DNA from: Cyclobacteriaceae bacterium
Lineage (GTDB): Bacteria; Bacteroidota; Bacteroidia; Cytophagales; Cyclobacteriaceae
NCBI GenBank assembly: GCA_020832305.1
Contig: JAFIEV010000089.1
Coordinates: 310,001 to 374,000, forward strand
Direction: 5' to 3'
DNA length: 64,000 nucleotides
The position numbers and the translations under genes are program-made. Position 1 is the stretch's first letter, and each line of letters opens with the position of its first letter. Below the pieces are notes generated by a model, which did not search any database, had not been told where the DNA came from, and saw nothing but the letters and a program-made list of their open reading frames with translations. Of this stretch, positions 1 to 64,000 are shown in pieces.

Positions 1-1
1 T

Positions 2-997
2 TTAGCTTTGGGTATTCCCTTGCTTTCTTTAGCATTCTATCGTTTCGTTTTCGATGTTTGGGCGCTAAGCGGTGGGACATTAGTCGTGGTGGCTGTACTA
101 CTGTTTTGCATTAATGCATTTATGAGCGTAGCTAAAGGCGGAAAAGAAAATGTTCATGCCATGTATCTTCTTAGCTCTGCTACCTGGCTTTTATTTACCT
201 GTTTTTGGGGCTTTTTACTGATGCTGAACTTCACCTCGCATATTTTCGCAAAAAATTCCATAGAATACCTGTCAGCACACGCACATGCCGGTATTATTGG
301 ATGGTTTTTGTTATTGGTAATAGGCGTAGGAAGCAGACTCATACCCATGTTTCTTATATCGAAATACCAAAATGAAAAGCTGCTTTGGACCGTTTTCTTC
401 TTGATTAATACAGCGCTGCTTCTATATATACTTCAGCAGATTTTTAGTTTTAATATTACACTTATATACCTGTCTATTGTAATGATTGGTTCTGCATTAC
501 TATTGTTTGTATGGTATATTCTGGCAGCCTTTAGAGCGAGGATCAAAAAACAAATCGATACACCGATGCAGCTTTCCCTGATTTCAATATTAATGTTACT
601 GGCACCACTTATAGTAATTTTACTAATGCTAAGTGGTTTTGGTATGGGCGTTAGGGAGGTACTGTATGGTTTTACTGTATTTTTTGGCTGGCTAACAGCC
701 ATTATCATAGGCATGACTTTCAAAACACTTCCATTTATTGTCTGGAATAAAGTTTATAAACACCAGTTTAATAAAGACCATCAAATAAACCCTCCGAACC
801 CGGCGAGTCTTTTCAGTCTTACTGTGTATCGAATCTGCCAGTACACCTATGTGACTGGTTTTTTGGGCTTTGCATCCGGAATTGTCATTCATGAAGAAAC
901 TTTGCTAAAAATATCGGCACTTATCCTTTTGACATCGGCACTTATGTATACCGGCAATGTTTTACTGATCATTTTTCATAAACCAAAAACTGGATAA
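2..997 (+). CDS. His-motif polytopic membrane protein, 5' partial
   Basis: Open from the first bases of the window with no in-frame stop, so the true start probably lies upstream. About eight hydrophobic helices are visible. The clearest motif is HAHAGIIGWF (about 90 residues in), followed by a GVGSRLIPMF stretch. A His-x-His-x4-Gly-Trp motif in a helix recalls small heme-copper-oxidase subunit I-like and NnrS-like proteins, which are often encoded near denitrification genes. I infer a heme- or metal-linked role in NO or N-oxide metabolism; substrate and cofactor are not shown. It ends 2 bases before the DUF59 gene, so the two are probably co-transcribed. The membrane protein at 2000-3283 carries the same kind of motif. 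Confidence 0.6.
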   Translation, partial: LALGIPLLSLAFYRFVFDVWALSGGTLVVVAVLLFCINAFMSVAKGGKENVHAMYLLSSATWLLFTCFWGFLLMLNFTSHIFAKNSIEYLSAHAHAGIIGWFLLLVIGVGSRLIPMFLISKYQNEKLLWTVFFLINTALLLYILQQIFSFNITLIYLSIVMIGSALLLFVWYILAAFRARIKKQIDTPMQLSLISILMLLAPLIVILLMLSGFGMGVREVLYGFTVFFGWLTAIIIGMTFKTLPFIVWNKVYKHQFNKDHQINPPNPASLFSLTVYRICQYTYVTGFLGFASGIVIHEETLLKISALILLTSALMYTGNVLLIIFHKPKTG

Positions 998-999
998 TT

Positions 1000-1392
1000 A
1001 TGGAGACATCCCAAATCGGCTATCAGGATGTACTTGAAAGCCTTAAGAAAGTACTTGATCCTGAAATAGGATTAAATATTGTCGACCTTGGCCTAATATA
1101 TGAAATCAATATTCATGAAAACATCAGACAGATTCGCATTGCCATGACGCTAACCACCCAATTTTGCCCCATGGGTAACAGCATTATGGAAAGTGTTAAA
1201 CAGGTGCTTATGAAGGATTTTCCGGAATTTATTCCAATAGTTTCTCTTACATTTGTACCTGAATGGACTCCGGAATTGATTTCAGAGGAAGGTCAGCGCT
1301 TTTTAGGCAAAGCGCCACAAATACCCGATTCCATCCAGGGGAATAAGGAAGGCCTTGGCGTTGGTAAATGGGTAAAAAAAATTTTCAAATGA
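1000..1392 (+). CDS. DUF59/MIP18-family Fe-S assembly-type protein
   Basis: The 130-residue protein has the DUF59 (MIP18/PaaD/SufT) core: LDPEIGLNIVDLGLIYEI at about residues 17-34 and a T-x-x-F-C-P-M-G segment holding the family's conserved Cys. DUF59 proteins help assemble or transfer iron-sulfur clusters. Placed between a His-rich membrane protein and an Rrf2 regulator, and upstream of N2O reductase genes, it probably supports an Fe-S protein under nitrosative stress. The C-terminal 45 residues after the core (LGKAPQIPDS onward) are an extension I do not recognise. It starts 2 bases after the preceding gene. Confidence 0.8.
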   Translation: METSQIGYQDVLESLKKVLDPEIGLNIVDLGLIYEINIHENIRQIRIAMTLTTQFCPMGNSIMESVKQVLMKDFPEFIPIVSLTFVPEWTPELISEEGQRFLGKAPQIPDSIQGNKEGLGVGKWVKKIFK

Positions 1393-1440
1393 TGAATCCA
1401 AAAATGGTAGTTTTCCATATATCTGTAAATTTTAAAAAAT

Positions 1441-1875
1441 ATGTTTTCCAAAGCATGTGAATATGCCATACGTGCTGTGATCTATATATGCCACCAATCT
1501 AAAAATGGAGAAAGGGTTGGACTGAAAGAAATAGCTAAACGCACCGACTCACCAGAGGCTTTTATGGCAAAAATATTACAAAAACTTGTAAAAAACGGGA
1601 TAGTAAGTTCATTGAAAGGACCAACCGGTGGCTTTGTACTCGACAAAGAACAGCAAGAAAAAATAAGGCTGGTCGATATAGTATATGCCATCGATGGTGA
1701 TAATGTTTTTAACGGTTGCGGACTTGGACTCAGAGAATGTTCAGAAGAACAGCCCTGCCCTATTCATGATAAATTTAAAAATATCAGAAATGGCTTGAGT
1801 AAGATGCTGCATCAAACTACCATACACGACCTGGCAGAAGGACTGTCTACGGGTACTTCCTATCTGAGAATTTAA
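1441..1875 (+). CDS. Rrf2-family transcriptional regulator (NsrR/IscR type), copy 1
   Basis: This 144-residue Rrf2 winged-helix protein begins MFSKACEYAIRA. Its recognition-helix region is AFMAKILQKLVKNGIV and the wing GPTGGF. Three cysteines, C93, C100 and C106 (C-x6-C-x5-C), sit where IscR and NsrR bind an Fe-S cluster. Family knowledge points to a sensor of NO, redox state or Fe-S status. It is upstream of the cytochrome c, fasciclin and nosZ genes and likely controls them or the neighbouring DUF59 gene. A second paralogue with the same N-terminus lies at 10348-10797. NsrR function is inferred from context only. Confidence 0.88.
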   Translation: MFSKACEYAIRAVIYICHQSKNGERVGLKEIAKRTDSPEAFMAKILQKLVKNGIVSSLKGPTGGFVLDKEQQEKIRLVDIVYAIDGDNVFNGCGLGLRECSEEQPCPIHDKFKNIRNGLSKMLHQTTIHDLAEGLSTGTSYLRI

Positions 1876-1900
1876 TAAACCCAATAAAATTTCATTTAAA

Positions 1901-1962
1901 TCCTAAAAAATAGGACAAAAACATGGACTGAAAATTTTTAATTTAATAAAGGACTTATTTAT
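1901..1962. promoter_or_regulatory. Candidate operator/promoter region upstream of the nos run
   Basis: The gap after the first Rrf2 gene holds a palindrome TCCTA-AAAAA-TAGGA (1901-1915) and, at 1951-1962, GGACTTATTTAT. A related 12-mer, GGACATAAATAT, lies at 10277-10288 just ahead of the second Rrf2 gene (9 of 12 identical). These may be Rrf2 binding sites, but the match is short in AT-rich DNA and could be chance. Confidence 0.25.
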
Positions 1963-1999
1963 CCGTTATTTGTTTATACTTGTAATAGAAATTAAAAAA

Positions 2000-3283
2000 A
2001 TGGCTGAAAATAGTATTTCCGGCAGGCCCAAATCGAAAAAAGAAATATGGATATTGATCTGTATCATGAACCTGACTATTGCAGCAGTTATGGGACTACT
2101 TTTACGTTGGGTACATATACAGGAAATTCCATGGTTAAATTTCAAAAAAATGATGCATGGCCACTCACATGTTGCCCTGCTGGGTTGGGCTTACCTTGCG
2201 ATATATTATATTTTTTACAATAAAATACTTTCTGAAGTATGGCGCGAAAAAGCCATTGTAAACTGGGTGTATTGGATCACTCAATTATCTGTAATAGGTA
2301 TGGCCATTAGTTTTCCTGTACAGGGCTATGGAAAATGGTCGATATTTTTTTCAACACTCCATGTATTTTGCAGTTATGCTTTTTTCATCATTGCCTGGCT
2401 TGGAATGTCTAAAACTACAGATTTTCAAACCCGGTTGCTTTTAAAGACCGCCTTATCTTTTCTACTCCTGTCTACCCTGGGTTTGTGGTACCTGGCATAT
2501 ATCATGGTAAATGACCCACAAAACACGATGCATTATTACGTTTCATTACAGTTTTTTCTGCACTTTCAGTTTTACGGGTGGCTACAGTATGCTGTGATGG
2601 GTCTGATCTTTAAAAGTTTGCGTGAAAACGAAGTGAGACTTACAGATTCAAAATTTTTTTATTTCTATGTGACTGGTTTCATAGCAACGCTTGCGACTTT
2701 CTCTCTGGTGTTGATCTGGGCAGGAGTGAATTCGTACAATCAATTATTTATGACGATCGGTGTTGCCTTCAACCTTATATCCATATCAATATTTCTTCAT
2801 CACATTTATCATCATTGGAATAGCATAAGCCATAATTTAAATGTTTTTGTAAAGGCACTATGGTGTGTCGCCTTAGGGTCAATGGCACTAAAGAGCCTGA
2901 TATTATTATCGACAATGATACCGGCAGTGTCAGAAATAAGTTACCAGATAAGACAATTCGTAGTGGGCTTTATCCACTTGCAATTATTTGGGTTTATATC
3001 CTTTTTTTTAATGGCTTTTTTATTTTCAAATGCAAAATCATTTGATTATATTAAGACCCTAAATTGGGGCATATATTTACTGATTTCAGGATTTGTAGTA
3101 ACTGAAATACTGCTGTTTGTTCAGGGCTATATGTTATGGATGGCATATGGCTTTATGCCGGCTTATTACGAGCTTATTTTTGCATTTAGTATTTCCAAAT
3201 TCTTAGGTGCATTCTTACTTTTTCTTGCACTGGCAATTCAAATCATCAATTCTTATCAAGCGAAATTGTCAATTCATTTATAA
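2000..3283 (+). CDS. Polytopic membrane protein with three Hx4G[W/F] motifs
   Basis: I chose ATG at 2000 rather than an upstream TTG because the ten extra residues look unlike a normal N-terminus. The 427-residue protein has roughly twelve membrane helices. Three share the pattern His-x4-Gly-aromatic: H57 in HGHSHVALLGW, H188 in FLHFQFYGW and H326 in FIHLQLFGF; H53, H55, H121 and H178 are further candidate ligands. This resembles heme-copper oxidase subunit I-like proteins of denitrifying Bacteroidota, but I cannot assign an activity. It shares the His-x4-Gly-Trp motif with the partial gene at the window start. It is followed 26 bases later by the cytochrome c gene, which suggests a shared transcript with the nos genes. 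Confidence 0.65.
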   Translation: MAENSISGRPKSKKEIWILICIMNLTIAAVMGLLLRWVHIQEIPWLNFKKMMHGHSHVALLGWAYLAIYYIFYNKILSEVWREKAIVNWVYWITQLSVIGMAISFPVQGYGKWSIFFSTLHVFCSYAFFIIAWLGMSKTTDFQTRLLLKTALSFLLLSTLGLWYLAYIMVNDPQNTMHYYVSLQFFLHFQFYGWLQYAVMGLIFKSLRENEVRLTDSKFFYFYVTGFIATLATFSLVLIWAGVNSYNQLFMTIGVAFNLISISIFLHHIYHHWNSISHNLNVFVKALWCVALGSMALKSLILLSTMIPAVSEISYQIRQFVVGFIHLQLFGFISFFLMAFLFSNAKSFDYIKTLNWGIYLLISGFVVTEILLFVQGYMLWMAYGFMPAYYELIFAFSISKFLGAFLLFLALAIQIINSYQAKLSIHL

Positions 3284-3309
3284 AATTTCACATCAAAACC
3301 AATCTGATT

Positions 3310-3816
3310 ATGAAGTACATTCATCATTTATTTTTCATCTCAATTTTAGCTGTAATTACTGCCTGTGGATCGGGTAGTGAAAAACAATCAGCTCCCGGAG
3401 CACCGGCAAAACCTGATACCAAGGCTCAGGTTCCAGCATCTATTCGTGAAGGAAAAGGAATTGGTGAAATCAAAAATGTGGAGCTTACAGACCCACTGGA
3501 TGAAACTATGGTAAAAAAAGGCAAAGCAATCGTCGACATGAAATGTGCGGCCTGCCATAAGTTGACTGATCAACGCGTAGTAGGTCCAGGTTTTCAGGAC
3601 GTTACCAATAAGAGAAAGCCAGAGTGGATCATGAACATGATCACCAATGTTGAGGTAATGCTCGATGAAGATCCGGTAGCACAACAGCTTCTGGAAGAAT
3701 GTCTGACCAGAATGCCTAATCAGAATGTATCTATAGGCGATGCCCGGGATATACTGGAGTTCCTAAGGAGCAATGATCTAGCCACCATTGGCAAAAAAGA
3801 CGGTGCCGTTAACTAA
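3310..3816 (+). CDS. Lipoprotein cytochrome c upstream of nosZ
   Basis: A signal peptide ends in a lipobox (LAVITAC, Cys19), so the protein should be lipid-anchored in the periplasm. A single heme c site CAACH is at residues 79-83, and M135 in TRMPNQN is the likely sixth ligand. The segment between residues 19 and 60 is a Pro/Ala/Lys-rich linker. Small c-type cytochromes commonly precede nosZ in clade II gene clusters and are taken to donate electrons to its CuA centre. The 168-residue length suits one class I-type domain. The gene sits between the His-rich membrane protein and the fasciclin gene. Confidence 0.88.
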   Translation: MKYIHHLFFISILAVITACGSGSEKQSAPGAPAKPDTKAQVPASIREGKGIGEIKNVELTDPLDETMVKKGKAIVDMKCAACHKLTDQRVVGPGFQDVTNKRKPEWIMNMITNVEVMLDEDPVAQQLLEECLTRMPNQNVSIGDARDILEFLRSNDLATIGKKDGAVN

Positions 3817-3829
3817 AACCCCTATACAT

Positions 3830-4390
3830 ATGGCTACATTTTTTAAACCTTTTCAGTCAGTACTTATAGTTCTGGCCCTGATGGCTGCCTCTTGCAGCCA
3901 GAGTTCCCGTGAAAGCTCGCAGACGGTTAGCACCGGCGTACAGCCTGGTCCGGGTCAATCTGCAGTAGTAGACCCCGATTCTAAACCCAATGTAGTACAA
4001 GTGGCCATTGGCTCGCCCGATCACTCCACCCTTGTCAAGGCTGTACAAGCTGCCAACCTGGTCGATGATCTATCGAATGTAGGCCCTTTTACCGTGTTTG
4101 CTCCGGTCAACAGCGCATTCGATGCCCTGCCTTCCGGCGTATTGCAATCCTTGCTTAAGCCTGAAAATAAGGAAAGCCTGATTGATATTCTTGAGTATCA
4201 CGTTTATGTGGGTGTAATTCGTGAATCCATGATCCGCGACGGCCAGGTTCTCAATCAGGTTAATGGTAAAAATGTGCGTCTTGGTAAAAGCGGCGATGCT
4301 CTAACAGTAAATGATGCCAATATTATTGGGACAGTAGAAGCCTCCAATGGTATAGTGTATGTCATTGATAAAGTACTTAACTATGAATAA
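3830..4390 (+). CDS. Fasciclin (FAS1) domain lipoprotein
   Basis: The start is set at ATG 3830, 14 bases after the cytochrome c stop; an in-frame start at 3788 would overlap that gene and lack a signal peptide at its N-terminus. The 186-residue protein has a lipobox (LALMAASC) and one FAS1 domain with the H1-like motif FTVFAPVNSAFDALP and the closing GIVYVIDKVL. FAS1 domains are adhesion or interaction folds. Fasciclin genes recur beside nosZ in Bacteroidota, where their role is unsettled; accessory function in N2O reductase assembly or anchoring is inference. Confidence 0.87.
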   Translation: MATFFKPFQSVLIVLALMAASCSQSSRESSQTVSTGVQPGPGQSAVVDPDSKPNVVQVAIGSPDHSTLVKAVQAANLVDDLSNVGPFTVFAPVNSAFDALPSGVLQSLLKPENKESLIDILEYHVYVGVIRESMIRDGQVLNQVNGKNVRLGKSGDALTVNDANIIGTVEASNGIVYVIDKVLNYE

Positions 4391-4418
4391 TGTATTCCAA
4401 ATAAATAAAATTATTACT

Positions 4419-6395
4419 ATGAAAATCAATATGCAAATTCGGCTTACCATCTATATCATTTTGGCGATGGTCTTTGCCTATTCTTTTAGCTGTAAGCCCA
4501 AAACACCAGGTTCCGTAAGTGTTGGTGATGCTGCTTCAAAAGTATATGTAGCACCAGGGCAATATGATGAATTCTACAATATTGTCTCAGGAGGCTTTAA
4601 CGGACAAATGAGTGTGGTCGGTCTGCCTTCAGGAAGAGTTTTTAAAATACTTCCGGTATTTTCAGTCCATCCTGAAAATGGTTATGGATACAGTGAAGAA
4701 ACCAAGCCCATGCTCAATACTTCCTTTGGCTTTGTCCCCTGGGACGATCTGCACCACATTGCATTATCCACTACTAAAGGGGAACACGATGGCCGATGGG
4801 CTTTTGGCAATGCCAATAATACTCCGAGGGTTGCAAGGGTGGATCTCACGACTTTTAAAACTGTGGAAATTCTTGAAATTCCGCATAGCAGTGGAAACCA
4901 CTCCTCCCCTTTCATAACAGAGAATACAGAGTATGTAGTGGCCAGTACCCGCTTCTCCATTCCCATCGGGGATGAAAAAAGTCGCGATGTGCCCATCAAT
5001 ACCTATAAAGAAAATTTTAAAGGAACGGTTAGTTTTATCAAAGTTGCCGATGATGGTGAAATGAGCATTGCTTTTCAGCTGGTTACACCAGGTGTAAATT
5101 TTGACCTGGCTCGTGCCGGAAAAGGCCCCTCACATGGCTGGTTTTTCTTCTCCTGCTACAATACCGAACAAGCCTACAGTCTGCTTGAAGTGAACGCTTC
5201 TCAAAAAGATAAGGACTTCATTATGGCTGTAAACTGGAAAAAAGCCGAAGAATATATTAAAGCCGGTAAAGGTAAAACCGTAAAGGCCAAATATGCACAT
5301 AATGTATTTGACGATCATACCCATACGGCTACTTCAACCATAATGGATGAAGTTGTACAGCTCGATCCTTCTGAATTTGATGATATCATTTATTATATAC
5401 CTTGCCCCAAATCTCCGCATGGTTGCGATGTAGACCCTACCGGTAATTATATCGTAGGAAGTGGCAAGCTGGCTGCACTGATACCGGTATTTTCCTTTAA
5501 TAAATTTATTACGGCCATTCAAAACAAAGATTTTGAGGGTGAATACGACGGACTGCCAGTGATACGCTATGAATCTGCATTACACGGTGAGGTAAAAAGA
5601 CCAGGCCTCGGGCCCTTACATACCGAATTCGATGGACGGGGTTATGGATATACTTCCATGTTTGTTTCTTCAGAAATTGTTAAATGGAACATCGAAACAC
5701 TTGAGGTTGTCGACCGGGTGCCTACTTATTATTCCATAGGGCACCTTATGATACCAGGTGGCTGTACCGCTAAGCCCCATGGTAAATATGTGGTGGCATA
5801 CAATAAAATCACCAAAGACAGATATCTCCCAACCGGGCCTGAATTGTGCCATTCAGCACAGTTATACGATATATCTGGTGATAAAATGCAATTATTGCTC
5901 GACTTTCCCACCATCGGTGAACCGCATTACGCTGAAGCCCTTCCAGCAAGCATGCTGATGAACAAACAGGTTAAGTTCTATCGGCTGGAAGATAATCAGC
6001 ATCCACATGCTGCCAAGGGTGAATCCCAGGCCAGGGTTGAGAGAAATGGCAATAAGATCCATGTTTATCTTACTTCTATACGGTCACATTTTGCTCCTGA
6101 CAATATTGAAGGTGTAAAAATCGGTGATGAAGTATATTTTCATGTAACCAATCTCGAGCAAGACTGGGATGTGCCTCATGGCTTTGCCATCAAGGGAGCC
6201 AACACTGCAGAACTTCTGGTTATGCCGGGCGAAACCCAAACCCTTAAGTGGATACCAGATCGCGTAGGTGTATTTCCTTTCTATTGCACCGACTTTTGCT
6301 CAGCACTGCATCAGGAAATGCAGGGATACCTGAGGGTTTCACCTGCCAACAGCAATGTGGAACTTCAATTTTCACTTGGACAAAACGGACAATAA
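4419..6395 (+). CDS. nosZ: Nitrous-oxide reductase, clade II type
   Basis: Reduces N2O to N2 in the periplasm. I start at ATG 4419, which gives 658 residues beginning with a Sec signal and lipobox-like YSFSC; upstream in-frame starts overlap the fasciclin gene. The beta-propeller carries the CuZ His motifs (DDHTHTATS, SPHGCDVDPTG, GGCTAKPHGK, HPHAAKGE). The C-terminal cupredoxin carries the CuA ligands H587, C623, C627, H631 and M634 in CTDFCSALHQEM. A Sec rather than Tat leader fits clade II enzymes. Gene order cytochrome c, fasciclin, nosZ, nosB-like, nosL, nosD, nosF, nosY matches Bacteroidota nos clusters. No frameshift or missing ligand is seen. Confidence 0.97.
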   Translation: MKINMQIRLTIYIILAMVFAYSFSCKPKTPGSVSVGDAASKVYVAPGQYDEFYNIVSGGFNGQMSVVGLPSGRVFKILPVFSVHPENGYGYSEETKPMLNTSFGFVPWDDLHHIALSTTKGEHDGRWAFGNANNTPRVARVDLTTFKTVEILEIPHSSGNHSSPFITENTEYVVASTRFSIPIGDEKSRDVPINTYKENFKGTVSFIKVADDGEMSIAFQLVTPGVNFDLARAGKGPSHGWFFFSCYNTEQAYSLLEVNASQKDKDFIMAVNWKKAEEYIKAGKGKTVKAKYAHNVFDDHTHTATSTIMDEVVQLDPSEFDDIIYYIPCPKSPHGCDVDPTGNYIVGSGKLAALIPVFSFNKFITAIQNKDFEGEYDGLPVIRYESALHGEVKRPGLGPLHTEFDGRGYGYTSMFVSSEIVKWNIETLEVVDRVPTYYSIGHLMIPGGCTAKPHGKYVVAYNKITKDRYLPTGPELCHSAQLYDISGDKMQLLLDFPTIGEPHYAEALPASMLMNKQVKFYRLEDNQHPHAAKGESQARVERNGNKIHVYLTSIRSHFAPDNIEGVKIGDEVYFHVTNLEQDWDVPHGFAIKGANTAELLVMPGETQTLKWIPDRVGVFPFYCTDFCSALHQEMQGYLRVSPANSNVELQFSLGQNGQ

Positions 6396-6407
6396 ACTTT
6401 AGTATAG

Positions 6408-6444
6408 GTGGTCCTCAGGAGTTTAGCCTCCGGGGACCACTTTT
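6408..6444 (+). terminator. Hairpin terminator or attenuator after nosZ
   Basis: GTGGTCC (6408-6414) pairs with GGACCAC (6434-6440), and GGAG (6418-6421) with CTCC (6428-6431), followed by TTTT. It lies between nosZ and the next nos gene, so it may reduce read-through and separate nosZ level from that of the maturation genes. Confidence 0.7.
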
Positions 6445-6485
6445 AAAAACCCTTCTCGTTTAGTATTTTTTTAAATAATCAGCTC

Positions 6486-7076
6486 ATGCAAAAACTTCAT
6501 CCTTTGTCCCGGTTCCTTATCGCCATCGCCTCCCTTTTGATGATATCTGCCTATTTTTTACCCATTTGGCAGATTCAGATGTGGGCGCCGCAATATCCGG
6601 AATGGTTGCATATGAAAATCTGGATTAATAACCTTTCCGGGGACATTGAAATCATCAATGGTTTAAACCATTACATTGGCATGAAATATATCAGGGTTGA
6701 AATGTTTCCGGAATTTATAATCATGCCCTGGATTTTGGCTGGCATCATAGCATTTGGAATTATTGCTGCACTTATAGGCCGCAAATGGATTGGTTGGGCA
6801 TTTTTGATTATACTTATTCTGGCAGGCATAGCCGGCTTGCTCGATTTTTATCTGTGGGGCTACGATTATGGACATAACCTCGATCCTACCGCAGCCATCA
6901 AGGTACCGGGCATGAGCTATCAGCCACCTTTGATCGGCTCAAAAGAGCTCCTCAATTTTATTGCCTATTCTGCCCCTGACATAGGTGGATGGTTGATGGC
7001 AGTAGCAGGTTTCATGGTAATAGGAGCCTTGGGATGGCACCATTACCAGGAACGAAAAAATTTTATTTCACATTGA
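6486..7076 (+). CDS. Four-helix membrane protein, NosB-like
   Basis: The 196-residue protein has four predicted membrane helices (about residues 9-27, 75-95, 98-118 and 158-180). Between the last two is a conserved-looking loop with GYDYGHNLDP, IKVPGMSYQPP and IGSKELLNF. Clade II nos clusters usually carry a four-helix protein, NosB, directly after nosZ, and this gene matches in position and topology. Identity with NosB of Wolinella-type systems is inferred, not shown, so no symbol is given. Its function is unknown; a role in electron transfer to, or maturation of, NosZ has been proposed for the family. It lies 26 bases before the nosL start. Confidence 0.75.
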   Translation: MQKLHPLSRFLIAIASLLMISAYFLPIWQIQMWAPQYPEWLHMKIWINNLSGDIEIINGLNHYIGMKYIRVEMFPEFIIMPWILAGIIAFGIIAALIGRKWIGWAFLIILILAGIAGLLDFYLWGYDYGHNLDPTAAIKVPGMSYQPPLIGSKELLNFIAYSAPDIGGWLMAVAGFMVIGALGWHHYQERKNFISH

Positions 7077-7102
7077 CCCTTAAAAACCCAAACAAAAAAA
7101 AC

Positions 7103-7531
7103 ATGAAGAATTTAATCATGTATCTAAGCCTTTCTTTATTGCTTATGGCTTGCAAGGTAGAACCCGAACCCATTCAATTCGGCAAAGATGCCTGCCACCA
7201 TTGTAAGATGATCATAATGGATCCGAAATTTGGTGCAGAACTGGTTACTGATAAAGGTAAAATATATAAATTCGACGATGTGAATTGCATGGTATATCAT
7301 ATGATACAGGAAGAAAGGGAGCAATTTGCACATGTTATGATCGTCGACTTCGCCAAGACCCATCAGCTCATCGATGCAAAAGAAGCCTGGTTTTTACATT
7401 CGGATGCCCTCCGTAGTCCGATGGCGAGCTATATTGCTGCTTTTGAAAATAAAGCTGACCTCGAAATCCAAAGCCGCGATTTTCCCGGAGCGTTTCTCCG
7501 GTGGACTGAGGTGGTAAATTCGTTTAAATAA
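7103..7531 (+). CDS. nosL: NosL copper-chaperone lipoprotein
   Basis: The start at ATG 7103 gives a short signal peptide and lipobox (LLLMAC, Cys17) in a 143-residue protein; longer in-frame versions overlap the previous gene and bury the signal. The Cu(I)-binding motif C31-H-H-C34-K-M36 is intact, followed by KFGAELVTDKGKIYKFDDVNC-type NosL core sequence. NosL delivers copper to NosZ for the CuZ site, working with the NosDFY complex encoded just downstream. It sits 5 bases before nosD. Confidence 0.94.
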   Translation: MKNLIMYLSLSLLLMACKVEPEPIQFGKDACHHCKMIIMDPKFGAELVTDKGKIYKFDDVNCMVYHMIQEEREQFAHVMIVDFAKTHQLIDAKEAWFLHSDALRSPMASYIAAFENKADLEIQSRDFPGAFLRWTEVVNSFK

Positions 7532-7536
7532 TAACT

Positions 7537-8802
7537 ATGACTGTCTCCGCACAATTATATTTTCTGATTGTATTATTTTCGCTTCCCGGAGTCTTTCTTA
7601 CTTCTGCACATGCCAGGATATTTCATGTGTATCCGAATGCAAAACAAAACCTGCAGGAAACTATAGCTATGGCCGGAGATGGAGATACTGTTTATATTCA
7701 TCAGGGGCACTACTTTAGCGGTAACATCACAGTGAAGAATCAACTGTTGATTGAAGGCATAGACATGCCTGTACTTGACGGCAATCTAAAAGATGAAATT
7801 CTTACCATCGCCGCGCGAAAAGTCATTATTCGGGGTATACATTTTAAAAATACCGGACGTTCATCCATAAATGACCTGGCTGCCATAAAATGCCTTGATG
7901 CACATGGCATACGGGTGGAAAATTGCATACTGGAAAATACTTTTTTTGGCATCTATCTGTCTAATACCGACAGTTCCGTCATCAGGAATAACCGTCTGGA
8001 AGCTTTTGCTGAAAACGAATATCAGCTCGGAAATGGTATACATTTATGGAAGTGTAAAAATGCCTTAATTGAAGAAAATGAAATCAAAGGCCATCGGGAT
8101 GGCATATACTTTGAGTTTGTAACCGATTCTCAAATAAGGGATAATATCAGCAATGAAAACATGCGATATGGTCTCCATTTTATGTTTTCTCATGACGATG
8201 TTTATGAACGGAATATCTTCAGAAAAAATGGCGCAGGGGTAGCGGTCATGTACAGCCGGCGCGTGCATATGTACTACAATCGATTCGAAGACAATTGGGG
8301 TTCTTCTTCCTACGGAATGCTTTTAAAAGACATCAGTGACAGTGAAGTGATCCAAAACCAGTTTAAAGGCAATACAATCGGTATTTTTATGGAAGGCACC
8401 AGCCGGACTCTTTTTGAGAAAAACCTGTTTGCAATGAATGGCTGGGCCATTAAGCTCCAGGCAAGTTGTGATGATAATGTGCTAAGATATAACAATTTCT
8501 CGGGCAATACCTTTGACATCTCGACCAATGGCAGCCTGGTTCTAAATACCATCGACAGTAATTACTGGGACCGGTACCAGGGATATGATCTTGACCGGGA
8601 TGGCGTTGGTGACATACCCTTCAGACCGGTAAGTATGTTTTCTATAATCGTTGAACGTGTACCCCCTGCCATTATGTTATGGAGAAGCTTTTTGGTATTT
8701 CTTCTTGACAAGGTAGAAAAAATTATTCCTGTAATAACACCGGAAAATATGCAGGACCAAACACCAAGCATGAAACCTTATGATATCCATACAAGAAGTT
8801 AA
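7537..8802 (+). CDS. nosD: NosD periplasmic beta-helix maturation protein
   Basis: A 421-residue protein with an N-terminal signal peptide (hydrophobic to about residue 24) followed by many right-handed beta-helix (CASH) turns. Repeats such as NGIHLWKCKNALIEENEIKG and SYGMLLKDISDSEVIQN run from about residue 60 to 340. Near the end a WDRYQGYDLDRDGVGDIPF motif typical of NosD is visible. NosD works with the NosFY ABC transporter in CuZ assembly. The 3' end overlaps nosF by 23 bases, indicating translational coupling. Confidence 0.94.
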   Translation: MTVSAQLYFLIVLFSLPGVFLTSAHARIFHVYPNAKQNLQETIAMAGDGDTVYIHQGHYFSGNITVKNQLLIEGIDMPVLDGNLKDEILTIAARKVIIRGIHFKNTGRSSINDLAAIKCLDAHGIRVENCILENTFFGIYLSNTDSSVIRNNRLEAFAENEYQLGNGIHLWKCKNALIEENEIKGHRDGIYFEFVTDSQIRDNISNENMRYGLHFMFSHDDVYERNIFRKNGAGVAVMYSRRVHMYYNRFEDNWGSSSYGMLLKDISDSEVIQNQFKGNTIGIFMEGTSRTLFEKNLFAMNGWAIKLQASCDDNVLRYNNFSGNTFDISTNGSLVLNTIDSNYWDRYQGYDLDRDGVGDIPFRPVSMFSIIVERVPPAIMLWRSFLVFLLDKVEKIIPVITPENMQDQTPSMKPYDIHTRS

Positions 8803-9499
8803 CAAAAATTTTGGCAGACTACAGGCCCTAAAAAACATCAATCTCGAACTGGTGAAAGGCAAATCCTATGCCCTGATTGGGCCCAATGGATCGGGAAAAA
8901 CCACACTGATCAAATGCATATTAGGGCTGGTAATTGCAGCAAAAGGAAAAATTCTGATTGATGGCTTGTCCACAGCAGGAAAATGGCAATATCGCGAAAA
9001 AATAGGCTATATGCCACAAATAGGCCGCTATCCCGATAATATGAAAATCGGACAGATTTTTGAAATGGCGATCAACATAAGAAAGCACCCTGGCCAGATT
9101 GACGAAGAACTTCTCTCTGCATTCCGGCTCAATGACATGTACCACAAGCGAATGCACACCCTCTCCGGAGGCACAAGACAGAAAGTAAGCGCTGCCCTGG
9201 CCTTTTTGTTCAATCCCGACATCCTCATCCTTGATGAACCTACAGCAGGCCTTGATCCCGTTTCGGTAGAGCTGCTCAAAGAGAAAGTCATACGATGTAA
9301 AGAGGACGGCAGACTTATCATGATCAGTTCGCATATTATGAGCGATCTGGATGATCTGGCCAGTGATATTATCTATTTATATGAGGGCGATCTGCTGTAC
9401 GATAATTCTATTGATACCCTCAAATCAGAAACCAATGAATCACGACTAGGCAAAGCCATTTCCAAATTCATTACTCAAACCCATTCTATTCACGATTAA
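8780..9499 (+). CDS. nosF: NosF ABC-transporter ATPase
   Basis: A 239-residue ATP-binding subunit with Walker A GPNGSGKT (34-41), signature LSGGT (128-132), Walker B ILILDEP (148-154) and a switch His in SSHIMSDLDDL. It pairs with NosY to energise the NosDFY complex needed for the CuZ centre of NosZ. The start lies inside the 3' end of nosD and the stop is 10 bases before nosY, so the three genes form a coupled unit. Confidence 0.95.
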   Translation: MISIQEVNKNFGRLQALKNINLELVKGKSYALIGPNGSGKTTLIKCILGLVIAAKGKILIDGLSTAGKWQYREKIGYMPQIGRYPDNMKIGQIFEMAINIRKHPGQIDEELLSAFRLNDMYHKRMHTLSGGTRQKVSAALAFLFNPDILILDEPTAGLDPVSVELLKEKVIRCKEDGRLIMISSHIMSDLDDLASDIIYLYEGDLLYDNSIDTLKSETNESRLGKAISKFITQTHSIHD

Positions 9500-9509
9500 T
9501 GATCTGACC

Positions 9510-10277
9510 GTGCTACGACTTATTAAATACATCTTGTACGATATCCTTAGAAACCGTTTTATCCTTTTCTATACACTGTTTTTGTTTCTTAGCACCTATG
9601 CCATGTTTCAGCTCGACAGCGATACATCAAAGGTCATTTTGAGCATGCTGAACATCGTATTAATGGTTGTACCATTGGTAAGCATTATATTCACTACCAT
9701 ACACTTCTACAATTCGTATGAATTCATAGAAATGATGCTGGCACAACCCATAAACCGGAGTGTGATATTTATGAGTCAGTATATTGCCGTTTCAGTATCT
9801 ATGTCTCTGGGATTTTTCATTGGCACGGGAACCCCGATGCTCATCTATGGCATTCCAGATGCAGGCTATGCCCTTTTACTTTCGGGATTTATGCTGACCA
9901 TGGTATTTGTATCCATGGCCTTTCTGGCATCAGTGATTACCCGGGATAAAGCCAAAGCTATTGGCATGGCCTTGCTGTTCTGGTTTTATTTTGTTCTAAT
10001 TTACGATGCCTTAATGCTCTGGATCGTCTATACCTTTAGCGACTATCCACTTGAAAAACCCATTCTGGCACTTATATCAGCCAATCCGGTTGACCTGGCA
10101 CGTGTAATGTTACTGCTAAAGCTTGACATTTCAGCGCTTATGGGCTTTACCGGTGCCTTTTACAGAGACTTCTTCGGCAGCAATCTCGGAATATATTTCG
10201 CCATGTCGGTTTTAATCCTTTGGGTTGTAATCCCACTTTGGCTTTCCATGAGAATATTCAGAAAAAAAGACTTGTAG
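9510..10277 (+). CDS. nosY: NosY ABC-transporter permease
   Basis: A 255-residue integral membrane protein with six hydrophobic helices and the NosY-like opening LRLIKYILYDILRNRF. It is the membrane partner of NosF. GTG at 9510 is chosen because the ATG at 9499 runs into a stop after two codons. Family-typical features include the EFIEMMLAQPINR cytoplasmic segment and a central TRDKAKAIGMAL stretch. It closes the nos run; no clear hairpin follows before the second Rrf2 gene. Confidence 0.93.
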   Translation: MLRLIKYILYDILRNRFILFYTLFLFLSTYAMFQLDSDTSKVILSMLNIVLMVVPLVSIIFTTIHFYNSYEFIEMMLAQPINRSVIFMSQYIAVSVSMSLGFFIGTGTPMLIYGIPDAGYALLLSGFMLTMVFVSMAFLASVITRDKAKAIGMALLFWFYFVLIYDALMLWIVYTFSDYPLEKPILALISANPVDLARVMLLLKLDISALMGFTGAFYRDFFGSNLGIYFAMSVLILWVVIPLWLSMRIFRKKDL

Positions 10278-10347
10278 GACATAAATATTAGAAAAAGCAG
10301 TAAAAATTTTTACTTTAACAAAATAAAAGACTAAATTGTCCTTTAAT

Positions 10348-10797
10348 ATGTTTAGCAAAGCATGTGAATACGGAATCAGGGCTACATTATATGTCGCCAT
10401 GCAATCTATGGAAGGTCAAAGGGCCGGCTTACGGGAGATTGTAGATGTTACCGGTACACCAGCAGCTTATATGGCTAAAATACTTCAGAAGTTGGTGCAT
10501 GCCGGCATACTTGATTCAGTACGCGGACCCGTGGGTGGTTTTGGCATTAGTCGAATAAAAATAGACAACATTCGTCTGGCTGAACTGGTGCATACCTTAG
10601 AAGGCGACAGGTTTCAGGGAACATGTCTGCTAGGCAAAAAATCGTGCGGGGACACTGTATGTCCATTACACAATGAATTTTTAGAAATGAAAGAAGAAAT
10701 GCTTGGCATGCTAGAAAATACCAGTTTGTTTGAACTTGCCAGTCAACTCAGCCTGGGGCTGGGAACCTTGAAATACCGGGATGAAGGCGAAACGTAA
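10348..10797 (+). CDS. Rrf2-family transcriptional regulator, copy 2
   Basis: ATG 10348 gives the N-terminus MFSKACEYGIRA, nearly the same as the paralogue at 1441-1875; a TTG 12 bases upstream is less likely. The 149-residue protein has the Rrf2 helix-turn-helix (AYMAKILQKLVHAGIL) and wing (GPVGGF). The cluster-binding cysteines are C93, C100 and C105 (C-x6-C-x4-C), one residue tighter than copy 1. It precedes the RIC Fe-S repair gene by 44 bases, a usual target of NsrR-type NO sensors. Control of RIC and of the nos genes is inferred. Confidence 0.88.
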   Translation: MFSKACEYGIRATLYVAMQSMEGQRAGLREIVDVTGTPAAYMAKILQKLVHAGILDSVRGPVGGFGISRIKIDNIRLAELVHTLEGDRFQGTCLLGKKSCGDTVCPLHNEFLEMKEEMLGMLENTSLFELASQLSLGLGTLKYRDEGET

Positions 10798-10841
10798 TAG
10801 AAATTAATTATTATACTTTAATACACCTTTAATAAACTAAA

Positions 10842-11567
10842 ATGAACATTACCAAAGAAAACCGTGTAGGCGAAATTGTGGCTGAAGACTACAGAGCCGC
10901 AGAAGTATTTAAAAAATACAATATTGATTTTTGCTGCAATGGAGGAAGATCTATTTCTGACGCATGTGCATCTCTTTCTGTCACCCCTGAGCAGTTGATC
11001 AAGGATTTAAAGGACAGGCTGGTGCAACATAATGGGGAAGAAATTGATTTTAAAAGCTGGCCGGCAGATTTACTCGCAGATTATATTGAAAAAAAACATC
11101 ATCGCTTTGTAAGGGATCAGATTCCTATGCTGTTGGAATTTTTGCAAAAGTTATGTCAGGTGCATGGTGAAAACCATCCTGAATTGATTGTAATATTTAA
11201 TCATTTTCAGGCCTCTGCACATGAACTTACCCAGCATATGTACAAAGAGGAAGCCATTCTTTTTCCCTTTGTCCGCAATATGCTTAAGGACAATACAGCC
11301 GGAAAAGAACTCGATTCCTGCTTTGGATCGGTGCAAAACCCTATTGAAGCCATGATGGCCGAGCATTCAGCTGAAGGTGAAAGATTTGAAGAGATTGCAA
11401 GGTTAAGCAAAAATTATCAGGCCCCTGCCGATGGATGCCGTACCTATGAAGTCACCTATGCAATGCTCAGGGATTTTCAGGAAGACTTGCACAAGCACAT
11501 ACACCTTGAAAATAATATTTTATTTCCCAAAGCCATTGAAATGGAAAAAAAAGCCATGGCCGATTAA
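10842..11567 (+). CDS. ric: Iron-sulfur cluster repair di-iron protein (RIC/ScdA/YtfE)
   Basis: A 241-residue protein with the ScdA N-terminal domain containing DFCCNGG (29-35) and a C-terminal hemerythrin-like domain. Candidate di-iron ligands are visible in ENHPE, HELTQHMYKEE, EHSAEGERFEE and DLHKHIHLENNILF. RIC proteins repair Fe-S clusters damaged by NO or oxidants. Being directly downstream of the second Rrf2 regulator suggests NO-induced expression. Length is as expected for the family and nothing is missing. Confidence 0.93.
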   Translation: MNITKENRVGEIVAEDYRAAEVFKKYNIDFCCNGGRSISDACASLSVTPEQLIKDLKDRLVQHNGEEIDFKSWPADLLADYIEKKHHRFVRDQIPMLLEFLQKLCQVHGENHPELIVIFNHFQASAHELTQHMYKEEAILFPFVRNMLKDNTAGKELDSCFGSVQNPIEAMMAEHSAEGERFEEIARLSKNYQAPADGCRTYEVTYAMLRDFQEDLHKHIHLENNILFPKAIEMEKKAMAD

Positions 11568-11837
11568 CAGGGCTTGATAGGTTTTGAACTCCCGTGAAGT
11601 CAGGATAGAAAGCATGCGTATTTCTATAATGCTCTAGTATTAAGCGAAAATATGATATTGTCTTTATCGTATCTTTACGGGGTTCAAACATCTTAAATTC
11701 AATATAGAATTTATAAATGCTTTACCCTGCTCTTTCTGAAAAGCCTATTTTAAAATCCTGTTGTTTAGCTAAACAGAAGAGATAAATATGATGTACGATA
11801 TGTAAATATTTATGAACAGAAATAAAAAAACGAGGAT

Positions 11838-12296
11838 ATGAAAAGACATCCATCTCTCCAGCCATTGAGCCGGGAACATCATCAGGGATTGTTGTTGTGT
11901 TGGAAAATCCGCACGGGACTAAACCTGGGTGTTGAAGCTGAAAGAATTAAAAAATATTGCAGCTGGTTTTACCAGAATTACCTCATTCCCCATTTTACCG
12001 CTGAAGAAGTACATATTTTTCCCATATTGGGCAATGATCACGAGTTGGTAAAGCGCGCCCTGGCAGAACACCGTAGGTTGCACAGATTATTTACTGAAGA
12101 AAACGATCATCAAAGAACCATTAGCCTCATCGAAGAAGAGCTTGAAAAACACATCCGGTTTGAGGAAAGAACCCTGTTTGAGCATATTCAGTCGATTGTG
12201 GGTGATGAAACCCTGCAAGCCCTGCACCATCAATTCGATGAATCTGTATTCAAAGAGAATACGGATGACGTATTTTGGGTTAAGAAAGAGGCATAG
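11838..12296 (+). CDS. Hemerythrin-like (HHE) domain protein
   Basis: A 152-residue soluble protein opening HPSLQPLSREHHQGLLLCW, with the HHE iron-ligand pattern continued in HFTAEEVHIFP, LAEHRRLHRLF and HIRFEERTLFEHIQ. Such proteins bind a di-iron site and O2 or NO and are common in Bacteroidota. Its place after RIC supports a role in nitrosative or oxidative stress. It has a 270-base upstream gap, so it is probably transcribed separately. The segment after residue 125 (DESVFKENTDD) is family-like but variable. Confidence 0.87.
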   Translation: MKRHPSLQPLSREHHQGLLLCWKIRTGLNLGVEAERIKKYCSWFYQNYLIPHFTAEEVHIFPILGNDHELVKRALAEHRRLHRLFTEENDHQRTISLIEEELEKHIRFEERTLFEHIQSIVGDETLQALHHQFDESVFKENTDDVFWVKKEA

Positions 12297-12324
12297 CATT
12301 AACAAAAACTTAAATTTTTAAAAA

Positions 12325-12645
12325 ATGCGGAAGGAAATTACTGAAATAGAGATAAACTGCCTTGCGCAATTAGCTATTGATTTCATGCCTCTACATGACA
12401 TTGTTCGAGAGTTTTCGGGATTTAATGATCAACCAACTGAAAACGAATTTTTATTGGCCATAGAGTTTCTGGAATATTTTATTAACTTCTACCATTTAAA
12501 GTATTTAAAAGGTCCGGAAATGATCGAAATGGAAATTTCGGTAAAAGAATTAGTTGAAAATCTGAAGAAAAGCTGGTATTCTGGTCAATATGAAGAAATT
12601 AATTACTCGGTTTGGTTGCAAAAACCAGCTTCAGCAAATTTTTGA
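12325..12645 (+). CDS. Small acidic protein of unknown function
   Basis: A 106-residue reading frame with an ATG start, 28 bases after the hemerythrin-like gene and probably in the same transcript. The sequence is soluble, acidic and predicted mostly helical (for example ENEFLLAIEFLEYFINFYHL). No domain, signal or metal-binding motif is recognised. Codon use looks like that of its neighbours, which supports a real gene. Function unknown; the position suggests a link to the stress proteins upstream. Confidence 0.55.
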   Translation: MRKEITEIEINCLAQLAIDFMPLHDIVREFSGFNDQPTENEFLLAIEFLEYFINFYHLKYLKGPEMIEMEISVKELVENLKKSWYSGQYEEINYSVWLQKPASANF

Positions 12646-13268
12646 CTAGTGCCAAAACTTGCGCAGGTGTACTGCGCTTGTTCTTATCATATTACTGAAT
12701 ATCTATCTTTTAATTCTGTTTTTGGTCTGGTATATTGCAAATCCACATTACCTGTGGTACAGAATATCAAATCTCAAACAAGGCAGTTTTGGGTAAATGA
12801 TTGGCTGTGGTTTCCAGTTCTGGACAATGACAAGGACTATAGAATTTATAACTCATGAGATTATCGCCCTTCTGACTGACGTCAATAAAAATCGTTATAT
12901 TTACCGTATTTAAAGGCCTGTCGTATTAAAAAAGCTGTCTTGGTAAAATAAAGCATATCAAATGTCGAGGCAGCAAAAATTTTCCACATTATAGATTCAA
13001 CAATCATGTTATTACAATGCGCCAGCTAAGCGCTGTAGGCGCGGCATCTTTGTAGAAAAAGAGTCTTTTACAGGTATGAGCGCCGTAGGTGCGGTACTAT
13101 TATTTATAAAATTAAGCATTCGCTGTCATGAAAATGCTGCCGCTTCAAGGGGATCAACGTACTGCTTGTCACGTTTTTCAGTTTTTTCTAAATACATTAT
13201 TAAGCAGCGTATATAACGAATCTGTCATTCAGCTTCTGGCTTCCTCCTTCGAGCTTCCGGCTCTTTTT
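12646..13268. other. Gene-poor stretch with REP-like elements
   Basis: About 620 bases without a convincing gene. It contains the two REP-like cores listed separately and, at about 13230-13265, a degenerate run of GGCTTCC/GAGCTTCCGGCTC-type pieces. Short reading frames here (12649-12858 and one crossing into the phosphoesterase) show no protein-like composition. The phosphoesterase gene on the minus strand ends at its right edge. Confidence 0.6.
13029..13094 (+). repeat. Pair of REP-like palindromic cores
   Basis: The 16-base core AGCGCYGTAGGYGCGG occurs at 13029-13044 and again, exactly 50 bases on, at 13079-13094. In each, GCGC-type arms flank a GTA loop, and an AT-rich tail follows (ATCTTTGTAGAAAA and ATTATTTATAAAA). 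The pattern looks like small dispersed palindromes seen between Bacteroidota genes. No transposase is nearby. Confidence 0.7.
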
Positions 13269-14540
13269 TTAAGGAATATGATATGCATCAAAAACCACTC
13301 CCTCTTTATTTACCATTTTAAAATCCATATGATCGCCCTCCAGGGTGACGATGATAGCATGGTGATATGATTCATTTCTGGCCATATACCATGTATCCTG
13401 ATGAGTAGACCTTACATTCTGACCCCATGCACCATCGCCGATATAAACAATGCCTTCATTTTTGTCAACCACCTCACCTGCCCGTATAGGATGGGTTCTT
13501 TTATAAGCATGATCGTGGTTTTCGAAAGCCACTTTTACGCCGTACTTTTCAAACAGCGGCATAAAATGCTGCCTTACACGGATTTGGGTTTTACCATTGA
13601 AGTCACGATGTGATGGGTAACCAGGCACATGGTAGACCGGTATAATATGCTGAGTTCCCTGTCTGGCACTTAGGGTCTCCTCAAGCCATTTCAACTGCGG
13701 CCCGTCAATGGAATTTGTATGATCGGTATCAAGAATTACAATGGACAAAAAATTCCCAAAGTCCATTACACCATAACCCGGCTGACCCACAAAGGCAAAA
13801 AGATTATAAAAAAATGGCGCGTACTGCAATCGCATTTCCTCTGTGATTTGGAAATCTTTGGCCTCCTGATCTTCCTCACCTCCGATCACACGAGACATAA
13901 TATCTTTAAATTCACGCTGAACCTCGTGGTTGCCAATGCCTACCAGCATGGGTATTACCCGACCCTCAGGGCTGATCAGGGTTTCCTTCAATGATGCAAA
14001 CCAGGTATCCCATTTAAATATGTTCTCTGGGTCGCCATTGGCATAAGCAAGGTCGCCACCCATTACGATAAAATCAGGATCATAGGCCATAACCGCAATG
14101 TTTACACTGTCCATCCATGGTCGGTGATGCAAATTATCACCTCCGGTAGCAAAGCGTAAGGGCTTGCTAAAATCCCTCGAAATGGTTCTGAATTGATAAA
14201 TGCGATCATATCCCCAGAATTTAAATTCGTAATTCCTGCCATCTTTCAATTGATTAAGCTCGATGCGGTGAACATTTAAAACATGGTGCGGAAAAGGAAA
14301 GCTCTGGCCTTCTGCTTTTTGCCACTTTTTATCCCCTTGTAAGCGATACCTCAATACCGGCTTTGCTTCCTGCTCCGGAACTGTATGAAAATCAATAACC
14401 ATGGTACTGGTGGGATCATCTTTCCAGGTCAGAAACAAGTGCTGGGGCTCATCACCAATGTTTGGCTCTGGCTCAGTACAGGCCTGAAAAACAAAAACAA
14501 ATACTAATAACAACAAGACATCGAAAAAATTCCTTTTCAT
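13269..14540 (-). CDS. Purple-acid-phosphatase-like metallophosphoesterase lipoprotein
   Basis: A 423-residue lipoprotein (lipobox FVFQAC, Cys21) with an N-terminal fibronectin-like domain (about 30-120) and a C-terminal metallophosphoesterase domain. Metal-site motifs are visible: GGDN, GGDLAYAN, GIGNHEV, PVYHVPGYPSH and NHDHAYKR. The order and spacing match purple acid phosphatases; the first motif reads GGDN where D-x-[GH] is usual. It probably hydrolyses phosphate esters in the periplasm or at the cell surface. It is transcribed away from the nitrate-reduction genes, with a 342-base shared upstream region. Confidence 0.88.
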   Translation of the reverse strand: MKRNFFDVLLLLVFVFVFQACTEPEPNIGDEPQHLFLTWKDDPTSTMVIDFHTVPEQEAKPVLRYRLQGDKKWQKAEGQSFPFPHHVLNVHRIELNQLKDGRNYEFKFWGYDRIYQFRTISRDFSKPLRFATGGDNLHHRPWMDSVNIAVMAYDPDFIVMGGDLAYANGDPENIFKWDTWFASLKETLISPEGRVIPMLVGIGNHEVQREFKDIMSRVIGGEEDQEAKDFQITEEMRLQYAPFFYNLFAFVGQPGYGVMDFGNFLSIVILDTDHTNSIDGPQLKWLEETLSARQGTQHIIPVYHVPGYPSHRDFNGKTQIRVRQHFMPLFEKYGVKVAFENHDHAYKRTHPIRAGEVVDKNEGIVYIGDGAWGQNVRSTHQDTWYMARNESYHHAIIVTLEGDHMDFKMVNKEGVVFDAYHIP

Positions 14541-14774
14541 GGGTGATAAAACTTTTGGTATACAATCATATTCAACTTTAATAAATACTCAGTATGACTG
14601 AGATATGACTATAAAACAACCATAAAACGCCTTTCAGATGTTAACCAATTGTTTTTAAAATGTTTATGATAAAGCCAGAATTAGCTGTAAAATCCCTTGT
14701 AAAATCTATTGGTCTGCACCTGTTTAATTAATCAGCAGCTTGAAAGGCAAAAAAATCGTTATAACCGATGTTGT

Positions 14775-14788
14775 ATGATATAAATCAT
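14775..14788. promoter_or_regulatory. FNR-like palindrome 1
   Basis: ATGAT-ATAA-ATCAT matches the TGAT-N4-ATCA core of the Fnr/Crp-family box. It lies in the divergent region about 95 bases before the gene at 14883 and 62 bases upstream of a second site. The Crp/Fnr regulator encoded at 15626 is an obvious candidate binder. Confidence 0.6.
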
Positions 14789-14836
14789 TTTTACATGCCA
14801 TATATCTGGATTAAATTAGTATAAATTCGTATATTT

Positions 14837-14850
14837 ATGATTTAAATCAT
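14837..14850. promoter_or_regulatory. FNR-like palindrome 2
   Basis: ATGAT-TTAA-ATCAT is a perfect 14-base palindrome with the TGAT-N4-ATCA core, 33 bases before the ATG at 14883. Two such sites 62 bases apart (about six helical turns) ahead of a nitrate-reduction run suggest anaerobic control. The rest of the 14541-14882 gap is AT-rich and shows nothing else recognisable. Confidence 0.62.
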
Positions 14851-14882
14851 ATTTTAAGATTTTATTAAAAACTAGTTTTGCG

Positions 14883-15572
14883 ATGAAAGATATTTTTAAT
14901 ATGAATGATCACAACGCATTAAAAATCGAGGTTCTTTATGGTTTTATGATTGAGTTATTTCGTTTTCCATCTCTAAAACTTACAGATGCTGCGGTTACTT
15001 ACCAGAATATGCCTGAAGAGAACCACCAAAGTAAGGGCCGACAATTCGATTTGTTTATACAATTTCTGTTTGACAGTCCTCCGACTAGTATTGAAGAAAA
15101 ATATTTCAGCTCTCCACATGTACAAAACGTAACACAGTTCATGCTACTGGCAACAGAGCATGAAATAAGAAGTTCGATACTTAATCAACAAATAAATAAT
15201 TTGTGCAATCCGTTTTGCTTTAATTCATTTCATGCTTATTTACTATACAAGCAAGACTGTATCCAGAGGCATGATGCATATTTTCTAAGAGATTTTATAA
15301 TACCTGTGCTTTACCAGATAAAAGATTCTTTTGTAAGTGAGTTGAGACCACTAAGAAATATTAGGACTACATCGAAACACTTGCAGAGGTATGAACAACA
15401 TTTCACCAACCCTTTTCAACATGCTTTTTTAGCGCTCCTCGAGAGCTTTGTAAACCTAACCAGACCACAGGCTCCCTTTTCGGAAATTCCAGAGGCATTT
15501 AGCATTAATCCTCTGGCAATTTCCAAAAGGAATGACAGGGCTTTTTTCCCGGGCTGGATTTGTAAGAATTGA
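14883..15572 (+). CDS. Unrecognised helical protein opening the nitrate-reduction run
   Basis: A 229-residue soluble protein with no signal peptide or membrane helix. It seems mostly alpha-helical, starting EVLYGFMIELFRFPS, and has two close cysteines in NNLCNPFCFNSF. The segment DAYFLRDFIIPVLYQI is faintly like TorD/NarJ molybdoenzyme chaperones, and a dedicated chaperone would fit the position, but the resemblance is too weak to assign. It is the first gene after two FNR-like palindromes and is 53 bases before the Crp/Fnr regulator. Function unknown. Confidence 0.7.
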   Translation: MKDIFNMNDHNALKIEVLYGFMIELFRFPSLKLTDAAVTYQNMPEENHQSKGRQFDLFIQFLFDSPPTSIEEKYFSSPHVQNVTQFMLLATEHEIRSSILNQQINNLCNPFCFNSFHAYLLYKQDCIQRHDAYFLRDFIIPVLYQIKDSFVSELRPLRNIRTTSKHLQRYEQHFTNPFQHAFLALLESFVNLTRPQAPFSEIPEAFSINPLAISKRNDRAFFPGWICKN

Positions 15573-15625
15573 TGATGATTGATTGTGAATTTTTTATTTT
15601 TAACTGGTAAGTTAATATCTATACG

Positions 15626-16342
15626 ATGAGCGAAAAGACAACGAATATCCCTGGAATCCGGGAAATGTTAAACAGATATTGCAGCCAAGAGTGGCTTCGG
15701 TTTTTGGAGTTTTATACCCGTTATGATGACTTTCAAAAAAATCAAAGCATTTTCAAAGAAGGAGAACCCATCGAATGTATACACATTATAGAAAATGGTA
15801 AGGTAAAAATCATTGGAAATTACAAAAAATCAGAAGAAAGAATTGTACGTCTGGCATCAGATGGTCAAATCATTGGGCACCGGGGCATAGGCGGAGATTA
15901 CCGGTACAGCGTTTCTGCTATTTGTTTGACCGACGTTCGCATAAGCCTGATTCCGGTTAAAATCTTTCTTGATCTATTAAAGGCCAATAATGAGCTGTGT
16001 TTTCATTTCATGTTATTTTTTGCAGAAGAATTGAAAAGGTCAGAACAAAATATAAAAGACCTTGAGTCTATGACTGTATTACAACGAACTGCTAAAGCTT
16101 TATTGACTAATATAGAGAGTTTTGGTTATGATGCTTTCGAACATCGCTTGCTGGATTTCACTTGCAGTCGGTCTGAACTTGCACAAATGGCTTCCACTAC
16201 TTATGAAAGCCTGGTGCGAGCCTTACGCGAATTGAATGAAAAAAATATAATACAAATTGCCGGTAAAAATATTTATATCCAGGATGAAAACGCTTTGCGA
16301 AATATCCTGAAAGATGAGCCCACAGAAATTTCCAACTTATAA
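15626..16342 (+). CDS. Crp/Fnr-family transcriptional regulator
   Basis: A 238-residue regulator with an N-terminal cyclic-nucleotide-binding-type beta-roll (residues about 30-130, FKEGEPIECIHIIENGKVKI) and a C-terminal winged helix (SRSELAQMASTTYESLVRALREL). It lacks the N-terminal four-cysteine [4Fe-4S] cluster of FNR; only C19 is present there, so any NO or redox sensing would differ. It is followed 13 bases later by narK. It probably controls this run through the palindromes at 14775 and 14837, and may autoregulate; this is inference. Confidence 0.9.
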   Translation: MSEKTTNIPGIREMLNRYCSQEWLRFLEFYTRYDDFQKNQSIFKEGEPIECIHIIENGKVKIIGNYKKSEERIVRLASDGQIIGHRGIGGDYRYSVSAICLTDVRISLIPVKIFLDLLKANNELCFHFMLFFAEELKRSEQNIKDLESMTVLQRTAKALLTNIESFGYDAFEHRLLDFTCSRSELAQMASTTYESLVRALRELNEKNIIQIAGKNIYIQDENALRNILKDEPTEISNL

Positions 16343-16355
16343 CTTTTTAATATTT

Positions 16356-17693
16356 ATGGCAACTTGGTTAAATGAGTGGCAACCGGAAGACCAGGAATTC
16401 TGGCAAAACAAAGGCAAAAAACTCGCATGGCGTACACTTTCAGTAACTACCCTTGCGCTTACATTGTCTTTTGCCTCATGGTTTATGATGAGCGCTATTG
16501 TGACCCGACTTAATGGTGTAGGGTTTTCCTTCACAGAAAAACAACTTTTTTGGCTGGCCGCTATGCCGGGGCTCGCAGCAGGCACTCTGCGCATCCTGCA
16601 CACATTCCTCATTCCGATTTATGGAACCCGTCATACCATCACCATTTCCACCTTCATAAAACTGATACCGGTTATTGGCATCGGTCTGGCTGTAATGAAT
16701 CCCAATACACCATTCTGGGTATTTATAGTACTTGCGCTGACCGCTGGTTTTGGAGGTGGTGATTTCTCTTCTTTTATGCCTTCTACCAATTTATTTTTTC
16801 CCGCCAGACTTAAGGGCACAGCCCTGGGCATTCAGGCAGGTATAGGAAACTTTGGGGTAAGCATAGCGCAGTTTATGACCCCGGTGATGCTGGGAATAGC
16901 CACCTATGGCGCTAACCAGACTTTTACCAAGAAAACTTACAGCGGGGAAATTATCAGTAATGAAATTTACCTGCAAAGTGCTGCGTTCTGGTATGCGCCC
17001 CTTCTTCTGATTATGGGAGTCCTTTGCTGGCGTTTGCTTCGAAGCGTGCCCGTAAAAGCCAGTTTCAAGGAACAGCTCGATATCTTTAAAGACAGGCACA
17101 CCTGGTATTGCACCATTACTTATTTTATGACATTTGGCACCTTTGCCGGTTTATCTGCCGCCTTCCCAATGATGATACATACCCTTTATGGCAGCTTTGA
17201 AGGTGCGCCAGATCCATTAAAATATGCTTTTTACGGACCACTCATAGGTTCTGCCTCGAGGGTATTGTTTGGTTTCGTAGCTGATAAAACAGGTGGTGCC
17301 ATACTTACTACCATAACCGGCCTCGGACTCATCGCCGGTGTAATCTGTGTCATTTCATTTGGATTGGTACAACCTACCGGAATGGAACAATTTCCACTGT
17401 TTATCGGCATTATGATGATGTTGTTTTTCTTCACCGGAGTTGGAAATGCCGCTACATTCAGGCAATATCCAATTATCTTTAAACATAATCCCAGACAGGC
17501 TGCAGGGGTAATCGGGTGGACAGCAGCCATTGCAGCTTACGGACCTTTTATATTCTCAATAGCCATTGGTTTTTTCATTGGCAATATGGGAAATGCCACC
17601 GGTTTCTTCTGGATTTTGGGCACCTTCCTGGTTTTGGCTACCATCATAAACTGGTACTATTACGGTCGTAAGGGCGCCGAAAGACCCAGCTAA
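16356..17693 (+). CDS. narK: NarK1-type nitrate transporter (MFS)
   Basis: ATG 16356 gives a 445-residue protein with about twelve helices and the NarK-typical start (WQPEDQEFW, then KLAWRTLSV). The nitrate-porter signature appears around GGGDFSSFMPSTNLFFP and LGIQAGIGNFG. The sequence is closest to the NarK1 group, known as nitrate/proton symporters. A start at 16314 would overlap the regulator gene. It is encoded directly before the membrane and catalytic subunits, so it probably supplies nitrate to a cytoplasmic reductase. A second, different NarK is at 27509. Confidence 0.92.
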   Translation: MATWLNEWQPEDQEFWQNKGKKLAWRTLSVTTLALTLSFASWFMMSAIVTRLNGVGFSFTEKQLFWLAAMPGLAAGTLRILHTFLIPIYGTRHTITISTFIKLIPVIGIGLAVMNPNTPFWVFIVLALTAGFGGGDFSSFMPSTNLFFPARLKGTALGIQAGIGNFGVSIAQFMTPVMLGIATYGANQTFTKKTYSGEIISNEIYLQSAAFWYAPLLLIMGVLCWRLLRSVPVKASFKEQLDIFKDRHTWYCTITYFMTFGTFAGLSAAFPMMIHTLYGSFEGAPDPLKYAFYGPLIGSASRVLFGFVADKTGGAILTTITGLGLIAGVICVISFGLVQPTGMEQFPLFIGIMMMLFFFTGVGNAATFRQYPIIFKHNPRQAAGVIGWTAAIAAYGPFIFSIAIGFFIGNMGNATGFFWILGTFLVLATIINWYYYGRKGAERPS

Positions 17694-17713
17694 GCGTATT
17701 AAAAGATAATATT

Positions 17714-18769
17714 ATGCTAAAATTATTTCAAACACTCAATACACAGGCACTCATAAAAGCCACCATCGCGGCTATTGCTGTTGTGATTCTGGTTTTGGCC
17801 GGCTCTAGAAACCTTCAAAATTTTGATGCGGCGCTCATTGCCTATTTACTCGGAACTGTTTTCGCAGTCTTTGGCATTGCCTATCGTTATTCGGTTTGGT
17901 TGCAAAGACCTCCTACCCGACTCTATTGGAGAAGAAGCTGGCAATTTTTGCTGAGTAAAGATTTTCCCAGTTATGCCTGGCGCTCACTGGTGTTGTTTTT
18001 CAAAAACATTCTGTTTCAACGCTTTATTTACCCGCGTGGAAAAACCCGTTGGATAGGGCATTTTCTGCTGGCCACCGGCTGTCTTATCGCCTTTGCTGTT
18101 ACCATTCCACTTACCTTTGGATGGGTGCATTTTACACTGGAGCAAGGTTCATTTTCTACCTATAATGCCAATTTTTTCGGTTTTAAAGCTGGAACATTTG
18201 AATTGGGTTCACCCATAGCCTTCCTCACTTTTCATGCCTTGGTATGGTGTTCGGTACTGGTAACCATAGGCGCTGTGATGATGATGAAAAGAAGGCTCAC
18301 CAATGGAGGCCTGATTGCAACACAAACTTTTGAAGGCGACTGGTTACCACTCATACTGCTCATTGCCATTTCCATTACCGGCCTGGGTATTTCTTATGAC
18401 TATACCTTTCTGCAGGGGCGTACCCATCAATTTATGTCGGTCACCCATGCTGTAACAGTAATTCTGTTTCTGGTTTGGATTCCCTTCGGAAAGTTTTTCC
18501 ATATTTTTCAAAGACTTGCCCAATTGGGCGCAAACATTTATAAAGTGGAAGGAGAGCGGCGTGGCATGGCCGTATGTCCGCATACATTAGAGCCATTTGC
18601 CTCCCATACCCATGTTGAAGACCTTAAGAATATAAGCCGTGATCTGGGCTTTGATTTCAGGTTGGAAAATGGAAAGAACCATCTGGATTTTTCTCCGGAA
18701 GGCAAGCGTTCAGCCCTGGCAAAAGCACATTTTGAGGCAAGAAAAAACTCAGGTAAATTTTTTGGATAA
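17714..18769 (+). CDS. NarI/DsrM-like b-type cytochrome membrane subunit
   Basis: A 351-residue protein with about six membrane helices (near 13-32, 39-60, 113-137, 167-192, 210-230 and 240-264) and a soluble C-terminus of about 85 residues. H116, H174, H238, H245 and H263 lie in or beside helices. The last helix, HAVTVILFLVWIPFGKFFHIF, resembles the heme-binding end of NarI/DsrM proteins. I infer a quinol-oxidising cytochrome b that passes electrons to the molybdoenzyme encoded 17 bases downstream. The cytoplasmic tail has a CPHTLEPFASHTH segment that might bind metal. It differs from classical NarI in length and tail. Confidence 0.78.
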   Translation: MLKLFQTLNTQALIKATIAAIAVVILVLAGSRNLQNFDAALIAYLLGTVFAVFGIAYRYSVWLQRPPTRLYWRRSWQFLLSKDFPSYAWRSLVLFFKNILFQRFIYPRGKTRWIGHFLLATGCLIAFAVTIPLTFGWVHFTLEQGSFSTYNANFFGFKAGTFELGSPIAFLTFHALVWCSVLVTIGAVMMMKRRLTNGGLIATQTFEGDWLPLILLIAISITGLGISYDYTFLQGRTHQFMSVTHAVTVILFLVWIPFGKFFHIFQRLAQLGANIYKVEGERRGMAVCPHTLEPFASHTHVEDLKNISRDLGFDFRLENGKNHLDFSPEGKRSALAKAHFEARKNSGKFFG

Positions 18770-18786
18770 TCTTTTAAAAGAATATT

Positions 18787-21003
18787 ATGGCTACATTACC
18801 CATATCAACAGATAAAATCATTGAAAAATACGGGCCGCATAAAGCCTATACTCCTGCCAGTGGGTTTCATGGCAGCCATGAACCCGACAGGCTGGTCAAA
18901 ACCCATTGCTGTTTTTGTGGCATGCAGTGCGGTATACAGCTTAAGGTAAAGGACAATACCATTGCCGGATTTGAACCCTGGATGGAGTTTCCCTTTAATG
19001 AAGGAAGGCTGTGTCCTAAAGGCGTGCAAAGATACCTGCAAAACAATCATCCCGATCGCCTTCTGCATCCATTGCAACGGGTGGAAGGAAAAGGGTTTGA
19101 AAATATTGGCTGGGACAAAGCCATGGATAGAACAATTAGTGAAATCAGGCGAATCCAGGAACAGTATGGGCAGGATGCTTTTGGAATGCTTTCCGGAGTT
19201 TCACTTACCAATGAAAAAAGTTATATGATTGGAAAATTTGCCCGTGTGGCACTAAAGACAGCCAATCTCGATTACAATGGAAGGCTTTGTATGGTAAGCG
19301 CCGGAGCTGGTAATAAAAAAGCTTTTGGTCTCGACCGGATATCCAACAGCTGGAGTGATCTGGCAGGCGCTGAAGTGATCATCATAGCTGGCACCAATGT
19401 GAGTGAGACCTTCCCTACCCTCACCCATTACATCTGGCAGGCACGAGACAGAGGCGCTAAACTCGTTGTTATTGACCCGCGAGTCACACCCATTGCAAGA
19501 ACTGCAGATCTGCATTTGCCTGTTAAACCGGGTACCGATTCAGCGCTCTACGGGGCTATGCTGAAGATACTGGTTGACAATGACTGGCTGGATCACGATT
19601 TTATACAACATCATACTTCCGGCTTTGATAAAACCATTGAAGCTGTCAAGGATTATGACCTGGCCTGGGCTGAAAAAACCACCGGCATTCCTGCTGATAA
19701 AATTTTACAGGCCGCTACCTGGTGGGGTAAGGCATCCACCAGCTTTTTATTGCATGCCCGTGGCATCGAACACCACACAAAGGGTGTAGATAATGTTTTG
19801 GGTTGTATTAACCTGGTATTGGCTACCGGAAGAATCGGTAAGCCTTATTGTGGTTATGGCACAATAACCGGACAGGGCAATGGTCAGGGCGGAAGAGAAC
19901 ACGGTCATAAATGTGATCAATTGCCAGGAAACCGGGATATCACCAACCCCGAACATCGTAAATATATCGCCGGTGTTTGGGGTATAGAAGAATCTGAGAT
20001 GCCTGGAAAAGGATTATCGGCCTATGAAATGATCGAAGCCATCCACCGTGGAGAAGTAAAAGGACTGATAACCATTTGCTTTAACCCATTGGTTTCACTA
20101 CCCAACAATAATTTTGTAAGAGAAGCTTTTGAAAAACTTGAATATTATGTAGCCATTGACTTTTTCCTAAATGAAACGGCCAGGCATGCCGATTTAATCC
20201 TGCCAGGTTCATTACATGAGGAAGAAGAAGGAACTGTTACAACTGCCGAAGGCAGGGTGGTTAAGATCAACCAGGCCATTACACCTCCTGGTGAGGCTCG
20301 TAAAGATAGTGATATCCTGATCGAACTCGCCCAAAGACTGGGTGCAGGAGATAAATTCAATTATTCCTGCAGCGAAGATATCTTTAATGAACTGCGGGTT
20401 GCCTCCAAAGGTGGAACCGCTGACTATTATGGCATTACCTATGAAAAAATAGAGAAAAACATGGGTGTATTCTGGCCATGTCCCGACCTGGACCATCCGG
20501 GTACACCAAGGCTCTGGGAAGATCGGAAATTCAAAACACCAGATGGCAAGGCACACTTCAATCCGGTTCCCTATCGCGATCCATCTGAAGTAGTTGATAC
20601 AGAATTTCCTGTCGTATTAACAACCGGACGGGTCGTTTCGCAATACCTGAGTGGTTCACAGACGAGAAGAATCGGCAAGCTGGTCGATCAGTATCCTGAA
20701 CCTTTGCTGGAGATCCATCCCAAACTGGCAGCAAAATACAATATTAAAAACCGCGAACTGGTTAAAGTTAGTACCCGCCGTGGTGAAGCTTTTTTCCCTG
20801 CTCAACTTGTAGAAACCATCAGGGAAGATACCGTTTTCATCCCCTACCATTGGGGCGGCAAACAATCGGCCAATCAGCTCACCATAGGAACCCTTGATCC
20901 GGTATCAAAAATACCTGAATTTAAGGTTTGTGCCTGTCGACTTGAGCCAACCGGCCAACAAGGCACTGAAAAAATGAAAGAAACCGCGTATCAGAGTTAT
21001 TAA
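18787..21003 (+). CDS. NasA/NarB-like molybdopterin oxidoreductase, probable nitrate reductase
   Basis: A 738-residue bis-MGD enzyme. The N-terminus binds one [4Fe-4S] cluster through C41, C44, C48 and C76, with the electron-relay Lys in CPKG (K78). C168 in [11 protein letters not shown] is the likely Mo ligand, as in NasA, NapA and formate dehydrogenases. The cofactor-binding stretch [17 protein letters not shown] is present and the C-terminal domain looks complete. No Tat signal is seen, so it should be cytoplasmic. Length suits NarB/NasC-type reductases (about 710-730) rather than NarG (about 1,200). Gene context (NarK, cytochrome b, Fe-S subunit, Moco genes) supports nitrate as substrate; formate dehydrogenase is the main alternative. 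Confidence 0.85.
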
Positions 21004-21022
21004 TAAACCAAAATTTTATACC

Positions 21023-21592
21023 ATGCCCAATACCAAATATAACCAGCAAATGGAGTTTTTCATAGACATGCAGCGATGTATAGGCTGTCATGCCTGTGAA
21101 ATGGCCTGTGCTGAATGTGAAACCAATGGTCAGGAAAGCATGATCCACATACATTATGTAGACCGCGCCGTATCGGTACAAACCACCGTACAGGTATGCA
21201 TGCATTGTGAGGATCCGGTATGTGCCAATGTTTGTCCTGCCGACGCCATTACCAAAGACGATTTTGGCGTAGTCCATACGGCCAATACTTCTCGGTGCAT
21301 AGGTTGCTCCAATTGTGTACTGGCCTGCCCCTTCGGTGTTCCTATTAAGAGCGAACCTCAGGAGCTTATGATGAAGTGTAATATGTGTTACGACCGTACA
21401 AGTGCAGGTAAAAAGCCTATGTGTGCTACTGTCTGCCCAAGTCAGGCATTATACTATGGTACCCGTGAGGAAATCAGCAAAATGCGGCCCGACAGTGTTC
21501 CTGTTAATACCTTTCAGTTTGGAGAGCAGGAAGTAAAAACAAAAGTAAATATAATGATGCCCAAAGGCAGTACACACCTCAAAGTTCATTAA
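21023..21592 (+). CDS. Four-cluster ferredoxin-type electron-transfer subunit
   Basis: A 189-residue DmsB/NrfC-like protein with cysteine groups for four [4Fe-4S] clusters: [37 protein letters not shown] and CNMCYD...CATVCP. There is no signal peptide, so it should be cytoplasmic like the catalytic subunit 19 bases upstream. It probably carries electrons from the membrane subunit to the molybdenum centre. The C-terminal 40 residues ([11 protein letters not shown] onward) are a tail without cluster ligands. It lies 11 bases before the Rieske gene. Confidence 0.92.
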
Positions 21593-21603
21593 TTCAAATC
21601 ATT

Positions 21604-22128
21604 ATGGCAGAAAATAAAAATTCAACCGATAAAATCCCCAACTGGAAAAGAGACTTTCCGGTAGACCAGGAGGAGGCAACCCATGTATCCAGAAGAGAAT
21701 TTGCCAAGTTTCTGGGTCTGCTATCAGGAGCACTGGCCCTGGGGAATGGGGCAATTGTCGTAAAGAGCATGGCATTTCCTCATAAAGCCCTGGAAGGCGA
21801 GCATTTTGTTTGCAATGTGGCAGACCTTGCGCCCGGAGAAATGCATCAATTTGAAATTGAGGGAAGTAAAAGCATACCCTATATTCTCATTCACCTGCCA
21901 GAAGGAGGGTGGCGTGCATTTGAACAAAAATGTACCCACCTGGCCTGTGCCGTGAGGTACAGAGCCGACATCGACCGGATCGAGTGCCCATGTCACCGGG
22001 GTTATTTCGATGCAAGAACCGGCGTGGTAATAGAAGGTCCGCCCCCAAGGCCATTGCCACAGCTAGAGGCAGTTGACAAAAATGGAAAAATCTATGTCAG
22101 GGCTATGTCAGAACCTCTAAATGTATAA
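21604..22128 (+). CDS. Rieske [2Fe-2S] protein with twin-arginine leader
   Basis: A 174-residue protein with SRREFAKFLGLL (R30-R31) and a hydrophobic stretch typical of a Tat signal-anchor, then a Rieske fold. Cluster ligands are C110, H112, C128 and H131 (CTHLAC and CPCHRGYF). C115 and C130 add the disulfide pair found in bc1-type, high-potential Rieske proteins. This predicts a domain outside the cytoplasm, anchored by its N-terminus. It may act with the cytochrome b subunit in quinol oxidation. It sits between the ferredoxin subunit and a small membrane protein in an evident operon. Confidence 0.9.
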   Translation: MAENKNSTDKIPNWKRDFPVDQEEATHVSRREFAKFLGLLSGALALGNGAIVVKSMAFPHKALEGEHFVCNVADLAPGEMHQFEIEGSKSIPYILIHLPEGGWRAFEQKCTHLACAVRYRADIDRIECPCHRGYFDARTGVVIEGPPPRPLPQLEAVDKNGKIYVRAMSEPLNV

Positions 22129-22131
22129 ACC

Positions 22132-22386
22132 ATGAGTGATTTCAGATATTCACAAAACGAGGCGCATCCCAATAAAACCAATACCTTGATGACAGGCATT
22201 ATAGTACTTTTAATTTGCCTGGTTACCATTCAGATATGGCTGTTATACAGCGCACTTAACAATGCGCTTGAAGAAAATTTTGGCATCGCCCTTGCAACTT
22301 TTTTTGGTTCTTTGGTGTTGGCTTTAGTATCTTTCTGGTTATTGAGATACCTGCCCGAACCAAGGATTATCAAATCGAGAAAATAA
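22132..22386 (+). CDS. Small two-helix membrane protein of the nitrate-reduction operon
   Basis: An 84-residue protein with two predicted membrane helices (about 20-42 and 51-71) and a basic end (RIIKSRK). It starts 3 bases after the Rieske stop and shares its last base with the moaA start (TAATG), so translation is coupled. I do not recognise a family with certainty. The context suggests a small structural subunit of the membrane complex formed with the cytochrome b and Rieske proteins. Confidence 0.75.
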   Translation: MSDFRYSQNEAHPNKTNTLMTGIIVLLICLVTIQIWLLYSALNNALEENFGIALATFFGSLVLALVSFWLLRYLPEPRIIKSRK

Positions 22387-23366
22387 TGCTTAAAGATACA
22401 TTCAACCGGGTACATGATTATTTGAGGATTTCACTTACCGACAGCTGCAACTTCCGGTGCCAGTATTGCATGCCGGAAGAAAACATACAATGCATGCCGT
22501 CTTCAAAATTGATGAGTTCGCAAGAAATCGATCATCTTAGCTCGGTGTTTGTTTCCCTTGGTGTTAAAAAAATACGACTTACCGGCGGTGAACCCCTGGT
22601 TCGGAAAGAGTTTGCGGAAATAGCCCAGAGACTAGCGAAGTACCCGGTAAAGCTTACTCTTACGACCAATGGGGTCTTGGCAGATAAGTTTTTACCCGTC
22701 TTTAAAGATACAGGAATCAAGTCTGTAAATGTAAGCCTCGACACCCTGAAACCCGATGTATTTTATGCAATGACACGGCGCAATCAATTTAATAAGGTTT
22801 GGCAAAACATTATGTTGCTCATAGAACAGGGTTTTCATGTAAAAATTAATGTCGTTGCTATGGAGGGTGTGGTTGAAAATGAAATCCTCGATTTTGTGGC
22901 ACTAACCCAGGACCTTCCTGTGCATGTTCGGTTTATTGAGTTTATGCCATTTGAAGGAAACCGATGGGTAAGCAATAAAGTAGTAACCGCCACTCAAATG
23001 CTTAAACTTGTCAGAGAGTCATATCAGATACAAAAACTCAGTGATGACATCAATGACACTGCCAAAAAGTATGTAGTTCCCGGGCATAAAGGCACTTTTG
23101 CTTTTATCACCACCATGAGTGAACATTTTTGTGGTACCTGCAACCGCTTAAGGCTTACTGCCGATGGCAAAATCAAAAATTGCCTGTTCGGAAAAGAAGA
23201 GATCGATCTTCTGAGTGTTCTCAGAAATGGCGGGGATGTGGAACCTTTCATTTTTAAATCTGTACAGCGGAAATATGCCGTAATGGGTGGTCAGTTTGAA
23301 CATGGATATAAACAAACAACAGCAACAGAATTAGAAAACCGCTCCATGATTCGCATAGGAGGATAA
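22386..23366 (+). CDS. moaA: GTP 3',8-cyclase MoaA
   Basis: First step of molybdenum-cofactor synthesis. The 326-residue radical SAM enzyme has the N-terminal SAM cluster motif CNFRCQYC, the C-terminal second cluster in HFCGTCNRLRLT plus CLFG, and the Gly-Gly end (RIGG) needed for GTP cyclisation. Its start overlaps the previous stop by one base. Being in the reductase operon ties cofactor supply to enzyme expression. Confidence 0.96.
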   Translation: MLKDTFNRVHDYLRISLTDSCNFRCQYCMPEENIQCMPSSKLMSSQEIDHLSSVFVSLGVKKIRLTGGEPLVRKEFAEIAQRLAKYPVKLTLTTNGVLADKFLPVFKDTGIKSVNVSLDTLKPDVFYAMTRRNQFNKVWQNIMLLIEQGFHVKINVVAMEGVVENEILDFVALTQDLPVHVRFIEFMPFEGNRWVSNKVVTATQMLKLVRESYQIQKLSDDINDTAKKYVVPGHKGTFAFITTMSEHFCGTCNRLRLTADGKIKNCLFGKEEIDLLSVLRNGGDVEPFIFKSVQRKYAVMGGQFEHGYKQTTATELENRSMIRIGG

Positions 23367-23397
23367 TGGTGAGCTTAATATAGACTGAACAATTACG

Positions 23398-24138
23398 ATG
23401 TCAACGGAATACGTATTTATCTTACTTTGCATTGCCATGCCGCTGGTTGCTTTTTTATATGCATCCGTAGGCCATGGAGGGGCCAGCAGTTACCTCATGC
23501 TGCTCACCCTGCTCAACTTTGCACCAGAGCAGATACGTCCGACCGCGCTCATTCTCAATATGTTCGTTTCGCTTATTGCTTTTCTTTCTTACCGAAAGGC
23601 CTGTGTATTCCCACAAAAGTTATTTCTGGCCCTGGTTATTTTTTCAATACCGGCCGCATTTATAGGAGGAACCATTCAAATGGACACGGTGCTGTATAAA
23701 AAGATTTTAGGTTTTTTACTACTGTTCCCCGCTCTGCGTTTTCTCAATGTATTTCCCGTGGCGAATAAAATAAAGATAGAAAGACAATGGTGGATGGCGC
23801 CCTTATTGGGAATCAGTATTGGTTTAGTTTCTGGTATGATTGGGATTGGGGGTGGTATTATTTTGTCTCCTGTTATTCTTATGCTTGGTTGGGCAGCAAT
23901 GAAAGAAACAGCAGCCCTAAGTGCTTTGTTTATCTTTGTAAATTCTGTTGCCGGCTTTCTGGGTTCTAAAGCCATGGGCATCCAAATCGATGCTGCATTA
24001 TGGCTTCTTATGCCCCTTACGATAGCAGGAGGTGCATTGGGTGCCTATTACGGCGCTCACAGATTCAATGTAAAAATTATTAAATACGCTTTAACCCTGG
24101 TGCTTTTTATTGCATCAATAAAACTCATATGGACATAA
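23398..24138 (+). CDS. TauE/SafE-family membrane permease
   Basis: A 246-residue membrane protein with about eight helices, the family's GHGGASSYLMLL motif near the N-terminus and GLVSGMIGIGGGIILSP at mid-length (the two duplicated signature halves). The family exports or imports sulfite, sulfoacetate or related small anions. Its place inside a Moco gene run, overlapping mobA by 10 bases, hints at sulfur or oxyanion transport linked to the cofactor, but no substrate can be read from sequence. Confidence 0.87.
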   Translation: MSTEYVFILLCIAMPLVAFLYASVGHGGASSYLMLLTLLNFAPEQIRPTALILNMFVSLIAFLSYRKACVFPQKLFLALVIFSIPAAFIGGTIQMDTVLYKKILGFLLLFPALRFLNVFPVANKIKIERQWWMAPLLGISIGLVSGMIGIGGGIILSPVILMLGWAAMKETAALSALFIFVNSVAGFLGSKAMGIQIDAALWLLMPLTIAGGALGAYYGAHRFNVKIIKYALTLVLFIASIKLIWT

Positions 24139-24731
24139 AACAGGCAAATAATATCGAAGCTTTTATCCTGGCAGGAGGCAGGAGCCGCCGCATGGGACAA
24201 GATAAAGGACTTATGCAGCTGGGCAACAAACCCATGGTGCGTTATACCCTTGAAGAACTGGAAAAGCTGCATTTACCGGTCTCCATTATTTCAGGCCGGG
24301 CAGAATACGCGGCATACGGGCACAGTGTTTTCGCTGACATCGTGGAAGGCCGGGGACCCATGGGGGGGCTTTACACAGCCATGATGAGAAGTCGGGCCGA
24401 TCAGGTACTGTTGCTAAGTTGTGATGCTCCCGGCATCAGCGCTCAGGCACTCAGGCATCTTCTTTCAAAGGCAGAAAATGAACTGATCACCGTTGCAGGT
24501 TTTGATAAGAAAATCAATCCGCTTTTTGCCATATATCCGCTTTCCATGCTTAATGAAGTAAAAAACCGCATGGATGCCGGTAAATTGCGTATGCATGAAT
24601 TTATTGAAGCACAGCCACACAAAATTGTTGACCTTAGCTGGATGGAACAAGAATGCAATGCACTATCACTCAATATAAATACTCCTGAAGATATACAACT
24701 TTTTTTGAAAGCATGGAAAAAAACCGGATAA
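24129..24731 (+). CDS. mobA: Molybdenum cofactor guanylyltransferase MobA
   Basis: A 200-residue nucleotidyltransferase with the LAGGRSRRMGQDKG signature (14-27), GPMGGLYTAM and LLLSCDAPG. It attaches GMP to Mo-molybdopterin to form MGD, the cofactor form used by the NasA-like enzyme encoded upstream. It overlaps the TauE-type gene by 10 bases and moaD by 19 bases. A separate cytidylyltransferase domain is at 45412-47145. Confidence 0.93.
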   Translation: MDIKQANNIEAFILAGGRSRRMGQDKGLMQLGNKPMVRYTLEELEKLHLPVSIISGRAEYAAYGHSVFADIVEGRGPMGGLYTAMMRSRADQVLLLSCDAPGISAQALRHLLSKAENELITVAGFDKKINPLFAIYPLSMLNEVKNRMDAGKLRMHEFIEAQPHKIVDLSWMEQECNALSLNINTPEDIQLFLKAWKKTG

Positions 24732-24955
24732 AGATCCTGGCTTTCGGTCAGTTAACCGATCATGTAGCCAGTAGTGGCTTTGAAATGGATTTTGTGCAGG
24801 ATACAGACACACTTAAGGAACGGTTATATGAAAACTATCCCGGACTTAAAAATCTTCATTTCAGCATAGCGGTAGATAAAAAAATCGTGAATTCAAATAC
24901 CCATCTGGCGGCTGGTTGTGAAATAGCTTTACTCCCTCCCTTTTCCGGAGGATAA
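24713..24955 (+). CDS. moaD: Molybdopterin synthase small subunit MoaD
   Basis: An 80-residue beta-grasp (ubiquitin-like) protein ending PPFSGG; the terminal Gly-Gly is adenylated by MoeB and made into the thiocarboxylate that supplies sulfur to molybdopterin. Overlaps mobA by 19 bases and precedes moeB by 3 bases. Length and C-terminus are fully typical. Confidence 0.93.
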   Translation: MEKNRIKILAFGQLTDHVASSGFEMDFVQDTDTLKERLYENYPGLKNLHFSIAVDKKIVNSNTHLAAGCEIALLPPFSGG

Positions 24956-24958
24956 TGC

Positions 24959-26083
24959 ATGGCAATTATGATGAACAGATTTGAAAGGCAAGTAAAATTG
25001 CCGGGAATAGGTCGGGAAGGGCAGCAAAAACTGCAACAGGCTAAAGTGCTGGTTATCGGAGCCGGAGGACTGGGTTGTCCCGCCCTGTTGTACCTGGCCG
25101 CAGCCGGGGTTGGTACCCTGGGTATCGTAGATGGTGATATAGTGGATGCCAGCAACCTCAACCGACAGATACTTTTTGGAGCTAACGATGTTGGTAAACC
25201 TAAAACCGCCTGCGCAGCTGCGATGCTCAGGAAAAAATATCCAGATGTTCATCTGATTAGCTATTCATTTTACCTCAGAGCTGAAAATATTACAGAAGTA
25301 TTACAGGATTTTGACATTGTACTTGACGGATCAGATAATTTTGAAACGCGCTATCTGGTGAATGACGCTTGTATGCTCATGGAAAAACCCTTTGTCATGG
25401 GGGCCATCTATCAATTTGAAGGGCAAATAGGGCTGTTCAACGACCGCCGGGAAGAATGTACCTCCGTGCAATACCGGGATCTGTACCCCGAACCTCCGCC
25501 GGCTGGTCAGATTCCAGATTGCAATCAAAGCGGTGTATTAGGCGTATTGCCCGGCATCATCGGGACTCTCCAGGCTACCGAAGTTATTAAGTATATCTGT
25601 GACCTTGATAAACCCAAATCTCCTACCCTGCTTATTTACAACATGCTGAAGCAACAATTTTACCATTTGGAGATTACGCCAAATCCAGAGAATTCCATCA
25701 AACTGCCGGCCAATAAAGAAGCATTAAAAAATACCGATTATTCGGTAATCTGTGGAGCAGGCACCGAAGAAATAAGCTGGGAATATGCCCTGGACATTGC
25801 GAAAAAGTCGATGGGAAAAACAGCCCTTGTCGATGTGAGGGAATATGGCGAATTACCAGAATTGCAGAATCCAAATTGCATAAAATTACCGCTTTCAAAT
25901 TTGGAAAGTCAGGTAAAGGAACTTCAAAACCTTCAAAACCTAATAATTTTTTGCCAATCCGGTATCCGGAGTCAAAAAGCATACAAACGGCTTAGGGAAA
26001 TCTATCCCTATAAAACCATACTTTCCATTAAGGGAGGCATAAATGCCGCAGCGAGTACTAAAATTTTCAAAGACAATGCCTGA
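24959..26083 (+). CDS. moeB: MoeB-type adenylyltransferase fused to rhodanese
   Basis: A 374-residue two-domain protein. Residues 1-250 are a ThiF/MoeB E1-like domain with the nucleotide motif GAGGLGC (34-40) and NLNRQ. Residues 265-374 are a rhodanese domain with active-site C332 in FCQSGIRS. Such MoeZ/MoeBR proteins both adenylate MoaD and transfer sulfur to it. The metal-binding Cys pairs common in MoeB (CxxC) are not clear. ATG 24959 is used; ATGs at 24968 and 24971 are alternatives. It overlaps moaE by 8 bases. Confidence 0.9.
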   Translation: MAIMMNRFERQVKLPGIGREGQQKLQQAKVLVIGAGGLGCPALLYLAAAGVGTLGIVDGDIVDASNLNRQILFGANDVGKPKTACAAAMLRKKYPDVHLISYSFYLRAENITEVLQDFDIVLDGSDNFETRYLVNDACMLMEKPFVMGAIYQFEGQIGLFNDRREECTSVQYRDLYPEPPPAGQIPDCNQSGVLGVLPGIIGTLQATEVIKYICDLDKPKSPTLLIYNMLKQQFYHLEITPNPENSIKLPANKEALKNTDYSVICGAGTEEISWEYALDIAKKSMGKTALVDVREYGELPELQNPNCIKLPLSNLESQVKELQNLQNLIIFCQSGIRSQKAYKRLREIYPYKTILSIKGGINAAASTKIFKDNA

Positions 26084-26513
26084 TTCATCAATATTTGTTC
26101 ATGGGGCTATTTCGGCAGATGACATAGCAAATGCCATTCAAAGATTATCTGAATTTCAAAATATCGGAGCCCACAGCATCTTTATTGGTCAGGTTCGTTC
26201 CGATGCAATAGAAGATCAAATTGTATCTGCCATTGATTATGCGGCTTACAAGGAAATGGCAGAGCAAAAAGCCCTGGAATTGATTTCAGAGACTGTACAA
26301 ACCTATCAGTTAAACACAGCGATGGTGCAACATAGTTTGGGAATGGTAAAAAGTGGCGAAATCTGTCTATTTGTCTTGACGGCATCGCGTCACAGAAAAT
26401 CATCACTCGAAGCTTGCGCATATCTTGTGGAACGCATTAAAAAGGAATTGCCGGTCTGGGGCAAAGAAATACTGGAAAAAGGCGGTCACATCTGGAAAAA
26501 AAACACGGAATAA
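26076..26513 (+). CDS. moaE: Molybdopterin synthase large subunit MoaE
   Basis: The start is set at ATG 26076, giving a short ATGCCTGA overlap with moeB; an upstream ATG at 26043 would add 11 residues inside moeB. The 145-residue protein has the MoaE features GAHSIFIGQVR, MVQHSLGMVKSGE, ASRHRKSSLEAC and PVWGKEIL (catalytic Lys region). It forms the heterotetramer with MoaD that converts cPMP to molybdopterin. Confidence 0.92.
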   Translation: MPDSSIFVHGAISADDIANAIQRLSEFQNIGAHSIFIGQVRSDAIEDQIVSAIDYAAYKEMAEQKALELISETVQTYQLNTAMVQHSLGMVKSGEICLFVLTASRHRKSSLEACAYLVERIKKELPVWGKEILEKGGHIWKKNTE

Positions 26514-26515
26514 GA

Positions 26516-27415
26516 ATGGTAGATATCACTTCTAAAAATTTCAGCCTTAGAAAGGCCACAGCACAAGCCCTGGTGAGGGTAGGTACTTTAGAAACCATGG
26601 AAGCCATAGAACAGGACAGGGTGCCCAAAGGCAATGTATTCTGCATGGCCAAAGCTGCCGGTTTGTTTGCCGTAAAACGCACCAGCGATATGATCCCCGA
26701 TTGCCATCCATTGCCAGTCGAGTATACCGATATTCGTTATGAAACAAAGGATACTTTTATTCGGATTGAAGTTGAAGTACATACGGTCTACAAAACCGGT
26801 GTAGAAGTAGAAGCCATGCATGCCGCTTCTGTAGTGGCGCTTACTATGTACGATATGCTAAAACCCATCGATAAAGAAGTAAGCATTCATGAAATTAAAC
26901 TCTTACAAAAGGAGGGCGGAAAAAGCAGCCTTGTTCCCGAACACAGCGATCTCAAAACTGTATTGCTTTTCTGTTCTGATGCCATACAGGATGGCAAAAA
27001 AGATGATCAGGCCGGTCTTGAAGTAATCGAAAAGTTGAAAACTTATCATGTTTCCGTAGATGACTATAGGATTTGCCGCAATGACGCCCCGGAAATAACA
27101 GGGATATTAGAAAAATACCTTGAAAGTAAAATGGATCTGATTATCATATTGGGTGGTACAGGACTTGGGAAAGGAGATAAAACACCTGAAGCGGTAGTGC
27201 CATATATAGAAAAAAGAATTCCCGGCATTGAAGAAGCAATGCGAAGTTATGGTCAGCAGAGAAGTCCTTATGCCATGTTCTCAAGGAGTATGGCAGGTAC
27301 CTGCGGCAACAGCTTAATTCTCGTATTGCCAGGATCCACTCGTGGTGCCGCAGAATCGGTGGCGGCTATATTTCCCGGCGTTTTTCATTTTTTTAAAAGC
27401 ATTAAAAAGTCCTGA
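26516..27415 (+). CDS. moaCB: MoaC-MoaB fusion (cPMP synthase plus molybdopterin adenylyltransferase)
   Basis: A 299-residue fusion. Residues 1-140 are MoaC with SDMIPDCHPLP (about 58-67) and GVEVEAMHAASVVALTMYDM; residues 150-299 are MoaB/MogA with IILGGTGLGKGDKTPEA and SRSMAGTCGNSLILVLPGS. MoaC completes cyclic pyranopterin formation after MoaA, and MoaB/MogA adenylates molybdopterin. The fusion occurs in other Bacteroidota. It starts 2 bases after moaE and closes the run. A MoeA for molybdate insertion is not in this window. Confidence 0.92.
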   Translation: MVDITSKNFSLRKATAQALVRVGTLETMEAIEQDRVPKGNVFCMAKAAGLFAVKRTSDMIPDCHPLPVEYTDIRYETKDTFIRIEVEVHTVYKTGVEVEAMHAASVVALTMYDMLKPIDKEVSIHEIKLLQKEGGKSSLVPEHSDLKTVLLFCSDAIQDGKKDDQAGLEVIEKLKTYHVSVDDYRICRNDAPEITGILEKYLESKMDLIIILGGTGLGKGDKTPEAVVPYIEKRIPGIEEAMRSYGQQRSPYAMFSRSMAGTCGNSLILVLPGSTRGAAESVAAIFPGVFHFFKSIKKS

Positions 27416-27508
27416 CCCATTATTTGCAGCGGTTATATTTTTATAAATTTTGATAAAATCACTAAAACTTTTTACAAATAAGTTTCAAGAACAATCAATT
27501 TTTTTATC

Positions 27509-28981
27509 ATGCAAAAACCTGAAATTATAGACTTCAGCCAGGAAAGAATACGCATGTTGCATTACACCTGGATCGCTTTTTTTATCACTTTTTATCTGTG
27601 GTTCAATATGGCGCCGCTGGCTACTACCATGCTGGCCAGCCTGGATTGGTTAACCCCGGATCATATAAAAATATTGGCAATATGTAATGTGGCGTTAACC
27701 ATACCAGCCCGCATTGTTGTTGGTTCCCTCATCGATCGCTTTGGACCGCGCAAAATCTTTTCAGGATTGCTCATCGTAATGTCTATACCGGTGTTCTTCT
27801 TTGCCTTTGGCAATAGTTTTATGCAATTGCTTGTTTCAAGACTTATTCTTAGTTCCATTGGCGCCGGTTTCGTTATAGGGATACGCCTGGTGGCTGATTG
27901 GTTTCCTCCAAAAATGGTTGGTCGTGCTGAAGGCTTTTATGCAGGTTGGGGCAATTTCGGCTCGGCCTGGGCTGCCATGACACTTCCATGGCTGGCGCTT
28001 GAACTCTTCGGTCAATACGAAAACGGATGGAGGTATGCACTGGCCATCAATGGATTTGTCTCCCTGATATATGGTTTTATCTTTTACAGAATAGCACGTG
28101 ATGTACCAGAAGGAAAAAAATTCAAAGGGATTAAAAAAACCCAGCCATTTATAGCCACTTCATGGGGAGATCTTGTACAGTTGATTATATGGACCTTCCC
28201 TTTACTTGGTGCTTTGGGTGCATTGGCATGGCGCCTGAGCAATGTCTCAATCGGCAATAACGGCGAAAGCTTTATATCAGATACGATGCTGTACATAATC
28301 TGGGGACTACTTATCTTTATTTTTATTGCCCATGTCGGTAAGACCTTGCAAATTAATATTCCATTACTGAGAAAGGGCATTCCTGATAAGGATAAATATT
28401 CGTTTAATTCTGTAGCCGCACTAAACACTACTTATTTTGCCAATTTTGGAGCTGAACTTGCAGTAGTGTCAATGCTGCCCGCATTTTTTGAAAGCATTTT
28501 TTCCATCAGTCCCACTTTTGCCGGCATGGTAGCGGCTTCATTTGCCGTGGTAAATCTTTTTGCAAGGCCGATTGGAGGTGTACTTTCCGATACCCTGGGC
28601 AATCGCAAACGCACCATGCTGATTTATATGATAGGCATTACCATTGGGTTTGTACTCATGGGACTAATTAACGCAACCTGGCCTATCTGGATGGCAATTG
28701 TGGTTACCATATTATGCTCCATTTTTGTACAGGGAGCTGAAGGCGCTACTTTTGCCGTGATTCCTTTCATTAAAAAGAATATGACCGGACAGATCTCAGG
28801 TATGGCAGGCGCTTATGGAAATGTAGGAGCAGTAGTATACCTGATCATTTATTCTATGGTGGATGCCCAAACTTTCTTTTTTATCCTGGCAGGTGGTGCA
28901 GCCTTTAGCTTTTTGTACTGTCTTATTTTCCTGAAAGAACCAGAAGGTTCGTTTTTGGAAGAATACGCGGATGAGGCTTAA
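27509..28981 (+). CDS. NarK2-type nitrate/nitrite transporter (MFS)
   Basis: A 490-residue transporter with about twelve helices, opening with IIDFSQERIRMLHYTWIAFF. It has an MFS loop GSLIDRFGPRKI and the nitrate-porter signatures AGWGNFGSAWAAMTL and GAYGNVGAVVY. The sequence belongs to a different NarK branch from the gene at 16356; the two branches are fused in Paracoccus NarK. It may exchange nitrate for nitrite. It has its own 93-base upstream gap after the Moco run and is convergent with the radical SAM gene. Confidence 0.9.
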   Translation: MQKPEIIDFSQERIRMLHYTWIAFFITFYLWFNMAPLATTMLASLDWLTPDHIKILAICNVALTIPARIVVGSLIDRFGPRKIFSGLLIVMSIPVFFFAFGNSFMQLLVSRLILSSIGAGFVIGIRLVADWFPPKMVGRAEGFYAGWGNFGSAWAAMTLPWLALELFGQYENGWRYALAINGFVSLIYGFIFYRIARDVPEGKKFKGIKKTQPFIATSWGDLVQLIIWTFPLLGALGALAWRLSNVSIGNNGESFISDTMLYIIWGLLIFIFIAHVGKTLQINIPLLRKGIPDKDKYSFNSVAALNTTYFANFGAELAVVSMLPAFFESIFSISPTFAGMVAASFAVVNLFARPIGGVLSDTLGNRKRTMLIYMIGITIGFVLMGLINATWPIWMAIVVTILCSIFVQGAEGATFAVIPFIKKNMTGQISGMAGAYGNVGAVVYLIIYSMVDAQTFFFILAGGAAFSFLYCLIFLKEPEGSFLEEYADEA

Positions 28982-28999
28982 AAATTAATCGCGGGAGTG

Positions 29000-30046
29000 T
29001 TAAAACAAAGGGTACTGACCACCTTTTATAAAGGCTTTAGTATTGAAGGGAGGTAAACTGCAATCTTGAAAGTATTTCTTTTTGGCGGCCTTAAAAAGCA
29101 TATGAAACGTTGTAGCGAGCGCTCCCTCACCCTTCATTCGCAAACCCCAACGGCTGTCGTTCAGATTGCCCCCGTGCAGCGAACGTATGGCAGAAAGTAC
29201 TTTTTCTGTGCGGTCAGGGTAATAAGTTTGCAGCCATTGTGTGAACAATTCACCAACTGCACCATTAAGACGAATCATGGTATAGCTGCCATTGAGTGCG
29301 CCAGCATCAGAAGCCCTCTTTAAAATATCCTCTATTTCATGACCGTTAATTCCGGGAATAATCGGGCCCATCATTACTGATACAGGGATACCGGCTGCAC
29401 TCAGTTTTGCAATGGCTTTAATTTTTTTTTCACCATGTACCGTTCGTGGTTCCATCGCAAGCCTGGTTTCTTCACAAAGAGTAGTTATGGTAATAGCCAC
29501 CCGCAGCAATTGAAGGGCGGCCAATTCCTTTAAGATATAAATATCCCTTAATATCAAAACATTCTTGGTTATAATACTTACCGGATGTCTGTACTTCAAA
29601 AACACTTCCAGAAGTCCACGGGTTATTTTCAATTTTCTCTCCGCAGGCTGATAACAGTCTGTATTGCCAGACATGATAATGGGCTCTGGTCTCCAGTTTT
29701 TTTTCATAAACTCTTTTTCAAGCAAAGTTGCAGCATTGGGTTTTGCTATAATGTTTACTTCAAAGTCAAGACCTGCACTAAATCCATAATAATTATGAGA
29801 ATTCCTGGCATAACAGTAAATACATCCATGTTCACAACCCTGATATGGATTAATGGAATACTGAAAGGGTATATCCGGACTATCATTCTTTGACAAGATG
29901 CCCTTAGAGTTATCAATAAAGCTGCGTGTGATTGCGGGCAATTTATCTGCTTTATCAATCCCTTCCTCAAAAAATTTACCTCGCTTTGTTTTTTCGTATT
30001 GATTTTCAGGATTATAATAAGTCCCTCTTCCGGAAAATAATTTCAT
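29000..30046 (-). CDS. PA0069-family radical SAM protein
   Basis: A 348-residue protein with the radical SAM cysteine motif CEHGCIYCYARN (C-x3-C-x2-C) near residue 73, preceded by SINPYQG, and with the family's TKNVLILRD and GPIIPGINGHEI segments. The family is related to spore photoproduct lyase-like (SplB) proteins; its substrate is unknown. It converges with narK2, ending 18 bases after that gene. No operon partner is seen. Confidence 0.87.
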   Translation of the reverse strand: MKLFSGRGTYYNPENQYEKTKRGKFFEEGIDKADKLPAITRSFIDNSKGILSKNDSPDIPFQYSINPYQGCEHGCIYCYARNSHNYYGFSAGLDFEVNIIAKPNAATLLEKEFMKKNWRPEPIIMSGNTDCYQPAERKLKITRGLLEVFLKYRHPVSIITKNVLILRDIYILKELAALQLLRVAITITTLCEETRLAMEPRTVHGEKKIKAIAKLSAAGIPVSVMMGPIIPGINGHEIEDILKRASDAGALNGSYTMIRLNGAVGELFTQWLQTYYPDRTEKVLSAIRSLHGGNLNDSRWGLRMKGEGALATTFHMLFKAAKKKYFQDCSLPPFNTKAFIKGGQYPLF

Positions 30047-30431
30047 ATAATTGCTCTTTTAAATAGCAATATACTATATTATTTAGTTTTTATTAAGAAT
30101 ATTTCTGATTATTTTAGCATACAAAATAACTGTAGTGGGGAAAAAAATTACGTTTAGCCGTTAACGGATGTAATGTTTTTATATAAAACCATGAGAACAG
30201 TATATAATTACGTATATTTTTAGTAAATGAAACTATAAAAAGACATTTGGGAATAATTCACAATCCGGAAAATAGCTTTGAAACTACTTTAATCAAATTT
30301 TTACATAAATATTTATACATTACTGATATTTAGCAGCTTAAAAATGAGTTATGTAATAATAACTTTAATTATAAATTGTCTTATATCCATTATTTAATGT
30401 ATTTTTCCAATAAATTTAAAAATTACATGCG
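30047..30431. other. Divergent intergenic region, AT-rich
   Basis: 385 bases between a minus-strand radical SAM gene and a plus-strand OmpA-like gene. It must hold both promoters, but I see no confident box, hairpin, repeat or small gene. Confidence 0.5.
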
Positions 30432-31640
30432 ATGAAAGGCATTTTAATTCTATTTACGATTGCATTTTTGTGGTTGCCAGGGTTAGTTTTATCCCAGGGT
30501 TCTACTGTATTGCAGCCAGGTTCATATATAATAGTCAGTGCTTATGCTACAAGCAAAGAGGCAATCGCTATTGATTATGTGCAAAAACTTAAAAGCCGGG
30601 GATTGGAGGCAAACTACGGCCTTGATGCACAAAGAAACCTTTACCTTGTATATATTGCATCCTATGATGACCGCAAGCTGGCCATTGAAAGAATGACAGA
30701 GATAAGAGCAGAGGGCACTTTTACCGATGCATGGGTACGTGTGGTTACAGGTGCTGTAACTAAAGAGATCGTTAAACCATCACCAAAACCTATAGAAGAT
30801 GATAAAGAGGATAAAGCCACGCCTTCCTCAAGCCCCATCAGGTTACCCGAAGTTCAGGAAGAAACCCGCAAAGAGCAACTGCATCAGCCCGACGCTAAGA
30901 CGCACGTAGATCTCAAATTTGAAAGAGGCAGGGGATTGGTTTTAAATCTCTTCAATGCAACCAGTCTACTGGAAATCAAAGGGGAGATAGATATTGTTGA
31001 CTCAGAGAATGCACGTATCATCAAATCTGCCAGTGGGAATGTATTTCTGCCTTTTGGTGAGTTAGACGAAAAGAAAATGCGCGTAAGTTTTATCACCCGC
31101 GTATTTGGTTACCAGAGAAAGCAATATGATATCGATTTTCCAGTGAGTAAAGCAGATGCAACCAATTTGCCATATATAGACTTTTCCGGGGACACGTTGA
31201 TCATTCATTTTGAAATGCAGCGTTTGCGCAAAGGCGATATACAGATATTACATAATGTGTATTTTTATAATGATGCTGCAATCATGTTGCCTGACTCAAA
31301 ATTTGAGCTCAATGCTTTACTCGAATTATTGAAGGAAAATCCAAATTATTCTGTGAGACTCAACGGACATACCAATGGAGCCTATCGCGGAAGAATTATT
31401 TCACTGGGTAAAGACCGCGAATATTTTCAAGTGTCGGATGGTGCTGACAGAAGCTCGGGTTCTGCCAAAAAGCTATCGAAAAAACGCGCTGAAATTATCA
31501 AAGAATGGCTGATAGATCAAGGCATCTCTTCTTCCCGCATGCAAATAAAAGGTTGGGGGGGCAGAAGGCCAATGTATGATGGGCGTGGTGTTAATGCCAG
31601 GAAAAACGCAAGGGTTGAAGTGGAAATTGTCAAAGATTAA
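30432..31640 (+). CDS. SPOR and OmpA-like domain envelope protein
   Basis: A 402-residue exported protein: signal peptide (1-21, ending VLSQG), SPOR-like domain (about 28-98, GSYIIVSAYATSKEA onward), a Pro/Glu/Lys-rich linker (110-155), a beta-rich middle, and an OmpA/MotB peptidoglycan-binding domain (about 265-402, with SVRLNGHTNGA and KKLSKKRAEIIKEWLI). It probably sits in the periplasm, contacting peptidoglycan. A 15-residue insert after GHTNGAYRGR makes the OmpA domain slightly longer than usual. A terminator follows. Confidence 0.86.
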   Translation: MKGILILFTIAFLWLPGLVLSQGSTVLQPGSYIIVSAYATSKEAIAIDYVQKLKSRGLEANYGLDAQRNLYLVYIASYDDRKLAIERMTEIRAEGTFTDAWVRVVTGAVTKEIVKPSPKPIEDDKEDKATPSSSPIRLPEVQEETRKEQLHQPDAKTHVDLKFERGRGLVLNLFNATSLLEIKGEIDIVDSENARIIKSASGNVFLPFGELDEKKMRVSFITRVFGYQRKQYDIDFPVSKADATNLPYIDFSGDTLIIHFEMQRLRKGDIQILHNVYFYNDAAIMLPDSKFELNALLELLKENPNYSVRLNGHTNGAYRGRIISLGKDREYFQVSDGADRSSGSAKKLSKKRAEIIKEWLIDQGISSSRMQIKGWGGRRPMYDGRGVNARKNARVEVEIVKD

Positions 31641-31644
31641 ATAC

Positions 31645-31684
31645 AAAAAAACCCGGCAGGTTTTAATCCGCGCCGGGTTTTTTC
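31645..31684. terminator. Bidirectional rho-independent terminator
   Basis: ACCCGGC (31651-31657) pairs with GCCGGGT (31672-31678), with an A-run before and a T-run after, so it can stop both the OmpA-like gene and the convergent Hsp20-like gene. The stop codon of the latter lies in the loop. Confidence 0.88.
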
Positions 31685-32070
31685 ACTTCTAAGGGTTTTG
31701 GTGTTTTAGGAATATTTTGATTGAATGGCAATCGTATCCTGAATTCACCATCTATGTAGAATGCCTCAATACGACTGATGTCGATATAGTAAGGCAAAAT
31801 CAAAACCCGGCTAAAAATCGGAAAAGCCAATTGCGGTTCATCAGATTTAGTTTTTTCCATATGCAAAACATGCATAATTAACTGATTTTGCTGCATAAAA
31901 AATTTGAAAGCATCTTCCGGTACTGTTTTATTCGATATTTTAATGATGATTTCATCCGCATGGTTCTCTATGATAAAGGAGGTATGCGCTGTTCCTCCGT
32001 TTACGGTATTCATCAAATCGCCGTATTGCAGTAAATTCCGGAGATGTTCTTTGTTTCCTAAGATGTTCAT
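31663..32070 (-). CDS. Hsp20/alpha-crystallin-like protein
   Basis: A 135-residue soluble protein whose C-terminal half (FSRVLILPYYID, then IEAFYIDGEFRIRLPF) resembles the end of the alpha-crystallin beta-sandwich of small heat-shock proteins. The N-terminal part, SFIIENHADEIIIKI, fits an early strand of that domain. A C-terminal I-x-I/V-type tail is only weakly present. Probably a divergent small chaperone; the assignment rests on the overall pattern. It reads toward the OmpA-like gene and ends within the shared terminator. Confidence 0.6.
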   Translation of the reverse strand: MNILGNKEHLRNLLQYGDLMNTVNGGTAHTSFIIENHADEIIIKISNKTVPEDAFKFFMQQNQLIMHVLHMEKTKSDEPQLAFPIFSRVLILPYYIDISRIEAFYIDGEFRIRLPFNQNIPKTPKPLEVKKPGAD

Positions 32071-32214
32071 TATATCCTCCTTATATTTACAACACAGTTG
32101 TTAAACCATATAACACAAATTGCGTACCACTTATATTAACGATTTTTACTCAAAATTGATCGTGCCAAATTGGCGCAGGCATTATCGATTCAAGACAATA
32201 TGTCCTGATTAACC

Positions 32215-34122
32215 ATGTATAAGCATCCTGAGGAGGTATTAAAAAAGATTTGGGGTTATCCGGCTTTTCGCCCGTTGCAAACAGAAATTATTCAGTCGCT
32301 TTTGTCTGATAGCGACATACTGGCCTTATTGCCTACAGGGGGCGGAAAATCATTGTGTTATCAGGTGCCGGCCATGTGCCGCGACGGATTATGCCTGGTG
32401 ATTAGTCCTTTACTGGCGCTAATGAAAGATCAGGTCGATGCGCTCAAAGCTAAAAAAATTAAGGCCTATGCTGTAAACAGTACTATGAGTCACCGTGCCA
32501 TTGACATCGCCCTCGACAATTGTGTAAACGACGACGTAAAGTTTTTATATGTATCCCCAGAGCGACTCAGCACACCTATGTTTAAAGAACGTTTCCGGCA
32601 AATGAAGGTGAATTGTATTGCAATTGATGAAGCTCATTGCATCTCTCAATGGGGCTACGATTTCAGGCCTTCTTATCTCAATATCGCTGAAATAAGGGAA
32701 TTACAACCGGCAGTACCCTTTATTGCCCTTACTGCTACAGCCACCAAAAAAGTAAGGGATGATATAGTTGAAAAACTACAACTTGTGAAACCCAAAATTT
32801 TCTGTGCCAGTTTTACACGCACTAATCTTTCTCTGGCGGTTCGGAAAACCGAAGATAAGCTTCAAAAGATCACAGATGTATTCAGAGCTGTACCTGGCAC
32901 CGGTATTGTGTATGTACGAAGCCGCAATCGCGCCAGAGATATCAGTGTTTTTTTAAATCGCAAGGGTTATAGCGCTGAATATTATCACGCAGGGCTTTCT
33001 GCCGACAACCGGGCACGCAGACAAGAAGCATGGATCAAAAATGAAGTACGCATAATGGTGGCCACCAATGCCTTCGGTATGGGTATCGATAAAAGTGATG
33101 TGAGAACTGTAGTGCATTATGACCTGCCTGAAAATCTCGAATCTTACTACCAGGAAGCGGGCAGGGCCGGCCGGGATGGAAAAAAATCATATGCAGTTAT
33201 TTTACTGCACCCCGGGGATGTTGAACTTCTTGAAAAAGCGTTTGAAACCGCACATCCACCGGTAGATTTAATACGCAGGGTTTATCAGGGGCTTGCCAAT
33301 TACTATAAAATTGCTGCTGGAAGCGGCGCTTTTAATACTTTCGATTTCGATTTTGAGCATTTTTGCAATACGTATAAACTTGCACCTGCCGAAACATTTC
33401 ACGCCTTAAAAAAACTGGCTGAAGAAGGCTTCATTGACCTGAGTGAAGGGGTTTTTCAACCGGCCAGGGCAATGTTTCAAGCCGGTAAAGATCTGTTATA
33501 CGATTTTCAGGTGAAAAATGCCCGTTTTGATCCCTTTATTAAACTCATGTTGCGATTGTATGGCGCAGAATTGTTTAACAACTTAATAAATATCAATCCG
33601 CAAAAAATGGCCAGAATGCTCAATCTGCATTCTCGTGAAATAGAAAAAATGCTTCAAAACCTTCACAACAGTAGCATTTTGATGTACGAAAAAGCCCATG
33701 ACAAACCTCAGATTACTTTTCTTACCCCTCGTTATGATGCCCGGGAATTGCCTTTGAATCTCAGGCAAATGAAAGAAAGAAAGGAGCTCAAAAAACAACA
33801 ATTGCAGTGGATGGTTAAATATGCAACCCAGGATCAGCAATGTCGGGCATTGTTTATGAATGCCTATTTTGATGAAAATTCTAAGCCATGTGGAAAATGT
33901 GATATATGCCTGGCAGCTAAAAATACCATGTACTCCATAGAAAAACATGGTGAGATAAAGGGTAAAATCTATTCTGAACTGGCACAGAAACCCTGTACCA
34001 TGAAGGAACTAAGCCAGATTTTCGAGGATTTCGAAAAAGAAGCATTCACCTCAGTCATCCGTGAACTTCTCGATGCTGGTGAACTTTTTATAAATACAGA
34101 AGGAAGAATCGATGTAAAATAA
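32215..34122 (+). CDS. recQ: RecQ-family ATP-dependent DNA helicase
   Basis: A 635-residue superfamily II helicase with Walker A TGGGKS (41-46), DEAH (138-141), the aromatic-rich loop after it (SQWGYDFRPSYL), motif V/VI GMGIDKSDVRTV and QEAGRAGRDG, and a C-terminal zinc site (C-x16-C-x2-C-x2-C in CRALF...CGKCDIC). An HRDC domain is missing, as in shorter RecQ paralogues of Bacteroidota. It acts in recombination and replication repair. It stands alone. Confidence 0.92.
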   Translation: MYKHPEEVLKKIWGYPAFRPLQTEIIQSLLSDSDILALLPTGGGKSLCYQVPAMCRDGLCLVISPLLALMKDQVDALKAKKIKAYAVNSTMSHRAIDIALDNCVNDDVKFLYVSPERLSTPMFKERFRQMKVNCIAIDEAHCISQWGYDFRPSYLNIAEIRELQPAVPFIALTATATKKVRDDIVEKLQLVKPKIFCASFTRTNLSLAVRKTEDKLQKITDVFRAVPGTGIVYVRSRNRARDISVFLNRKGYSAEYYHAGLSADNRARRQEAWIKNEVRIMVATNAFGMGIDKSDVRTVVHYDLPENLESYYQEAGRAGRDGKKSYAVILLHPGDVELLEKAFETAHPPVDLIRRVYQGLANYYKIAAGSGAFNTFDFDFEHFCNTYKLAPAETFHALKKLAEEGFIDLSEGVFQPARAMFQAGKDLLYDFQVKNARFDPFIKLMLRLYGAELFNNLININPQKMARMLNLHSREIEKMLQNLHNSSILMYEKAHDKPQITFLTPRYDARELPLNLRQMKERKELKKQQLQWMVKYATQDQQCRALFMNAYFDENSKPCGKCDICLAAKNTMYSIEKHGEIKGKIYSELAQKPCTMKELSQIFEDFEKEAFTSVIRELLDAGELFINTEGRIDVK

Positions 34123-34160
34123 CCTTTAAGGCTCCTTCTGTTCTCTTTTTCAACAAAAAG

Positions 34161-35330
34161 TCATAATGCTTTTTCCAAAATCTGAATCAACTCTTCTTTT
34201 TCCATATTGACAGGATGATTTCGATTGGCTGTTTTGGCGACAATTGCATCAAAATCATTTTCGGAAATGTTAAAATCAGATAAGTGTGGAATTTGCAATT
34301 CATGGTGTAACGAATGTATTGTTTCCATCAGGAAATCGATATACCAATCATCTGATTTACCACAATCTCCGGCAAAAATTTCACCAACCCTTGCGTATTT
34401 TGATAATGCATTAGATGAGGATAAAGATGATCGCAATTTATCTACCGTGATTTTATTCACGGGATACATCATGACGCTGCAAATTAGGCCGTGTGCTACT
34501 GGGAAAAGTCCGCCTATAGATGACGCAAAGCCATGAACAAGACCCAGTCCGGCATTGGCCAGGCAGATGCCAGACAAACAAGCCGCCATTGACATGCCTG
34601 ATCGCGCCCTCAATTCGTCAGCTTGATGATAGGATCTTTTCAAATGCATCGAGACCTGTTCAAGACCTGCGACAGCCAGTGAATCGGTAAATGGATTGGC
34701 GATGTTTGATAAATATGGCTCCAGCAATTGGGTAAAAGCATCCATTCCACTGGTTGCCGTAATAAAGGGTGGACAATCGAAAGTCAGGCGCGGATCGATC
34801 AAGGCAATATCCGGGACAAAATTTCTATGCCTCAGTGATTTTTTAAAACCTGATGACCCTGTCTCAGAAATAACAGCATTTTTGGTGCATTCACTGCCGG
34901 TCCCTGCGGTAGTAGGTACAGCTATGAATGGAATTTTGGTCCCAGGATGTACCCGATCTCCTACTCCTTCCAGGTAATCACGTATACTGCCATGAACGGT
35001 GAGCATAGCCGAAAGTGCCTTCCCCGCATCAATAACACTCCCACCCCCTATGGCGATAACAACATCGGGATTAAACCCGGCATTTTCATCACGCAAGACA
35101 TCGACTGATTGCGGAGTGGGTTCACCTTCTACCGCTGATATCCGAAGCTGAAGGCCCTGTTCACTCAATGCATCCAACAATTGCTGGTAGTAGATACCCG
35201 ATCGAAAAGATTTACGGCCTGTCAATAAAAACGTCTTTTTTCCAAATGGTGAGACAAGACCCGGCAATGACTTAATCTTGCCGGCCCCAAAGTGTATATC
35301 TGGTGTTGAGGTAAAGCTAAAATTCATCAT
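34161..35330 (-). CDS. Iron-containing alcohol dehydrogenase
   Basis: A 389-residue group III alcohol dehydrogenase with the NAD-binding GGGSVIDAGKALSAM, the core AVPTTAGTGSECTKNAV, and metal-site His/Asp residues in SGMDAFTQLLEPY and LVHGFASSIGGLFPVAHG. It oxidises an alcohol or reduces an aldehyde with NAD(P); the substrate cannot be told. It starts 6 bases after the end of the LsrG-like gene, so both are in one operon. Confidence 0.9.
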   Translation of the reverse strand: MMNFSFTSTPDIHFGAGKIKSLPGLVSPFGKKTFLLTGRKSFRSGIYYQQLLDALSEQGLQLRISAVEGEPTPQSVDVLRDENAGFNPDVVIAIGGGSVIDAGKALSAMLTVHGSIRDYLEGVGDRVHPGTKIPFIAVPTTAGTGSECTKNAVISETGSSGFKKSLRHRNFVPDIALIDPRLTFDCPPFITATSGMDAFTQLLEPYLSNIANPFTDSLAVAGLEQVSMHLKRSYHQADELRARSGMSMAACLSGICLANAGLGLVHGFASSIGGLFPVAHGLICSVMMYPVNKITVDKLRSSLSSSNALSKYARVGEIFAGDCGKSDDWYIDFLMETIHSLHHELQIPHLSDFNISENDFDAIVAKTANRNHPVNMEKEELIQILEKAL

Positions 35331-35336
35331 AAAAAA

Positions 35337-35642
35337 TCAGGCCTTTTTAAAATCAGGACACAACATTTTGTATTTCACACCTTGTCTGGGGTTTTCCATC
35401 CAGGGAGCTACGGTATCACGCCAGACTTTATAGTGACTTGTTTCTTTATGGGCTGAAGCAGCCTCATCAGAGATGTAGGCTTCGTATAAAATAAATTTAC
35501 ATTCGTCTGTCGGATCCTGAATTACATCAAAACGCAGGTTGCCTGGCTCCTGTATGGAATTTTCGTGATTAACTTTTGTGGCTTCTATAAAATCCTTCAT
35601 AAATCCGGATTTTACATGAACGTGTACCATGGTGAGTGACAT
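35337..35642 (-). CDS. LsrG-like antibiotic-biosynthesis-monooxygenase-fold protein
   Basis: The start is put at 35642 (MSLTMVHVHVKSG); an upstream start adds 11 residues unlike the family. The 101-residue protein has the ABM fold pattern, with NHENSIQEPGNLRFDV, EAYISDEAASAHKET and YKVWRDTVAPWM, close to LsrG and related small monooxygenases or isomerases. It precedes the iron alcohol dehydrogenase by 6 bases. The pair may handle a small oxidised carbonyl compound. Confidence 0.85.
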   Translation of the reverse strand: MSLTMVHVHVKSGFMKDFIEATKVNHENSIQEPGNLRFDVIQDPTDECKFILYEAYISDEAASAHKETSHYKVWRDTVAPWMENPRQGVKYKMLCPDFKKA

Positions 35643-36161
35643 ATAATATGCTGTTGGTTTTAAACAAATATACATTTTTTACTGTCAAAATGAGGTAATA
35701 TGCGGGATTTTTCAGCCAACTGTGATTGGAATCCCGGAATTCGGGCCAAATGGATTACCTATTCTTATTAACTATTATTCTGCAATCGTTGCAAAGTCTA
35801 TGGGAGCATTTCAACGTCTACAAATTAATGGGTCTGTGGCAGGCTTTCATCCCTCTCCAGGAAGATTCAGGAATATTACCACGCTAGCTATATGTTAGGA
35901 GATTGTTTGCTGTCAAAAGCCTTCAGCTTTGAGCTTTCACTTACATTACCCATCACCCGGCTAGCGCACTTAGGCCATGTGTGCTTTCTTTATGACAGTA
36001 TTTTGCCAAGAAACTATAAGGATGCAAAAAACTTAAAGGTTGATTTCTGATTATCAATGCATTTACAGGCAAGAAAGAACATGCGGCACGCGTGCTCTGG
36101 CTGGTTTTTTGGTAGATCCGACACCCTACGGGGTCGATGGTATAGCATGGGCATTTATGCT

Positions 36162-36230
36162 GTCCCGAACGCTATGCTTTCCGGGATTTCGGTTTCACCT
36201 CAATCTGCAACAAGGAATGGAAACTCAGAT
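36162..36230 (+). repeat. Dispersed repeat, copy A
   Basis: The first 47 bases (36162-36208, starting GTCCCGAACGCTATGC) match the reverse complement of 45244-45290 at 46 of 47 positions; the next 22 bases match at 16 of 22. Weaker similarity extends leftward to about 36055, including a hairpin around 36117-36134 (CGACACCC-TAC-GGGGTCG). The copies are 9 kb apart and inverted, both in intergenic DNA. Confidence 0.85.
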
Positions 36231-36477
36231 ACCTTTATCGATAGTCTCTCCGTGCAGTTTACTGTCAACAGATTATTCGTAGCAAATTAAGTCGTGCTGT
36301 GAAATGCATTTTTCGATAATCATCTTTGTAATGTAATGGGTTCTATACCTCGCTAATCTCAAATTGCTAATCAGGGTTAAAATAAAGATATGCGATAGCA
36401 GATATGCGATATGTGATTTCAGAATTTAAAAATCGCCAATTAATTTAAACTCTACCCGCACCTTCTTTAATCTCCCC

Positions 36478-36502
36478 CTTGTTGGTGTTTTCCACCAACA
36501 AG
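36478..36502. repeat. Perfect 10-base inverted repeat
   Basis: CTTGTTGGTG (36478-36487) and CACCAACAAG (36493-36502) enclose a five-base loop. No T-run follows on either strand, so it is not a standard terminator for the Uma2 gene. Confidence 0.7.
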
Positions 36503-36580
36503 CACTGAAACCCATCACCCATTACGGCATTCCGCATTACGTACGCATTACGATGCTATCTTCCTTCCAACATCGGGCAA

Positions 36581-37246
36581 CTATAAGTCCCCGAATTCCG
36601 GTCCAAAAACCTCATCCAGATCCAGCTTAAATCCCTCCAGGGCCTGGGAATGCACAACGTCACCTATTGTATACAGTTTTGATGCCTTGTACTTTCCTTC
36701 TACCAGGGTATAGATCATCAGCGTACATTCATTGGGATGGATAACCCAGTATTCTTTGACTCCCGATTCTTCATAAACTTCATATTTGTTGTGGAGTTCC
36801 TTGCTGTTATTACCGGGGGACAGGATTTCGATGATAAGATCAGGGGCGCCAACACACCCCAGCTCATCAAGCTTATCATGATCGCAAACCACACAGATAT
36901 CCGGCTGAACCACCGTATCTATGTCTTCATGCTTTTTGGATTTTACCGGCAAACGTACATCAAAAGGCGCTGAATACACTTTACAAGGATTTCCTTTCAG
37001 ATAATTATAAAGTTCCGCAAATAATTTCCCGGAAACTTCCTGATGCCATCTTCGCGGAGCAGCAGCTTGCTTGAAGACTTTACCTTTTATCAGCTCCACC
37101 ATTTCCTCGATCTGCCAACTGAGGTAATCAGCATAGTTATAGCTGCCATATTCAGTAAAAGGCTCTTTTACCTGATTTTTCAAATCTTCTTTGTCCATGT
37201 CGCTGGCAATAATCTTATGACATTTACTCTTTACAACAGTACGCAA
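36581..37246 (-). CDS. Uma2-family PD-(D/E)XK nuclease-like protein
   Basis: A 221-residue protein with the Uma2 pattern: VELIKGKVF at the start of the domain, VVQPDICVVCD, and the PD-(D/E)XK-like active site PDLIIEILSPGN followed by NKYEVYEESGVKEYWVI. Uma2 proteins are widespread, mostly uncharacterised restriction-endonuclease-fold proteins. An internal start at 37198 would remove 16 residues; either is possible. It is isolated between repeat-rich DNA and a long upstream gap. Confidence 0.85.
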   Translation of the reverse strand: MRTVVKSKCHKIIASDMDKEDLKNQVKEPFTEYGSYNYADYLSWQIEEMVELIKGKVFKQAAAPRRWHQEVSGKLFAELYNYLKGNPCKVYSAPFDVRLPVKSKKHEDIDTVVQPDICVVCDHDKLDELGCVGAPDLIIEILSPGNNSKELHNKYEVYEESGVKEYWVIHPNECTLMIYTLVEGKYKASKLYTIGDVVHSQALEGFKLDLDEVFGPEFGDL

Positions 37247-37555
37247 TTATTTAAATTTTAACAATAAAATAGCATTAAAAAACTCATTAATTTCAAATGG
37301 ATATTTACGCAAAATTGGTCAGAAAAGGCTTTGAACAGTTGTAAAATGGGTATAATTAGTCATTTTTTGGAAAATTTTTACCGGAATAAGTATATAACAA
37401 ATTCTTCAATAGTTTTAAAATGTAAGCTATTTGTCGCAAGACCTGTAATTTACCTAAAAAAATTTGTGGCATGCATTTGCCGACATAGGAACAAGGCGTT
37501 CTATTAAACTATATCAAAATAAACTTTACCTGGCAATTATAACTATTTTTTTTTA
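37247..37555. other. AT-rich intergenic region
   Basis: 309 bases between the Uma2 gene and the end of the sialidase-like gene, both on the minus strand. It must hold the Uma2 promoter. No repeat, hairpin terminator or small gene is recognised. Confidence 0.45.
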
Positions 37556-38746
37556 TCATTGAATTTCCAAAATCGACCCTGCAATGTGTATCCTACCGGG
37601 CACGACATTGTGATAATAGCTAACCAATATTCTTTTGTCATCCAGCATCACCGACCAGGGATATCCCAAATCTGTTCCGGCTCCGTCATCCCTGATTATG
37701 ATTTCTTTTGCTGTCTTAAAGTCAGTACATTCAGGATTCAGGATCCTTGCACGAATGCCATAAGGTTTTTCTCTGTACCCATACACCAGGAGTACATTTT
37801 TATCAGGCAAGGGCAAAGCATGCAGAGGATAACCAACAAAACCCATTGATTCAGGCTTTCCAAAAGATTTACCGCCATCCTTGCTCCTCGCAATCCAGGC
37901 TTCTCCATTGAGCCGTGAAGTTCTCAGAAATGCCACCAGATCGCCCGCCGGCGTTTCGTAAATCGATGTCTCATTAAAACTGGCTGTATCTAAAACCGCG
38001 ACAGGGGTTGAATATTCCCAATTTTTTCCTTCATCTTCAGAGATAATAAGGTGAGTTGAAGTCTTGCGTGGTGATTCAGAATCACTGGCTGCTACCACCC
38101 AATAAATCCTGCCATTCTTTCCTTCCCATAAAGCGCCACGGTTGTAAGCAGGAATAGGAATTCCCATGGCGGAGAAATTTATCTCCGGACTGATGTGGGG
38201 CGGGTAAAGTGGTCCGGCCCATTCCTTTCCACCATCATCAGAATAGAGCACATATCCTCCTAAGAAAACAACACCATCCTTATTTTGAAAATTTGGAGAC
38301 TTCAGGTTAGGCAAGCCGTCGGGTCTTACGAAAGCCCAACCGTAACTTGTGCAAAGCATTTTTCCATTTTTCATTAACAAAAGGCAGGGATCCTGTGAAC
38401 CGCCAAACGCATGGGCATACAGCAATTCGGGTTCTCCATCCCAGCTTATGCCATCCCGGGAACGCATCATGACCAGATAACTATTGGGATCTACATGGTT
38501 TGAATGCCCTTCGCCAAAAATTTTACGGTCAGGTGCCCTGCGAAAAGCCAGCAGAAATTCTCCGTCGGCCTTTTTTACAATGGAAGGAAATGCTGAATGA
38601 AATTTTTCATCATCATATATAATTATATCCTGATTTTTTTTTATCTTAGGCTTAGAAGACTGAGATAAAGCTCTTTGTCCCGCTGAAATCAGGATGATCA
38701 TAGTCAGGACCATCCCAAAATGTGATCTGAGAACGTTCATATTCAT
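37556..38746 (-). CDS. Sialidase-like (BNR/Asp-box) secreted protein
   Basis: A 396-residue exported protein (signal peptide to about residue 28, ALSQS) with a six-bladed propeller signature. Four Asp-box-like turns are visible: SRDGISW, SDDGGKEW, SEDEGKNW and SKDGGKSF. The N-terminal FRRAP stands where sialidases have FRIP. Exo-sialidase or another glycoside hydrolase activity is possible, but many proteins with this fold are non-enzymatic. It is not linked to a clear polysaccharide utilisation locus. Confidence 0.75.
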   Translation of the reverse strand: MNMNVLRSHFGMVLTMIILISAGQRALSQSSKPKIKKNQDIIIYDDEKFHSAFPSIVKKADGEFLLAFRRAPDRKIFGEGHSNHVDPNSYLVMMRSRDGISWDGEPELLYAHAFGGSQDPCLLLMKNGKMLCTSYGWAFVRPDGLPNLKSPNFQNKDGVVFLGGYVLYSDDGGKEWAGPLYPPHISPEINFSAMGIPIPAYNRGALWEGKNGRIYWVVAASDSESPRKTSTHLIISEDEGKNWEYSTPVAVLDTASFNETSIYETPAGDLVAFLRTSRLNGEAWIARSKDGGKSFGKPESMGFVGYPLHALPLPDKNVLLVYGYREKPYGIRARILNPECTDFKTAKEIIIRDDGAGTDLGYPWSVMLDDKRILVSYYHNVVPGRIHIAGSILEIQ

Positions 38747-38917
38747 TATATCTTATTTTACTAAATACAGTAGAAAGCCTTATTCAGGCCAATCTGCGAA
38801 TAAACAAGGTTTTCCGTGTTTTGTCATTTTCACGGTTTTCCCTGATTTCATTGGCAAAAAAATTATCCAAATTGAAAGCAGAAATTAATACTTGTATTTT
38901 AACGATCATCTAAGGCT

Positions 38918-39817
38918 ATGAAAGACATGCGAAACCTAATCATCCTATTTGTATTAATACTTTCAGCTCACAATCATGTAACTATGGCACAAATACAGGG
39001 AAAAGTCAGCCGGCCTGAATTGGGACTGGAATTTGATATACCGCAACAATGGAGCGGACAGGAAATAGATGGAGGCATGTTGCTGGTATCTGAACAGGTC
39101 CCTGGTTTGATTTTAATAATGTTACATGAAATAGATCAATTGGATGCGCTAATAGCTGAGGCAAAACAAGGCATACAAGAAGGTTTTCGCACCAGACTCG
39201 TTCCGGCAGGGGAAATTATAAATTTTGGAAACCATGGCATCGCATTGGAATATACCGGAAAAATAGAAGGTCATCCTGCAAAAGCTCATGCCATAGGTTT
39301 AATCAATGCCCACGGATATGGCATCACTATTTTAGCCACAACAGATCCGGATAATTTTTCTCCGGTATACAAAGAATTAGCAGAAGAAATAGCAAATAGT
39401 TTTCTTTTCACTGAACCTGAGAAAGCACCCCAACACGAACAATGGAGACAGTGGCTGTCAGATATGAGTTTGCGCAGAATGAGTTCATACAGCAGTGGCA
39501 CCAGTGGGGGTAGTAACAGCCAGTCGAGAATTGATTTATGCGCCAACGGATATTTTTCTTACAGCAGTAGCAGCAGTATGTCCATAGATGTAGGTGGCGT
39601 ATTTGGTAACTCTTCCGGAAATAATAGCGGGCAGGGAACCTGGGAAGTGTTGGATGCTGGAAATGGCAATGGATTGCTTCGTATGAGTTTTAATGATGGA
39701 CGGGTGTGGGAATATCAACTCAGCACCAATGAAAAAGAAGAAACCTATCTCGATGGTGTACGGTATTTTAGGATTGGCAAAAACGACCCAAACGGTTTTG
39801 GTCCCAACTGTCCGTAA
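38918..39817 (+). CDS. Secreted protein of unknown function, two domains
   Basis: A 299-residue protein with a signal peptide (1-24, VTMAQ). Residues 28-165 resemble a PsbP/DUF1795-type alpha-beta domain (VSRPELGLEFDIPQQW). A Ser/Gly-rich second part follows (MSSYSSGTSGGSN, YFSYSSSSSMSIDVGGV) with GQGTWEVL and a DGVRYFRIG ending that looks lipocalin-like. I have no function. A similar Ser-rich C-terminal domain occurs in other Bacteroidota envelope proteins, from memory. Confidence 0.6.
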   Translation: MKDMRNLIILFVLILSAHNHVTMAQIQGKVSRPELGLEFDIPQQWSGQEIDGGMLLVSEQVPGLILIMLHEIDQLDALIAEAKQGIQEGFRTRLVPAGEIINFGNHGIALEYTGKIEGHPAKAHAIGLINAHGYGITILATTDPDNFSPVYKELAEEIANSFLFTEPEKAPQHEQWRQWLSDMSLRRMSSYSSGTSGGSNSQSRIDLCANGYFSYSSSSSMSIDVGGVFGNSSGNNSGQGTWEVLDAGNGNGLLRMSFNDGRVWEYQLSTNEKEETYLDGVRYFRIGKNDPNGFGPNCP

Positions 39818-40113
39818 AGTACGTGGTACAAGCTTTTAGCTGCAAGTCAACGCAATTCTTTAAATCAGCTATTTTGCTAATGATGCATCATTCATCTCCC
39901 AATTTGAGATAAGCAAGTGGTTGCAAGCTGTAAGTTTCACAGAGATTGAGCCTTAACTATATTATCCCTCATTCTTTTCAACAATGTTATGTAAAAAATG
40001 AATTTACTTTTTGTCCTAACGATAGATCTTCCCACTCCAAATTGTTTTAATCAAACAAGGCTCAATATAATAGGCTCATCAAAATTATCTAATGCGTTTT
40101 TTTGAACGATGCT

Positions 40114-40130
40114 GGAATCCGAAGGATTCC
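40114..40130. repeat. REP-like palindrome GGAATCC-GAA-GGATTCC
   Basis: Perfect 7-base arms around a GAA loop, intergenic, with another small palindrome 35 bases to the right. Confidence 0.7.
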
Positions 40131-40164
40131 CATGACTAAAGCAGACAGTTCAACATGTAAAAAT

Positions 40165-40181
40165 CGACCCTTACTGGGTCG
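40165..40181. repeat. REP-like palindrome CGACCC-TTACT-GGGTCG
   Basis: Perfect 6-base arms; on the other strand the loop reads AGTAA, so it carries the same GTA loop core as the elements at 13029-13094. The arms resemble the hairpin inside repeat copy A (36117-36134). Confidence 0.7.
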
Positions 40182-40696
40182 TATGACATGATATAATGTT
40201 TCTGTTCAACATTAAAAAAATGGAATAGATTCCATATTAAACAATATCAAATTTTAAATCAGGGTCTATCATTAGAGATTTTTAAGACCTTCCATGGCTT
40301 AGAATGATATAAATTTCATGATTTTTCTTAATCCAGTCAGAAAGAATCTTCAATATGAAATGCTTTTTGTGCACATCTAATATTACCCTGTGTTTTAAAT
40401 TTTTTTTGAATGTTAGTTCAATCACAATTAATTAATTTTCACTGCAAAAAGCATTTAGCAATAACCAAAGGACCATTGTAAAGCGAACAAATGCCTAAAG
40501 TAAAATGGACTTTTTTTACTATGCTGCAAATATTTTGAAATGTATAGAGGCTGTAAATAATTCATTATTTTACTCTGACAATAGACGAATATCTCAAAAC
40601 GCATAAAAGCTTACTACCCTTCATAAAAGGCCGTTTATCAAATAATGAAAAACTGATTACCTTTATACAGTCCAATTTTTTAAACGTATTATTTAA

Positions 40697-41209
40697 ATGA
40701 AACGTATTTTAATTTTTGTCCTTATGCTGACGGGTATGTTTTGGCAACAGGATCTTTGTGCACAGAAAGCCACCTACCAAAGTGTCTTTATTTACAATTT
40801 CACCAAATACATCAAGTGGCCGGCTGAATTTGCAGATAACAAAATACAAATCGCTGTTTTAGGCAATTCAGATGTTTTTACAAGTTTACACGAAATGGCT
40901 GAAAAGAAAAGTCATTCCGCAGGCATTCAATTGAATGTTGTAAAGATCAATTCATTGGATGAACTATCTAATTGTCATGTGCTTTTTATCCCTGATAGGC
41001 AAAGCAACAAACTGGATGAAGTCAACGAAAAGACACAAGGTAAAAATATCCTGATTGTTACGGAAAAAAATGGCATGGCTGCCCAGGGTGCTGTGATCAA
41101 TTTTATTGAAGAAGGAGGAAAACTCAAGTTTGAACTCAACCAGGAACAAGCTGAAAAAAGAGGGTTAAAAGTATCCGGTTCATTGATATCTCTGGCCAAA
41201 ATTGTGTAA
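40697..41209 (+). CDS. YfiR-family (DUF4154) periplasmic protein
   Basis: A 170-residue exported protein (signal peptide to about residue 22, DLCAQ) with the YfiR pattern: VFIYNFTKYIKWP, then GAVINFIEEGGKLKFELN and SGSLISLAKIV at the end. In Pseudomonas YfiR restrains a membrane diguanylate cyclase (YfiN), but no cyclase gene is adjacent here, so that role cannot be assumed. It stands alone between two long gaps. Confidence 0.87.
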   Translation: MKRILIFVLMLTGMFWQQDLCAQKATYQSVFIYNFTKYIKWPAEFADNKIQIAVLGNSDVFTSLHEMAEKKSHSAGIQLNVVKINSLDELSNCHVLFIPDRQSNKLDEVNEKTQGKNILIVTEKNGMAAQGAVINFIEEGGKLKFELNQEQAEKRGLKVSGSLISLAKIV

Positions 41210-41413
41210 AAAGCGAATTTAAACCAGATAGACCATATGTAAAGGCAATCCATCACCTCTACATATGATGGTTAATTTTGGATTTTAGCATGTAAGCACG
41301 TATGCTGATATCTGTAAGGGGCATCTCAAACTATGACTGCCCTTTTTTTATGTGTTTTACTTTTTGGCAGATTTTTGTTAATATGGCCTTCTGCTTATAT
41401 AAATCTTAAAAGG

Positions 41414-43576
41414 ATGAATACCATATTTTTTTATCGCACTGCCTTACTGTCTTTTTTGACAATCTTTATTATCGGAAATAGTCTGGCTCAACAGGAATAC
41501 AAAGTGCTGGATCGTTGGAATTTTCATAAAAATGCCCAAAATGCATTGTATGATCACTACGCGGGTATTGCCTTCGAACTCCTGAAGCAACGCAAGATCA
41601 ATGTTGATCAAATTGAAAGTGTAGAACAGGTACTCGAAAGACAAGCACAGATACAAAAACACCTCAAAGCCAGTATTGGCGATTTCCCCGCAAAAACACC
41701 GCTAAATGCACAAATTACCCGAAGCATCAATAAAGAAAAATACATCATAGAACATGTAATCTACGAGTCCCAACCAGGTTTTCATGTAACTGCTTCTGTT
41801 TTTAAGCCCAAAGGTCTGTCTCGCAGGGCAAAATTGCCGGTGGTGATTTACTGTAGTGGTCATAATGCTTCAGGATATCGCAGCCCGATCTATTTACATA
41901 AAATTCTGAACCTGGTGCACAAAGGTTTTATGGTGCTGGCCTTTGATCCGGTAAGCCAGGGAGAACGTTTGCAATACATAGATGAAGGCAGCGCACGCTC
42001 TAAAATCGGGGGACCCACAAAAGAGCATTCGTATGCCGGTGCGCAGGCATTTATTGCCGGAAGTTCGCAGGCAAAATACATGATCTGGGATGGCATCCGT
42101 ACCGTTGATTATCTGCTTAGCCGTAAAGACGTAGATCCGGAAAGAATCGGCATAACCGGTCGCTCAGGAGGTGGCACACAATCGGCCTATATCGCGGCTT
42201 TCGATGAACGCATTTATGCCGTAGCACCGGAATGCTATATTACCAGTTTCACACGCCTGCTGCAATCCATCGGGCCGCAAGATGCCGAGCAGAATCTGAA
42301 AAACTTTATCGAATATGGACTCGATCACGCCGATTTTCTATGGGTTCGTGCACCAAAACCAGCGATGATCATAGCCACCACCAATGATTTTTTTAGCATA
42401 CAGGGCGCGAGAGAAACAGCCAGTGAAGTTAAAAAATGCTACAGCTTGCTGGGAAGTGCTGATCAATTTTCCATGGTCGAGGATGTGGAAGGACATGCCT
42501 CCACGCGCAAAAACAGGGAAGCCATGTATGCATTTTTTCAAAAATCTTTGAGAAATGAAGGGTCGAATTCCGATGTTGACTATCAGCTACCAACCGAAGC
42601 AGAAATGCAGGTTACCAAAACCGGACAGGTTCGTACTGCAATGGCAGGCAAAGGCATCGACGATTTGATAAAGGATGAGGCCCAAAAATATTTCGAAGTC
42701 ATAGAAAAGCAAAGAAACCAAAAGGAATTGCATCTTTCACAAACCAATGAATATGTGAGGAATCTCATGCATGCTGTTTCTGTTGATGCATCTGAGGAAA
42801 AAGTCTTTACCGGAAAAATTGTGAAGGAAAGGCATGTGGTTGAAAGGTATATTCTAAAGGGCGCTGGTGATTATCCTATCCCATGTCTTTGGTTTAAACC
42901 CAACGTGAGCAAAGGCAAAGTTCTGCTGTATTTACATCCTGAGGGCAAGTCCGGCTTATTACAGGATTCTCTTGCCCTTGCAAACCTGATTGATGAGGGC
43001 TACAGCATAATGGCACCTGATCTTTTGGGCACTGGTGAATCCTTTCCTAAAGATTACCGGGGTGATGCTCAAATAAACGATGTTTCCTACAACCTTTGGT
43101 TTGCCTCCATACTTACCGGTCAGAGTATTGCCGCCCTAAGGGCACATGATGTTTTACGACTGACTACCATGGCCAAAGAAATGACAGGCTATGATGATGT
43201 TTCCATTTATGCTTATGGAGAAATGAGTCCTGTGGCACTGCTGGCCTCAGCCAATGATCCCATTTTCAATCAATGCATTCTCGAAGATGCTCTCCTTTCC
43301 TTCCAAACGCTGTGGAAGAATACCTATTACCACGAAAAGCATGTACATAATTGTCCGGCTGGCATTGTAGAATATACCGATATTCCAGATCTCATTCAGA
43401 TCGCAAATGTAAATAAGGTGGTGATTCACGGCAGTACGGATAAAGGAGACGAATACTTTCAATCCGGAGCATGGAAGCGGGATTTGGAGTGGCTGAAAAG
43501 TACATCTTCAAAGAACAAAATTATCCATTCCGATGATGGAACAGACCATTGGATCAGGTATTTGAGTCAACCATGA
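41414..43576 (+). CDS. Secreted two-domain alpha/beta-hydrolase (acetyl-xylan-esterase-like)
   Basis: ATG 41414 gives a 720-residue protein with a normal signal peptide (to NSLAQ, about residue 26); upstream in-frame starts would bury it. The first domain has a hydrolase core with GRSGGGTQSAY (nucleophile Ser) and a distal VEGHAS; the second, from about residue 480, has KVLLYLHPEGKSG, DLLGTGES and DDGTDHW but its nucleophile motif is degenerate (YAYGEMSPVA). Likely an esterase acting on plant or microbial polysaccharide side groups; the second domain may be inactive. It overlaps dagK by 4 bases. Confidence 0.78.
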   Translation: MNTIFFYRTALLSFLTIFIIGNSLAQQEYKVLDRWNFHKNAQNALYDHYAGIAFELLKQRKINVDQIESVEQVLERQAQIQKHLKASIGDFPAKTPLNAQITRSINKEKYIIEHVIYESQPGFHVTASVFKPKGLSRRAKLPVVIYCSGHNASGYRSPIYLHKILNLVHKGFMVLAFDPVSQGERLQYIDEGSARSKIGGPTKEHSYAGAQAFIAGSSQAKYMIWDGIRTVDYLLSRKDVDPERIGITGRSGGGTQSAYIAAFDERIYAVAPECYITSFTRLLQSIGPQDAEQNLKNFIEYGLDHADFLWVRAPKPAMIIATTNDFFSIQGARETASEVKKCYSLLGSADQFSMVEDVEGHASTRKNREAMYAFFQKSLRNEGSNSDVDYQLPTEAEMQVTKTGQVRTAMAGKGIDDLIKDEAQKYFEVIEKQRNQKELHLSQTNEYVRNLMHAVSVDASEEKVFTGKIVKERHVVERYILKGAGDYPIPCLWFKPNVSKGKVLLYLHPEGKSGLLQDSLALANLIDEGYSIMAPDLLGTGESFPKDYRGDAQINDVSYNLWFASILTGQSIAALRAHDVLRLTTMAKEMTGYDDVSIYAYGEMSPVALLASANDPIFNQCILEDALLSFQTLWKNTYYHEKHVHNCPAGIVEYTDIPDLIQIANVNKVVIHGSTDKGDEYFQSGAWKRDLEWLKSTSSKNKIIHSDDGTDHWIRYLSQP

Positions 43577-43953
43577 AAAAGAGAGCATTTTCTGTGGCTG
43601 CCCGTATAAAAAGCTTCAAACCGGCTTTCAGGGGACTTTATGTTTTGATCTCAGAGGAACATAATATGAGAATTCATCTCCTTGTTGCCACGCTAACCAT
43701 TGTCCTTGGTCTATTCTTAAAAATTAATTCTACCGAATGGATGATGGTTATCATATGCATTGCCCTTGTATTGATGGCTGAAGCTTTTAACAGCGCGATT
43801 GAAAAAATGATGGATCACCTTTCCCCTGAAAATCATGAAAATGTAAAAACCATTAAAGATATTTCTGCCGCCGGCGTACTACTTTGCGCTATTGCTGCCG
43901 CATTAGTGGGAATCATTATATTTATCCCTAAAATCGTTTCACTAATACCTTAA
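43573..43953 (+). CDS. dgkA: Diacylglycerol/undecaprenol kinase (DagK family)
   Basis: The ATG at 43573 overlaps the preceding stop (ATGA). The 126-residue protein has three membrane helices, the family motif EAFNSAIEKMMD and KDISAAGVLL. It phosphorylates diacylglycerol or undecaprenol in the inner membrane. Size and motifs are typical. Confidence 0.9.
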   Translation: MKKRAFSVAARIKSFKPAFRGLYVLISEEHNMRIHLLVATLTIVLGLFLKINSTEWMMVIICIALVLMAEAFNSAIEKMMDHLSPENHENVKTIKDISAAGVLLCAIAAALVGIIIFIPKIVSLIP

Positions 43954-43966
43954 TAATGAACTAAAA

Positions 43967-44686
43967 ATGCGAAAAGAAATCAATAATTCGTACCGTGAAC
44001 ATGACCCAAGGATTGTATACCGGGGTGCTGATCCATCAAGATTAGATGCGCTTACCGATGCCGTTTTTGGGATTGCCATAACTTTGCTGGTTTTCAGTAT
44101 AGCCAATCCCAATTCTTTTTCAGACCTGCTCGATTTTGCAAAGACCCTCCCTGCTTTTTTATTAAGTGTGGCTTTTTTAATATTAATCTGGAATGAGCAT
44201 GCCAGCTTTTCTGAGATTTATACCATCAATGATTCCTTACTTGTCATACTTAATGTATTTTTTGTTTCGTTGATCATATTTATGGTTTACCCTTTGAGAT
44301 TCTTATCTCTCTTCTTAACAAATCTCATATTCAGGACGGATATTGACATAAGCATCCAACTTCATCAAATACCCTGGTTAATGATGTATTATGGTCTTGC
44401 CGTATTTGCCTTATACTTTTGCGTTTTTTTGTTTTACTGGAGGGTTCAAAAAATAAAGATAAAACTTGATTTAAACCCATTTGAAATTTTTCACACAAGA
44501 TGGCAAAAAAAGAGACTGACCATTTTATTTTCTGTGCCTTTGCTTTCTGTGATGTTTGCAATAATATTCAGGGGTTTACACCCAATGTGGTCTGCCTTTA
44601 TTAGTGGCATGATTTATTGGCTGTACTTCCCTCTTATGTGGTGGTGGATGAAGAAATTTGAAGATAAACAAATGCGTTTGCGATAA
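43967..44686 (+). CDS. TMEM175-like potassium channel (DUF1211)
   Basis: A 239-residue protein with about six membrane helices. The signature near the N-terminus, RLDALTDAVFGIAITLLVFS, matches the first helix of bacterial TMEM175/DUF1211 channels, with LTDAVFG where FSDAVFA is usual. The C-terminal half lacks an obvious second copy of the motif, as in single-repeat bacterial proteins. It starts 13 bases after dagK, so it may be in the same transcript. Confidence 0.8.
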   Translation: MRKEINNSYREHDPRIVYRGADPSRLDALTDAVFGIAITLLVFSIANPNSFSDLLDFAKTLPAFLLSVAFLILIWNEHASFSEIYTINDSLLVILNVFFVSLIIFMVYPLRFLSLFLTNLIFRTDIDISIQLHQIPWLMMYYGLAVFALYFCVFLFYWRVQKIKIKLDLNPFEIFHTRWQKKRLTILFSVPLLSVMFAIIFRGLHPMWSAFISGMIYWLYFPLMWWWMKKFEDKQMRLR

Positions 44687-44753
44687 TCCGAAATCGTATC
44701 TCCTGATTATCAATGTTTTTCACTTAAAGTATACATTAAAAAAATGATGATTG

Positions 44754-44785
44754 AAAAAAAACAAGGGCATCGTTAAATGCCCTTG
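44754..44785 (-). terminator. Rho-independent terminator for a minus-strand transcript
   Basis: CAAGGGCAT (44762-44770) and ATGCCCTTG (44777-44785) form a perfect 9-base stem with a 6-base loop. On the minus strand it is followed by eight T residues (44761-44754). It would end a transcript passing through the beta-helix fragment at 44843-45130. Confidence 0.85.
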
Positions 44786-44842
44786 CCGTAATAAACAGAT
44801 TGTGGTTAAGTGGTTTATTACACGATCAATAGAATCAAACTT

Positions 44843-45130
44843 TCAAATACCAAAATTATTGCCGGAAGTGATATTGTCTGTGAAGGTATTACCTATTCCA
44901 AAATTTGACATATCTCTGAATCCATTACCAAGAAATGTGTTTTCAAAAATTGTATTAAAATCCGAAAATGAAAGTAAAACTATTCCTACCAGTTCATTAT
45001 TGTTTCCAACATTACCAGGACCAATAACATTATGATTAGCTCTTTGTAAAGCAAAATCAATGTTGTGGTTATAGATTATGGTTATGAAACACATTTTTTC
45101 AACACTCTTTGAAATTATAAGAGAGGTCAT
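44843..45130 (-). pseudogene. Beta-helix protein fragment
   Basis: A 95-residue reading frame with clear beta-helix style (NHNVIGPGNVGNNNELVGI, NTIFENTFLGNGF, GNTFTDNITSGNNFGI). It begins abruptly without a signal peptide or N-terminal cap and is followed in its own direction by a strong terminator. It looks like the surviving 3' end of a larger right-handed beta-helix gene whose 5' part was lost where repeat copy B now lies. A small intact gene is possible but less likely. Confidence 0.55.
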
Positions 45131-45221
45131 TGTGTTTCATGTGCATGCAAGGTAGGAGTTCAGAAAGTACTAAAAAATACCCCAAAAGTAGTATTTTTAG
45201 GATCGAAAGGGTAAATGAATC

Positions 45222-45290
45222 ATTTTGGTTTCCAGTCCTCGTCGCAGATTGAGGTGAAACCGAAATCCCGAAAAGCATAGCGTTCGGGAC
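45222..45290 (-). repeat. Dispersed repeat, copy B
   Basis: The reverse complement of 45244-45290 matches 36162-36208 at 46 of 47 positions, and 45222-45243 matches the next 22 bases of copy A at 16 positions. Weaker similarity continues to about 45390, including a CCCCGAAAGCGGG hairpin (45321-45333) that takes the place of the copy A hairpin. It lies 121 bases from the XdhC-MocA stop. Confidence 0.85.
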
Positions 45291-45411
45291 GGGGTCTCAT
45301 ATATGATACATCTTTACCCACCCCGAAAGCGGGATTCCGGCAAAGCCTCCATTTAACAACGAGGGCGCAGAGACTATGATCATTTTTGCCTGTAATCTTC
45401 AAGCAAAACAA

Positions 45412-47145
45412 CTATCTCAAACGCTCCCGCTCCTGCTGTGTGTCCACATCAATGGCAGCCAGGGGAAAGGGTACGGTTTGCACCTCATGGCTATGTTTTT
45501 CAATCAGATGCTTAGCGCCTGTATCGCCTTTTAGTTCCAGTAATTCATCAAATATGCTGCTATGAAAAAGTGCGGGCACCCCTCTCCTGCCTTCGTACAA
45601 ACTCGCCACAATATGAGCGCCTGAATTCCGCTGCGTCTCCAGCAGCCTGGACAGATGGGCGGTATCAACATAAGGCTGATCACATAACATAAACAGTATA
45701 TGACCCACATGTGGGTAATGCTTACTAAAATACTGTATGCCCACCCTGATGGAACTAGCCATACCTTCTTTATAAGCAGCGTTTTCTGCAATCTCCACGT
45801 TCAAATCTATTAAGTGGTTTTTGAGGGCCTCATCTTCTGCAGCTATCACCACCACGGTGGCAGCTGTATGTAAACCCAGGGCCTCGTGAATGGCATGACG
45901 AATCAGCGTAGTATTTTTGTAAGGAAGGGTTTGTTTGGGCACACCCAACCTTTTTGATTCTCCGGCTGCCAGCATTACTATGCCATAAGATTGTGCTGAA
46001 GGTTTAAAACGCGATTCCCTTTTATGAATGTGGCCGGTTAAATTTCGGAGTGAGGCGCCGGATTTACCCGAAAATACTGCCCTGATTTCAGAAATAACCG
46101 ATAAGGCAATTTCTTCAGGGCCTTCTGCCCCTATGTTTAATCCGGTAGGCGCAAATAGTTTATTCAGATCACCCTCCCCCAGAAATACGCCTTCAGACTC
46201 CAGCTCCTGCAACATTCTCTCCCGCTTTTTTACCGGTCCCAATAGCCCGATGTATTTAACCGCACTGCCGAGTAAAGCAAGCAATGTGGCTTTATCGTAA
46301 TCGTAATTGTGCGACATCAAAACAAAAGCCGTTTGTTCATCGATATCGATATGGCGAATGACCTCTTTGGGTTTGCCTACCACCAGGCGGCAATCCGGAA
46401 ATCTGTTTTCACTGGCATAAGCACTCCTTCCATCAATCAGCATCATTTCCCAGCCCAGTATTTTTCCAAATGCCACCAAGGGTTGAGCATCGTTGCCTGC
46501 TCCGGCGATAACAATCCTGGGAACCGGAGGCAAATACTCCAAAAAAGCCTGAAAAGCAGCTTCATTGGTATCTATTGCTGGTAAATAAATAAAAGCTGAC
46601 TTGCCCTGCTTCCAAACCTGTTGAATGTCGGCTTCGAGCATTTCAAAATCAATGGGCAATGAGCTTTGGGCAGAAAAAGTACCCCGTGGATTAAATAGTA
46701 GCTTAGTGCCCTGAAGTACACTTTTACGCCCTTCTGTTGAAAAAAAAGTTACCAGCACAGAGGCCTGTCTCTGCTGCAAACACTTCTCGAGCAATTGCAA
46801 AGCATGTAAGGGATCTTCTGTCTGTATGGGTTCCAGCAAAACCCTGATGATGCCATTACAGCCCAGGTTTACGGTAATTATATCGTTTTCTTCATCAGAA
46901 GTATCATAGGTAAGCAATAGAGGCTTCTGGTTTTGCATAACCATCAATGCTTTACGCAGAATATCTCCTTCCAGGCAGCCCCCGCTTACGGCACCGGTAA
47001 TTTCACCGTCTTCGCTGATCAACATTCGGGCGCCGGGCTCTCGGTAGGAAGAACCTTCAATATGCACCACCGTTGCCAGTACCATACTTTTTCCCTGCTT
47101 CAGGTATCTTTGACCTGCTTCAAGAATTTGACGAATCTCTTTCAT
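45412..47145 (-). CDS. XdhC-MocA fusion: molybdenum-cofactor insertion and cytidylyltransferase
   Basis: A 577-residue fusion. Residues 1-345 are XdhC/CoxI: VLATVVHIEGSSYREPGARM, SGGCLEGD and a Rossmann-like RIVIAGAGNDAQPLVAFG. Residues about 385-577 are a MobA-like nucleotidyltransferase with LAAGESKRLGVPKQTLPY, MLCDQPYVD and GRRGVPALFHSS, as in MocA. XdhC binds and sulfurates Moco for xanthine-dehydrogenase-family enzymes; MocA makes the cytosine dinucleotide form. It overlaps the upstream cysteine desulfurase by 4 bases. No such molybdoenzyme is in the window, so the client is elsewhere. Confidence 0.88.
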   Translation of the reverse strand: MKEIRQILEAGQRYLKQGKSMVLATVVHIEGSSYREPGARMLISEDGEITGAVSGGCLEGDILRKALMVMQNQKPLLLTYDTSDEENDIITVNLGCNGIIRVLLEPIQTEDPLHALQLLEKCLQQRQASVLVTFFSTEGRKSVLQGTKLLFNPRGTFSAQSSLPIDFEMLEADIQQVWKQGKSAFIYLPAIDTNEAAFQAFLEYLPPVPRIVIAGAGNDAQPLVAFGKILGWEMMLIDGRSAYASENRFPDCRLVVGKPKEVIRHIDIDEQTAFVLMSHNYDYDKATLLALLGSAVKYIGLLGPVKKRERMLQELESEGVFLGEGDLNKLFAPTGLNIGAEGPEEIALSVISEIRAVFSGKSGASLRNLTGHIHKRESRFKPSAQSYGIVMLAAGESKRLGVPKQTLPYKNTTLIRHAIHEALGLHTAATVVVIAAEDEALKNHLIDLNVEIAENAAYKEGMASSIRVGIQYFSKHYPHVGHILFMLCDQPYVDTAHLSRLLETQRNSGAHIVASLYEGRRGVPALFHSSIFDELLELKGDTGAKHLIEKHSHEVQTVPFPLAAIDVDTQQERERLR

Positions 47146-48311
47146 ATCATTCCGGATACTACATGTTGTTTTGAAAGAATCGCTCTTTTTAATAATTCGA
47201 TGGCCTTGAATACGTCCGCTTCCTGAGTAAATCGACCCAGGCTAATGCGAAGGGTAGACAAGGCATCGGCATCGCTCAGGCCCATGGCTTTAAGAACATG
47301 GGATGGTTTCTGCAGCAGGCCGGCACAGGCACTTCCCCTGCTCAACGCAAGGTCACCGGAAACCGATAACAATAATTTTTCTGCATGGATCCCAGGGAAA
47401 GTGAGGTTACTGACATGTTCCATGCGATTTTCTCCGCCATTGACCCGACTTCCGGGAATATTGCTGAGAAAATCCCGCTCCATGGTGTCGCGGAGATTTT
47501 TTAAACGCTCCCTCTCCACTGCCATCAGTGGCTTGCAAATCCTGGCTGCCTCACCAAAACCGACGATGGCCGGCACATTCAGGGTGCCGCTTCTCATTCC
47601 TTTTTCATGTTTACCCCCATGTATCTGCGGCAAAATGCCGGCCGACCGAGCCTCTGAATTAATATACAAGGCTCCCGTTCCTTTGGGACCATACATTTTA
47701 TGTGAGGAAAAAGCCATAAGGTCTATTCCTGCATTTTTAACATCCAGGGGCAACTTTCCCACCGCCTGGGTGGCATCACAAAAAAAGAGCACATCATACT
47801 TACGGCAAATGGCTGCAATGGAGTGCAAGGGATGAAGGACGCCAGTTTCGTTATTCGCATACATAAGGGCTATGCACAAAGTATCTTCGCGAATGTTCGC
47901 CTCCATTTCTGACAAAGAAATATTTCCATCTGTATCCGTAGACAGCCGGGTAATGGTATATCCTGATTCTTCCAAAAATGCGCAGGTATCCAGTACAGCT
48001 TTATGCTCTGTGGCACAGGTTATGATATGCTTCTTTTGATGCTGATTAAAATCTGCCAGTCCTTTTAAAGCCAGGTTGACCGATTCGGTGGCGCCTGAAG
48101 TAAAAATAATCTCTTCAGGTTTAGCACCAATGAGATCGCTGATTTCTGTCCTGGCCTCATCTATCGCATCTTTGGCCATCCAGCCATACCAATGGTCCGC
48201 ACTGGAGGGGTTGCCGTAATGCCGGCTGAAATAAGGAATCATGGCTTCCACTACCCCGGGATCGCAGGGGGTTGTAGCATTGTAATCTAAATAAATCGCT
48301 TGTTTTTTCAT
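47142..48311 (-). CDS. Cysteine desulfurase (NifS/IscS-like)
   Basis: The start at 48311 (MKKQAIYLDYNATTP) is favoured over one 30 bases upstream. The 389-residue PLP enzyme has the pyridoxal Lys K205 in SSHKMYGPKG and the active-site Cys C329 in RGSACAG. It releases sulfur from cysteine. Coupling with XdhC-MocA (ATGA overlap) suggests it supplies the terminal sulfur ligand of a xanthine-dehydrogenase-type Mo site, as proposed for NifS4 with XdhC in Rhodobacter. A general Fe-S role is less likely from this context. Confidence 0.9.
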   Translation of the reverse strand: MKKQAIYLDYNATTPCDPGVVEAMIPYFSRHYGNPSSADHWYGWMAKDAIDEARTEISDLIGAKPEEIIFTSGATESVNLALKGLADFNQHQKKHIITCATEHKAVLDTCAFLEESGYTITRLSTDTDGNISLSEMEANIREDTLCIALMYANNETGVLHPLHSIAAICRKYDVLFFCDATQAVGKLPLDVKNAGIDLMAFSSHKMYGPKGTGALYINSEARSAGILPQIHGGKHEKGMRSGTLNVPAIVGFGEAARICKPLMAVERERLKNLRDTMERDFLSNIPGSRVNGGENRMEHVSNLTFPGIHAEKLLLSVSGDLALSRGSACAGLLQKPSHVLKAMGLSDADALSTLRISLGRFTQEADVFKAIELLKRAILSKQHVVSGMI

Positions 48312-48436
48312 GAAATTATTCAGCCGATGCGAAATGCGCAAATAATCAATCCGCCACGATTACTTTCAAAATTGCTTAAGAAACAACGAAAAAACAACTA
48401 ATAAGCACGAATATTCAAAGGCAAATCTGCTGTTGT

Positions 48437-51133
48437 TTATTCTTTTTCAACTTTAAGCCAACCCTGATAGGTTTGCTCCAAAGCTGGTACGTTCAATTGA
48501 TAATAATATACTCCATGGCTAAGCCCGTCACCATCCCAGCTGTTGTCGTATTGGTACTGCCTGAATACTTCCTTACCCCATCGGTTTATGACCACCAGTT
48601 CATTTTCAGGATAGAGGTGAAGGTTAACTACTTCAAAAAAATCATTTATTCCGTCTCCGTTAGGTGTGAAAACATTGGGAATTGTCAGAGGATGATCGAA
48701 AGAAAAACCAATAATATTAGACCAGGAAAATTTATCACCATCATAGGAAATCGCTTTAATGCGATACTGATGCTCCAATCCATCTGTAAGATCTGGTATA
48801 TTAATCCCGTGGATATCTCCATTGGCTTCAAAATACACCGAATATTGACTTTCCCCATCGAGGCGACGGTATATATGGTAGGCCTTTACTCCATTTTCCC
48901 AGTTTTCATAGGGATTCCAGGTCAATTGAATTTCTTCCAGCCTCTCATCAAAAAAGCCATTCAGCAATATTGTATTATGCATCTGACTGATAACTTCTTC
49001 TTCGCATCCGTTTACTGATTCCAGGATATATCTGTAAATGGTTTCATGGCTCTGCAGGCCTTCGTGCAGATGGTCTGAAGATAAATCTTCCGCAATAAAG
49101 CTGTAAAGTGGCATCCAGTTATCTGCATGACCGGGTTGATATGAGAGTACTGCCGGGTTAGGTGCTTCTGCAGAGGCATTTAAAACCTCATATTTGATGA
49201 TGGCCTCGCTTTCATTTGCTGAATCTAAACTTACATTGTGAATCATCACTTGCAATGAATCCTGAAAAAGGTTTATTCTCAATGTATCAGAAACGCCAAA
49301 GCAAACAGTATCGCGGGTAATGCTTTCTTCCTGCACCCAGAGAAGCCATTCCTCCTGATCAGGCTTCCAGTTAACTATGATCCGGTTTCCGTTTTCCCCA
49401 TAGGAGATGGTGCCTCCTTTGGCACCCCAGTGATATTGTGAGCCATGGCTTGGGTATACCTGGTACAGCAACTCATGGGCCTGATTTTTACAAATATCCT
49501 CAGCACCCATGGGCGTCTGGGTTTGCAGCTCTACATTTATTCGAACGGGAAGCAGGACTTCATCAGAAATACATCCATATGCATTCCTGCTCTGAAGGCG
49601 CACATGGGCATTCGGATTGGTCCCTCCCCAATTAATCAATATTGAATCCCCGGCGTTTTCACTGATAAGGCTTCCTCCACTCTGGCTCCATTCATTTTCA
49701 AGGCCTTCGGGATTAGACACGTATAAAACGCTATCCACACCCGGACAAACAGAAGCAGGCCCTGCTATTTCAGGGCGTGGTGAAGGGTGCACGGTAACCT
49801 TTACTAAATCTTTTTGACAGCTGCTCACTTCAAACATAAAAACAACGGAACTGTCTGTGGGATTCTCCCAGGAGAATAGCGGAGAAGCGGAATTAGGATT
49901 ATCAAGGTGTATGGCCGGGCTCCATTCATAATTAGAAATCTCAGGCTTAGGCACACCCAGCCGGACCGATTCTCCTGAGCAAATCTCTACATCAGGACCA
50001 GCATCGGGACGCAGTTCACCATCATATAGCAAGTGAGACGGAAATGTCGGTAAAAATGGAATTCCGGAGATAGAATTTTGGAAAGCCAGGTTTAAGGAAT
50101 CAGAATGTTGAAGTTCTTCAAAGGGATCATTTGGGTTTTTGATGACAAACATTCTTTCTGTCCCATTGATTAAGGCATATATTTTACCATCTGGTGCCAG
50201 CTGCATCGAAGAGATAAAGGTATCAAACAAACCTGCCACCAAACGGGGCATAGGCACTGTAGCTTCTAAATCAATTTGGTGTACCGACACACCGGCAGCA
50301 CTTAGACGCAGGGTATACAGATACCTTCCACTGGGGGAAAACTCTGCTGATGCACAACATTCACCAACCGAACGCAGGTTGCTTATTCCTCCCGTCGTGG
50401 TATTGAAATCTGCGACCACCGCCAGGTCTGGCTCAGGAACGGCAGAATAGCTGAAAAATATTTTATCTCCCTTTGGAGAAAACTTGTAATTACTCGAATT
50501 CCCCATATAGGTTGGCATCGAAATCACAGGTTCAGAGGCGATGCCGTTTTCATCTATTTTAAATGCCAGAATACGGTCGGTATCAATTCCACTTTGTGTA
50601 TTGGTATCATGTTCACCAACCAGCCAGTAAGACCCTTCACAATTGCCCGAAATATCAAAAAAACCATGTAACCTGTTATAAATTACCTCGTTCTTTTTTA
50701 TCACCTCGCCACGGCCTTCCCCTGCCTTTATATCGATCAGAGAATACAATACCCCATTGTTCTGAGAATCATGAGCTGAGTTGAGCTGAATAATGTAGTA
50801 TAAATGTGATTGGCCAGGTTTGCGCAAAATATATTTTGGGCCAAATCTCGAGCCATTTAAACCCGTACCATTCAATACAATTTCGTGATTTGCATTCCAA
50901 ACCGTATTGTGGTCGCAATACAAAACCAGATTACCCAAAGAATCAGCTATGGAACCATAACGCGCCATAGGTTGTGGTGCATTTTCCAGTATTTCAGGTG
51001 GTTGGTCTGAGAAATTGAGTCCGATTCCATTGCCCAGAAACCAGATATTAGATTCATTCTGTGCAAATAAGACATGGTTTAAACCAATCAAAACAGATAA
51101 CAAAAAAGCCTTTCGAAAAAGCATATTCAGCAA
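48437..51133 (-). CDS. Large secreted protein with gliding-motility/T9SS C-terminal sorting domain
   Basis: An 898-residue protein: signal peptide (to about residue 24, VLFAQN), an N-terminal propeller-like region (about 25-370, with [12 protein letters not shown] and [11 protein letters not shown] repeats), Ig-like domains (about 380-620), a fibronectin-like stretch, and a type B C-terminal domain ([40 protein letters not shown]). That CTD directs export by the type IX system. An adhesin or surface component is likely. It marks the organism as a gliding-type Bacteroidota. Confidence 0.88.
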
Positions 51134-51287
51134 ATTTTTCCATACATAAATCCAATACGCTGCATAAAGGGATCAATTATATTGACACAATTTTAGTCCC
51201 TAAGGTTGTAAAAGAAAATTATAGTACTAAATTTCATCTGGAATGTAGTACTGATAAAACAGAAACGGTATTTAAAATCACATCATT

Positions 51288-53168
51288 ATGGCTGGAAAAT
51301 TTCAACCCTTCCCGAAATCTCTTTTATACTTTACATTTATCTGGATTTCCATGGCCCTGATGTCATGTACTCCTGAAAAAATCACCTTGTATGTATCCAT
51401 GGATGGAAGCGATGACAATTCTGGCACCATACATCATCCTCTTCAGAGCCTGCAGGCAGCAAAAGAAATTGTAAGAGAACATATAAAAAATCAGAAAACA
51501 ACTGAAATAGAAATACAGGTCGGAGATGGTTTATATTTTACAGGAAATCCTATGGTTTTCGGGTCGGAAGACTCAGGCAATGGCAATACAAAGGTTACCT
51601 GGAAAGCAGCATCTGATGCACAGGTTTTGGTCTCTGGAGGCTTCCTGTTACAAGATTGGGAAAAAGGAGATAATGGCCATTGGTTTGCCACTTTGCCCGA
51701 TGCCTACAGGGGTATTGAGGTAAGGGAAATGTTTGTAAATGGTGAAAGGGCTACTAGAGCCAGGCATCCCAATTTTGACTACCTGAGAATAGCCCGTACC
51801 GGCAGCGACCGTAGAACTTATTTTTATTATCATGAAGGCGATTTTCCAATCCCTGAGGTTGTGCGAAATACCGAACTGGTATTTTTACACGACTGGTCGA
51901 TTACGCGCATCGGCCTGGCCGACATAGATACACATAATCAAATCATCAAAACCATTGATTCAATTGGCGCTAAAAGCCTTTCGTTCTTTAATATCGACCA
52001 TTGGGAGAAAGACCCCAGGTATTTTCTTGAAAACGACATGGCTTTTCTGGATGCCGAAGGAGAATGGTACTACCAAAAAGAAGAACAAAGAATAAATTTT
52101 ATACCTTCCAATGGTACTGATCCTAATGAAATGGAAATAGTAATACCGGTTACCGGTCCGCATTTGATAATGCTGGAAGGCAGTCAGGAAAACCCGGTAA
52201 AAAATATTCATTTTGAAGGCATTCAATTCAGCCATTGTGCCTGGCAAATTCCTCAATCGGGTTATGCAGGTATACAGGCATGCTATTTCGACAGGCGCAG
52301 TAGTGAACCATCAGGGACAATACATGGTAGCTGGTCGGTGGTTCCGGCTGCAGTTTACGGCAATTGGATAGAAGATTGCAGTTTTAAAAATTGCACATTT
52401 TCTCATCTCGGAGGCTCAGGAATATGGCTGGGAACCGGAACGAAGACAAGTACTATTAGCCACTCTGAATTCTATGACATCTCAGGAAATGCCATTATGC
52501 TGGGGGAAGGAAGAGAACGATTGATCAAGGGGGATTATTGGTGGAAAAACACTCCGGAAGATGCCGCTATTAACAATATGATCTCCTATAACAGTATTAC
52601 TCAATGTGGTAAGCAGTTTTTTGGCGCTGTGGGAATCTGGTGCGGTTTTGTTGCTCAAGCTGACATTTACAACAATCATATTCACACTTTACCTTATACC
52701 GGCATCTCCATAGGTTGGGAATGGAGTCCGGCGCCTACCCCGTGCAGGGAAAATAAAATACGCAATAACCATATTCATGATGTAATGAAAACCCTCAGTG
52801 ACGGAGGGGGTATATACATGCTCGGTCTGCAACCGGGTAGTGTAATTACCAACAACCTGATACACGATGTAAAACTAAACGTCGGCAGGGCTGAAAGTAA
52901 CGGCATGTTCCTGGATGAGGGCGCCACAGATTTATTGATAGAAAACAATATCATTTACAATATTGCAAAATCGCCTTTGCGGTTTCACAAGGCATTTAAA
53001 AATACAGTTCGCAACAATGTACTTGTGATGGATTCATCTAATCCGGCTATACGCTATAATTCTACCCGTGAAGAAGACATATTACAGGAAGGAAACCTGC
53101 TCCTTTATCAGGAAAATGAAGATCACCAAAAAATGCTTCTGGATGCTATAGATGCCTGGAAAAAGTAA
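51288..53168 (+). CDS. Right-handed beta-helix lipoprotein
   Basis: A 626-residue lipoprotein (SMALMSC, Cys27) whose opening LYVSMDGSDDNSGTIHHPLQSL is the usual cap of secreted beta-helix proteins. Helix turns are visible from about residue 320 to 590 (for example GIWLGTGTKTSTISHSEFYD and NNHIHDVMKTLSDGGGIYML). It resembles polysaccharide-acting beta-helix proteins, including GH120-type beta-xylosidases, but I cannot pick out catalytic residues. It is divergent from the T9SS cargo gene and ends in a strong terminator. Confidence 0.8.
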   Translation: MAGKFQPFPKSLLYFTFIWISMALMSCTPEKITLYVSMDGSDDNSGTIHHPLQSLQAAKEIVREHIKNQKTTEIEIQVGDGLYFTGNPMVFGSEDSGNGNTKVTWKAASDAQVLVSGGFLLQDWEKGDNGHWFATLPDAYRGIEVREMFVNGERATRARHPNFDYLRIARTGSDRRTYFYYHEGDFPIPEVVRNTELVFLHDWSITRIGLADIDTHNQIIKTIDSIGAKSLSFFNIDHWEKDPRYFLENDMAFLDAEGEWYYQKEEQRINFIPSNGTDPNEMEIVIPVTGPHLIMLEGSQENPVKNIHFEGIQFSHCAWQIPQSGYAGIQACYFDRRSSEPSGTIHGSWSVVPAAVYGNWIEDCSFKNCTFSHLGGSGIWLGTGTKTSTISHSEFYDISGNAIMLGEGRERLIKGDYWWKNTPEDAAINNMISYNSITQCGKQFFGAVGIWCGFVAQADIYNNHIHTLPYTGISIGWEWSPAPTPCRENKIRNNHIHDVMKTLSDGGGIYMLGLQPGSVITNNLIHDVKLNVGRAESNGMFLDEGATDLLIENNIIYNIAKSPLRFHKAFKNTVRNNVLVMDSSNPAIRYNSTREEDILQEGNLLLYQENEDHQKMLLDAIDAWKK

Positions 53169-53194
53169 AAGCAGGGCATTCAAGCCCTGCTTTT
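53167..53194. terminator. Bidirectional rho-independent terminator
   Basis: AAAAGCAGGGC and GCCCTGCTTTT form an 11-base perfect stem with an ATTCAA loop. It begins inside the stop codon of the beta-helix gene and lies 27 bases from the end of the convergent ferritin gene. Confidence 0.92.
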
Positions 53195-53221
53195 GTCGCT
53201 TTAAAATCCGTACTGCAAAAA

Positions 53222-53752
53222 CTATCCTTCAGATTCCTGATGCAGTTTGGCCATTTCCTGATCGATGGTCCATAATCCTATACCATCGATTCCAATAATA
53301 TCGAATAGTTCAAGAGCCCGACGTGCAATGGTTTCTTCCTCTCTTTGTTCCATCACGTACCACTGGAGAAAATTGAAAGTGGCATAATCTTTTACGCCGA
53401 GGCAATGATCAACCAGTGAATTGATGGATCTTGTTACGGCAATTTCGTGACCGAGAATGTCTTCAAAGACCTCCTTAAGTGTATCAAAATCGTGCTTTAT
53501 ACCTGAAATTTCCGGTTGACGCGCATGTCCCCCAGCGTCATTTATATAATGGAATAACTTCAGCATATGCATACGTTCTTCCTCTGAGTGTTCATAAAGA
53601 AACTCGGCCGACTTCAGATAGCCTCTCATTTCGCACCATGATGCCATAGATAAATAGGCCGCCGAAGATCTTCCTTCCATCTCAATTTGCTTATTGAGGA
53701 GCTCTTCCGTTTCCTTAAGCAAAGACCTTTTTTTATTGACAACTTCTTTCAT
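53222..53752 (-). CDS. ftnA: Ferritin
   Basis: A 176-residue four-helix ferritin with ferroxidase-site residues in EMEGRSSAAYLSMASW, EHSEEERMHMLKL and EQREEETIARRALELF. It stores iron as a 24-mer. Length and motifs fit FtnA rather than bacterioferritin. A 24-base inverted repeat lies just upstream. It is encoded downstream of the cytochrome c/SCO pair but with its own gap. Confidence 0.92.
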   Translation of the reverse strand: MKEVVNKKRSLLKETEELLNKQIEMEGRSSAAYLSMASWCEMRGYLKSAEFLYEHSEEERMHMLKLFHYINDAGGHARQPEISGIKHDFDTLKEVFEDILGHEIAVTRSINSLVDHCLGVKDYATFNFLQWYVMEQREEETIARRALELFDIIGIDGIGLWTIDQEMAKLHQESEG

Positions 53753-53784
53753 AGTCAGTAATTTTTAAGTTTTACATTTTATCA

Positions 53785-53808
53785 AAAATGCATAAAATTA
53801 AGCATTTT
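53785..53808. promoter_or_regulatory. Inverted repeat upstream of ferritin
   Basis: AAAATGC (53785-53791) and GCATTTT (53802-53808) with a 10-base spacer lie 33-56 bases before the ferritin start. The layout suits a dimeric regulator, for instance an iron-responsive one, but no known consensus is matched. Confidence 0.35.
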
Positions 53809-53898
53809 CGGTAGTCTATTAAATACATTGAATTCATCAAAATGTTTAGCAAAAAGCTTTTTTAAAATCTTTCCAAAAAAGCCGCAGAACTATACTTT

Positions 53899-54378
53899 TT
53901 ACTTTTTTACTTGAATCTGATCATAGGACTGGCAGTTTTGAAGATAATTTCTTACATCTCCGGCAGATACAAGGGCCACTGTATCTGCAAAAACATTGAG
54001 TATATATGTGGCTATTTCAGCTATTTCAAGATCCTTGAGATCAGCAATACCTTCCATTGGCATATTGTAAACATCACCATTTACCAATATTTCACCCTTT
54101 ATACCATATTTAATTATACATACAGCCCGGTGCACATCATCACGAAGATAGTCTGAGTTTTTTAAAGGCGGGTACAATCTCGCAAGGCCTCTGCCATCTG
54201 ATTGGTGACAATTACTGCAATGTTGTTCATACAAAACTCTTCCGTTATTTACATACTGAGTAATTCGTATTTTCTCCGAACTGCTCAGGTGCTTGCGGCG
54301 TTCATCTCCGGATTGAAAGGTGCAGGCGCCCGTTAACAACAGTACGATGCAGAAAATCAGCAAATACTTATAATCCAT
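53899..54378 (-). CDS. Lipoprotein cytochrome c
   Basis: A 159-residue monoheme cytochrome: lipobox LLLTGAC (Cys19), heme site CSNCH (54-58), conserved YPPLKNSDY and a likely Met ligand in YNMPMEG. It overlaps the SCO gene by 11 bases. Cytochromes with this YPPL-type core often donate to terminal oxidases; a link to N2O reduction is also possible. The partner enzyme is not adjacent. Confidence 0.88.
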   Translation of the reverse strand: MDYKYLLIFCIVLLLTGACTFQSGDERRKHLSSSEKIRITQYVNNGRVLYEQHCSNCHQSDGRGLARLYPPLKNSDYLRDDVHRAVCIIKYGIKGEILVNGDVYNMPMEGIADLKDLEIAEIATYILNVFADTVALVSAGDVRNYLQNCQSYDQIQVKK

Positions 54379-55012
54379 ACTCGCTCAGAAGTTTAGGAAT
54401 ATCCTTTATAAGTCGGTCTACCTCTTTTTCTTTTGTGCCATCGTATATACCTCTGATTCTGCGTTCGGGATCAACCAGCAAAAATGCTCCTGAGTGGATA
54501 TATCCGCCTGGTTCATCTGAATCTTCTGCGGCTGTAACCATATAGCTCTTTTGCCCTATTTCATAGATTATTTCTTTGTCACCTGTGAGGAAATTCCATG
54601 TATTACTGCTTACACCCAACCGCTCTGCATAATCATGCAACAATGGCACATCATCGTATTCGGGATCAATGGTATGCGACAGCAGCATCACCGATGTATT
54701 ATCATTAAATTTTTCATATACCCTGAGCATTTGGGTCTTCATAACCGGGCATATGGTCGGGCAGGAAGTAAAGAAAAAATCTGCCACATATATCTTATTT
54801 GCCACCGATTTATGGGTAATCCATGTGCTGTCCTGGTTTAAAAAAGCAAAATCAGGTATTTTATGGTAAATGGTATCTGCTTTCATTCCACCATCATAGG
54901 TTACATTTTTTACTTCCCTGGGTCCATAAACGGGGAGCTTACCTTTATCTCCGCCTCCACAAGCCAGAAGGGCTAATACCATAAAAGAAGAAAATAATAT
55001 CCTTTTAAACAT
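54368..55012 (-). CDS. SCO1/SenC copper chaperone lipoprotein
   Basis: A 214-residue thioredoxin-fold lipoprotein (MVLALLAC, Cys18) with the copper site C84-x3-C88 in FTSCPTICPV and the downstream His in GGYIHSGAFLLVD. SCO proteins load copper into CuA of cytochrome oxidase and, in some denitrifiers, affect NosZ. It is co-encoded with a cytochrome c but not with oxidase subunits. Confidence 0.9.
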   Translation of the reverse strand: MFKRILFSSFMVLALLACGGGDKGKLPVYGPREVKNVTYDGGMKADTIYHKIPDFAFLNQDSTWITHKSVANKIYVADFFFTSCPTICPVMKTQMLRVYEKFNDNTSVMLLSHTIDPEYDDVPLLHDYAERLGVSSNTWNFLTGDKEIIYEIGQKSYMVTAAEDSDEPGGYIHSGAFLLVDPERRIRGIYDGTKEKEVDRLIKDIPKLLSEYGL

Positions 55013-55137
55013 GTCTCTTAATTTTTATTATTGATTAGTTGATATAACAATAATATTTGGTCATTTGATTTTCATTTAAGTCAGATTCCTTACAAAATCA
55101 AAAATTTAATCATTCCTGAGAAATTTTATTTCCAGGA

Positions 55138-55941
55138 TTATAAGGTTTCCAGGATTTCAATTTTATCGCCAATTGAAATCCATCCGTAATTTTCAGCAAT
55201 CAGGTTTTGCCCGAATAAAATTTTATTCCCTTTTTTTCTGTAACCCGCCATGCTTTGAAGGGGTTCTTTGCCTTTTTTTGATGTTTGCTGGTCGATGGTA
55301 GTAACAACACAACGAGCACAGGGCTTCACAATCCTGAAAACACATTCTCCAATGGCTATTTTTTTCCAGGAATCTTCTTCAAAAGGGATATCGTTATCAA
55401 TAACCAGGTTGGGTCTGAATCTCGACACATCCATAGTTTGTCCTGCCTTTTCACTTACCTGGTGCAAGGAAGCTGATGTCACCAAAAGGTAGGGAAAGGC
55501 ATCGGCAAAACTCACTTTGTTGGTTTCAGGTACATAATCCGGATCGGCCAGGCGTATGCTATCCTCTGGCATATATACCATACGGCAATTCATTTTCAGT
55601 TTATCAGAAAACCAATCATTGACAGACGCGGGCATGATGATGGCCTTACATTGGTCATCCCAAATTTGCACCTCAGTAGCCTCACCTTCATAATATTCAC
55701 TTTTTACAAAAACACAATCCTCGGTTTTTTGCCTGTGAAATATTTTCAATTGATCTTGCAATTGCTCTACCGCAAATAATGCCATTGAAGCATGTTCGCG
55801 CTGTGAAATAAACAATCCATTTTCATCAATCAGCATAAAGCGGCGGTCGTGCAGCAAGCCTCTTTCCCCGGCTAAAGCGGCATTGAGGTTTATTCCTGCA
55901 AGGGATTTAACCGGATATACATACAATTCTTTTAATATCAT
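55138..55941 (-). CDS. MOSC-domain protein (YcbX/mARC-like)
   Basis: The start at 55941 follows the miaA stop; one at 55962 would overlap it. The 267-residue protein has the MOSC N-terminal barrel (LYVYPVKSLAGI, LLHDRRFMLIDENG) and the MOSC domain with a Cys region IVKPCARCVVTTID, then GQNLIAENYGWISIGD. MOSC proteins bind molybdenum cofactor and often reduce N-hydroxylated compounds. No ferredoxin domain is fused, so it needs a separate electron donor. Confidence 0.87.
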   Translation of the reverse strand: MILKELYVYPVKSLAGINLNAALAGERGLLHDRRFMLIDENGLFISQREHASMALFAVEQLQDQLKIFHRQKTEDCVFVKSEYYEGEATEVQIWDDQCKAIIMPASVNDWFSDKLKMNCRMVYMPEDSIRLADPDYVPETNKVSFADAFPYLLVTSASLHQVSEKAGQTMDVSRFRPNLVIDNDIPFEEDSWKKIAIGECVFRIVKPCARCVVTTIDQQTSKKGKEPLQSMAGYRKKGNKILFGQNLIAENYGWISIGDKIEILETL

Positions 55942-55945
55942 TTTA

Positions 55946-56851
55946 TTACAGCTGTTGTTCAATCCATTGTTTAGCTTCTGCCAATTGATCGGGATGAAAC
56001 CATTGCATTTCAGGATCGGCTTTAAACCAGGTCAATTGTCTTTTAGCGTATCTTCTGGAATTTCGTTTCAACAATCGTATGGCCTCCTCAAAATCACTTT
56101 GTCCATCGAGATAAGCAAATAATTCGCGATATCCAACTGTTTGCAATGCATTTAGATGTTTTAAGAACCATAAGCTTTTTGCTTCTTCGAGCAGGCCTCC
56201 CTTCATCATTTGGTCAACCCTGTCATTAATTCTCTGGTAGAGTTCTTCCCTGTCGCGATCCAGTCCTATTTTCAATATTCGGAAAGGTCTTTTAACAGAT
56301 TTGTCACTTCTGTACGCAGAATAGGGCTTTCCAGTATCTCTTATGACTTCCAGCGCCCGTATTATCCTTTGCGGATTATTTAAATCAGCCGACTGACAGT
56401 AAACCGGGTCTTTTTCTGACAATTCTGCTCTCAGAACATCGAGGCCTTTATTTTCAAGTTCCAGGTACAACTGTTCCCTTATGCTCAAATCGGGATTTGG
56501 TATTTCGTTCATCCCCTTACATACAGCCTTTATGTACAATCCTGAGCCTCCCGTTAATATAACCAAAGGATGCTTTTCAAATAATACATCCAACTTCCTC
56601 AATACGTCCAGTTCAAACATCCCTGCGCTGTAATAATCCTGCACAGATATAAATCCTATAAAATGATGTGCCACTCCTTTCATTTCATTTTGAACAGGTT
56701 TAGCGGTACCGATGTGCATTTCTTTGTAAAACTGCCTTGAATCAGCTGAAATAATTTCAGATCCTAAAGCAAGGGCCAGGTCAATGCTGAAGGCTGTTTT
56801 TCCAACAGCTGTTGGTCCGGCAATTACGATAAGGGTTGGCAACTTTTCCAT
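55946..56851 (-). CDS. miaA: tRNA dimethylallyltransferase MiaA
   Basis: A 301-residue enzyme with the P-loop GPTAVGKT near the N-terminus, SADSRQFYKEMHIGTAKP and a C-terminal QLTWFK. It prenylates A37 in tRNAs reading U-starting codons. Complete, and 4 bases from the MOSC gene start, so the two share a transcript. Confidence 0.95.
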   Translation of the reverse strand: MEKLPTLIVIAGPTAVGKTAFSIDLALALGSEIISADSRQFYKEMHIGTAKPVQNEMKGVAHHFIGFISVQDYYSAGMFELDVLRKLDVLFEKHPLVILTGGSGLYIKAVCKGMNEIPNPDLSIREQLYLELENKGLDVLRAELSEKDPVYCQSADLNNPQRIIRALEVIRDTGKPYSAYRSDKSVKRPFRILKIGLDRDREELYQRINDRVDQMMKGGLLEEAKSLWFLKHLNALQTVGYRELFAYLDGQSDFEEAIRLLKRNSRRYAKRQLTWFKADPEMQWFHPDQLAEAKQWIEQQL

Positions 56852-56980
56852 TGGTACTGCAATTTTAGCAAAGCAAAAGTTAATTTATTCCTTTTACAGG
56901 CCTGAAATTTCACACATTACCATAAATCTGTTTAATATGGATACTTTACAGGCAGCAATAAATTTGCAAGAATAATCGTA

Positions 56981-56988
56981 TATCTTTG
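56981..56988 (+). promoter_or_regulatory. Possible Bacteroidota -7 element
   Basis: TATCTTTG fits the TAnnTTTG -7 consensus of Bacteroidota and is about 60 bases before the kinase start. A TTTG at 56963-56966 is closer than the usual -33 spacing, so the assignment is tentative. Confidence 0.35.
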
Positions 56989-57048
56989 TACAAAATTGAT
57001 AATCTGTTGTATTTTAAATAAATTTAAGGCCTCAGATTGATTATCCAA

Positions 57049-60000
57049 ATGTTGAACAACAGTGAAAGCGCGGGTTTTGACCAGGAAGATGCGTTGAATG
57101 TAGAGACCATACGAATTGACCAGGCTGAATTTCTTGATGATGCCTTTATTATCTTGCTCGATGGCAAAATAGTCGATGCGAGTAATGCTGCACTTGAAGT
57201 CCTCGGCTATACCTCTTCACAAATAACAGGCAGATTCTTTGTTGACATACTGCCGGAAATGCAGCATAACCAAAGCCGGTCAGACCGATATTTCTCACTC
57301 TTATTACACGAATTACAGGATCACCCTTATTTTGAAGGTATAATCAGCATTTTGAAAAGTGATGGAATAGCTTATCGCTTTTCGGTGGAAATAAGAAAAA
57401 ATTCACAGGAGACTGGTGTCATTATATCCCTCGAACAGCAGATAGATGGCGAAGCAGGACAGAGTGGCCTTGAATCTGATAAAATACTCAGGAAAATCAT
57501 TGAAAAAGGCCCTGTAATGTTTAAGCTCTGTGATGAAAAGGGCAAATTTTTTTACTTCAGTTCAAACTATCTTCAGGTAACCGATTCAAGGCTTTCTGAT
57601 CATCTCGATGGGGGTTGGTTGAATTTCATTTATTACAAAGACAAAAAGAACGCCATAAATACCATTGAGAAATCCTTGATTTTACACAAAAGGTATATAC
57701 TCAAGTATAGGTTACTCACCAAAGGTCGTCAATATAAACAGGTTTATGAGACTGGTTTGCCATTGTTTGATAAAGATGGCAGGTTTAGTGGCATGGCCAT
57801 TACCGTATTAGATACCAGTCATTTTAATCTATCGGTTGAAAATGAAATTTTTCAGGATAATGTAGTAACAGATGCAGCTCAGGTTAATATTTTATTTAAA
57901 ATGACCGATGCGCGTTTGCGTTTTTATTACCTGAGCAATCAGTGGATTTCTTTTACCGGTGTTAAGCGGAAATACCAGGCTAATGATGGATGGATTGAGT
58001 TGGTACACAAAGAGGATCAACCGGGAATAATCGTTTCGCTGGCCGATGCTGAAAAACAACATAAACGTTTTGAACTTAGCTATCGATTGAAAAACCAGGC
58101 CGGTGATTGGCGTTGGATGCATGAATCAGCAATGCCGGTTTTTGACAGCCAGGGTGAATTTACCGGTTATGTTTTTGCAGCCGTAGATATTACGGAAATA
58201 AAAATCAAGGAAGAGGAAAAACAACTCAGGCTTGCCCTTAGGGAAACTGAAAAAAAATTGCACAAGTCTCTTGAGCATTCGCATCTTATTGCTCTTTCTA
58301 TCGATTATAAAGGAAAAATCAATTATTGCAATTTTGCCTTTCAGGAAATTATAGGCATGCCCAGGGAAGATCTTAGCGGATTGAATTTTCTTGAGGATAT
58401 AGTAGTCCGTGAAGACCGGGAATCTTTCAGGATTCATTTAAAAGATATTTTTAAAAATAAAATGGTTTCGCCCACCTTCGATGTAAAAGTGCGTTCAATC
58501 GACGGTGCCATAAAAACCTTAAAACTGAGCAATGTAATCCTGTACGACATCAAAGGTCATATTGCAGGGGTTACTATAGCCGGTGAAAACATAACCGACA
58601 AACTGCTCATCAGTGAGGAATTGCGCAAAACCAATGAGCAACTCAAAGAATTATTTGACAATGCCAATGACCTCATACAAATTTTTTCCATCGACGGAAA
58701 GTTTAAGTTTGTAAATAAAATCTGGAAGGAAAAGCTTGGATACAGTGAAGAAGAAATTACCTCACTTCAGTTAAAAGACATAGTACATAAGGACCATATG
58801 AGCCGAACTATGGTCGCACTGGCTCTAATTGTTGAAGGCAAAAAACTCGATAAGTTCGACACGGTATTCGTTGCAAAGGACGGCACCAAAATATATTTGA
58901 GTGGAGGTGTAAACTGTACTTTTAAAGATGGAAAACCCATTGAATTTAAAGGCATTTTTCACGATATCACTGAAAGAAGCTGGGCTGAAAAGGCACAGGC
59001 ACTCTATTACAAGATCGCCAATATGACCATTCACAGCTATGATCTTCAAACATTATTTGCCAACATTCATCACGAATTAAAAAACATCATAGAGGTTGAT
59101 AATTTTTACGTTGCACTGCACGACAGAGAAAAAAACTTACTTAGATTTCCCTATTTTATCGATGAAAATGAAAAAAGCGAATTGTTTTCAAAAGAAAGGG
59201 TGTTTGGCAACGGGCTCACAGAATATGCAATGGGGTCTAATAAGCCTTTGTTTTTATATGAGAAAGACATACTAAACCTGCAATACCACAATCGCATAGA
59301 AATTAGCGGATTGGTTCCAAAAATCTGGCTTGGAGTACCTCTAAAACTCGATAATCGCGTTATCGGTATCATATCCATTCAGTGTTATAATAATAAACTC
59401 ACCTATAATTTCAAAGATCTCGAACTGCTTGATTTTATTTCTGGTCAGGTGGCCATGTCTATTGAAAGAAAGCAAAAAGAGCAAAAGATCAATGAACAGT
59501 CTGCACGACAAAAGGCTATTTTTGAAAGCAGCAGCCACCTTATCTGGTCTGTAAACAAAGAAGGTCACTTCACATCATACAATCAGAACTATTTCAATAT
59601 ATCTCATCAGTATAATTACCTCGACCCGGTGAGAATTGAAGGCGATAGCATTCAGATACATGATGAATTCTGGAAGAGCAAATACGAATTGGTTTTTCAG
59701 GGGAAATCCCAGCATTTCGAAATGAAATTGCGGGATAAAGAAAGCCACAAAATTATGTGGAAAGAAATTTTTCTCAATCCGATTTATGATGAAAATGGCA
59801 ATATTACTGAAATATCAGGCATCGCTCATGATATAACGCACAAAAAACAATCTGAACTCGATCTTCAGGAAAGTGAGGAAAAATTCAGGAATATTTTTGA
59901 ATCTTTTCAGGATATTTACTTTCGCTGCGACAGCAAAGGCCGCCTGATCATGATCAGTCCATCTGTTAAGGAATTACTTGGATACGATGAAAACGATGTT

Positions 60001-61791
60001 TTGGGCAAACACATAACCAATTATTATTTATACAGTCCAAAAACAAAAGGTTTGTTGCGTTCACTGATTACCCAGAAAAGCGTAAGAAATTTCGAGGCTT
60101 CTATAGTTGGAAATGAAGGCATAATATTACAATGCATTTGCAATATCCGGCTCAATTATAAAGCCGGTAAAATCAAATTTATAGAAGGTGTAGCAAGAGA
60201 TATTACCAATCTCAAAAAAACCAATCAGGAATTAAAATTTGCCAAAGAAGTCGCTGAAAAATCGCTGAAAGTAAAAGAAGCATTTCTCGCCAATATGAGC
60301 CATGAGATCAGAACACCTATGAATGGCATAATTGGTATGATCGATTTACTCGGCGATACCCGGCTTAATAAAGAGCAGGATAAATATATAAAAACCATTA
60401 AAAAATCTTCTGAAACCCTGCTCAACATATTAAATGACATCCTTGACCTTTCAAAAATAGAGGCAGGAAAAATGGAGTTGAAAAACATTCCTGTCAAACT
60501 CAAATCAACAATGGATAAGCTCTATGCCCTGTTTTCTCAACAGGCACAGGTTAAAGGCATCAACCTCTATTACCATTTAGATAAAAATATACCTGAAAAA
60601 GTAAAGGTAGACGAAACGCGCCTGCTGCAAATAATAAGTAACCTCACCAGTAATGCCATTAAATTTACTGATGGAGGTGGATCGATCAATATTGGTTTAA
60701 AGACGGTAAAAAAGAAGGGCCGAAAAAACCTGATCAAAGTAGTCGTGAGTGATTCAGGTATTGGCATTTCTCAGGAAAATGTAAAAAAACTGTTTACCAG
60801 CTTTAATCAAATTGACAACAGCTCAACCAAAGCCTTTGGTGGAACCGGACTGGGTCTTGCCATTTCCAAGGAATTGTGCCGCTTAATGGGAGGTGATATT
60901 GGTGTATATTCAGCCTTGGGACTGGGAAGTTCTTTCTGGTTTACATTTGAGGCTGAAACAACCGCGGAGGAAGTTATCGATGAAGATGTATTATCTTCAG
61001 GTGATCCTGAAACGAATAATTATTTCAATGACACCAACCCGCGTATTCTGGTTGTCGATGACAATCTTGTCAACCGGCAAGTGGCCAGTGAAATTCTTAA
61101 AAAAGCTGGATGTTTGGTGGATAACGCTGTGAACGGACAGGAATCCATAGATAAAGTTGCGGCCAATGAATACGATGTGGTTTTAATGGATATTCAAATG
61201 CCGGATATGGATGGCATTACAGCCACCAAAAAAATAAGACATTTCGCCACACAGAAACTCCCTCCCATTGTAGCCATGACTGCCTATGCCATGAAAGAGG
61301 ATAAAGACAAGTTTATTCAGTCTGGCATGGACGATTACATATCAAAGCCTATTAAAGCACGTGAACTCATTGCAAAAATCAGAGAATTACTCAGGATTGA
61401 CGCACCAGGATCTGAACAGCAAGAAAATCATGAAGTTGAAGAACAGGCTCATATTATCAACCCCGAAATCATTGATCAGTTGAAAAAATACGGAGGTAAT
61501 GATATACTGACGGGTATTTTTGCCGACTTCGAAACAGAGAGCTCTGTATTAATTGATGATGCAATTGCAGCTTTGGAAAATGAAAACTATCAAACAATTT
61601 TAGTAAACTTGCACACACTAAAAGGTTCTGCTGGAACCATTGGCCTTGACAAGCTGGCCAAACTTACCAAAGAAGTGGAAGGAGGCCTGAAAACCGGAAA
61701 TAAAGAAAAGCTTGACGATAAGCTGCACCGAATTAAAATGTTGTTTGAAGAATTTAAACTATATTACCCCGAGATTTTAAATGAACATTGA
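57049..61791 (+). CDS. Hybrid sensor histidine kinase with multiple PAS, GAF, receiver and Hpt domains
   Basis: ATG 57049 gives 1,580 residues. In order: about five PAS-type domains (25-650), a GAF domain (about 655-815), two more PAS (about 825-1065), HisKA with H1085 in MSHEIRTPMNG, HATPase (NLTSNAIKFTDGG and GGTGLGLAISKE), a receiver with phospho-Asp D1381 in LMDIQMPDMDG, and an Hpt with H1522 in LHTLKGSAGT. There is no membrane segment, so it senses a cytoplasmic signal, and it can run an internal phosphorelay. A stand-alone receiver follows 3 bases later as a likely partner. Signal unknown. Confidence 0.93.
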   Translation: MLNNSESAGFDQEDALNVETIRIDQAEFLDDAFIILLDGKIVDASNAALEVLGYTSSQITGRFFVDILPEMQHNQSRSDRYFSLLLHELQDHPYFEGIISILKSDGIAYRFSVEIRKNSQETGVIISLEQQIDGEAGQSGLESDKILRKIIEKGPVMFKLCDEKGKFFYFSSNYLQVTDSRLSDHLDGGWLNFIYYKDKKNAINTIEKSLILHKRYILKYRLLTKGRQYKQVYETGLPLFDKDGRFSGMAITVLDTSHFNLSVENEIFQDNVVTDAAQVNILFKMTDARLRFYYLSNQWISFTGVKRKYQANDGWIELVHKEDQPGIIVSLADAEKQHKRFELSYRLKNQAGDWRWMHESAMPVFDSQGEFTGYVFAAVDITEIKIKEEEKQLRLALRETEKKLHKSLEHSHLIALSIDYKGKINYCNFAFQEIIGMPREDLSGLNFLEDIVVREDRESFRIHLKDIFKNKMVSPTFDVKVRSIDGAIKTLKLSNVILYDIKGHIAGVTIAGENITDKLLISEELRKTNEQLKELFDNANDLIQIFSIDGKFKFVNKIWKEKLGYSEEEITSLQLKDIVHKDHMSRTMVALALIVEGKKLDKFDTVFVAKDGTKIYLSGGVNCTFKDGKPIEFKGIFHDITERSWAEKAQALYYKIANMTIHSYDLQTLFANIHHELKNIIEVDNFYVALHDREKNLLRFPYFIDENEKSELFSKERVFGNGLTEYAMGSNKPLFLYEKDILNLQYHNRIEISGLVPKIWLGVPLKLDNRVIGIISIQCYNNKLTYNFKDLELLDFISGQVAMSIERKQKEQKINEQSARQKAIFESSSHLIWSVNKEGHFTSYNQNYFNISHQYNYLDPVRIEGDSIQIHDEFWKSKYELVFQGKSQHFEMKLRDKESHKIMWKEIFLNPIYDENGNITEISGIAHDITHKKQSELDLQESEEKFRNIFESFQDIYFRCDSKGRLIMISPSVKELLGYDENDVLGKHITNYYLYSPKTKGLLRSLITQKSVRNFEASIVGNEGIILQCICNIRLNYKAGKIKFIEGVARDITNLKKTNQELKFAKEVAEKSLKVKEAFLANMSHEIRTPMNGIIGMIDLLGDTRLNKEQDKYIKTIKKSSETLLNILNDILDLSKIEAGKMELKNIPVKLKSTMDKLYALFSQQAQVKGINLYYHLDKNIPEKVKVDETRLLQIISNLTSNAIKFTDGGGSINIGLKTVKKKGRKNLIKVVVSDSGIGISQENVKKLFTSFNQIDNSSTKAFGGTGLGLAISKELCRLMGGDIGVYSALGLGSSFWFTFEAETTAEEVIDEDVLSSGDPETNNYFNDTNPRILVVDDNLVNRQVASEILKKAGCLVDNAVNGQESIDKVAANEYDVVLMDIQMPDMDGITATKKIRHFATQKLPPIVAMTAYAMKEDKDKFIQSGMDDYISKPIKARELIAKIRELLRIDAPGSEQQENHEVEEQAHIINPEIIDQLKKYGGNDILTGIFADFETESSVLIDDAIAALENENYQTILVNLHTLKGSAGTIGLDKLAKLTKEVEGGLKTGNKEKLDDKLHRIKMLFEEFKLYYPEILNEH

Positions 61792-61794
61792 GTT

Positions 61795-62166
61795 ATGGGA
61801 AAGAAAATACTTATCGCGGAAGATAGTTCTGTAATTCAGAACCTCACCCGCAAAATTCTGGCTATGCAGAATTATGAAATATACAGCGCCAAAAATGGTA
61901 CCCAGGTATTAGAAATGCTCAATAATGAACCATTTGACCTTATTCTGATGGATATCAATATGCCAGTTATGGACGGCATGGAATGTGCACGACAAATCAG
62001 GGCACTCGAAGATGACCAAAAATCAAAAACGCCTATCGTAGCCATTACTGGCAATGCACGTAACTACTCCATGGAAGACTTTAAGGAAGCCGGCATTGAG
62101 GGTTACCTGCAAAAACCACTAAACTTCGATGTTTTGGTAGAAACTGTTAAAAAGTTTACTTCTTAA
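61795..62166 (+). CDS. Single-domain response regulator
   Basis: A 123-residue receiver domain: D10 in the acidic pocket, phospho-Asp D53 in LMDINMPVMDG, the conserved Thr in VAITGNA and Lys in LQKPL. There is no output domain. Three bases from the hybrid kinase, it probably receives phosphate from the Hpt domain and acts through protein contacts. Confidence 0.93.
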   Translation: MGKKILIAEDSSVIQNLTRKILAMQNYEIYSAKNGTQVLEMLNNEPFDLILMDINMPVMDGMECARQIRALEDDQKSKTPIVAITGNARNYSMEDFKEAGIEGYLQKPLNFDVLVETVKKFTS

Positions 62167-62442
62167 ATGGATGTTAAATACACCAAACATTTCCTCAATA
62201 AACTCGAAGACCTGATGTCTGAAACAGATTATCACCTTCGCTATGAAAAGGGTCAATTTAAGTCAGGATATTGTATTTTAAATGACAGCCACATTGCAAT
62301 CGTCAACAAATTTTACAGTCTTGAAGGCAAAATCAATTCCCTGATCGAAATCATACGAGAGATACAGGTAAATGAAGAAAAGCTTTCTGACAAAAACAAA
62401 ACCTTTTACAAGGACATCAAAAAAACACCAGAAGTACATTGA
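62167..62442 (+). CDS. Small conserved-looking protein of unknown function
   Basis: A 91-residue protein starting directly after the receiver stop and overlapping the next gene by 4 bases (TTGA), so it is in the kinase operon. No signal or membrane helix. It looks like a short alpha-beta domain (YHLRYEKGQFKSGYCILND) followed by a helix. No function can be assigned. Confidence 0.7.
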   Translation: MDVKYTKHFLNKLEDLMSETDYHLRYEKGQFKSGYCILNDSHIAIVNKFYSLEGKINSLIEIIREIQVNEEKLSDKNKTFYKDIKKTPEVH

Positions 62443-63200
62443 TAATTCAACTATTGGGTACAGGCACCTCACAGGGCATACCTGTCATAGCCTGTGAATG
62501 TACGGTATGTAAATCAAGCGATCCAAGAGATAAAAGATTGCGCAGCTCTGTGCATATACAAGATGATGGCCTCAGTCTGGTTATAGATACAGGCCCGGAT
62601 TTCAGACAACAGGTTCTGCAGGCCAATATCTGTCGACTTGATGCCGTTTTATTTACCCATCAGCATAAAGATCATGTTGCCGGCCTCGATGATGTGAGGA
62701 GCTTTAACTTTGTTCAATCTAAACCTATGCCAGTGTATGGAAATCAATTGGTGCTGCAGCAACTCAGGGTTGAATTTGCATACGCCTTTGCCGAAGAACG
62801 ATACCCCGGTGTGCCGCAGATCGATTTGATTGAAATTAATGGCGATGTCATAAAAATCGGTAAACATGAAATCATACCCATAAAAGTTATGCATCATAAA
62901 CTACCTGTATTCGGTTACAGACTGGGAGATTTTGTTTATATCACCGATGCCAAAACCATTCCCGATTCTGAAATTGATAAAGCAAGAAATGCCAAAGTAC
63001 TCGTCATAAATGCTTTGCAAAAAGAAAACCATGTGTCGCATTTTACCCTGGCAGAAGCCCTGGAAATGATTGAAGAACTCAAGCCTGAAAAGGCATACCT
63101 GACCCATCTCGGACACAAAATGGGATTGCACCATGATCTGGAAAAGGAATTGCCTGATGGGGTTTTTGCAGGATATGATTTTTTAACACTGGAAATTTAA
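62439..63200 (+). CDS. Metallo-beta-lactamase-fold hydrolase (PhnP-like)
   Basis: A 253-residue protein starting with TTG, which overlaps the previous stop; no in-frame ATG is near. It shows the PhnP-type opening LLGTGTSQGIPVIAC with ECTVCKSSD, and the metal motif THQHKDHVAGLDD, then YITDAKTIP and YLTHLGHKMG. Probably a phosphodiesterase of small cyclic phosphates; the exact substrate is unknown. Confidence 0.88.
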   Translation: MIIQLLGTGTSQGIPVIACECTVCKSSDPRDKRLRSSVHIQDDGLSLVIDTGPDFRQQVLQANICRLDAVLFTHQHKDHVAGLDDVRSFNFVQSKPMPVYGNQLVLQQLRVEFAYAFAEERYPGVPQIDLIEINGDVIKIGKHEIIPIKVMHHKLPVFGYRLGDFVYITDAKTIPDSEIDKARNAKVLVINALQKENHVSHFTLAEALEMIEELKPEKAYLTHLGHKMGLHHDLEKELPDGVFAGYDFLTLEI

Positions 63201-63203
63201 AAA

Positions 63204-64000
63204 GTGCACATCCATTATTTTTTTCTGAAGCAACTTACAAAACAGTTGCAAAATATTCTTCCAGGCATGCAACTGGCCGAAGTCTTCTCTCAAAACAAAG
63301 ATGAGCTAATACTTTCCTTTTGCAATGAAGATCAGGAGTTTTATATCCGAGCTGCCCTCAGTCCTCAATTTACCTCGCTGAGCTTTCCTGAAAACTTTCA
63401 GCGCGCCAAAAAGAACAGCGTAGACCTGTTTCAAGGCGCTGTTGGAAAAAGGATAAAATCACTGCATCAATACGCATACGACCGGAGTTTTGGTATTGAA
63501 ATGGAGGAGCAACTGAACATAGTATTTAAAATGCATGGAAACCGCTCTAACATTCTCCTTTTAGACCATGAGAAAGTGTCAGAAGTTTTTAGAAAAAAAA
63601 TTAAAAATGATTTTGATCTGAAATTAACTGGCCTCAATAAAACTCCCGACCTTTCAGAAGATCATTTTTTCAAAATGCAGGGTGAACTGAATAAAATACT
63701 TCCTGTGCTTGGCCGGGTAGCCGATGATTTTCTCGCAAAACAAAACTATTCCCAACAAACAGTTGAGAATAAATGGGCGATTTTTAAACAAATGATGGCG
63801 CTGCTGGAAGATCCGGAATACTTCTTTGTAATTGAAAAAAAGGGACTGCCGGTGTTAACCTTGTTCAGTGATGAAAATTGCCTTTTTAAAAGTAAAGAGC
63901 CTGTTAAAGCAGTAAATTTTTGGCTCAACCATATGATGCGCGACTTTCATTCGGAGCTGGAAAAACAAAAACTGCTGCAAATCATTGAAAAGCGCATACA
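63204..64000 (+). CDS. NFACT/RqcH-like protein, 3' partial
   Basis: Open from GTG 63204 to the window end (at least 265 codons, no stop). The N-terminal part matches the NFACT-N region of RqcH/FbpA-like proteins: GKRIKSLHQYAYDRSFGI and NIVFKMHGNRSNILLLD. In Bacillus, RqcH tags stalled nascent chains with Ala on the large ribosomal subunit. It starts 3 bases after the hydrolase gene. GTG is used because no ATG precedes the conserved region closely. Confidence 0.8.
   Translation, partial: MHIHYFFLKQLTKQLQNILPGMQLAEVFSQNKDELILSFCNEDQEFYIRAALSPQFTSLSFPENFQRAKKNSVDLFQGAVGKRIKSLHQYAYDRSFGIEMEEQLNIVFKMHGNRSNILLLDHEKVSEVFRKKIKNDFDLKLTGLNKTPDLSEDHFFKMQGELNKILPVLGRVADDFLAKQNYSQQTVENKWAIFKQMMALLEDPEYFFVIEKKGLPVLTLFSDENCLFKSKEPVKAVNFWLNHMMRDFHSELEKQKLLQIIEKRI

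Follow-up and report, generated by a model that had tools for sequence, protein, structure and literature searches.

A conserved five-gene unit of Bacteroidota as a candidate menaquinol-linked nitrate reductase with a NasC-type catalytic subunit

Results and discussion

We analysed a window of 64,000 nucleotides from a Cyclobacteriaceae contig, in which five consecutive genes (17714..22386, + strand) constitute one unit coding for a cytochrome b, a catalytic bis-MGD enzyme, a four-cluster electron-transfer protein, a Rieske protein and a DUF6755 protein. The most probable reading of this module (probability of about 0.76) is that it forms a respiratory nitrate reductase, bound to the membrane and linked to menaquinol, that relies on a NasC-type catalytic subunit and has its catalytic side in the cytoplasm. 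The five-gene set occurs in many Bacteroidota and in some other bacteria and appears to connect an enzyme type of nitrogen assimilation with the respiratory chain of the membrane, so that genes apparently devoted to nitrate as food may serve nitrate respiration.

Conservation of the gene unit

The first-pass annotation had described a tight run of eight open reading frames, and all eight are indeed found at their positions on the + strand with short gaps between them. Using the cytochrome b as bait, we retrieved 87 related loci from Bacteroidota, Ignavibacteriales and Verrucomicrobiota. The cytochrome b, catalytic, four-cluster and Rieske genes lay on one strand and in one order in every one of them (87/87) and DUF6755 was detected in 74, which argues against a chance association. 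Plasmids of Deinococcus also carry the module, a cross-phylum copy accompanied by NarK. The reverse search, with the catalytic subunit, led to the same genomes: among 395 genomes of the phylum, it occurred with at least 74% identity in exactly the 8 that have the cytochrome b, the next best match being 40%, and among plasmids it exceeded 60% in 4 records, precisely those in which the cytochrome b is found. The run from cytochrome b to DUF6755 is thus kept as a unit. It encodes together the three subunit types (catalytic, four-cluster and membrane-anchor) of a putative complex iron-sulfur molybdoenzyme.

The proposed membership of the run did not hold at its upstream end. The 229-aa orphan ORF (14883..15572, + strand) had no family match and no relative among the 1738 ORFs of 86 related loci, and a search of 195 other genomes of the family yielded only two marginal fragments (E 0.007). 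Lacking convincing relatives, it was left outside the system, and the idea that it might be a NarJ/TorD-type chaperone was dropped because there were no relatives to test it with.

A NasC-type catalytic subunit

The catalytic subunits of the module (in the window, 738 aa, 18787..21003, + strand; PF00384, PF01568, PF04879) formed a single clade in our tree (support 100/100) beside the NasC types, and the tree split formate dehydrogenases (FDH) from the module subunits with support of 100/99; a grouping with FDH, which would have counted against the first-pass reading, was not recovered. Their active site has Cys-Met and Thr, replacing the His and Arg of FDH, in 85/85 sequences, and the Met/Thr pair was also present in all ten Nas and Nap reference proteins. 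The Mo-ligand Cys was equally invariant (85/85). Against the NasC model NF047855, the window protein scored 869 bits and the Deinococcus copy 787, below the cut-off of 1100, which Paenibacillus NasC passed (1165); this cut-off is narrow, since NirB-linked proteins of Mycobacterium (790) and D. grandis (649) miss it too. Scores with other families were far lower for NapA (263–278 bits, cut-offs 904–931), in agreement with a tree position outside the NapA clade, and for AioA (151 bits, cut-off 359). In the PDB, E. coli FdhF and Desulfovibrio Nap matched with E ~1e-103 and NarG only weakly and partially (E 5e-13, residues 103–270). As initially claimed for this bis-MGD enzyme, a Tat signal is missing: there is no signal peptide, and RR within the first 40 residues occurred in only 2 of 85 sequences.

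The nearest clade, the assimilatory NasC type of Paenibacillus and Mycobacterium, shares these active-site residues and the lack of a signal peptide. In the examples examined, NasC had NirB as its neighbour, and the genes listed for the stretch included neither a membrane anchor nor a four-cluster protein. The module differs in its five structural genes, in a score below the NasC cut-off and in a longer N-terminal arm (at least 40 residues versus 7–17 in four NasC-type sequences; ~40 precede the first [4Fe-4S] Cys in the window protein). It is the length of this arm that is conserved and not a motif, as a YGP-type motif matched only 12 of 85 sequences.

Membrane and electron-transfer subunits

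The membrane subunit (351 aa, 17714..18769, + strand) had no Pfam match and only a weak QmoC/TmcC resemblance in family scans. When its profile was compared with the PDB, the best four matches were all NarI (E 0.018–0.037, weak taken singly), with H245 and H263 aligned to NarI H187 and H205. The AlphaFold2 model (pLDDT 81.5) aligned by VIA-align with NarI chains at Z 8.6–9.3 and with EtfD at Z 11.4, all under the value of 13 advised for helical folds, and a Foldseek search of the PDB with it gave no match with E <0.1, mostly unrelated receptors. The Deinococcus homologue matched PF02665 with E 1.2e-4 and 22.2 bits, just below the cut-off of 22.9. Across 61 cytochrome b proteins, H116, H245 and H263 were invariant and H139 or H174 was present in all. 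The profile, the structure comparison and the Deinococcus match, each weak alone, all point to a NarI-like cytochrome b, as proposed in the first-pass annotation, with support that is weaker than for the gene unit, the phylogeny and the residues. One extra N-terminal helix precedes the NarI-like part and the C-terminal domain is predicted to be cytoplasmic; the Lys/Arg-rich loop 64–109 fits an N-in/C-in topology, whereas the acidic loop 197–209 goes against the charge rule.

The DmsB/FdhB-like four-[4Fe-4S] electron-transfer subunit (189 aa, 21023..21592, + strand) has 17 Cys in 17 conserved columns in 78/78 proteins. The Rieske [2Fe-2S] subunit (174 aa, 21604..22128, + strand; PF00355) shows CTHLxC and CxCH, bc1-type disulfide Cys positions included, in 83/83 proteins, and the solved structures closest to it belong to Rieske proteins of the bc and b6f types. 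Its N-terminus carries the twin-arginine stretch SRREFAKFLG. The two-helix membrane protein DUF6755 (84 aa, 22132..22386, + strand) reached 35.6 bits with PF20540 (cut-off 27) and has two hydrophobic segments; proteins at the same place in a Deinococcus and a Chryseobacterium locus (L127 and L054) were also above the cut-off, and a tblastn search of plasmids found none, though the Deinococcus copy is annotated and over the cut-off.

Upstream of the unit is NarK1, a nitrate/nitrite transporter (16356..17693, + strand; TIGR00886, 269 bits, under the cut-off of 311.7), whose start is probably 16356 since the listed start, 16314, overlaps the regulator gene. Of 86 loci, 62 had a NarK-family gene no more than 6 kb away from the catalytic one, and none was found in the stretch examined at the other 24; a 58% identical NarK copy adjoins the Deinococcus module in both records examined.

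These data bear on the side of the membrane where catalysis would occur. The same complex might instead have its catalytic subunit in the periplasm, the Tat-type Rieske protein exporting the signal-less catalytic and four-cluster subunits as hitchhikers. Arsenite oxidase AioBA, which like the module joins a bis-MGD subunit to a Tat-type Rieske subunit, offers a precedent for such export. We regard this arrangement as unlikely, despite the RRxFxK found in 69 of 83 Rieske proteins, the rarity of an early RR in the catalytic subunits and the presence of AioB among the solved relatives of the Rieske protein. The NarK genes near most loci and in Deinococcus argue for a cytoplasmic site, as does most of the charge pattern, which places the C-terminal side of the cytochrome in the cytoplasm, and 12 Chryseobacterium-type Rieske proteins have SRKEF instead of RR. 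The lineage can be read both ways: in the accessible text of PMC7331816, AioA falls inside the lineage of assimilatory nitrate reductases, in the same broad lineage as Nas, but the NasC types, the nearest catalytic relatives here, are cytoplasmic. That text describes AioA as having no protein ligand to Mo, in contrast to the Cys kept by all module catalytic subunits, and says of the clade that it has neither a cytochrome b nor a four-cluster subunit (PMC7331816).

Nitrogen enzymes in module-bearing genomes

In the genome of the window, the module catalytic subunit is the sole bis-MGD enzyme detected; NrfA is present, a nosZ locus is nearby and no NirB-size protein was found. Of 40 module genomes, 21 encode a fused Nas and the identical 21 a NirB-size protein; in two more (G425 and G426), a double NIR_SIR protein adjoins a different Nas-like one. 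Separate assimilatory pairs could be recognised in 23/40 genomes and not in 17/40, a count limited by the fact that size alone cannot separate NirA-type enzymes from sulfite reductases. NrfA or NirK was found in 13 of these 17. A dissimilatory sink for nitrite is not universal, since 7/21 genomes with fused Nas have neither NrfA nor NirK and 4/17 pairless genomes have no marker at all. NirS passed the family cut-off in 8/40 genomes, with short stretches and E >=6e-7 that we read as noise. The flanks of 86 loci contained nirK in 9 cases, and neither assimilatory nirB (0) nor fused Nas (0). NirK was enriched in module genomes of the phylum (6/8 versus 57/387 of the others, p 2.9e-4), an enrichment confounded because five of the eight belong to one genus; NrfA was not (2/8 versus 58/387, p 0.35). 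Other candidates for the respiratory role can accompany the module: a true NarG is encoded ~5 kb downstream of it in an Ignavibacteriales genome (L021) and a 1220-aa PF00384 protein with a span similar to that of NarG ~14 kb away in another genome (G396).

This distribution leaves little room for reading the enzyme as a usual assimilatory nitrate reductase that draws on its neighbours for a private electron supply and feeds biosynthesis, not respiration. The likeness of the catalytic subunit to NasC and the 11/40 genomes devoid of both NrfA and NirK would suit it, but a separate assimilatory pair already exists in most module genomes, the other 17 have no NirB-size protein to complete assimilation (within the NirA limit given above), the window's genome has NrfA and nosZ, and assimilatory nirB is absent from the flanks. 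Another substrate or the reverse direction (formate dehydrogenase, another oxyanion reductase or a nitrite oxidase) is very improbable: the NCBIfam Fdh-alpha model TIGR01591 gave 611 bits (cut-off 666) and the best single-sequence PDB matches were solved FDHs, but the tree and the Met/Thr pair led us to reject an FDH identity, and the association with NarK also speaks against this reading.

Relation to known systems

The module resembles NarGHI in combining a catalytic and a four-cluster subunit with a cytochrome b that is probably NarI-like, and in having NarK nearby. However, its catalytic subunit comes from the Nas/Nap/FDH side and has 738 residues versus ~1250, its Fe-S subunit is small and DmsB-like whereas NarH has ~510 residues, and it adds Rieske and DUF6755 proteins; the family scan of the window run gave no NarJ match. 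From Nap it differs by a catalytic subunit that has no Tat signal and does not reach NapA-level scores. In haloarchaeal pNar, genes for a Rieske protein and a b-type cytochrome are found beside those of the nitrate reductase NarGH, as in the module, and NarG is exported. In the accessible text of PMC8301774, the NarC of that system is homologous to the bc1 cytochrome b; the module combines NasC-type catalysis with a candidate NarI-type cytochrome b. A further parallel is the Bacillus formate dehydrogenase ForCE, described in the available part of PMC8808070 as a soluble-type subunit of the Nas/FDH lineage linked to menaquinone through a non-canonical partner. ForCE has a DUF1641 partner, formate as substrate and a CQ/RGH motif, whereas the enzyme studied here shows a CM/T motif and comes with a complete set of membrane partners. 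Our literature search (titles and abstract openings, most subscription journals lying outside) found no description of the module, although a prior one is possible.

Proposed function

The NarI-like features of the cytochrome b, the conserved four-cluster subunit and the largely dissimilatory gene context favour the initial suggestion that a Nas-type subunit has been joined to a quinol-oxidising module. In the scheme that we infer, from subunit assembly, topology and quinol oxidation to substrate, energy conservation and the role of the Rieske protein, NarK would import nitrate into the cytoplasm and the NarI-like cytochrome b would oxidise menaquinol near the periplasmic face. Through its b hemes, electrons would reach the four-cluster subunit at the cytoplasmic face, which would pass them to the Mo centre of the NasC-type subunit for the reduction of nitrate to nitrite; the latter would then be exported, often to NrfA or NirK. 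Energy would be conserved as in NarGHI, with protons released outside and taken up inside. The Rieske protein would lie next to the quinol site on the side of the periplasm, where it may give electrons a second way out or act as a redox or structural component, and DUF6755 may be an added anchor.

A bolder, tentative version, to which we give fairly low odds, is a quinol-splitting nitrate reductase. Menaquinol would be oxidised at a bc1-like site that the cytochrome b has in common with the Rieske protein of the periplasmic side, one electron going inward via the b hemes to cytoplasmic nitrate and the other out via the Rieske protein to a carrier in the periplasm that supplies reductases of nitrite, nitrous oxide or oxygen. 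If so, one complex would combine nitrate reduction with the role of the bc1 complex.

According to PMC7331816, the NasC/NasA lineage serves assimilation only and has neither four-cluster nor membrane partners. If the module respires, this rule fails, and that branch of molybdoenzymes acquired (or retained) a link to quinol. Many Bacteroidota annotated with an 'assimilatory nitrate reductase', or having neither narG nor napA, would then be hidden nitrate respirers, which would change the genome-based reading of denitrification, ammonification and N2O balance in soil, sludge and host-associated Bacteroidota.

Neighbouring genes

The Crp/Fnr-family regulator encoded before NarK1 (15626..16342, + strand; PF00027, PF13545) probably provides local control; its relatives were near only some loci. 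Promoter-like matches (26 versus 21.4 ± 4.4 in shuffled sequences) and terminators (10 versus 8.7 ± 3.1) gave nothing to build on. Immediately downstream of the unit, a run for Mo-cofactor supply and transport (22386..28981, + strand) begins with moaA, which shares one base with the stop of the DUF6755 gene, and continues with a TauE-type permease, MobA, a ThiS/MoaD-like protein, MoeB-rhodanese, MoaE, MoaC-MoaB and a second NarK; near the 86 loci, mobA relatives occurred in 47 and moaA relatives in 32. The upstream nitrous oxide reductase locus (4359..10277, + strand), which we consider as context only, encodes a Sec-type NosZ (TIGR04246, 921 bits, over the cut-off), NosD (also over the cut-off), NosL and a nosF-/nosY-like ABC pair, and only 2 of 86 relatives had a nos locus in their flanks.

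A conserved gene module for a membrane molybdoenzyme

Five genes on the plus strand of the Cyclobacteriaceae genome (6.48 Mb, completeness 98.8%), at window positions 17714-22386, encode a cytochrome b, a catalytic subunit, a four-cluster protein, a Rieske protein and a DUF6755 protein. Family scans placed NarK1 and a Crp-type regulator on the 5' side of this core, and molybdenum-cofactor genes and a second NarK on its 3' side. Together with an ORF check, they also showed that the eight ORFs named in the first-pass annotation, which had proposed a candidate non-canonical membrane-linked nitrate reductase at 14883-22386, all exist. The end of nosY is found ~7.4 kb upstream of the cytochrome b gene, in a nos region (4359-10797 and 10842-11567) that comprises a Sec-type nosZ, nosL, nosD and an ABC pair (nosF/nosY-like) and, after these genes, a regulator of the Rrf2 type and a nitrosative-stress protein of the ScdA/RIC type. 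Beside the nos locus, we also observed two large multi-helix membrane proteins (8-997 and 1970-3283) without Pfam match, which are possibly NO-response or respiratory proteins.

Using the cytochrome b as bait, we detected it in 8 of 395 genomes of the phylum. A further scan, which took a single genome for each species, found 228 relatives, of which the best 80 loci were used. The conservation set comprised 87 relative loci (L010-L096), with two pairs, L010/L017 and L011/L076, each coming from one genome. In all 87, the cytochrome b, catalytic, four-cluster and Rieske genes lay on a single strand and in a single order, so that for these four core genes the run is indeed kept as a unit. DUF6755 was detected by tblastn in 74 of the 87 loci. 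The 13 loci without a tblastn match belong to Chryseobacterium, Epilithonimonas and Capnocytophaga, and in the two of them that we inspected the corresponding position is taken by a short ORF (93 or 99 residues), which scores above the DUF6755 cut-off in one (L054) and has no Pfam match in the other (L071). Because the cytochrome b bait could bias the count, we carried out a reverse test starting from the catalytic subunit, which, at an identity of at least 74%, turned up in exactly those 8 of the 395 genomes, the next best match having 40%. Among plasmids, the four records with >60% identity to the catalytic subunit were all Deinococcus plasmids, and the cytochrome b is carried by exactly these four; in the two records viewed, a NarK gene adjoins the module, whose cytochrome b bears the annotation 'MFS transporter'.

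The module is a real and widely conserved membrane molybdoenzyme variant, for which we found neither a name nor, in an open-access library, an evident description; it may have been described elsewhere. Small genomes keep it as well, namely those of two Apibacter (L032 and L033, 2.3-2.5 Mb), and so does Capnocytophaga sputigena (L071), with a total of one, two and one PF00384 proteins, respectively. The catalytic gene appears to be split in two in Nafulsella turpanensis (L048, 11261-13500) and Xanthovirga aplysinae (L036, 1725-3900), by either decay or sequencing error.

A NasC-type catalytic subunit

We reconstructed a tree of 46 catalytic sequences (IQ-TREE, LG+C20, midpoint root), several long branches and joins of which were flagged by the program. 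The 25 module sequences formed one clade (support 100/100) that joined four NasC-type sequences (100/99), three of them adjoining nirB and the fourth coming from an unannotated record. A separate group of four formate dehydrogenases (FDH; 100/99) stood beside the module and NasC-type group, and NapA, the proteobacterial Nas and the fused Bacteroidota Nas fell outside all of these. The Nas-type affiliation proposed in the first-pass annotation, as opposed to one with FDH, is therefore borne out by the tree. The active-site alignment shows Cys-Met in each of the 85 module proteins where the three FDH sequences have (Sec/Cys)-His, and Thr where these have Arg; every one of the ten Nas and Nap references shares the residues of the module. 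ForC aligned with Gln and Arg, in agreement with the CQ/RGH motif given for it in PMC8808070. The first cluster Cys is preceded by at least 40 residues in the module proteins (a number inflated in some by the choice of start) and by 7-17 in the four NasC-type sequences; this N-terminal arm may dock the partner subunits.

The cytochrome b, four-cluster and Rieske subunits

When the cytochrome b profile was searched against the PDB, the best four matches were all NarI (E 0.018-0.037), and the alignment placed H245 and H263 opposite NarI H187 and H205, which are heme ligands in that protein. The predicted model (pLDDT 81.5), for which Foldseek alone was uninformative, gave Z 11.4 for EtfD, Z 8.6-9.3 for NarI chains and Z 8.8 for the first unrelated protein with a second-look aligner. 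H116, H245 and H263 were unchanged in all 61 cytochrome b sequences; H139 was missing in six and H174 in six others. Because these two are never both lost, every sequence retains four candidate heme ligands, and the presence of two b hemes appears plausible from the sequences. His139 and His174 (gene at 17714-18769) behave as if they were mutually replaceable. The charge rule favours, though not at every loop, an N-in/C-in orientation: mean Lys+Arg versus Asp+Glu was 9.0 versus 1.2 in loop 64-109, 1.4 versus 3.2 in loop 135-166, and 0.2 versus 2.7 in the acidic loop 197-209. The Deinococcus cytochrome b (L127, 10774-11886) has a C-terminal zinc-ribbon-like domain with two CxxC-type pairs; C288 is kept in Bacteroidota.

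The four-cluster protein, similar to FdnH/DmsB/PsrB-type subunits, has 17 Cys in all 78 proteins. The Rieske protein carries the motifs CTHLxC and CxCH in 83 of 83 sequences (CPHLGC and CPCH in the Deinococcus locus L127), its extra Cys pair being the one that forms the disulfide in bc-type Rieske proteins, which are exported. Its N-terminus contains RRxFxK in 69 of the 83; the other 14 comprise 12 with SRKEF (Chryseobacterium and Epilithonimonas), one with RR in a different pattern (L073) and one with a doubtful ORF start (L083).

A putative respiratory nitrate reductase

We strongly infer that the module works as a menaquinol-linked respiratory nitrate reductase. The NarI-like subunit would oxidise menaquinol and pass electrons inward, through the four-cluster protein, to the NasC-type centre, where cytoplasmic nitrate brought by NarK would be reduced. 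Such a cytoplasmic active site fits with the finding that 62 of 86 loci have a NarK-family gene no more than 6 kb away from the catalytic gene, 53 of them on the same strand. The main topological rival is an arrangement known for AioBA, in which the signal-less catalytic and four-cluster subunits would be carried to the periplasm by the Tat-type Rieske protein. If the active site is cytoplasmic, as we favour, the periplasmic-type Rieske protein lies on the opposite side and has no obvious place in the path from menaquinol to nitrate; it may provide a further exit for electrons, in which case the complex would split quinol electrons between two routes (the quinol-splitting reading), or serve in structure or sensing. 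The module has a NarGHI-like frame but, unlike NarGHI, Nas-type catalysis and an added Rieske protein.

According to PMC7331816, the clade of NasA/NasC, AioA, NapA and a second FDH group has no member that is accompanied by the canonical four-cluster or membrane anchor subunits, and NasA/NasC function is exclusively assimilatory. At the level of genes, the module contradicts the former statement; it also contradicts the latter if the respiratory function is true. In two other studies, nasA abundance in a denitrifying bioreactor was taken as assimilation (PMC11653725), and nosZ was reported to occur often in sludge genomes that carry genes for assimilatory nitrate reduction (PMC11409646).

Nitrogen metabolism in module-bearing genomes

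In the Cyclobacteriaceae genome, the catalytic subunit is the sole match to PF00384 and to PF01568. Litoribacter ruber, another carrier of the module, likewise encodes one PF00384 protein. We found NrfA but neither NirK nor any NirB-size protein (831-878 aa) in this genome, and NIR_SIR domains in a single 722-aa frame which, by its size, is probably sulfite reductase-like. We extended the marker search to a panel of 40 module genomes (the 8 from the phylum sample and 32 hand-picked from the 80 loci). Fused Nas (~1170-1250 aa) and NirB-size proteins occurred in the identical 21 genomes, and in two Verrucomicrobiota (G425 and G426) a PF00384 protein of 815-818 aa lies ~3 kb from a double NIR_SIR protein of 608-635 aa, probably another assimilatory pair. 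No such pair was detected by this search in the remaining 17 genomes. NrfA or NirK is present in 13 of these 17, and the other four (G279, G395, G405 and G413) have neither, as is the case for seven of the 21 fused-Nas genomes. Over the whole panel, NirK was above cut-off in 23 genomes, full-length NrfA was present in 15 (17 passed the cut-off, two by short fragments only, which we left out), and one or the other in 29. Compared with the phylum background, NirK was enriched in module genomes (6/8 versus 57/387, p 2.9e-4, a comparison confounded by relatedness) and NrfA was not (2/8 versus 58/387, p 0.35).

The flanks of 86 loci, searched with single-protein queries, contained nirK at nine (eight distinct genomes), nosZ at two and a RIC-type NO-stress gene at 12, and neither assimilatory nirB nor the fused Nas reductase half at any. 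Fused Nas and NirB are encoded on the contig of the module in one genome (G398), ~10-18 kb distant. Many panel genomes have further, weaker PF00384 matches (~760-820 aa), and one (G396) encodes a 1220-aa PF00384 protein, with a span similar to NarG, ~14 kb from the module. A canonical NarG and the module can be neighbours: in an Ignavibacteriales locus (L021), NarG (19560-21038; TIGR01580, 589 bits over the first 493 residues) starts ~5 kb downstream of the core and is cut off at the locus end. Elsewhere in the window, an XdhC-MobA-like fusion adjoins a likely cysteine desulfurase, as judged by eye, at 45412-48341 on the minus strand, hinting at a molybdenum hydroxylase pathway.
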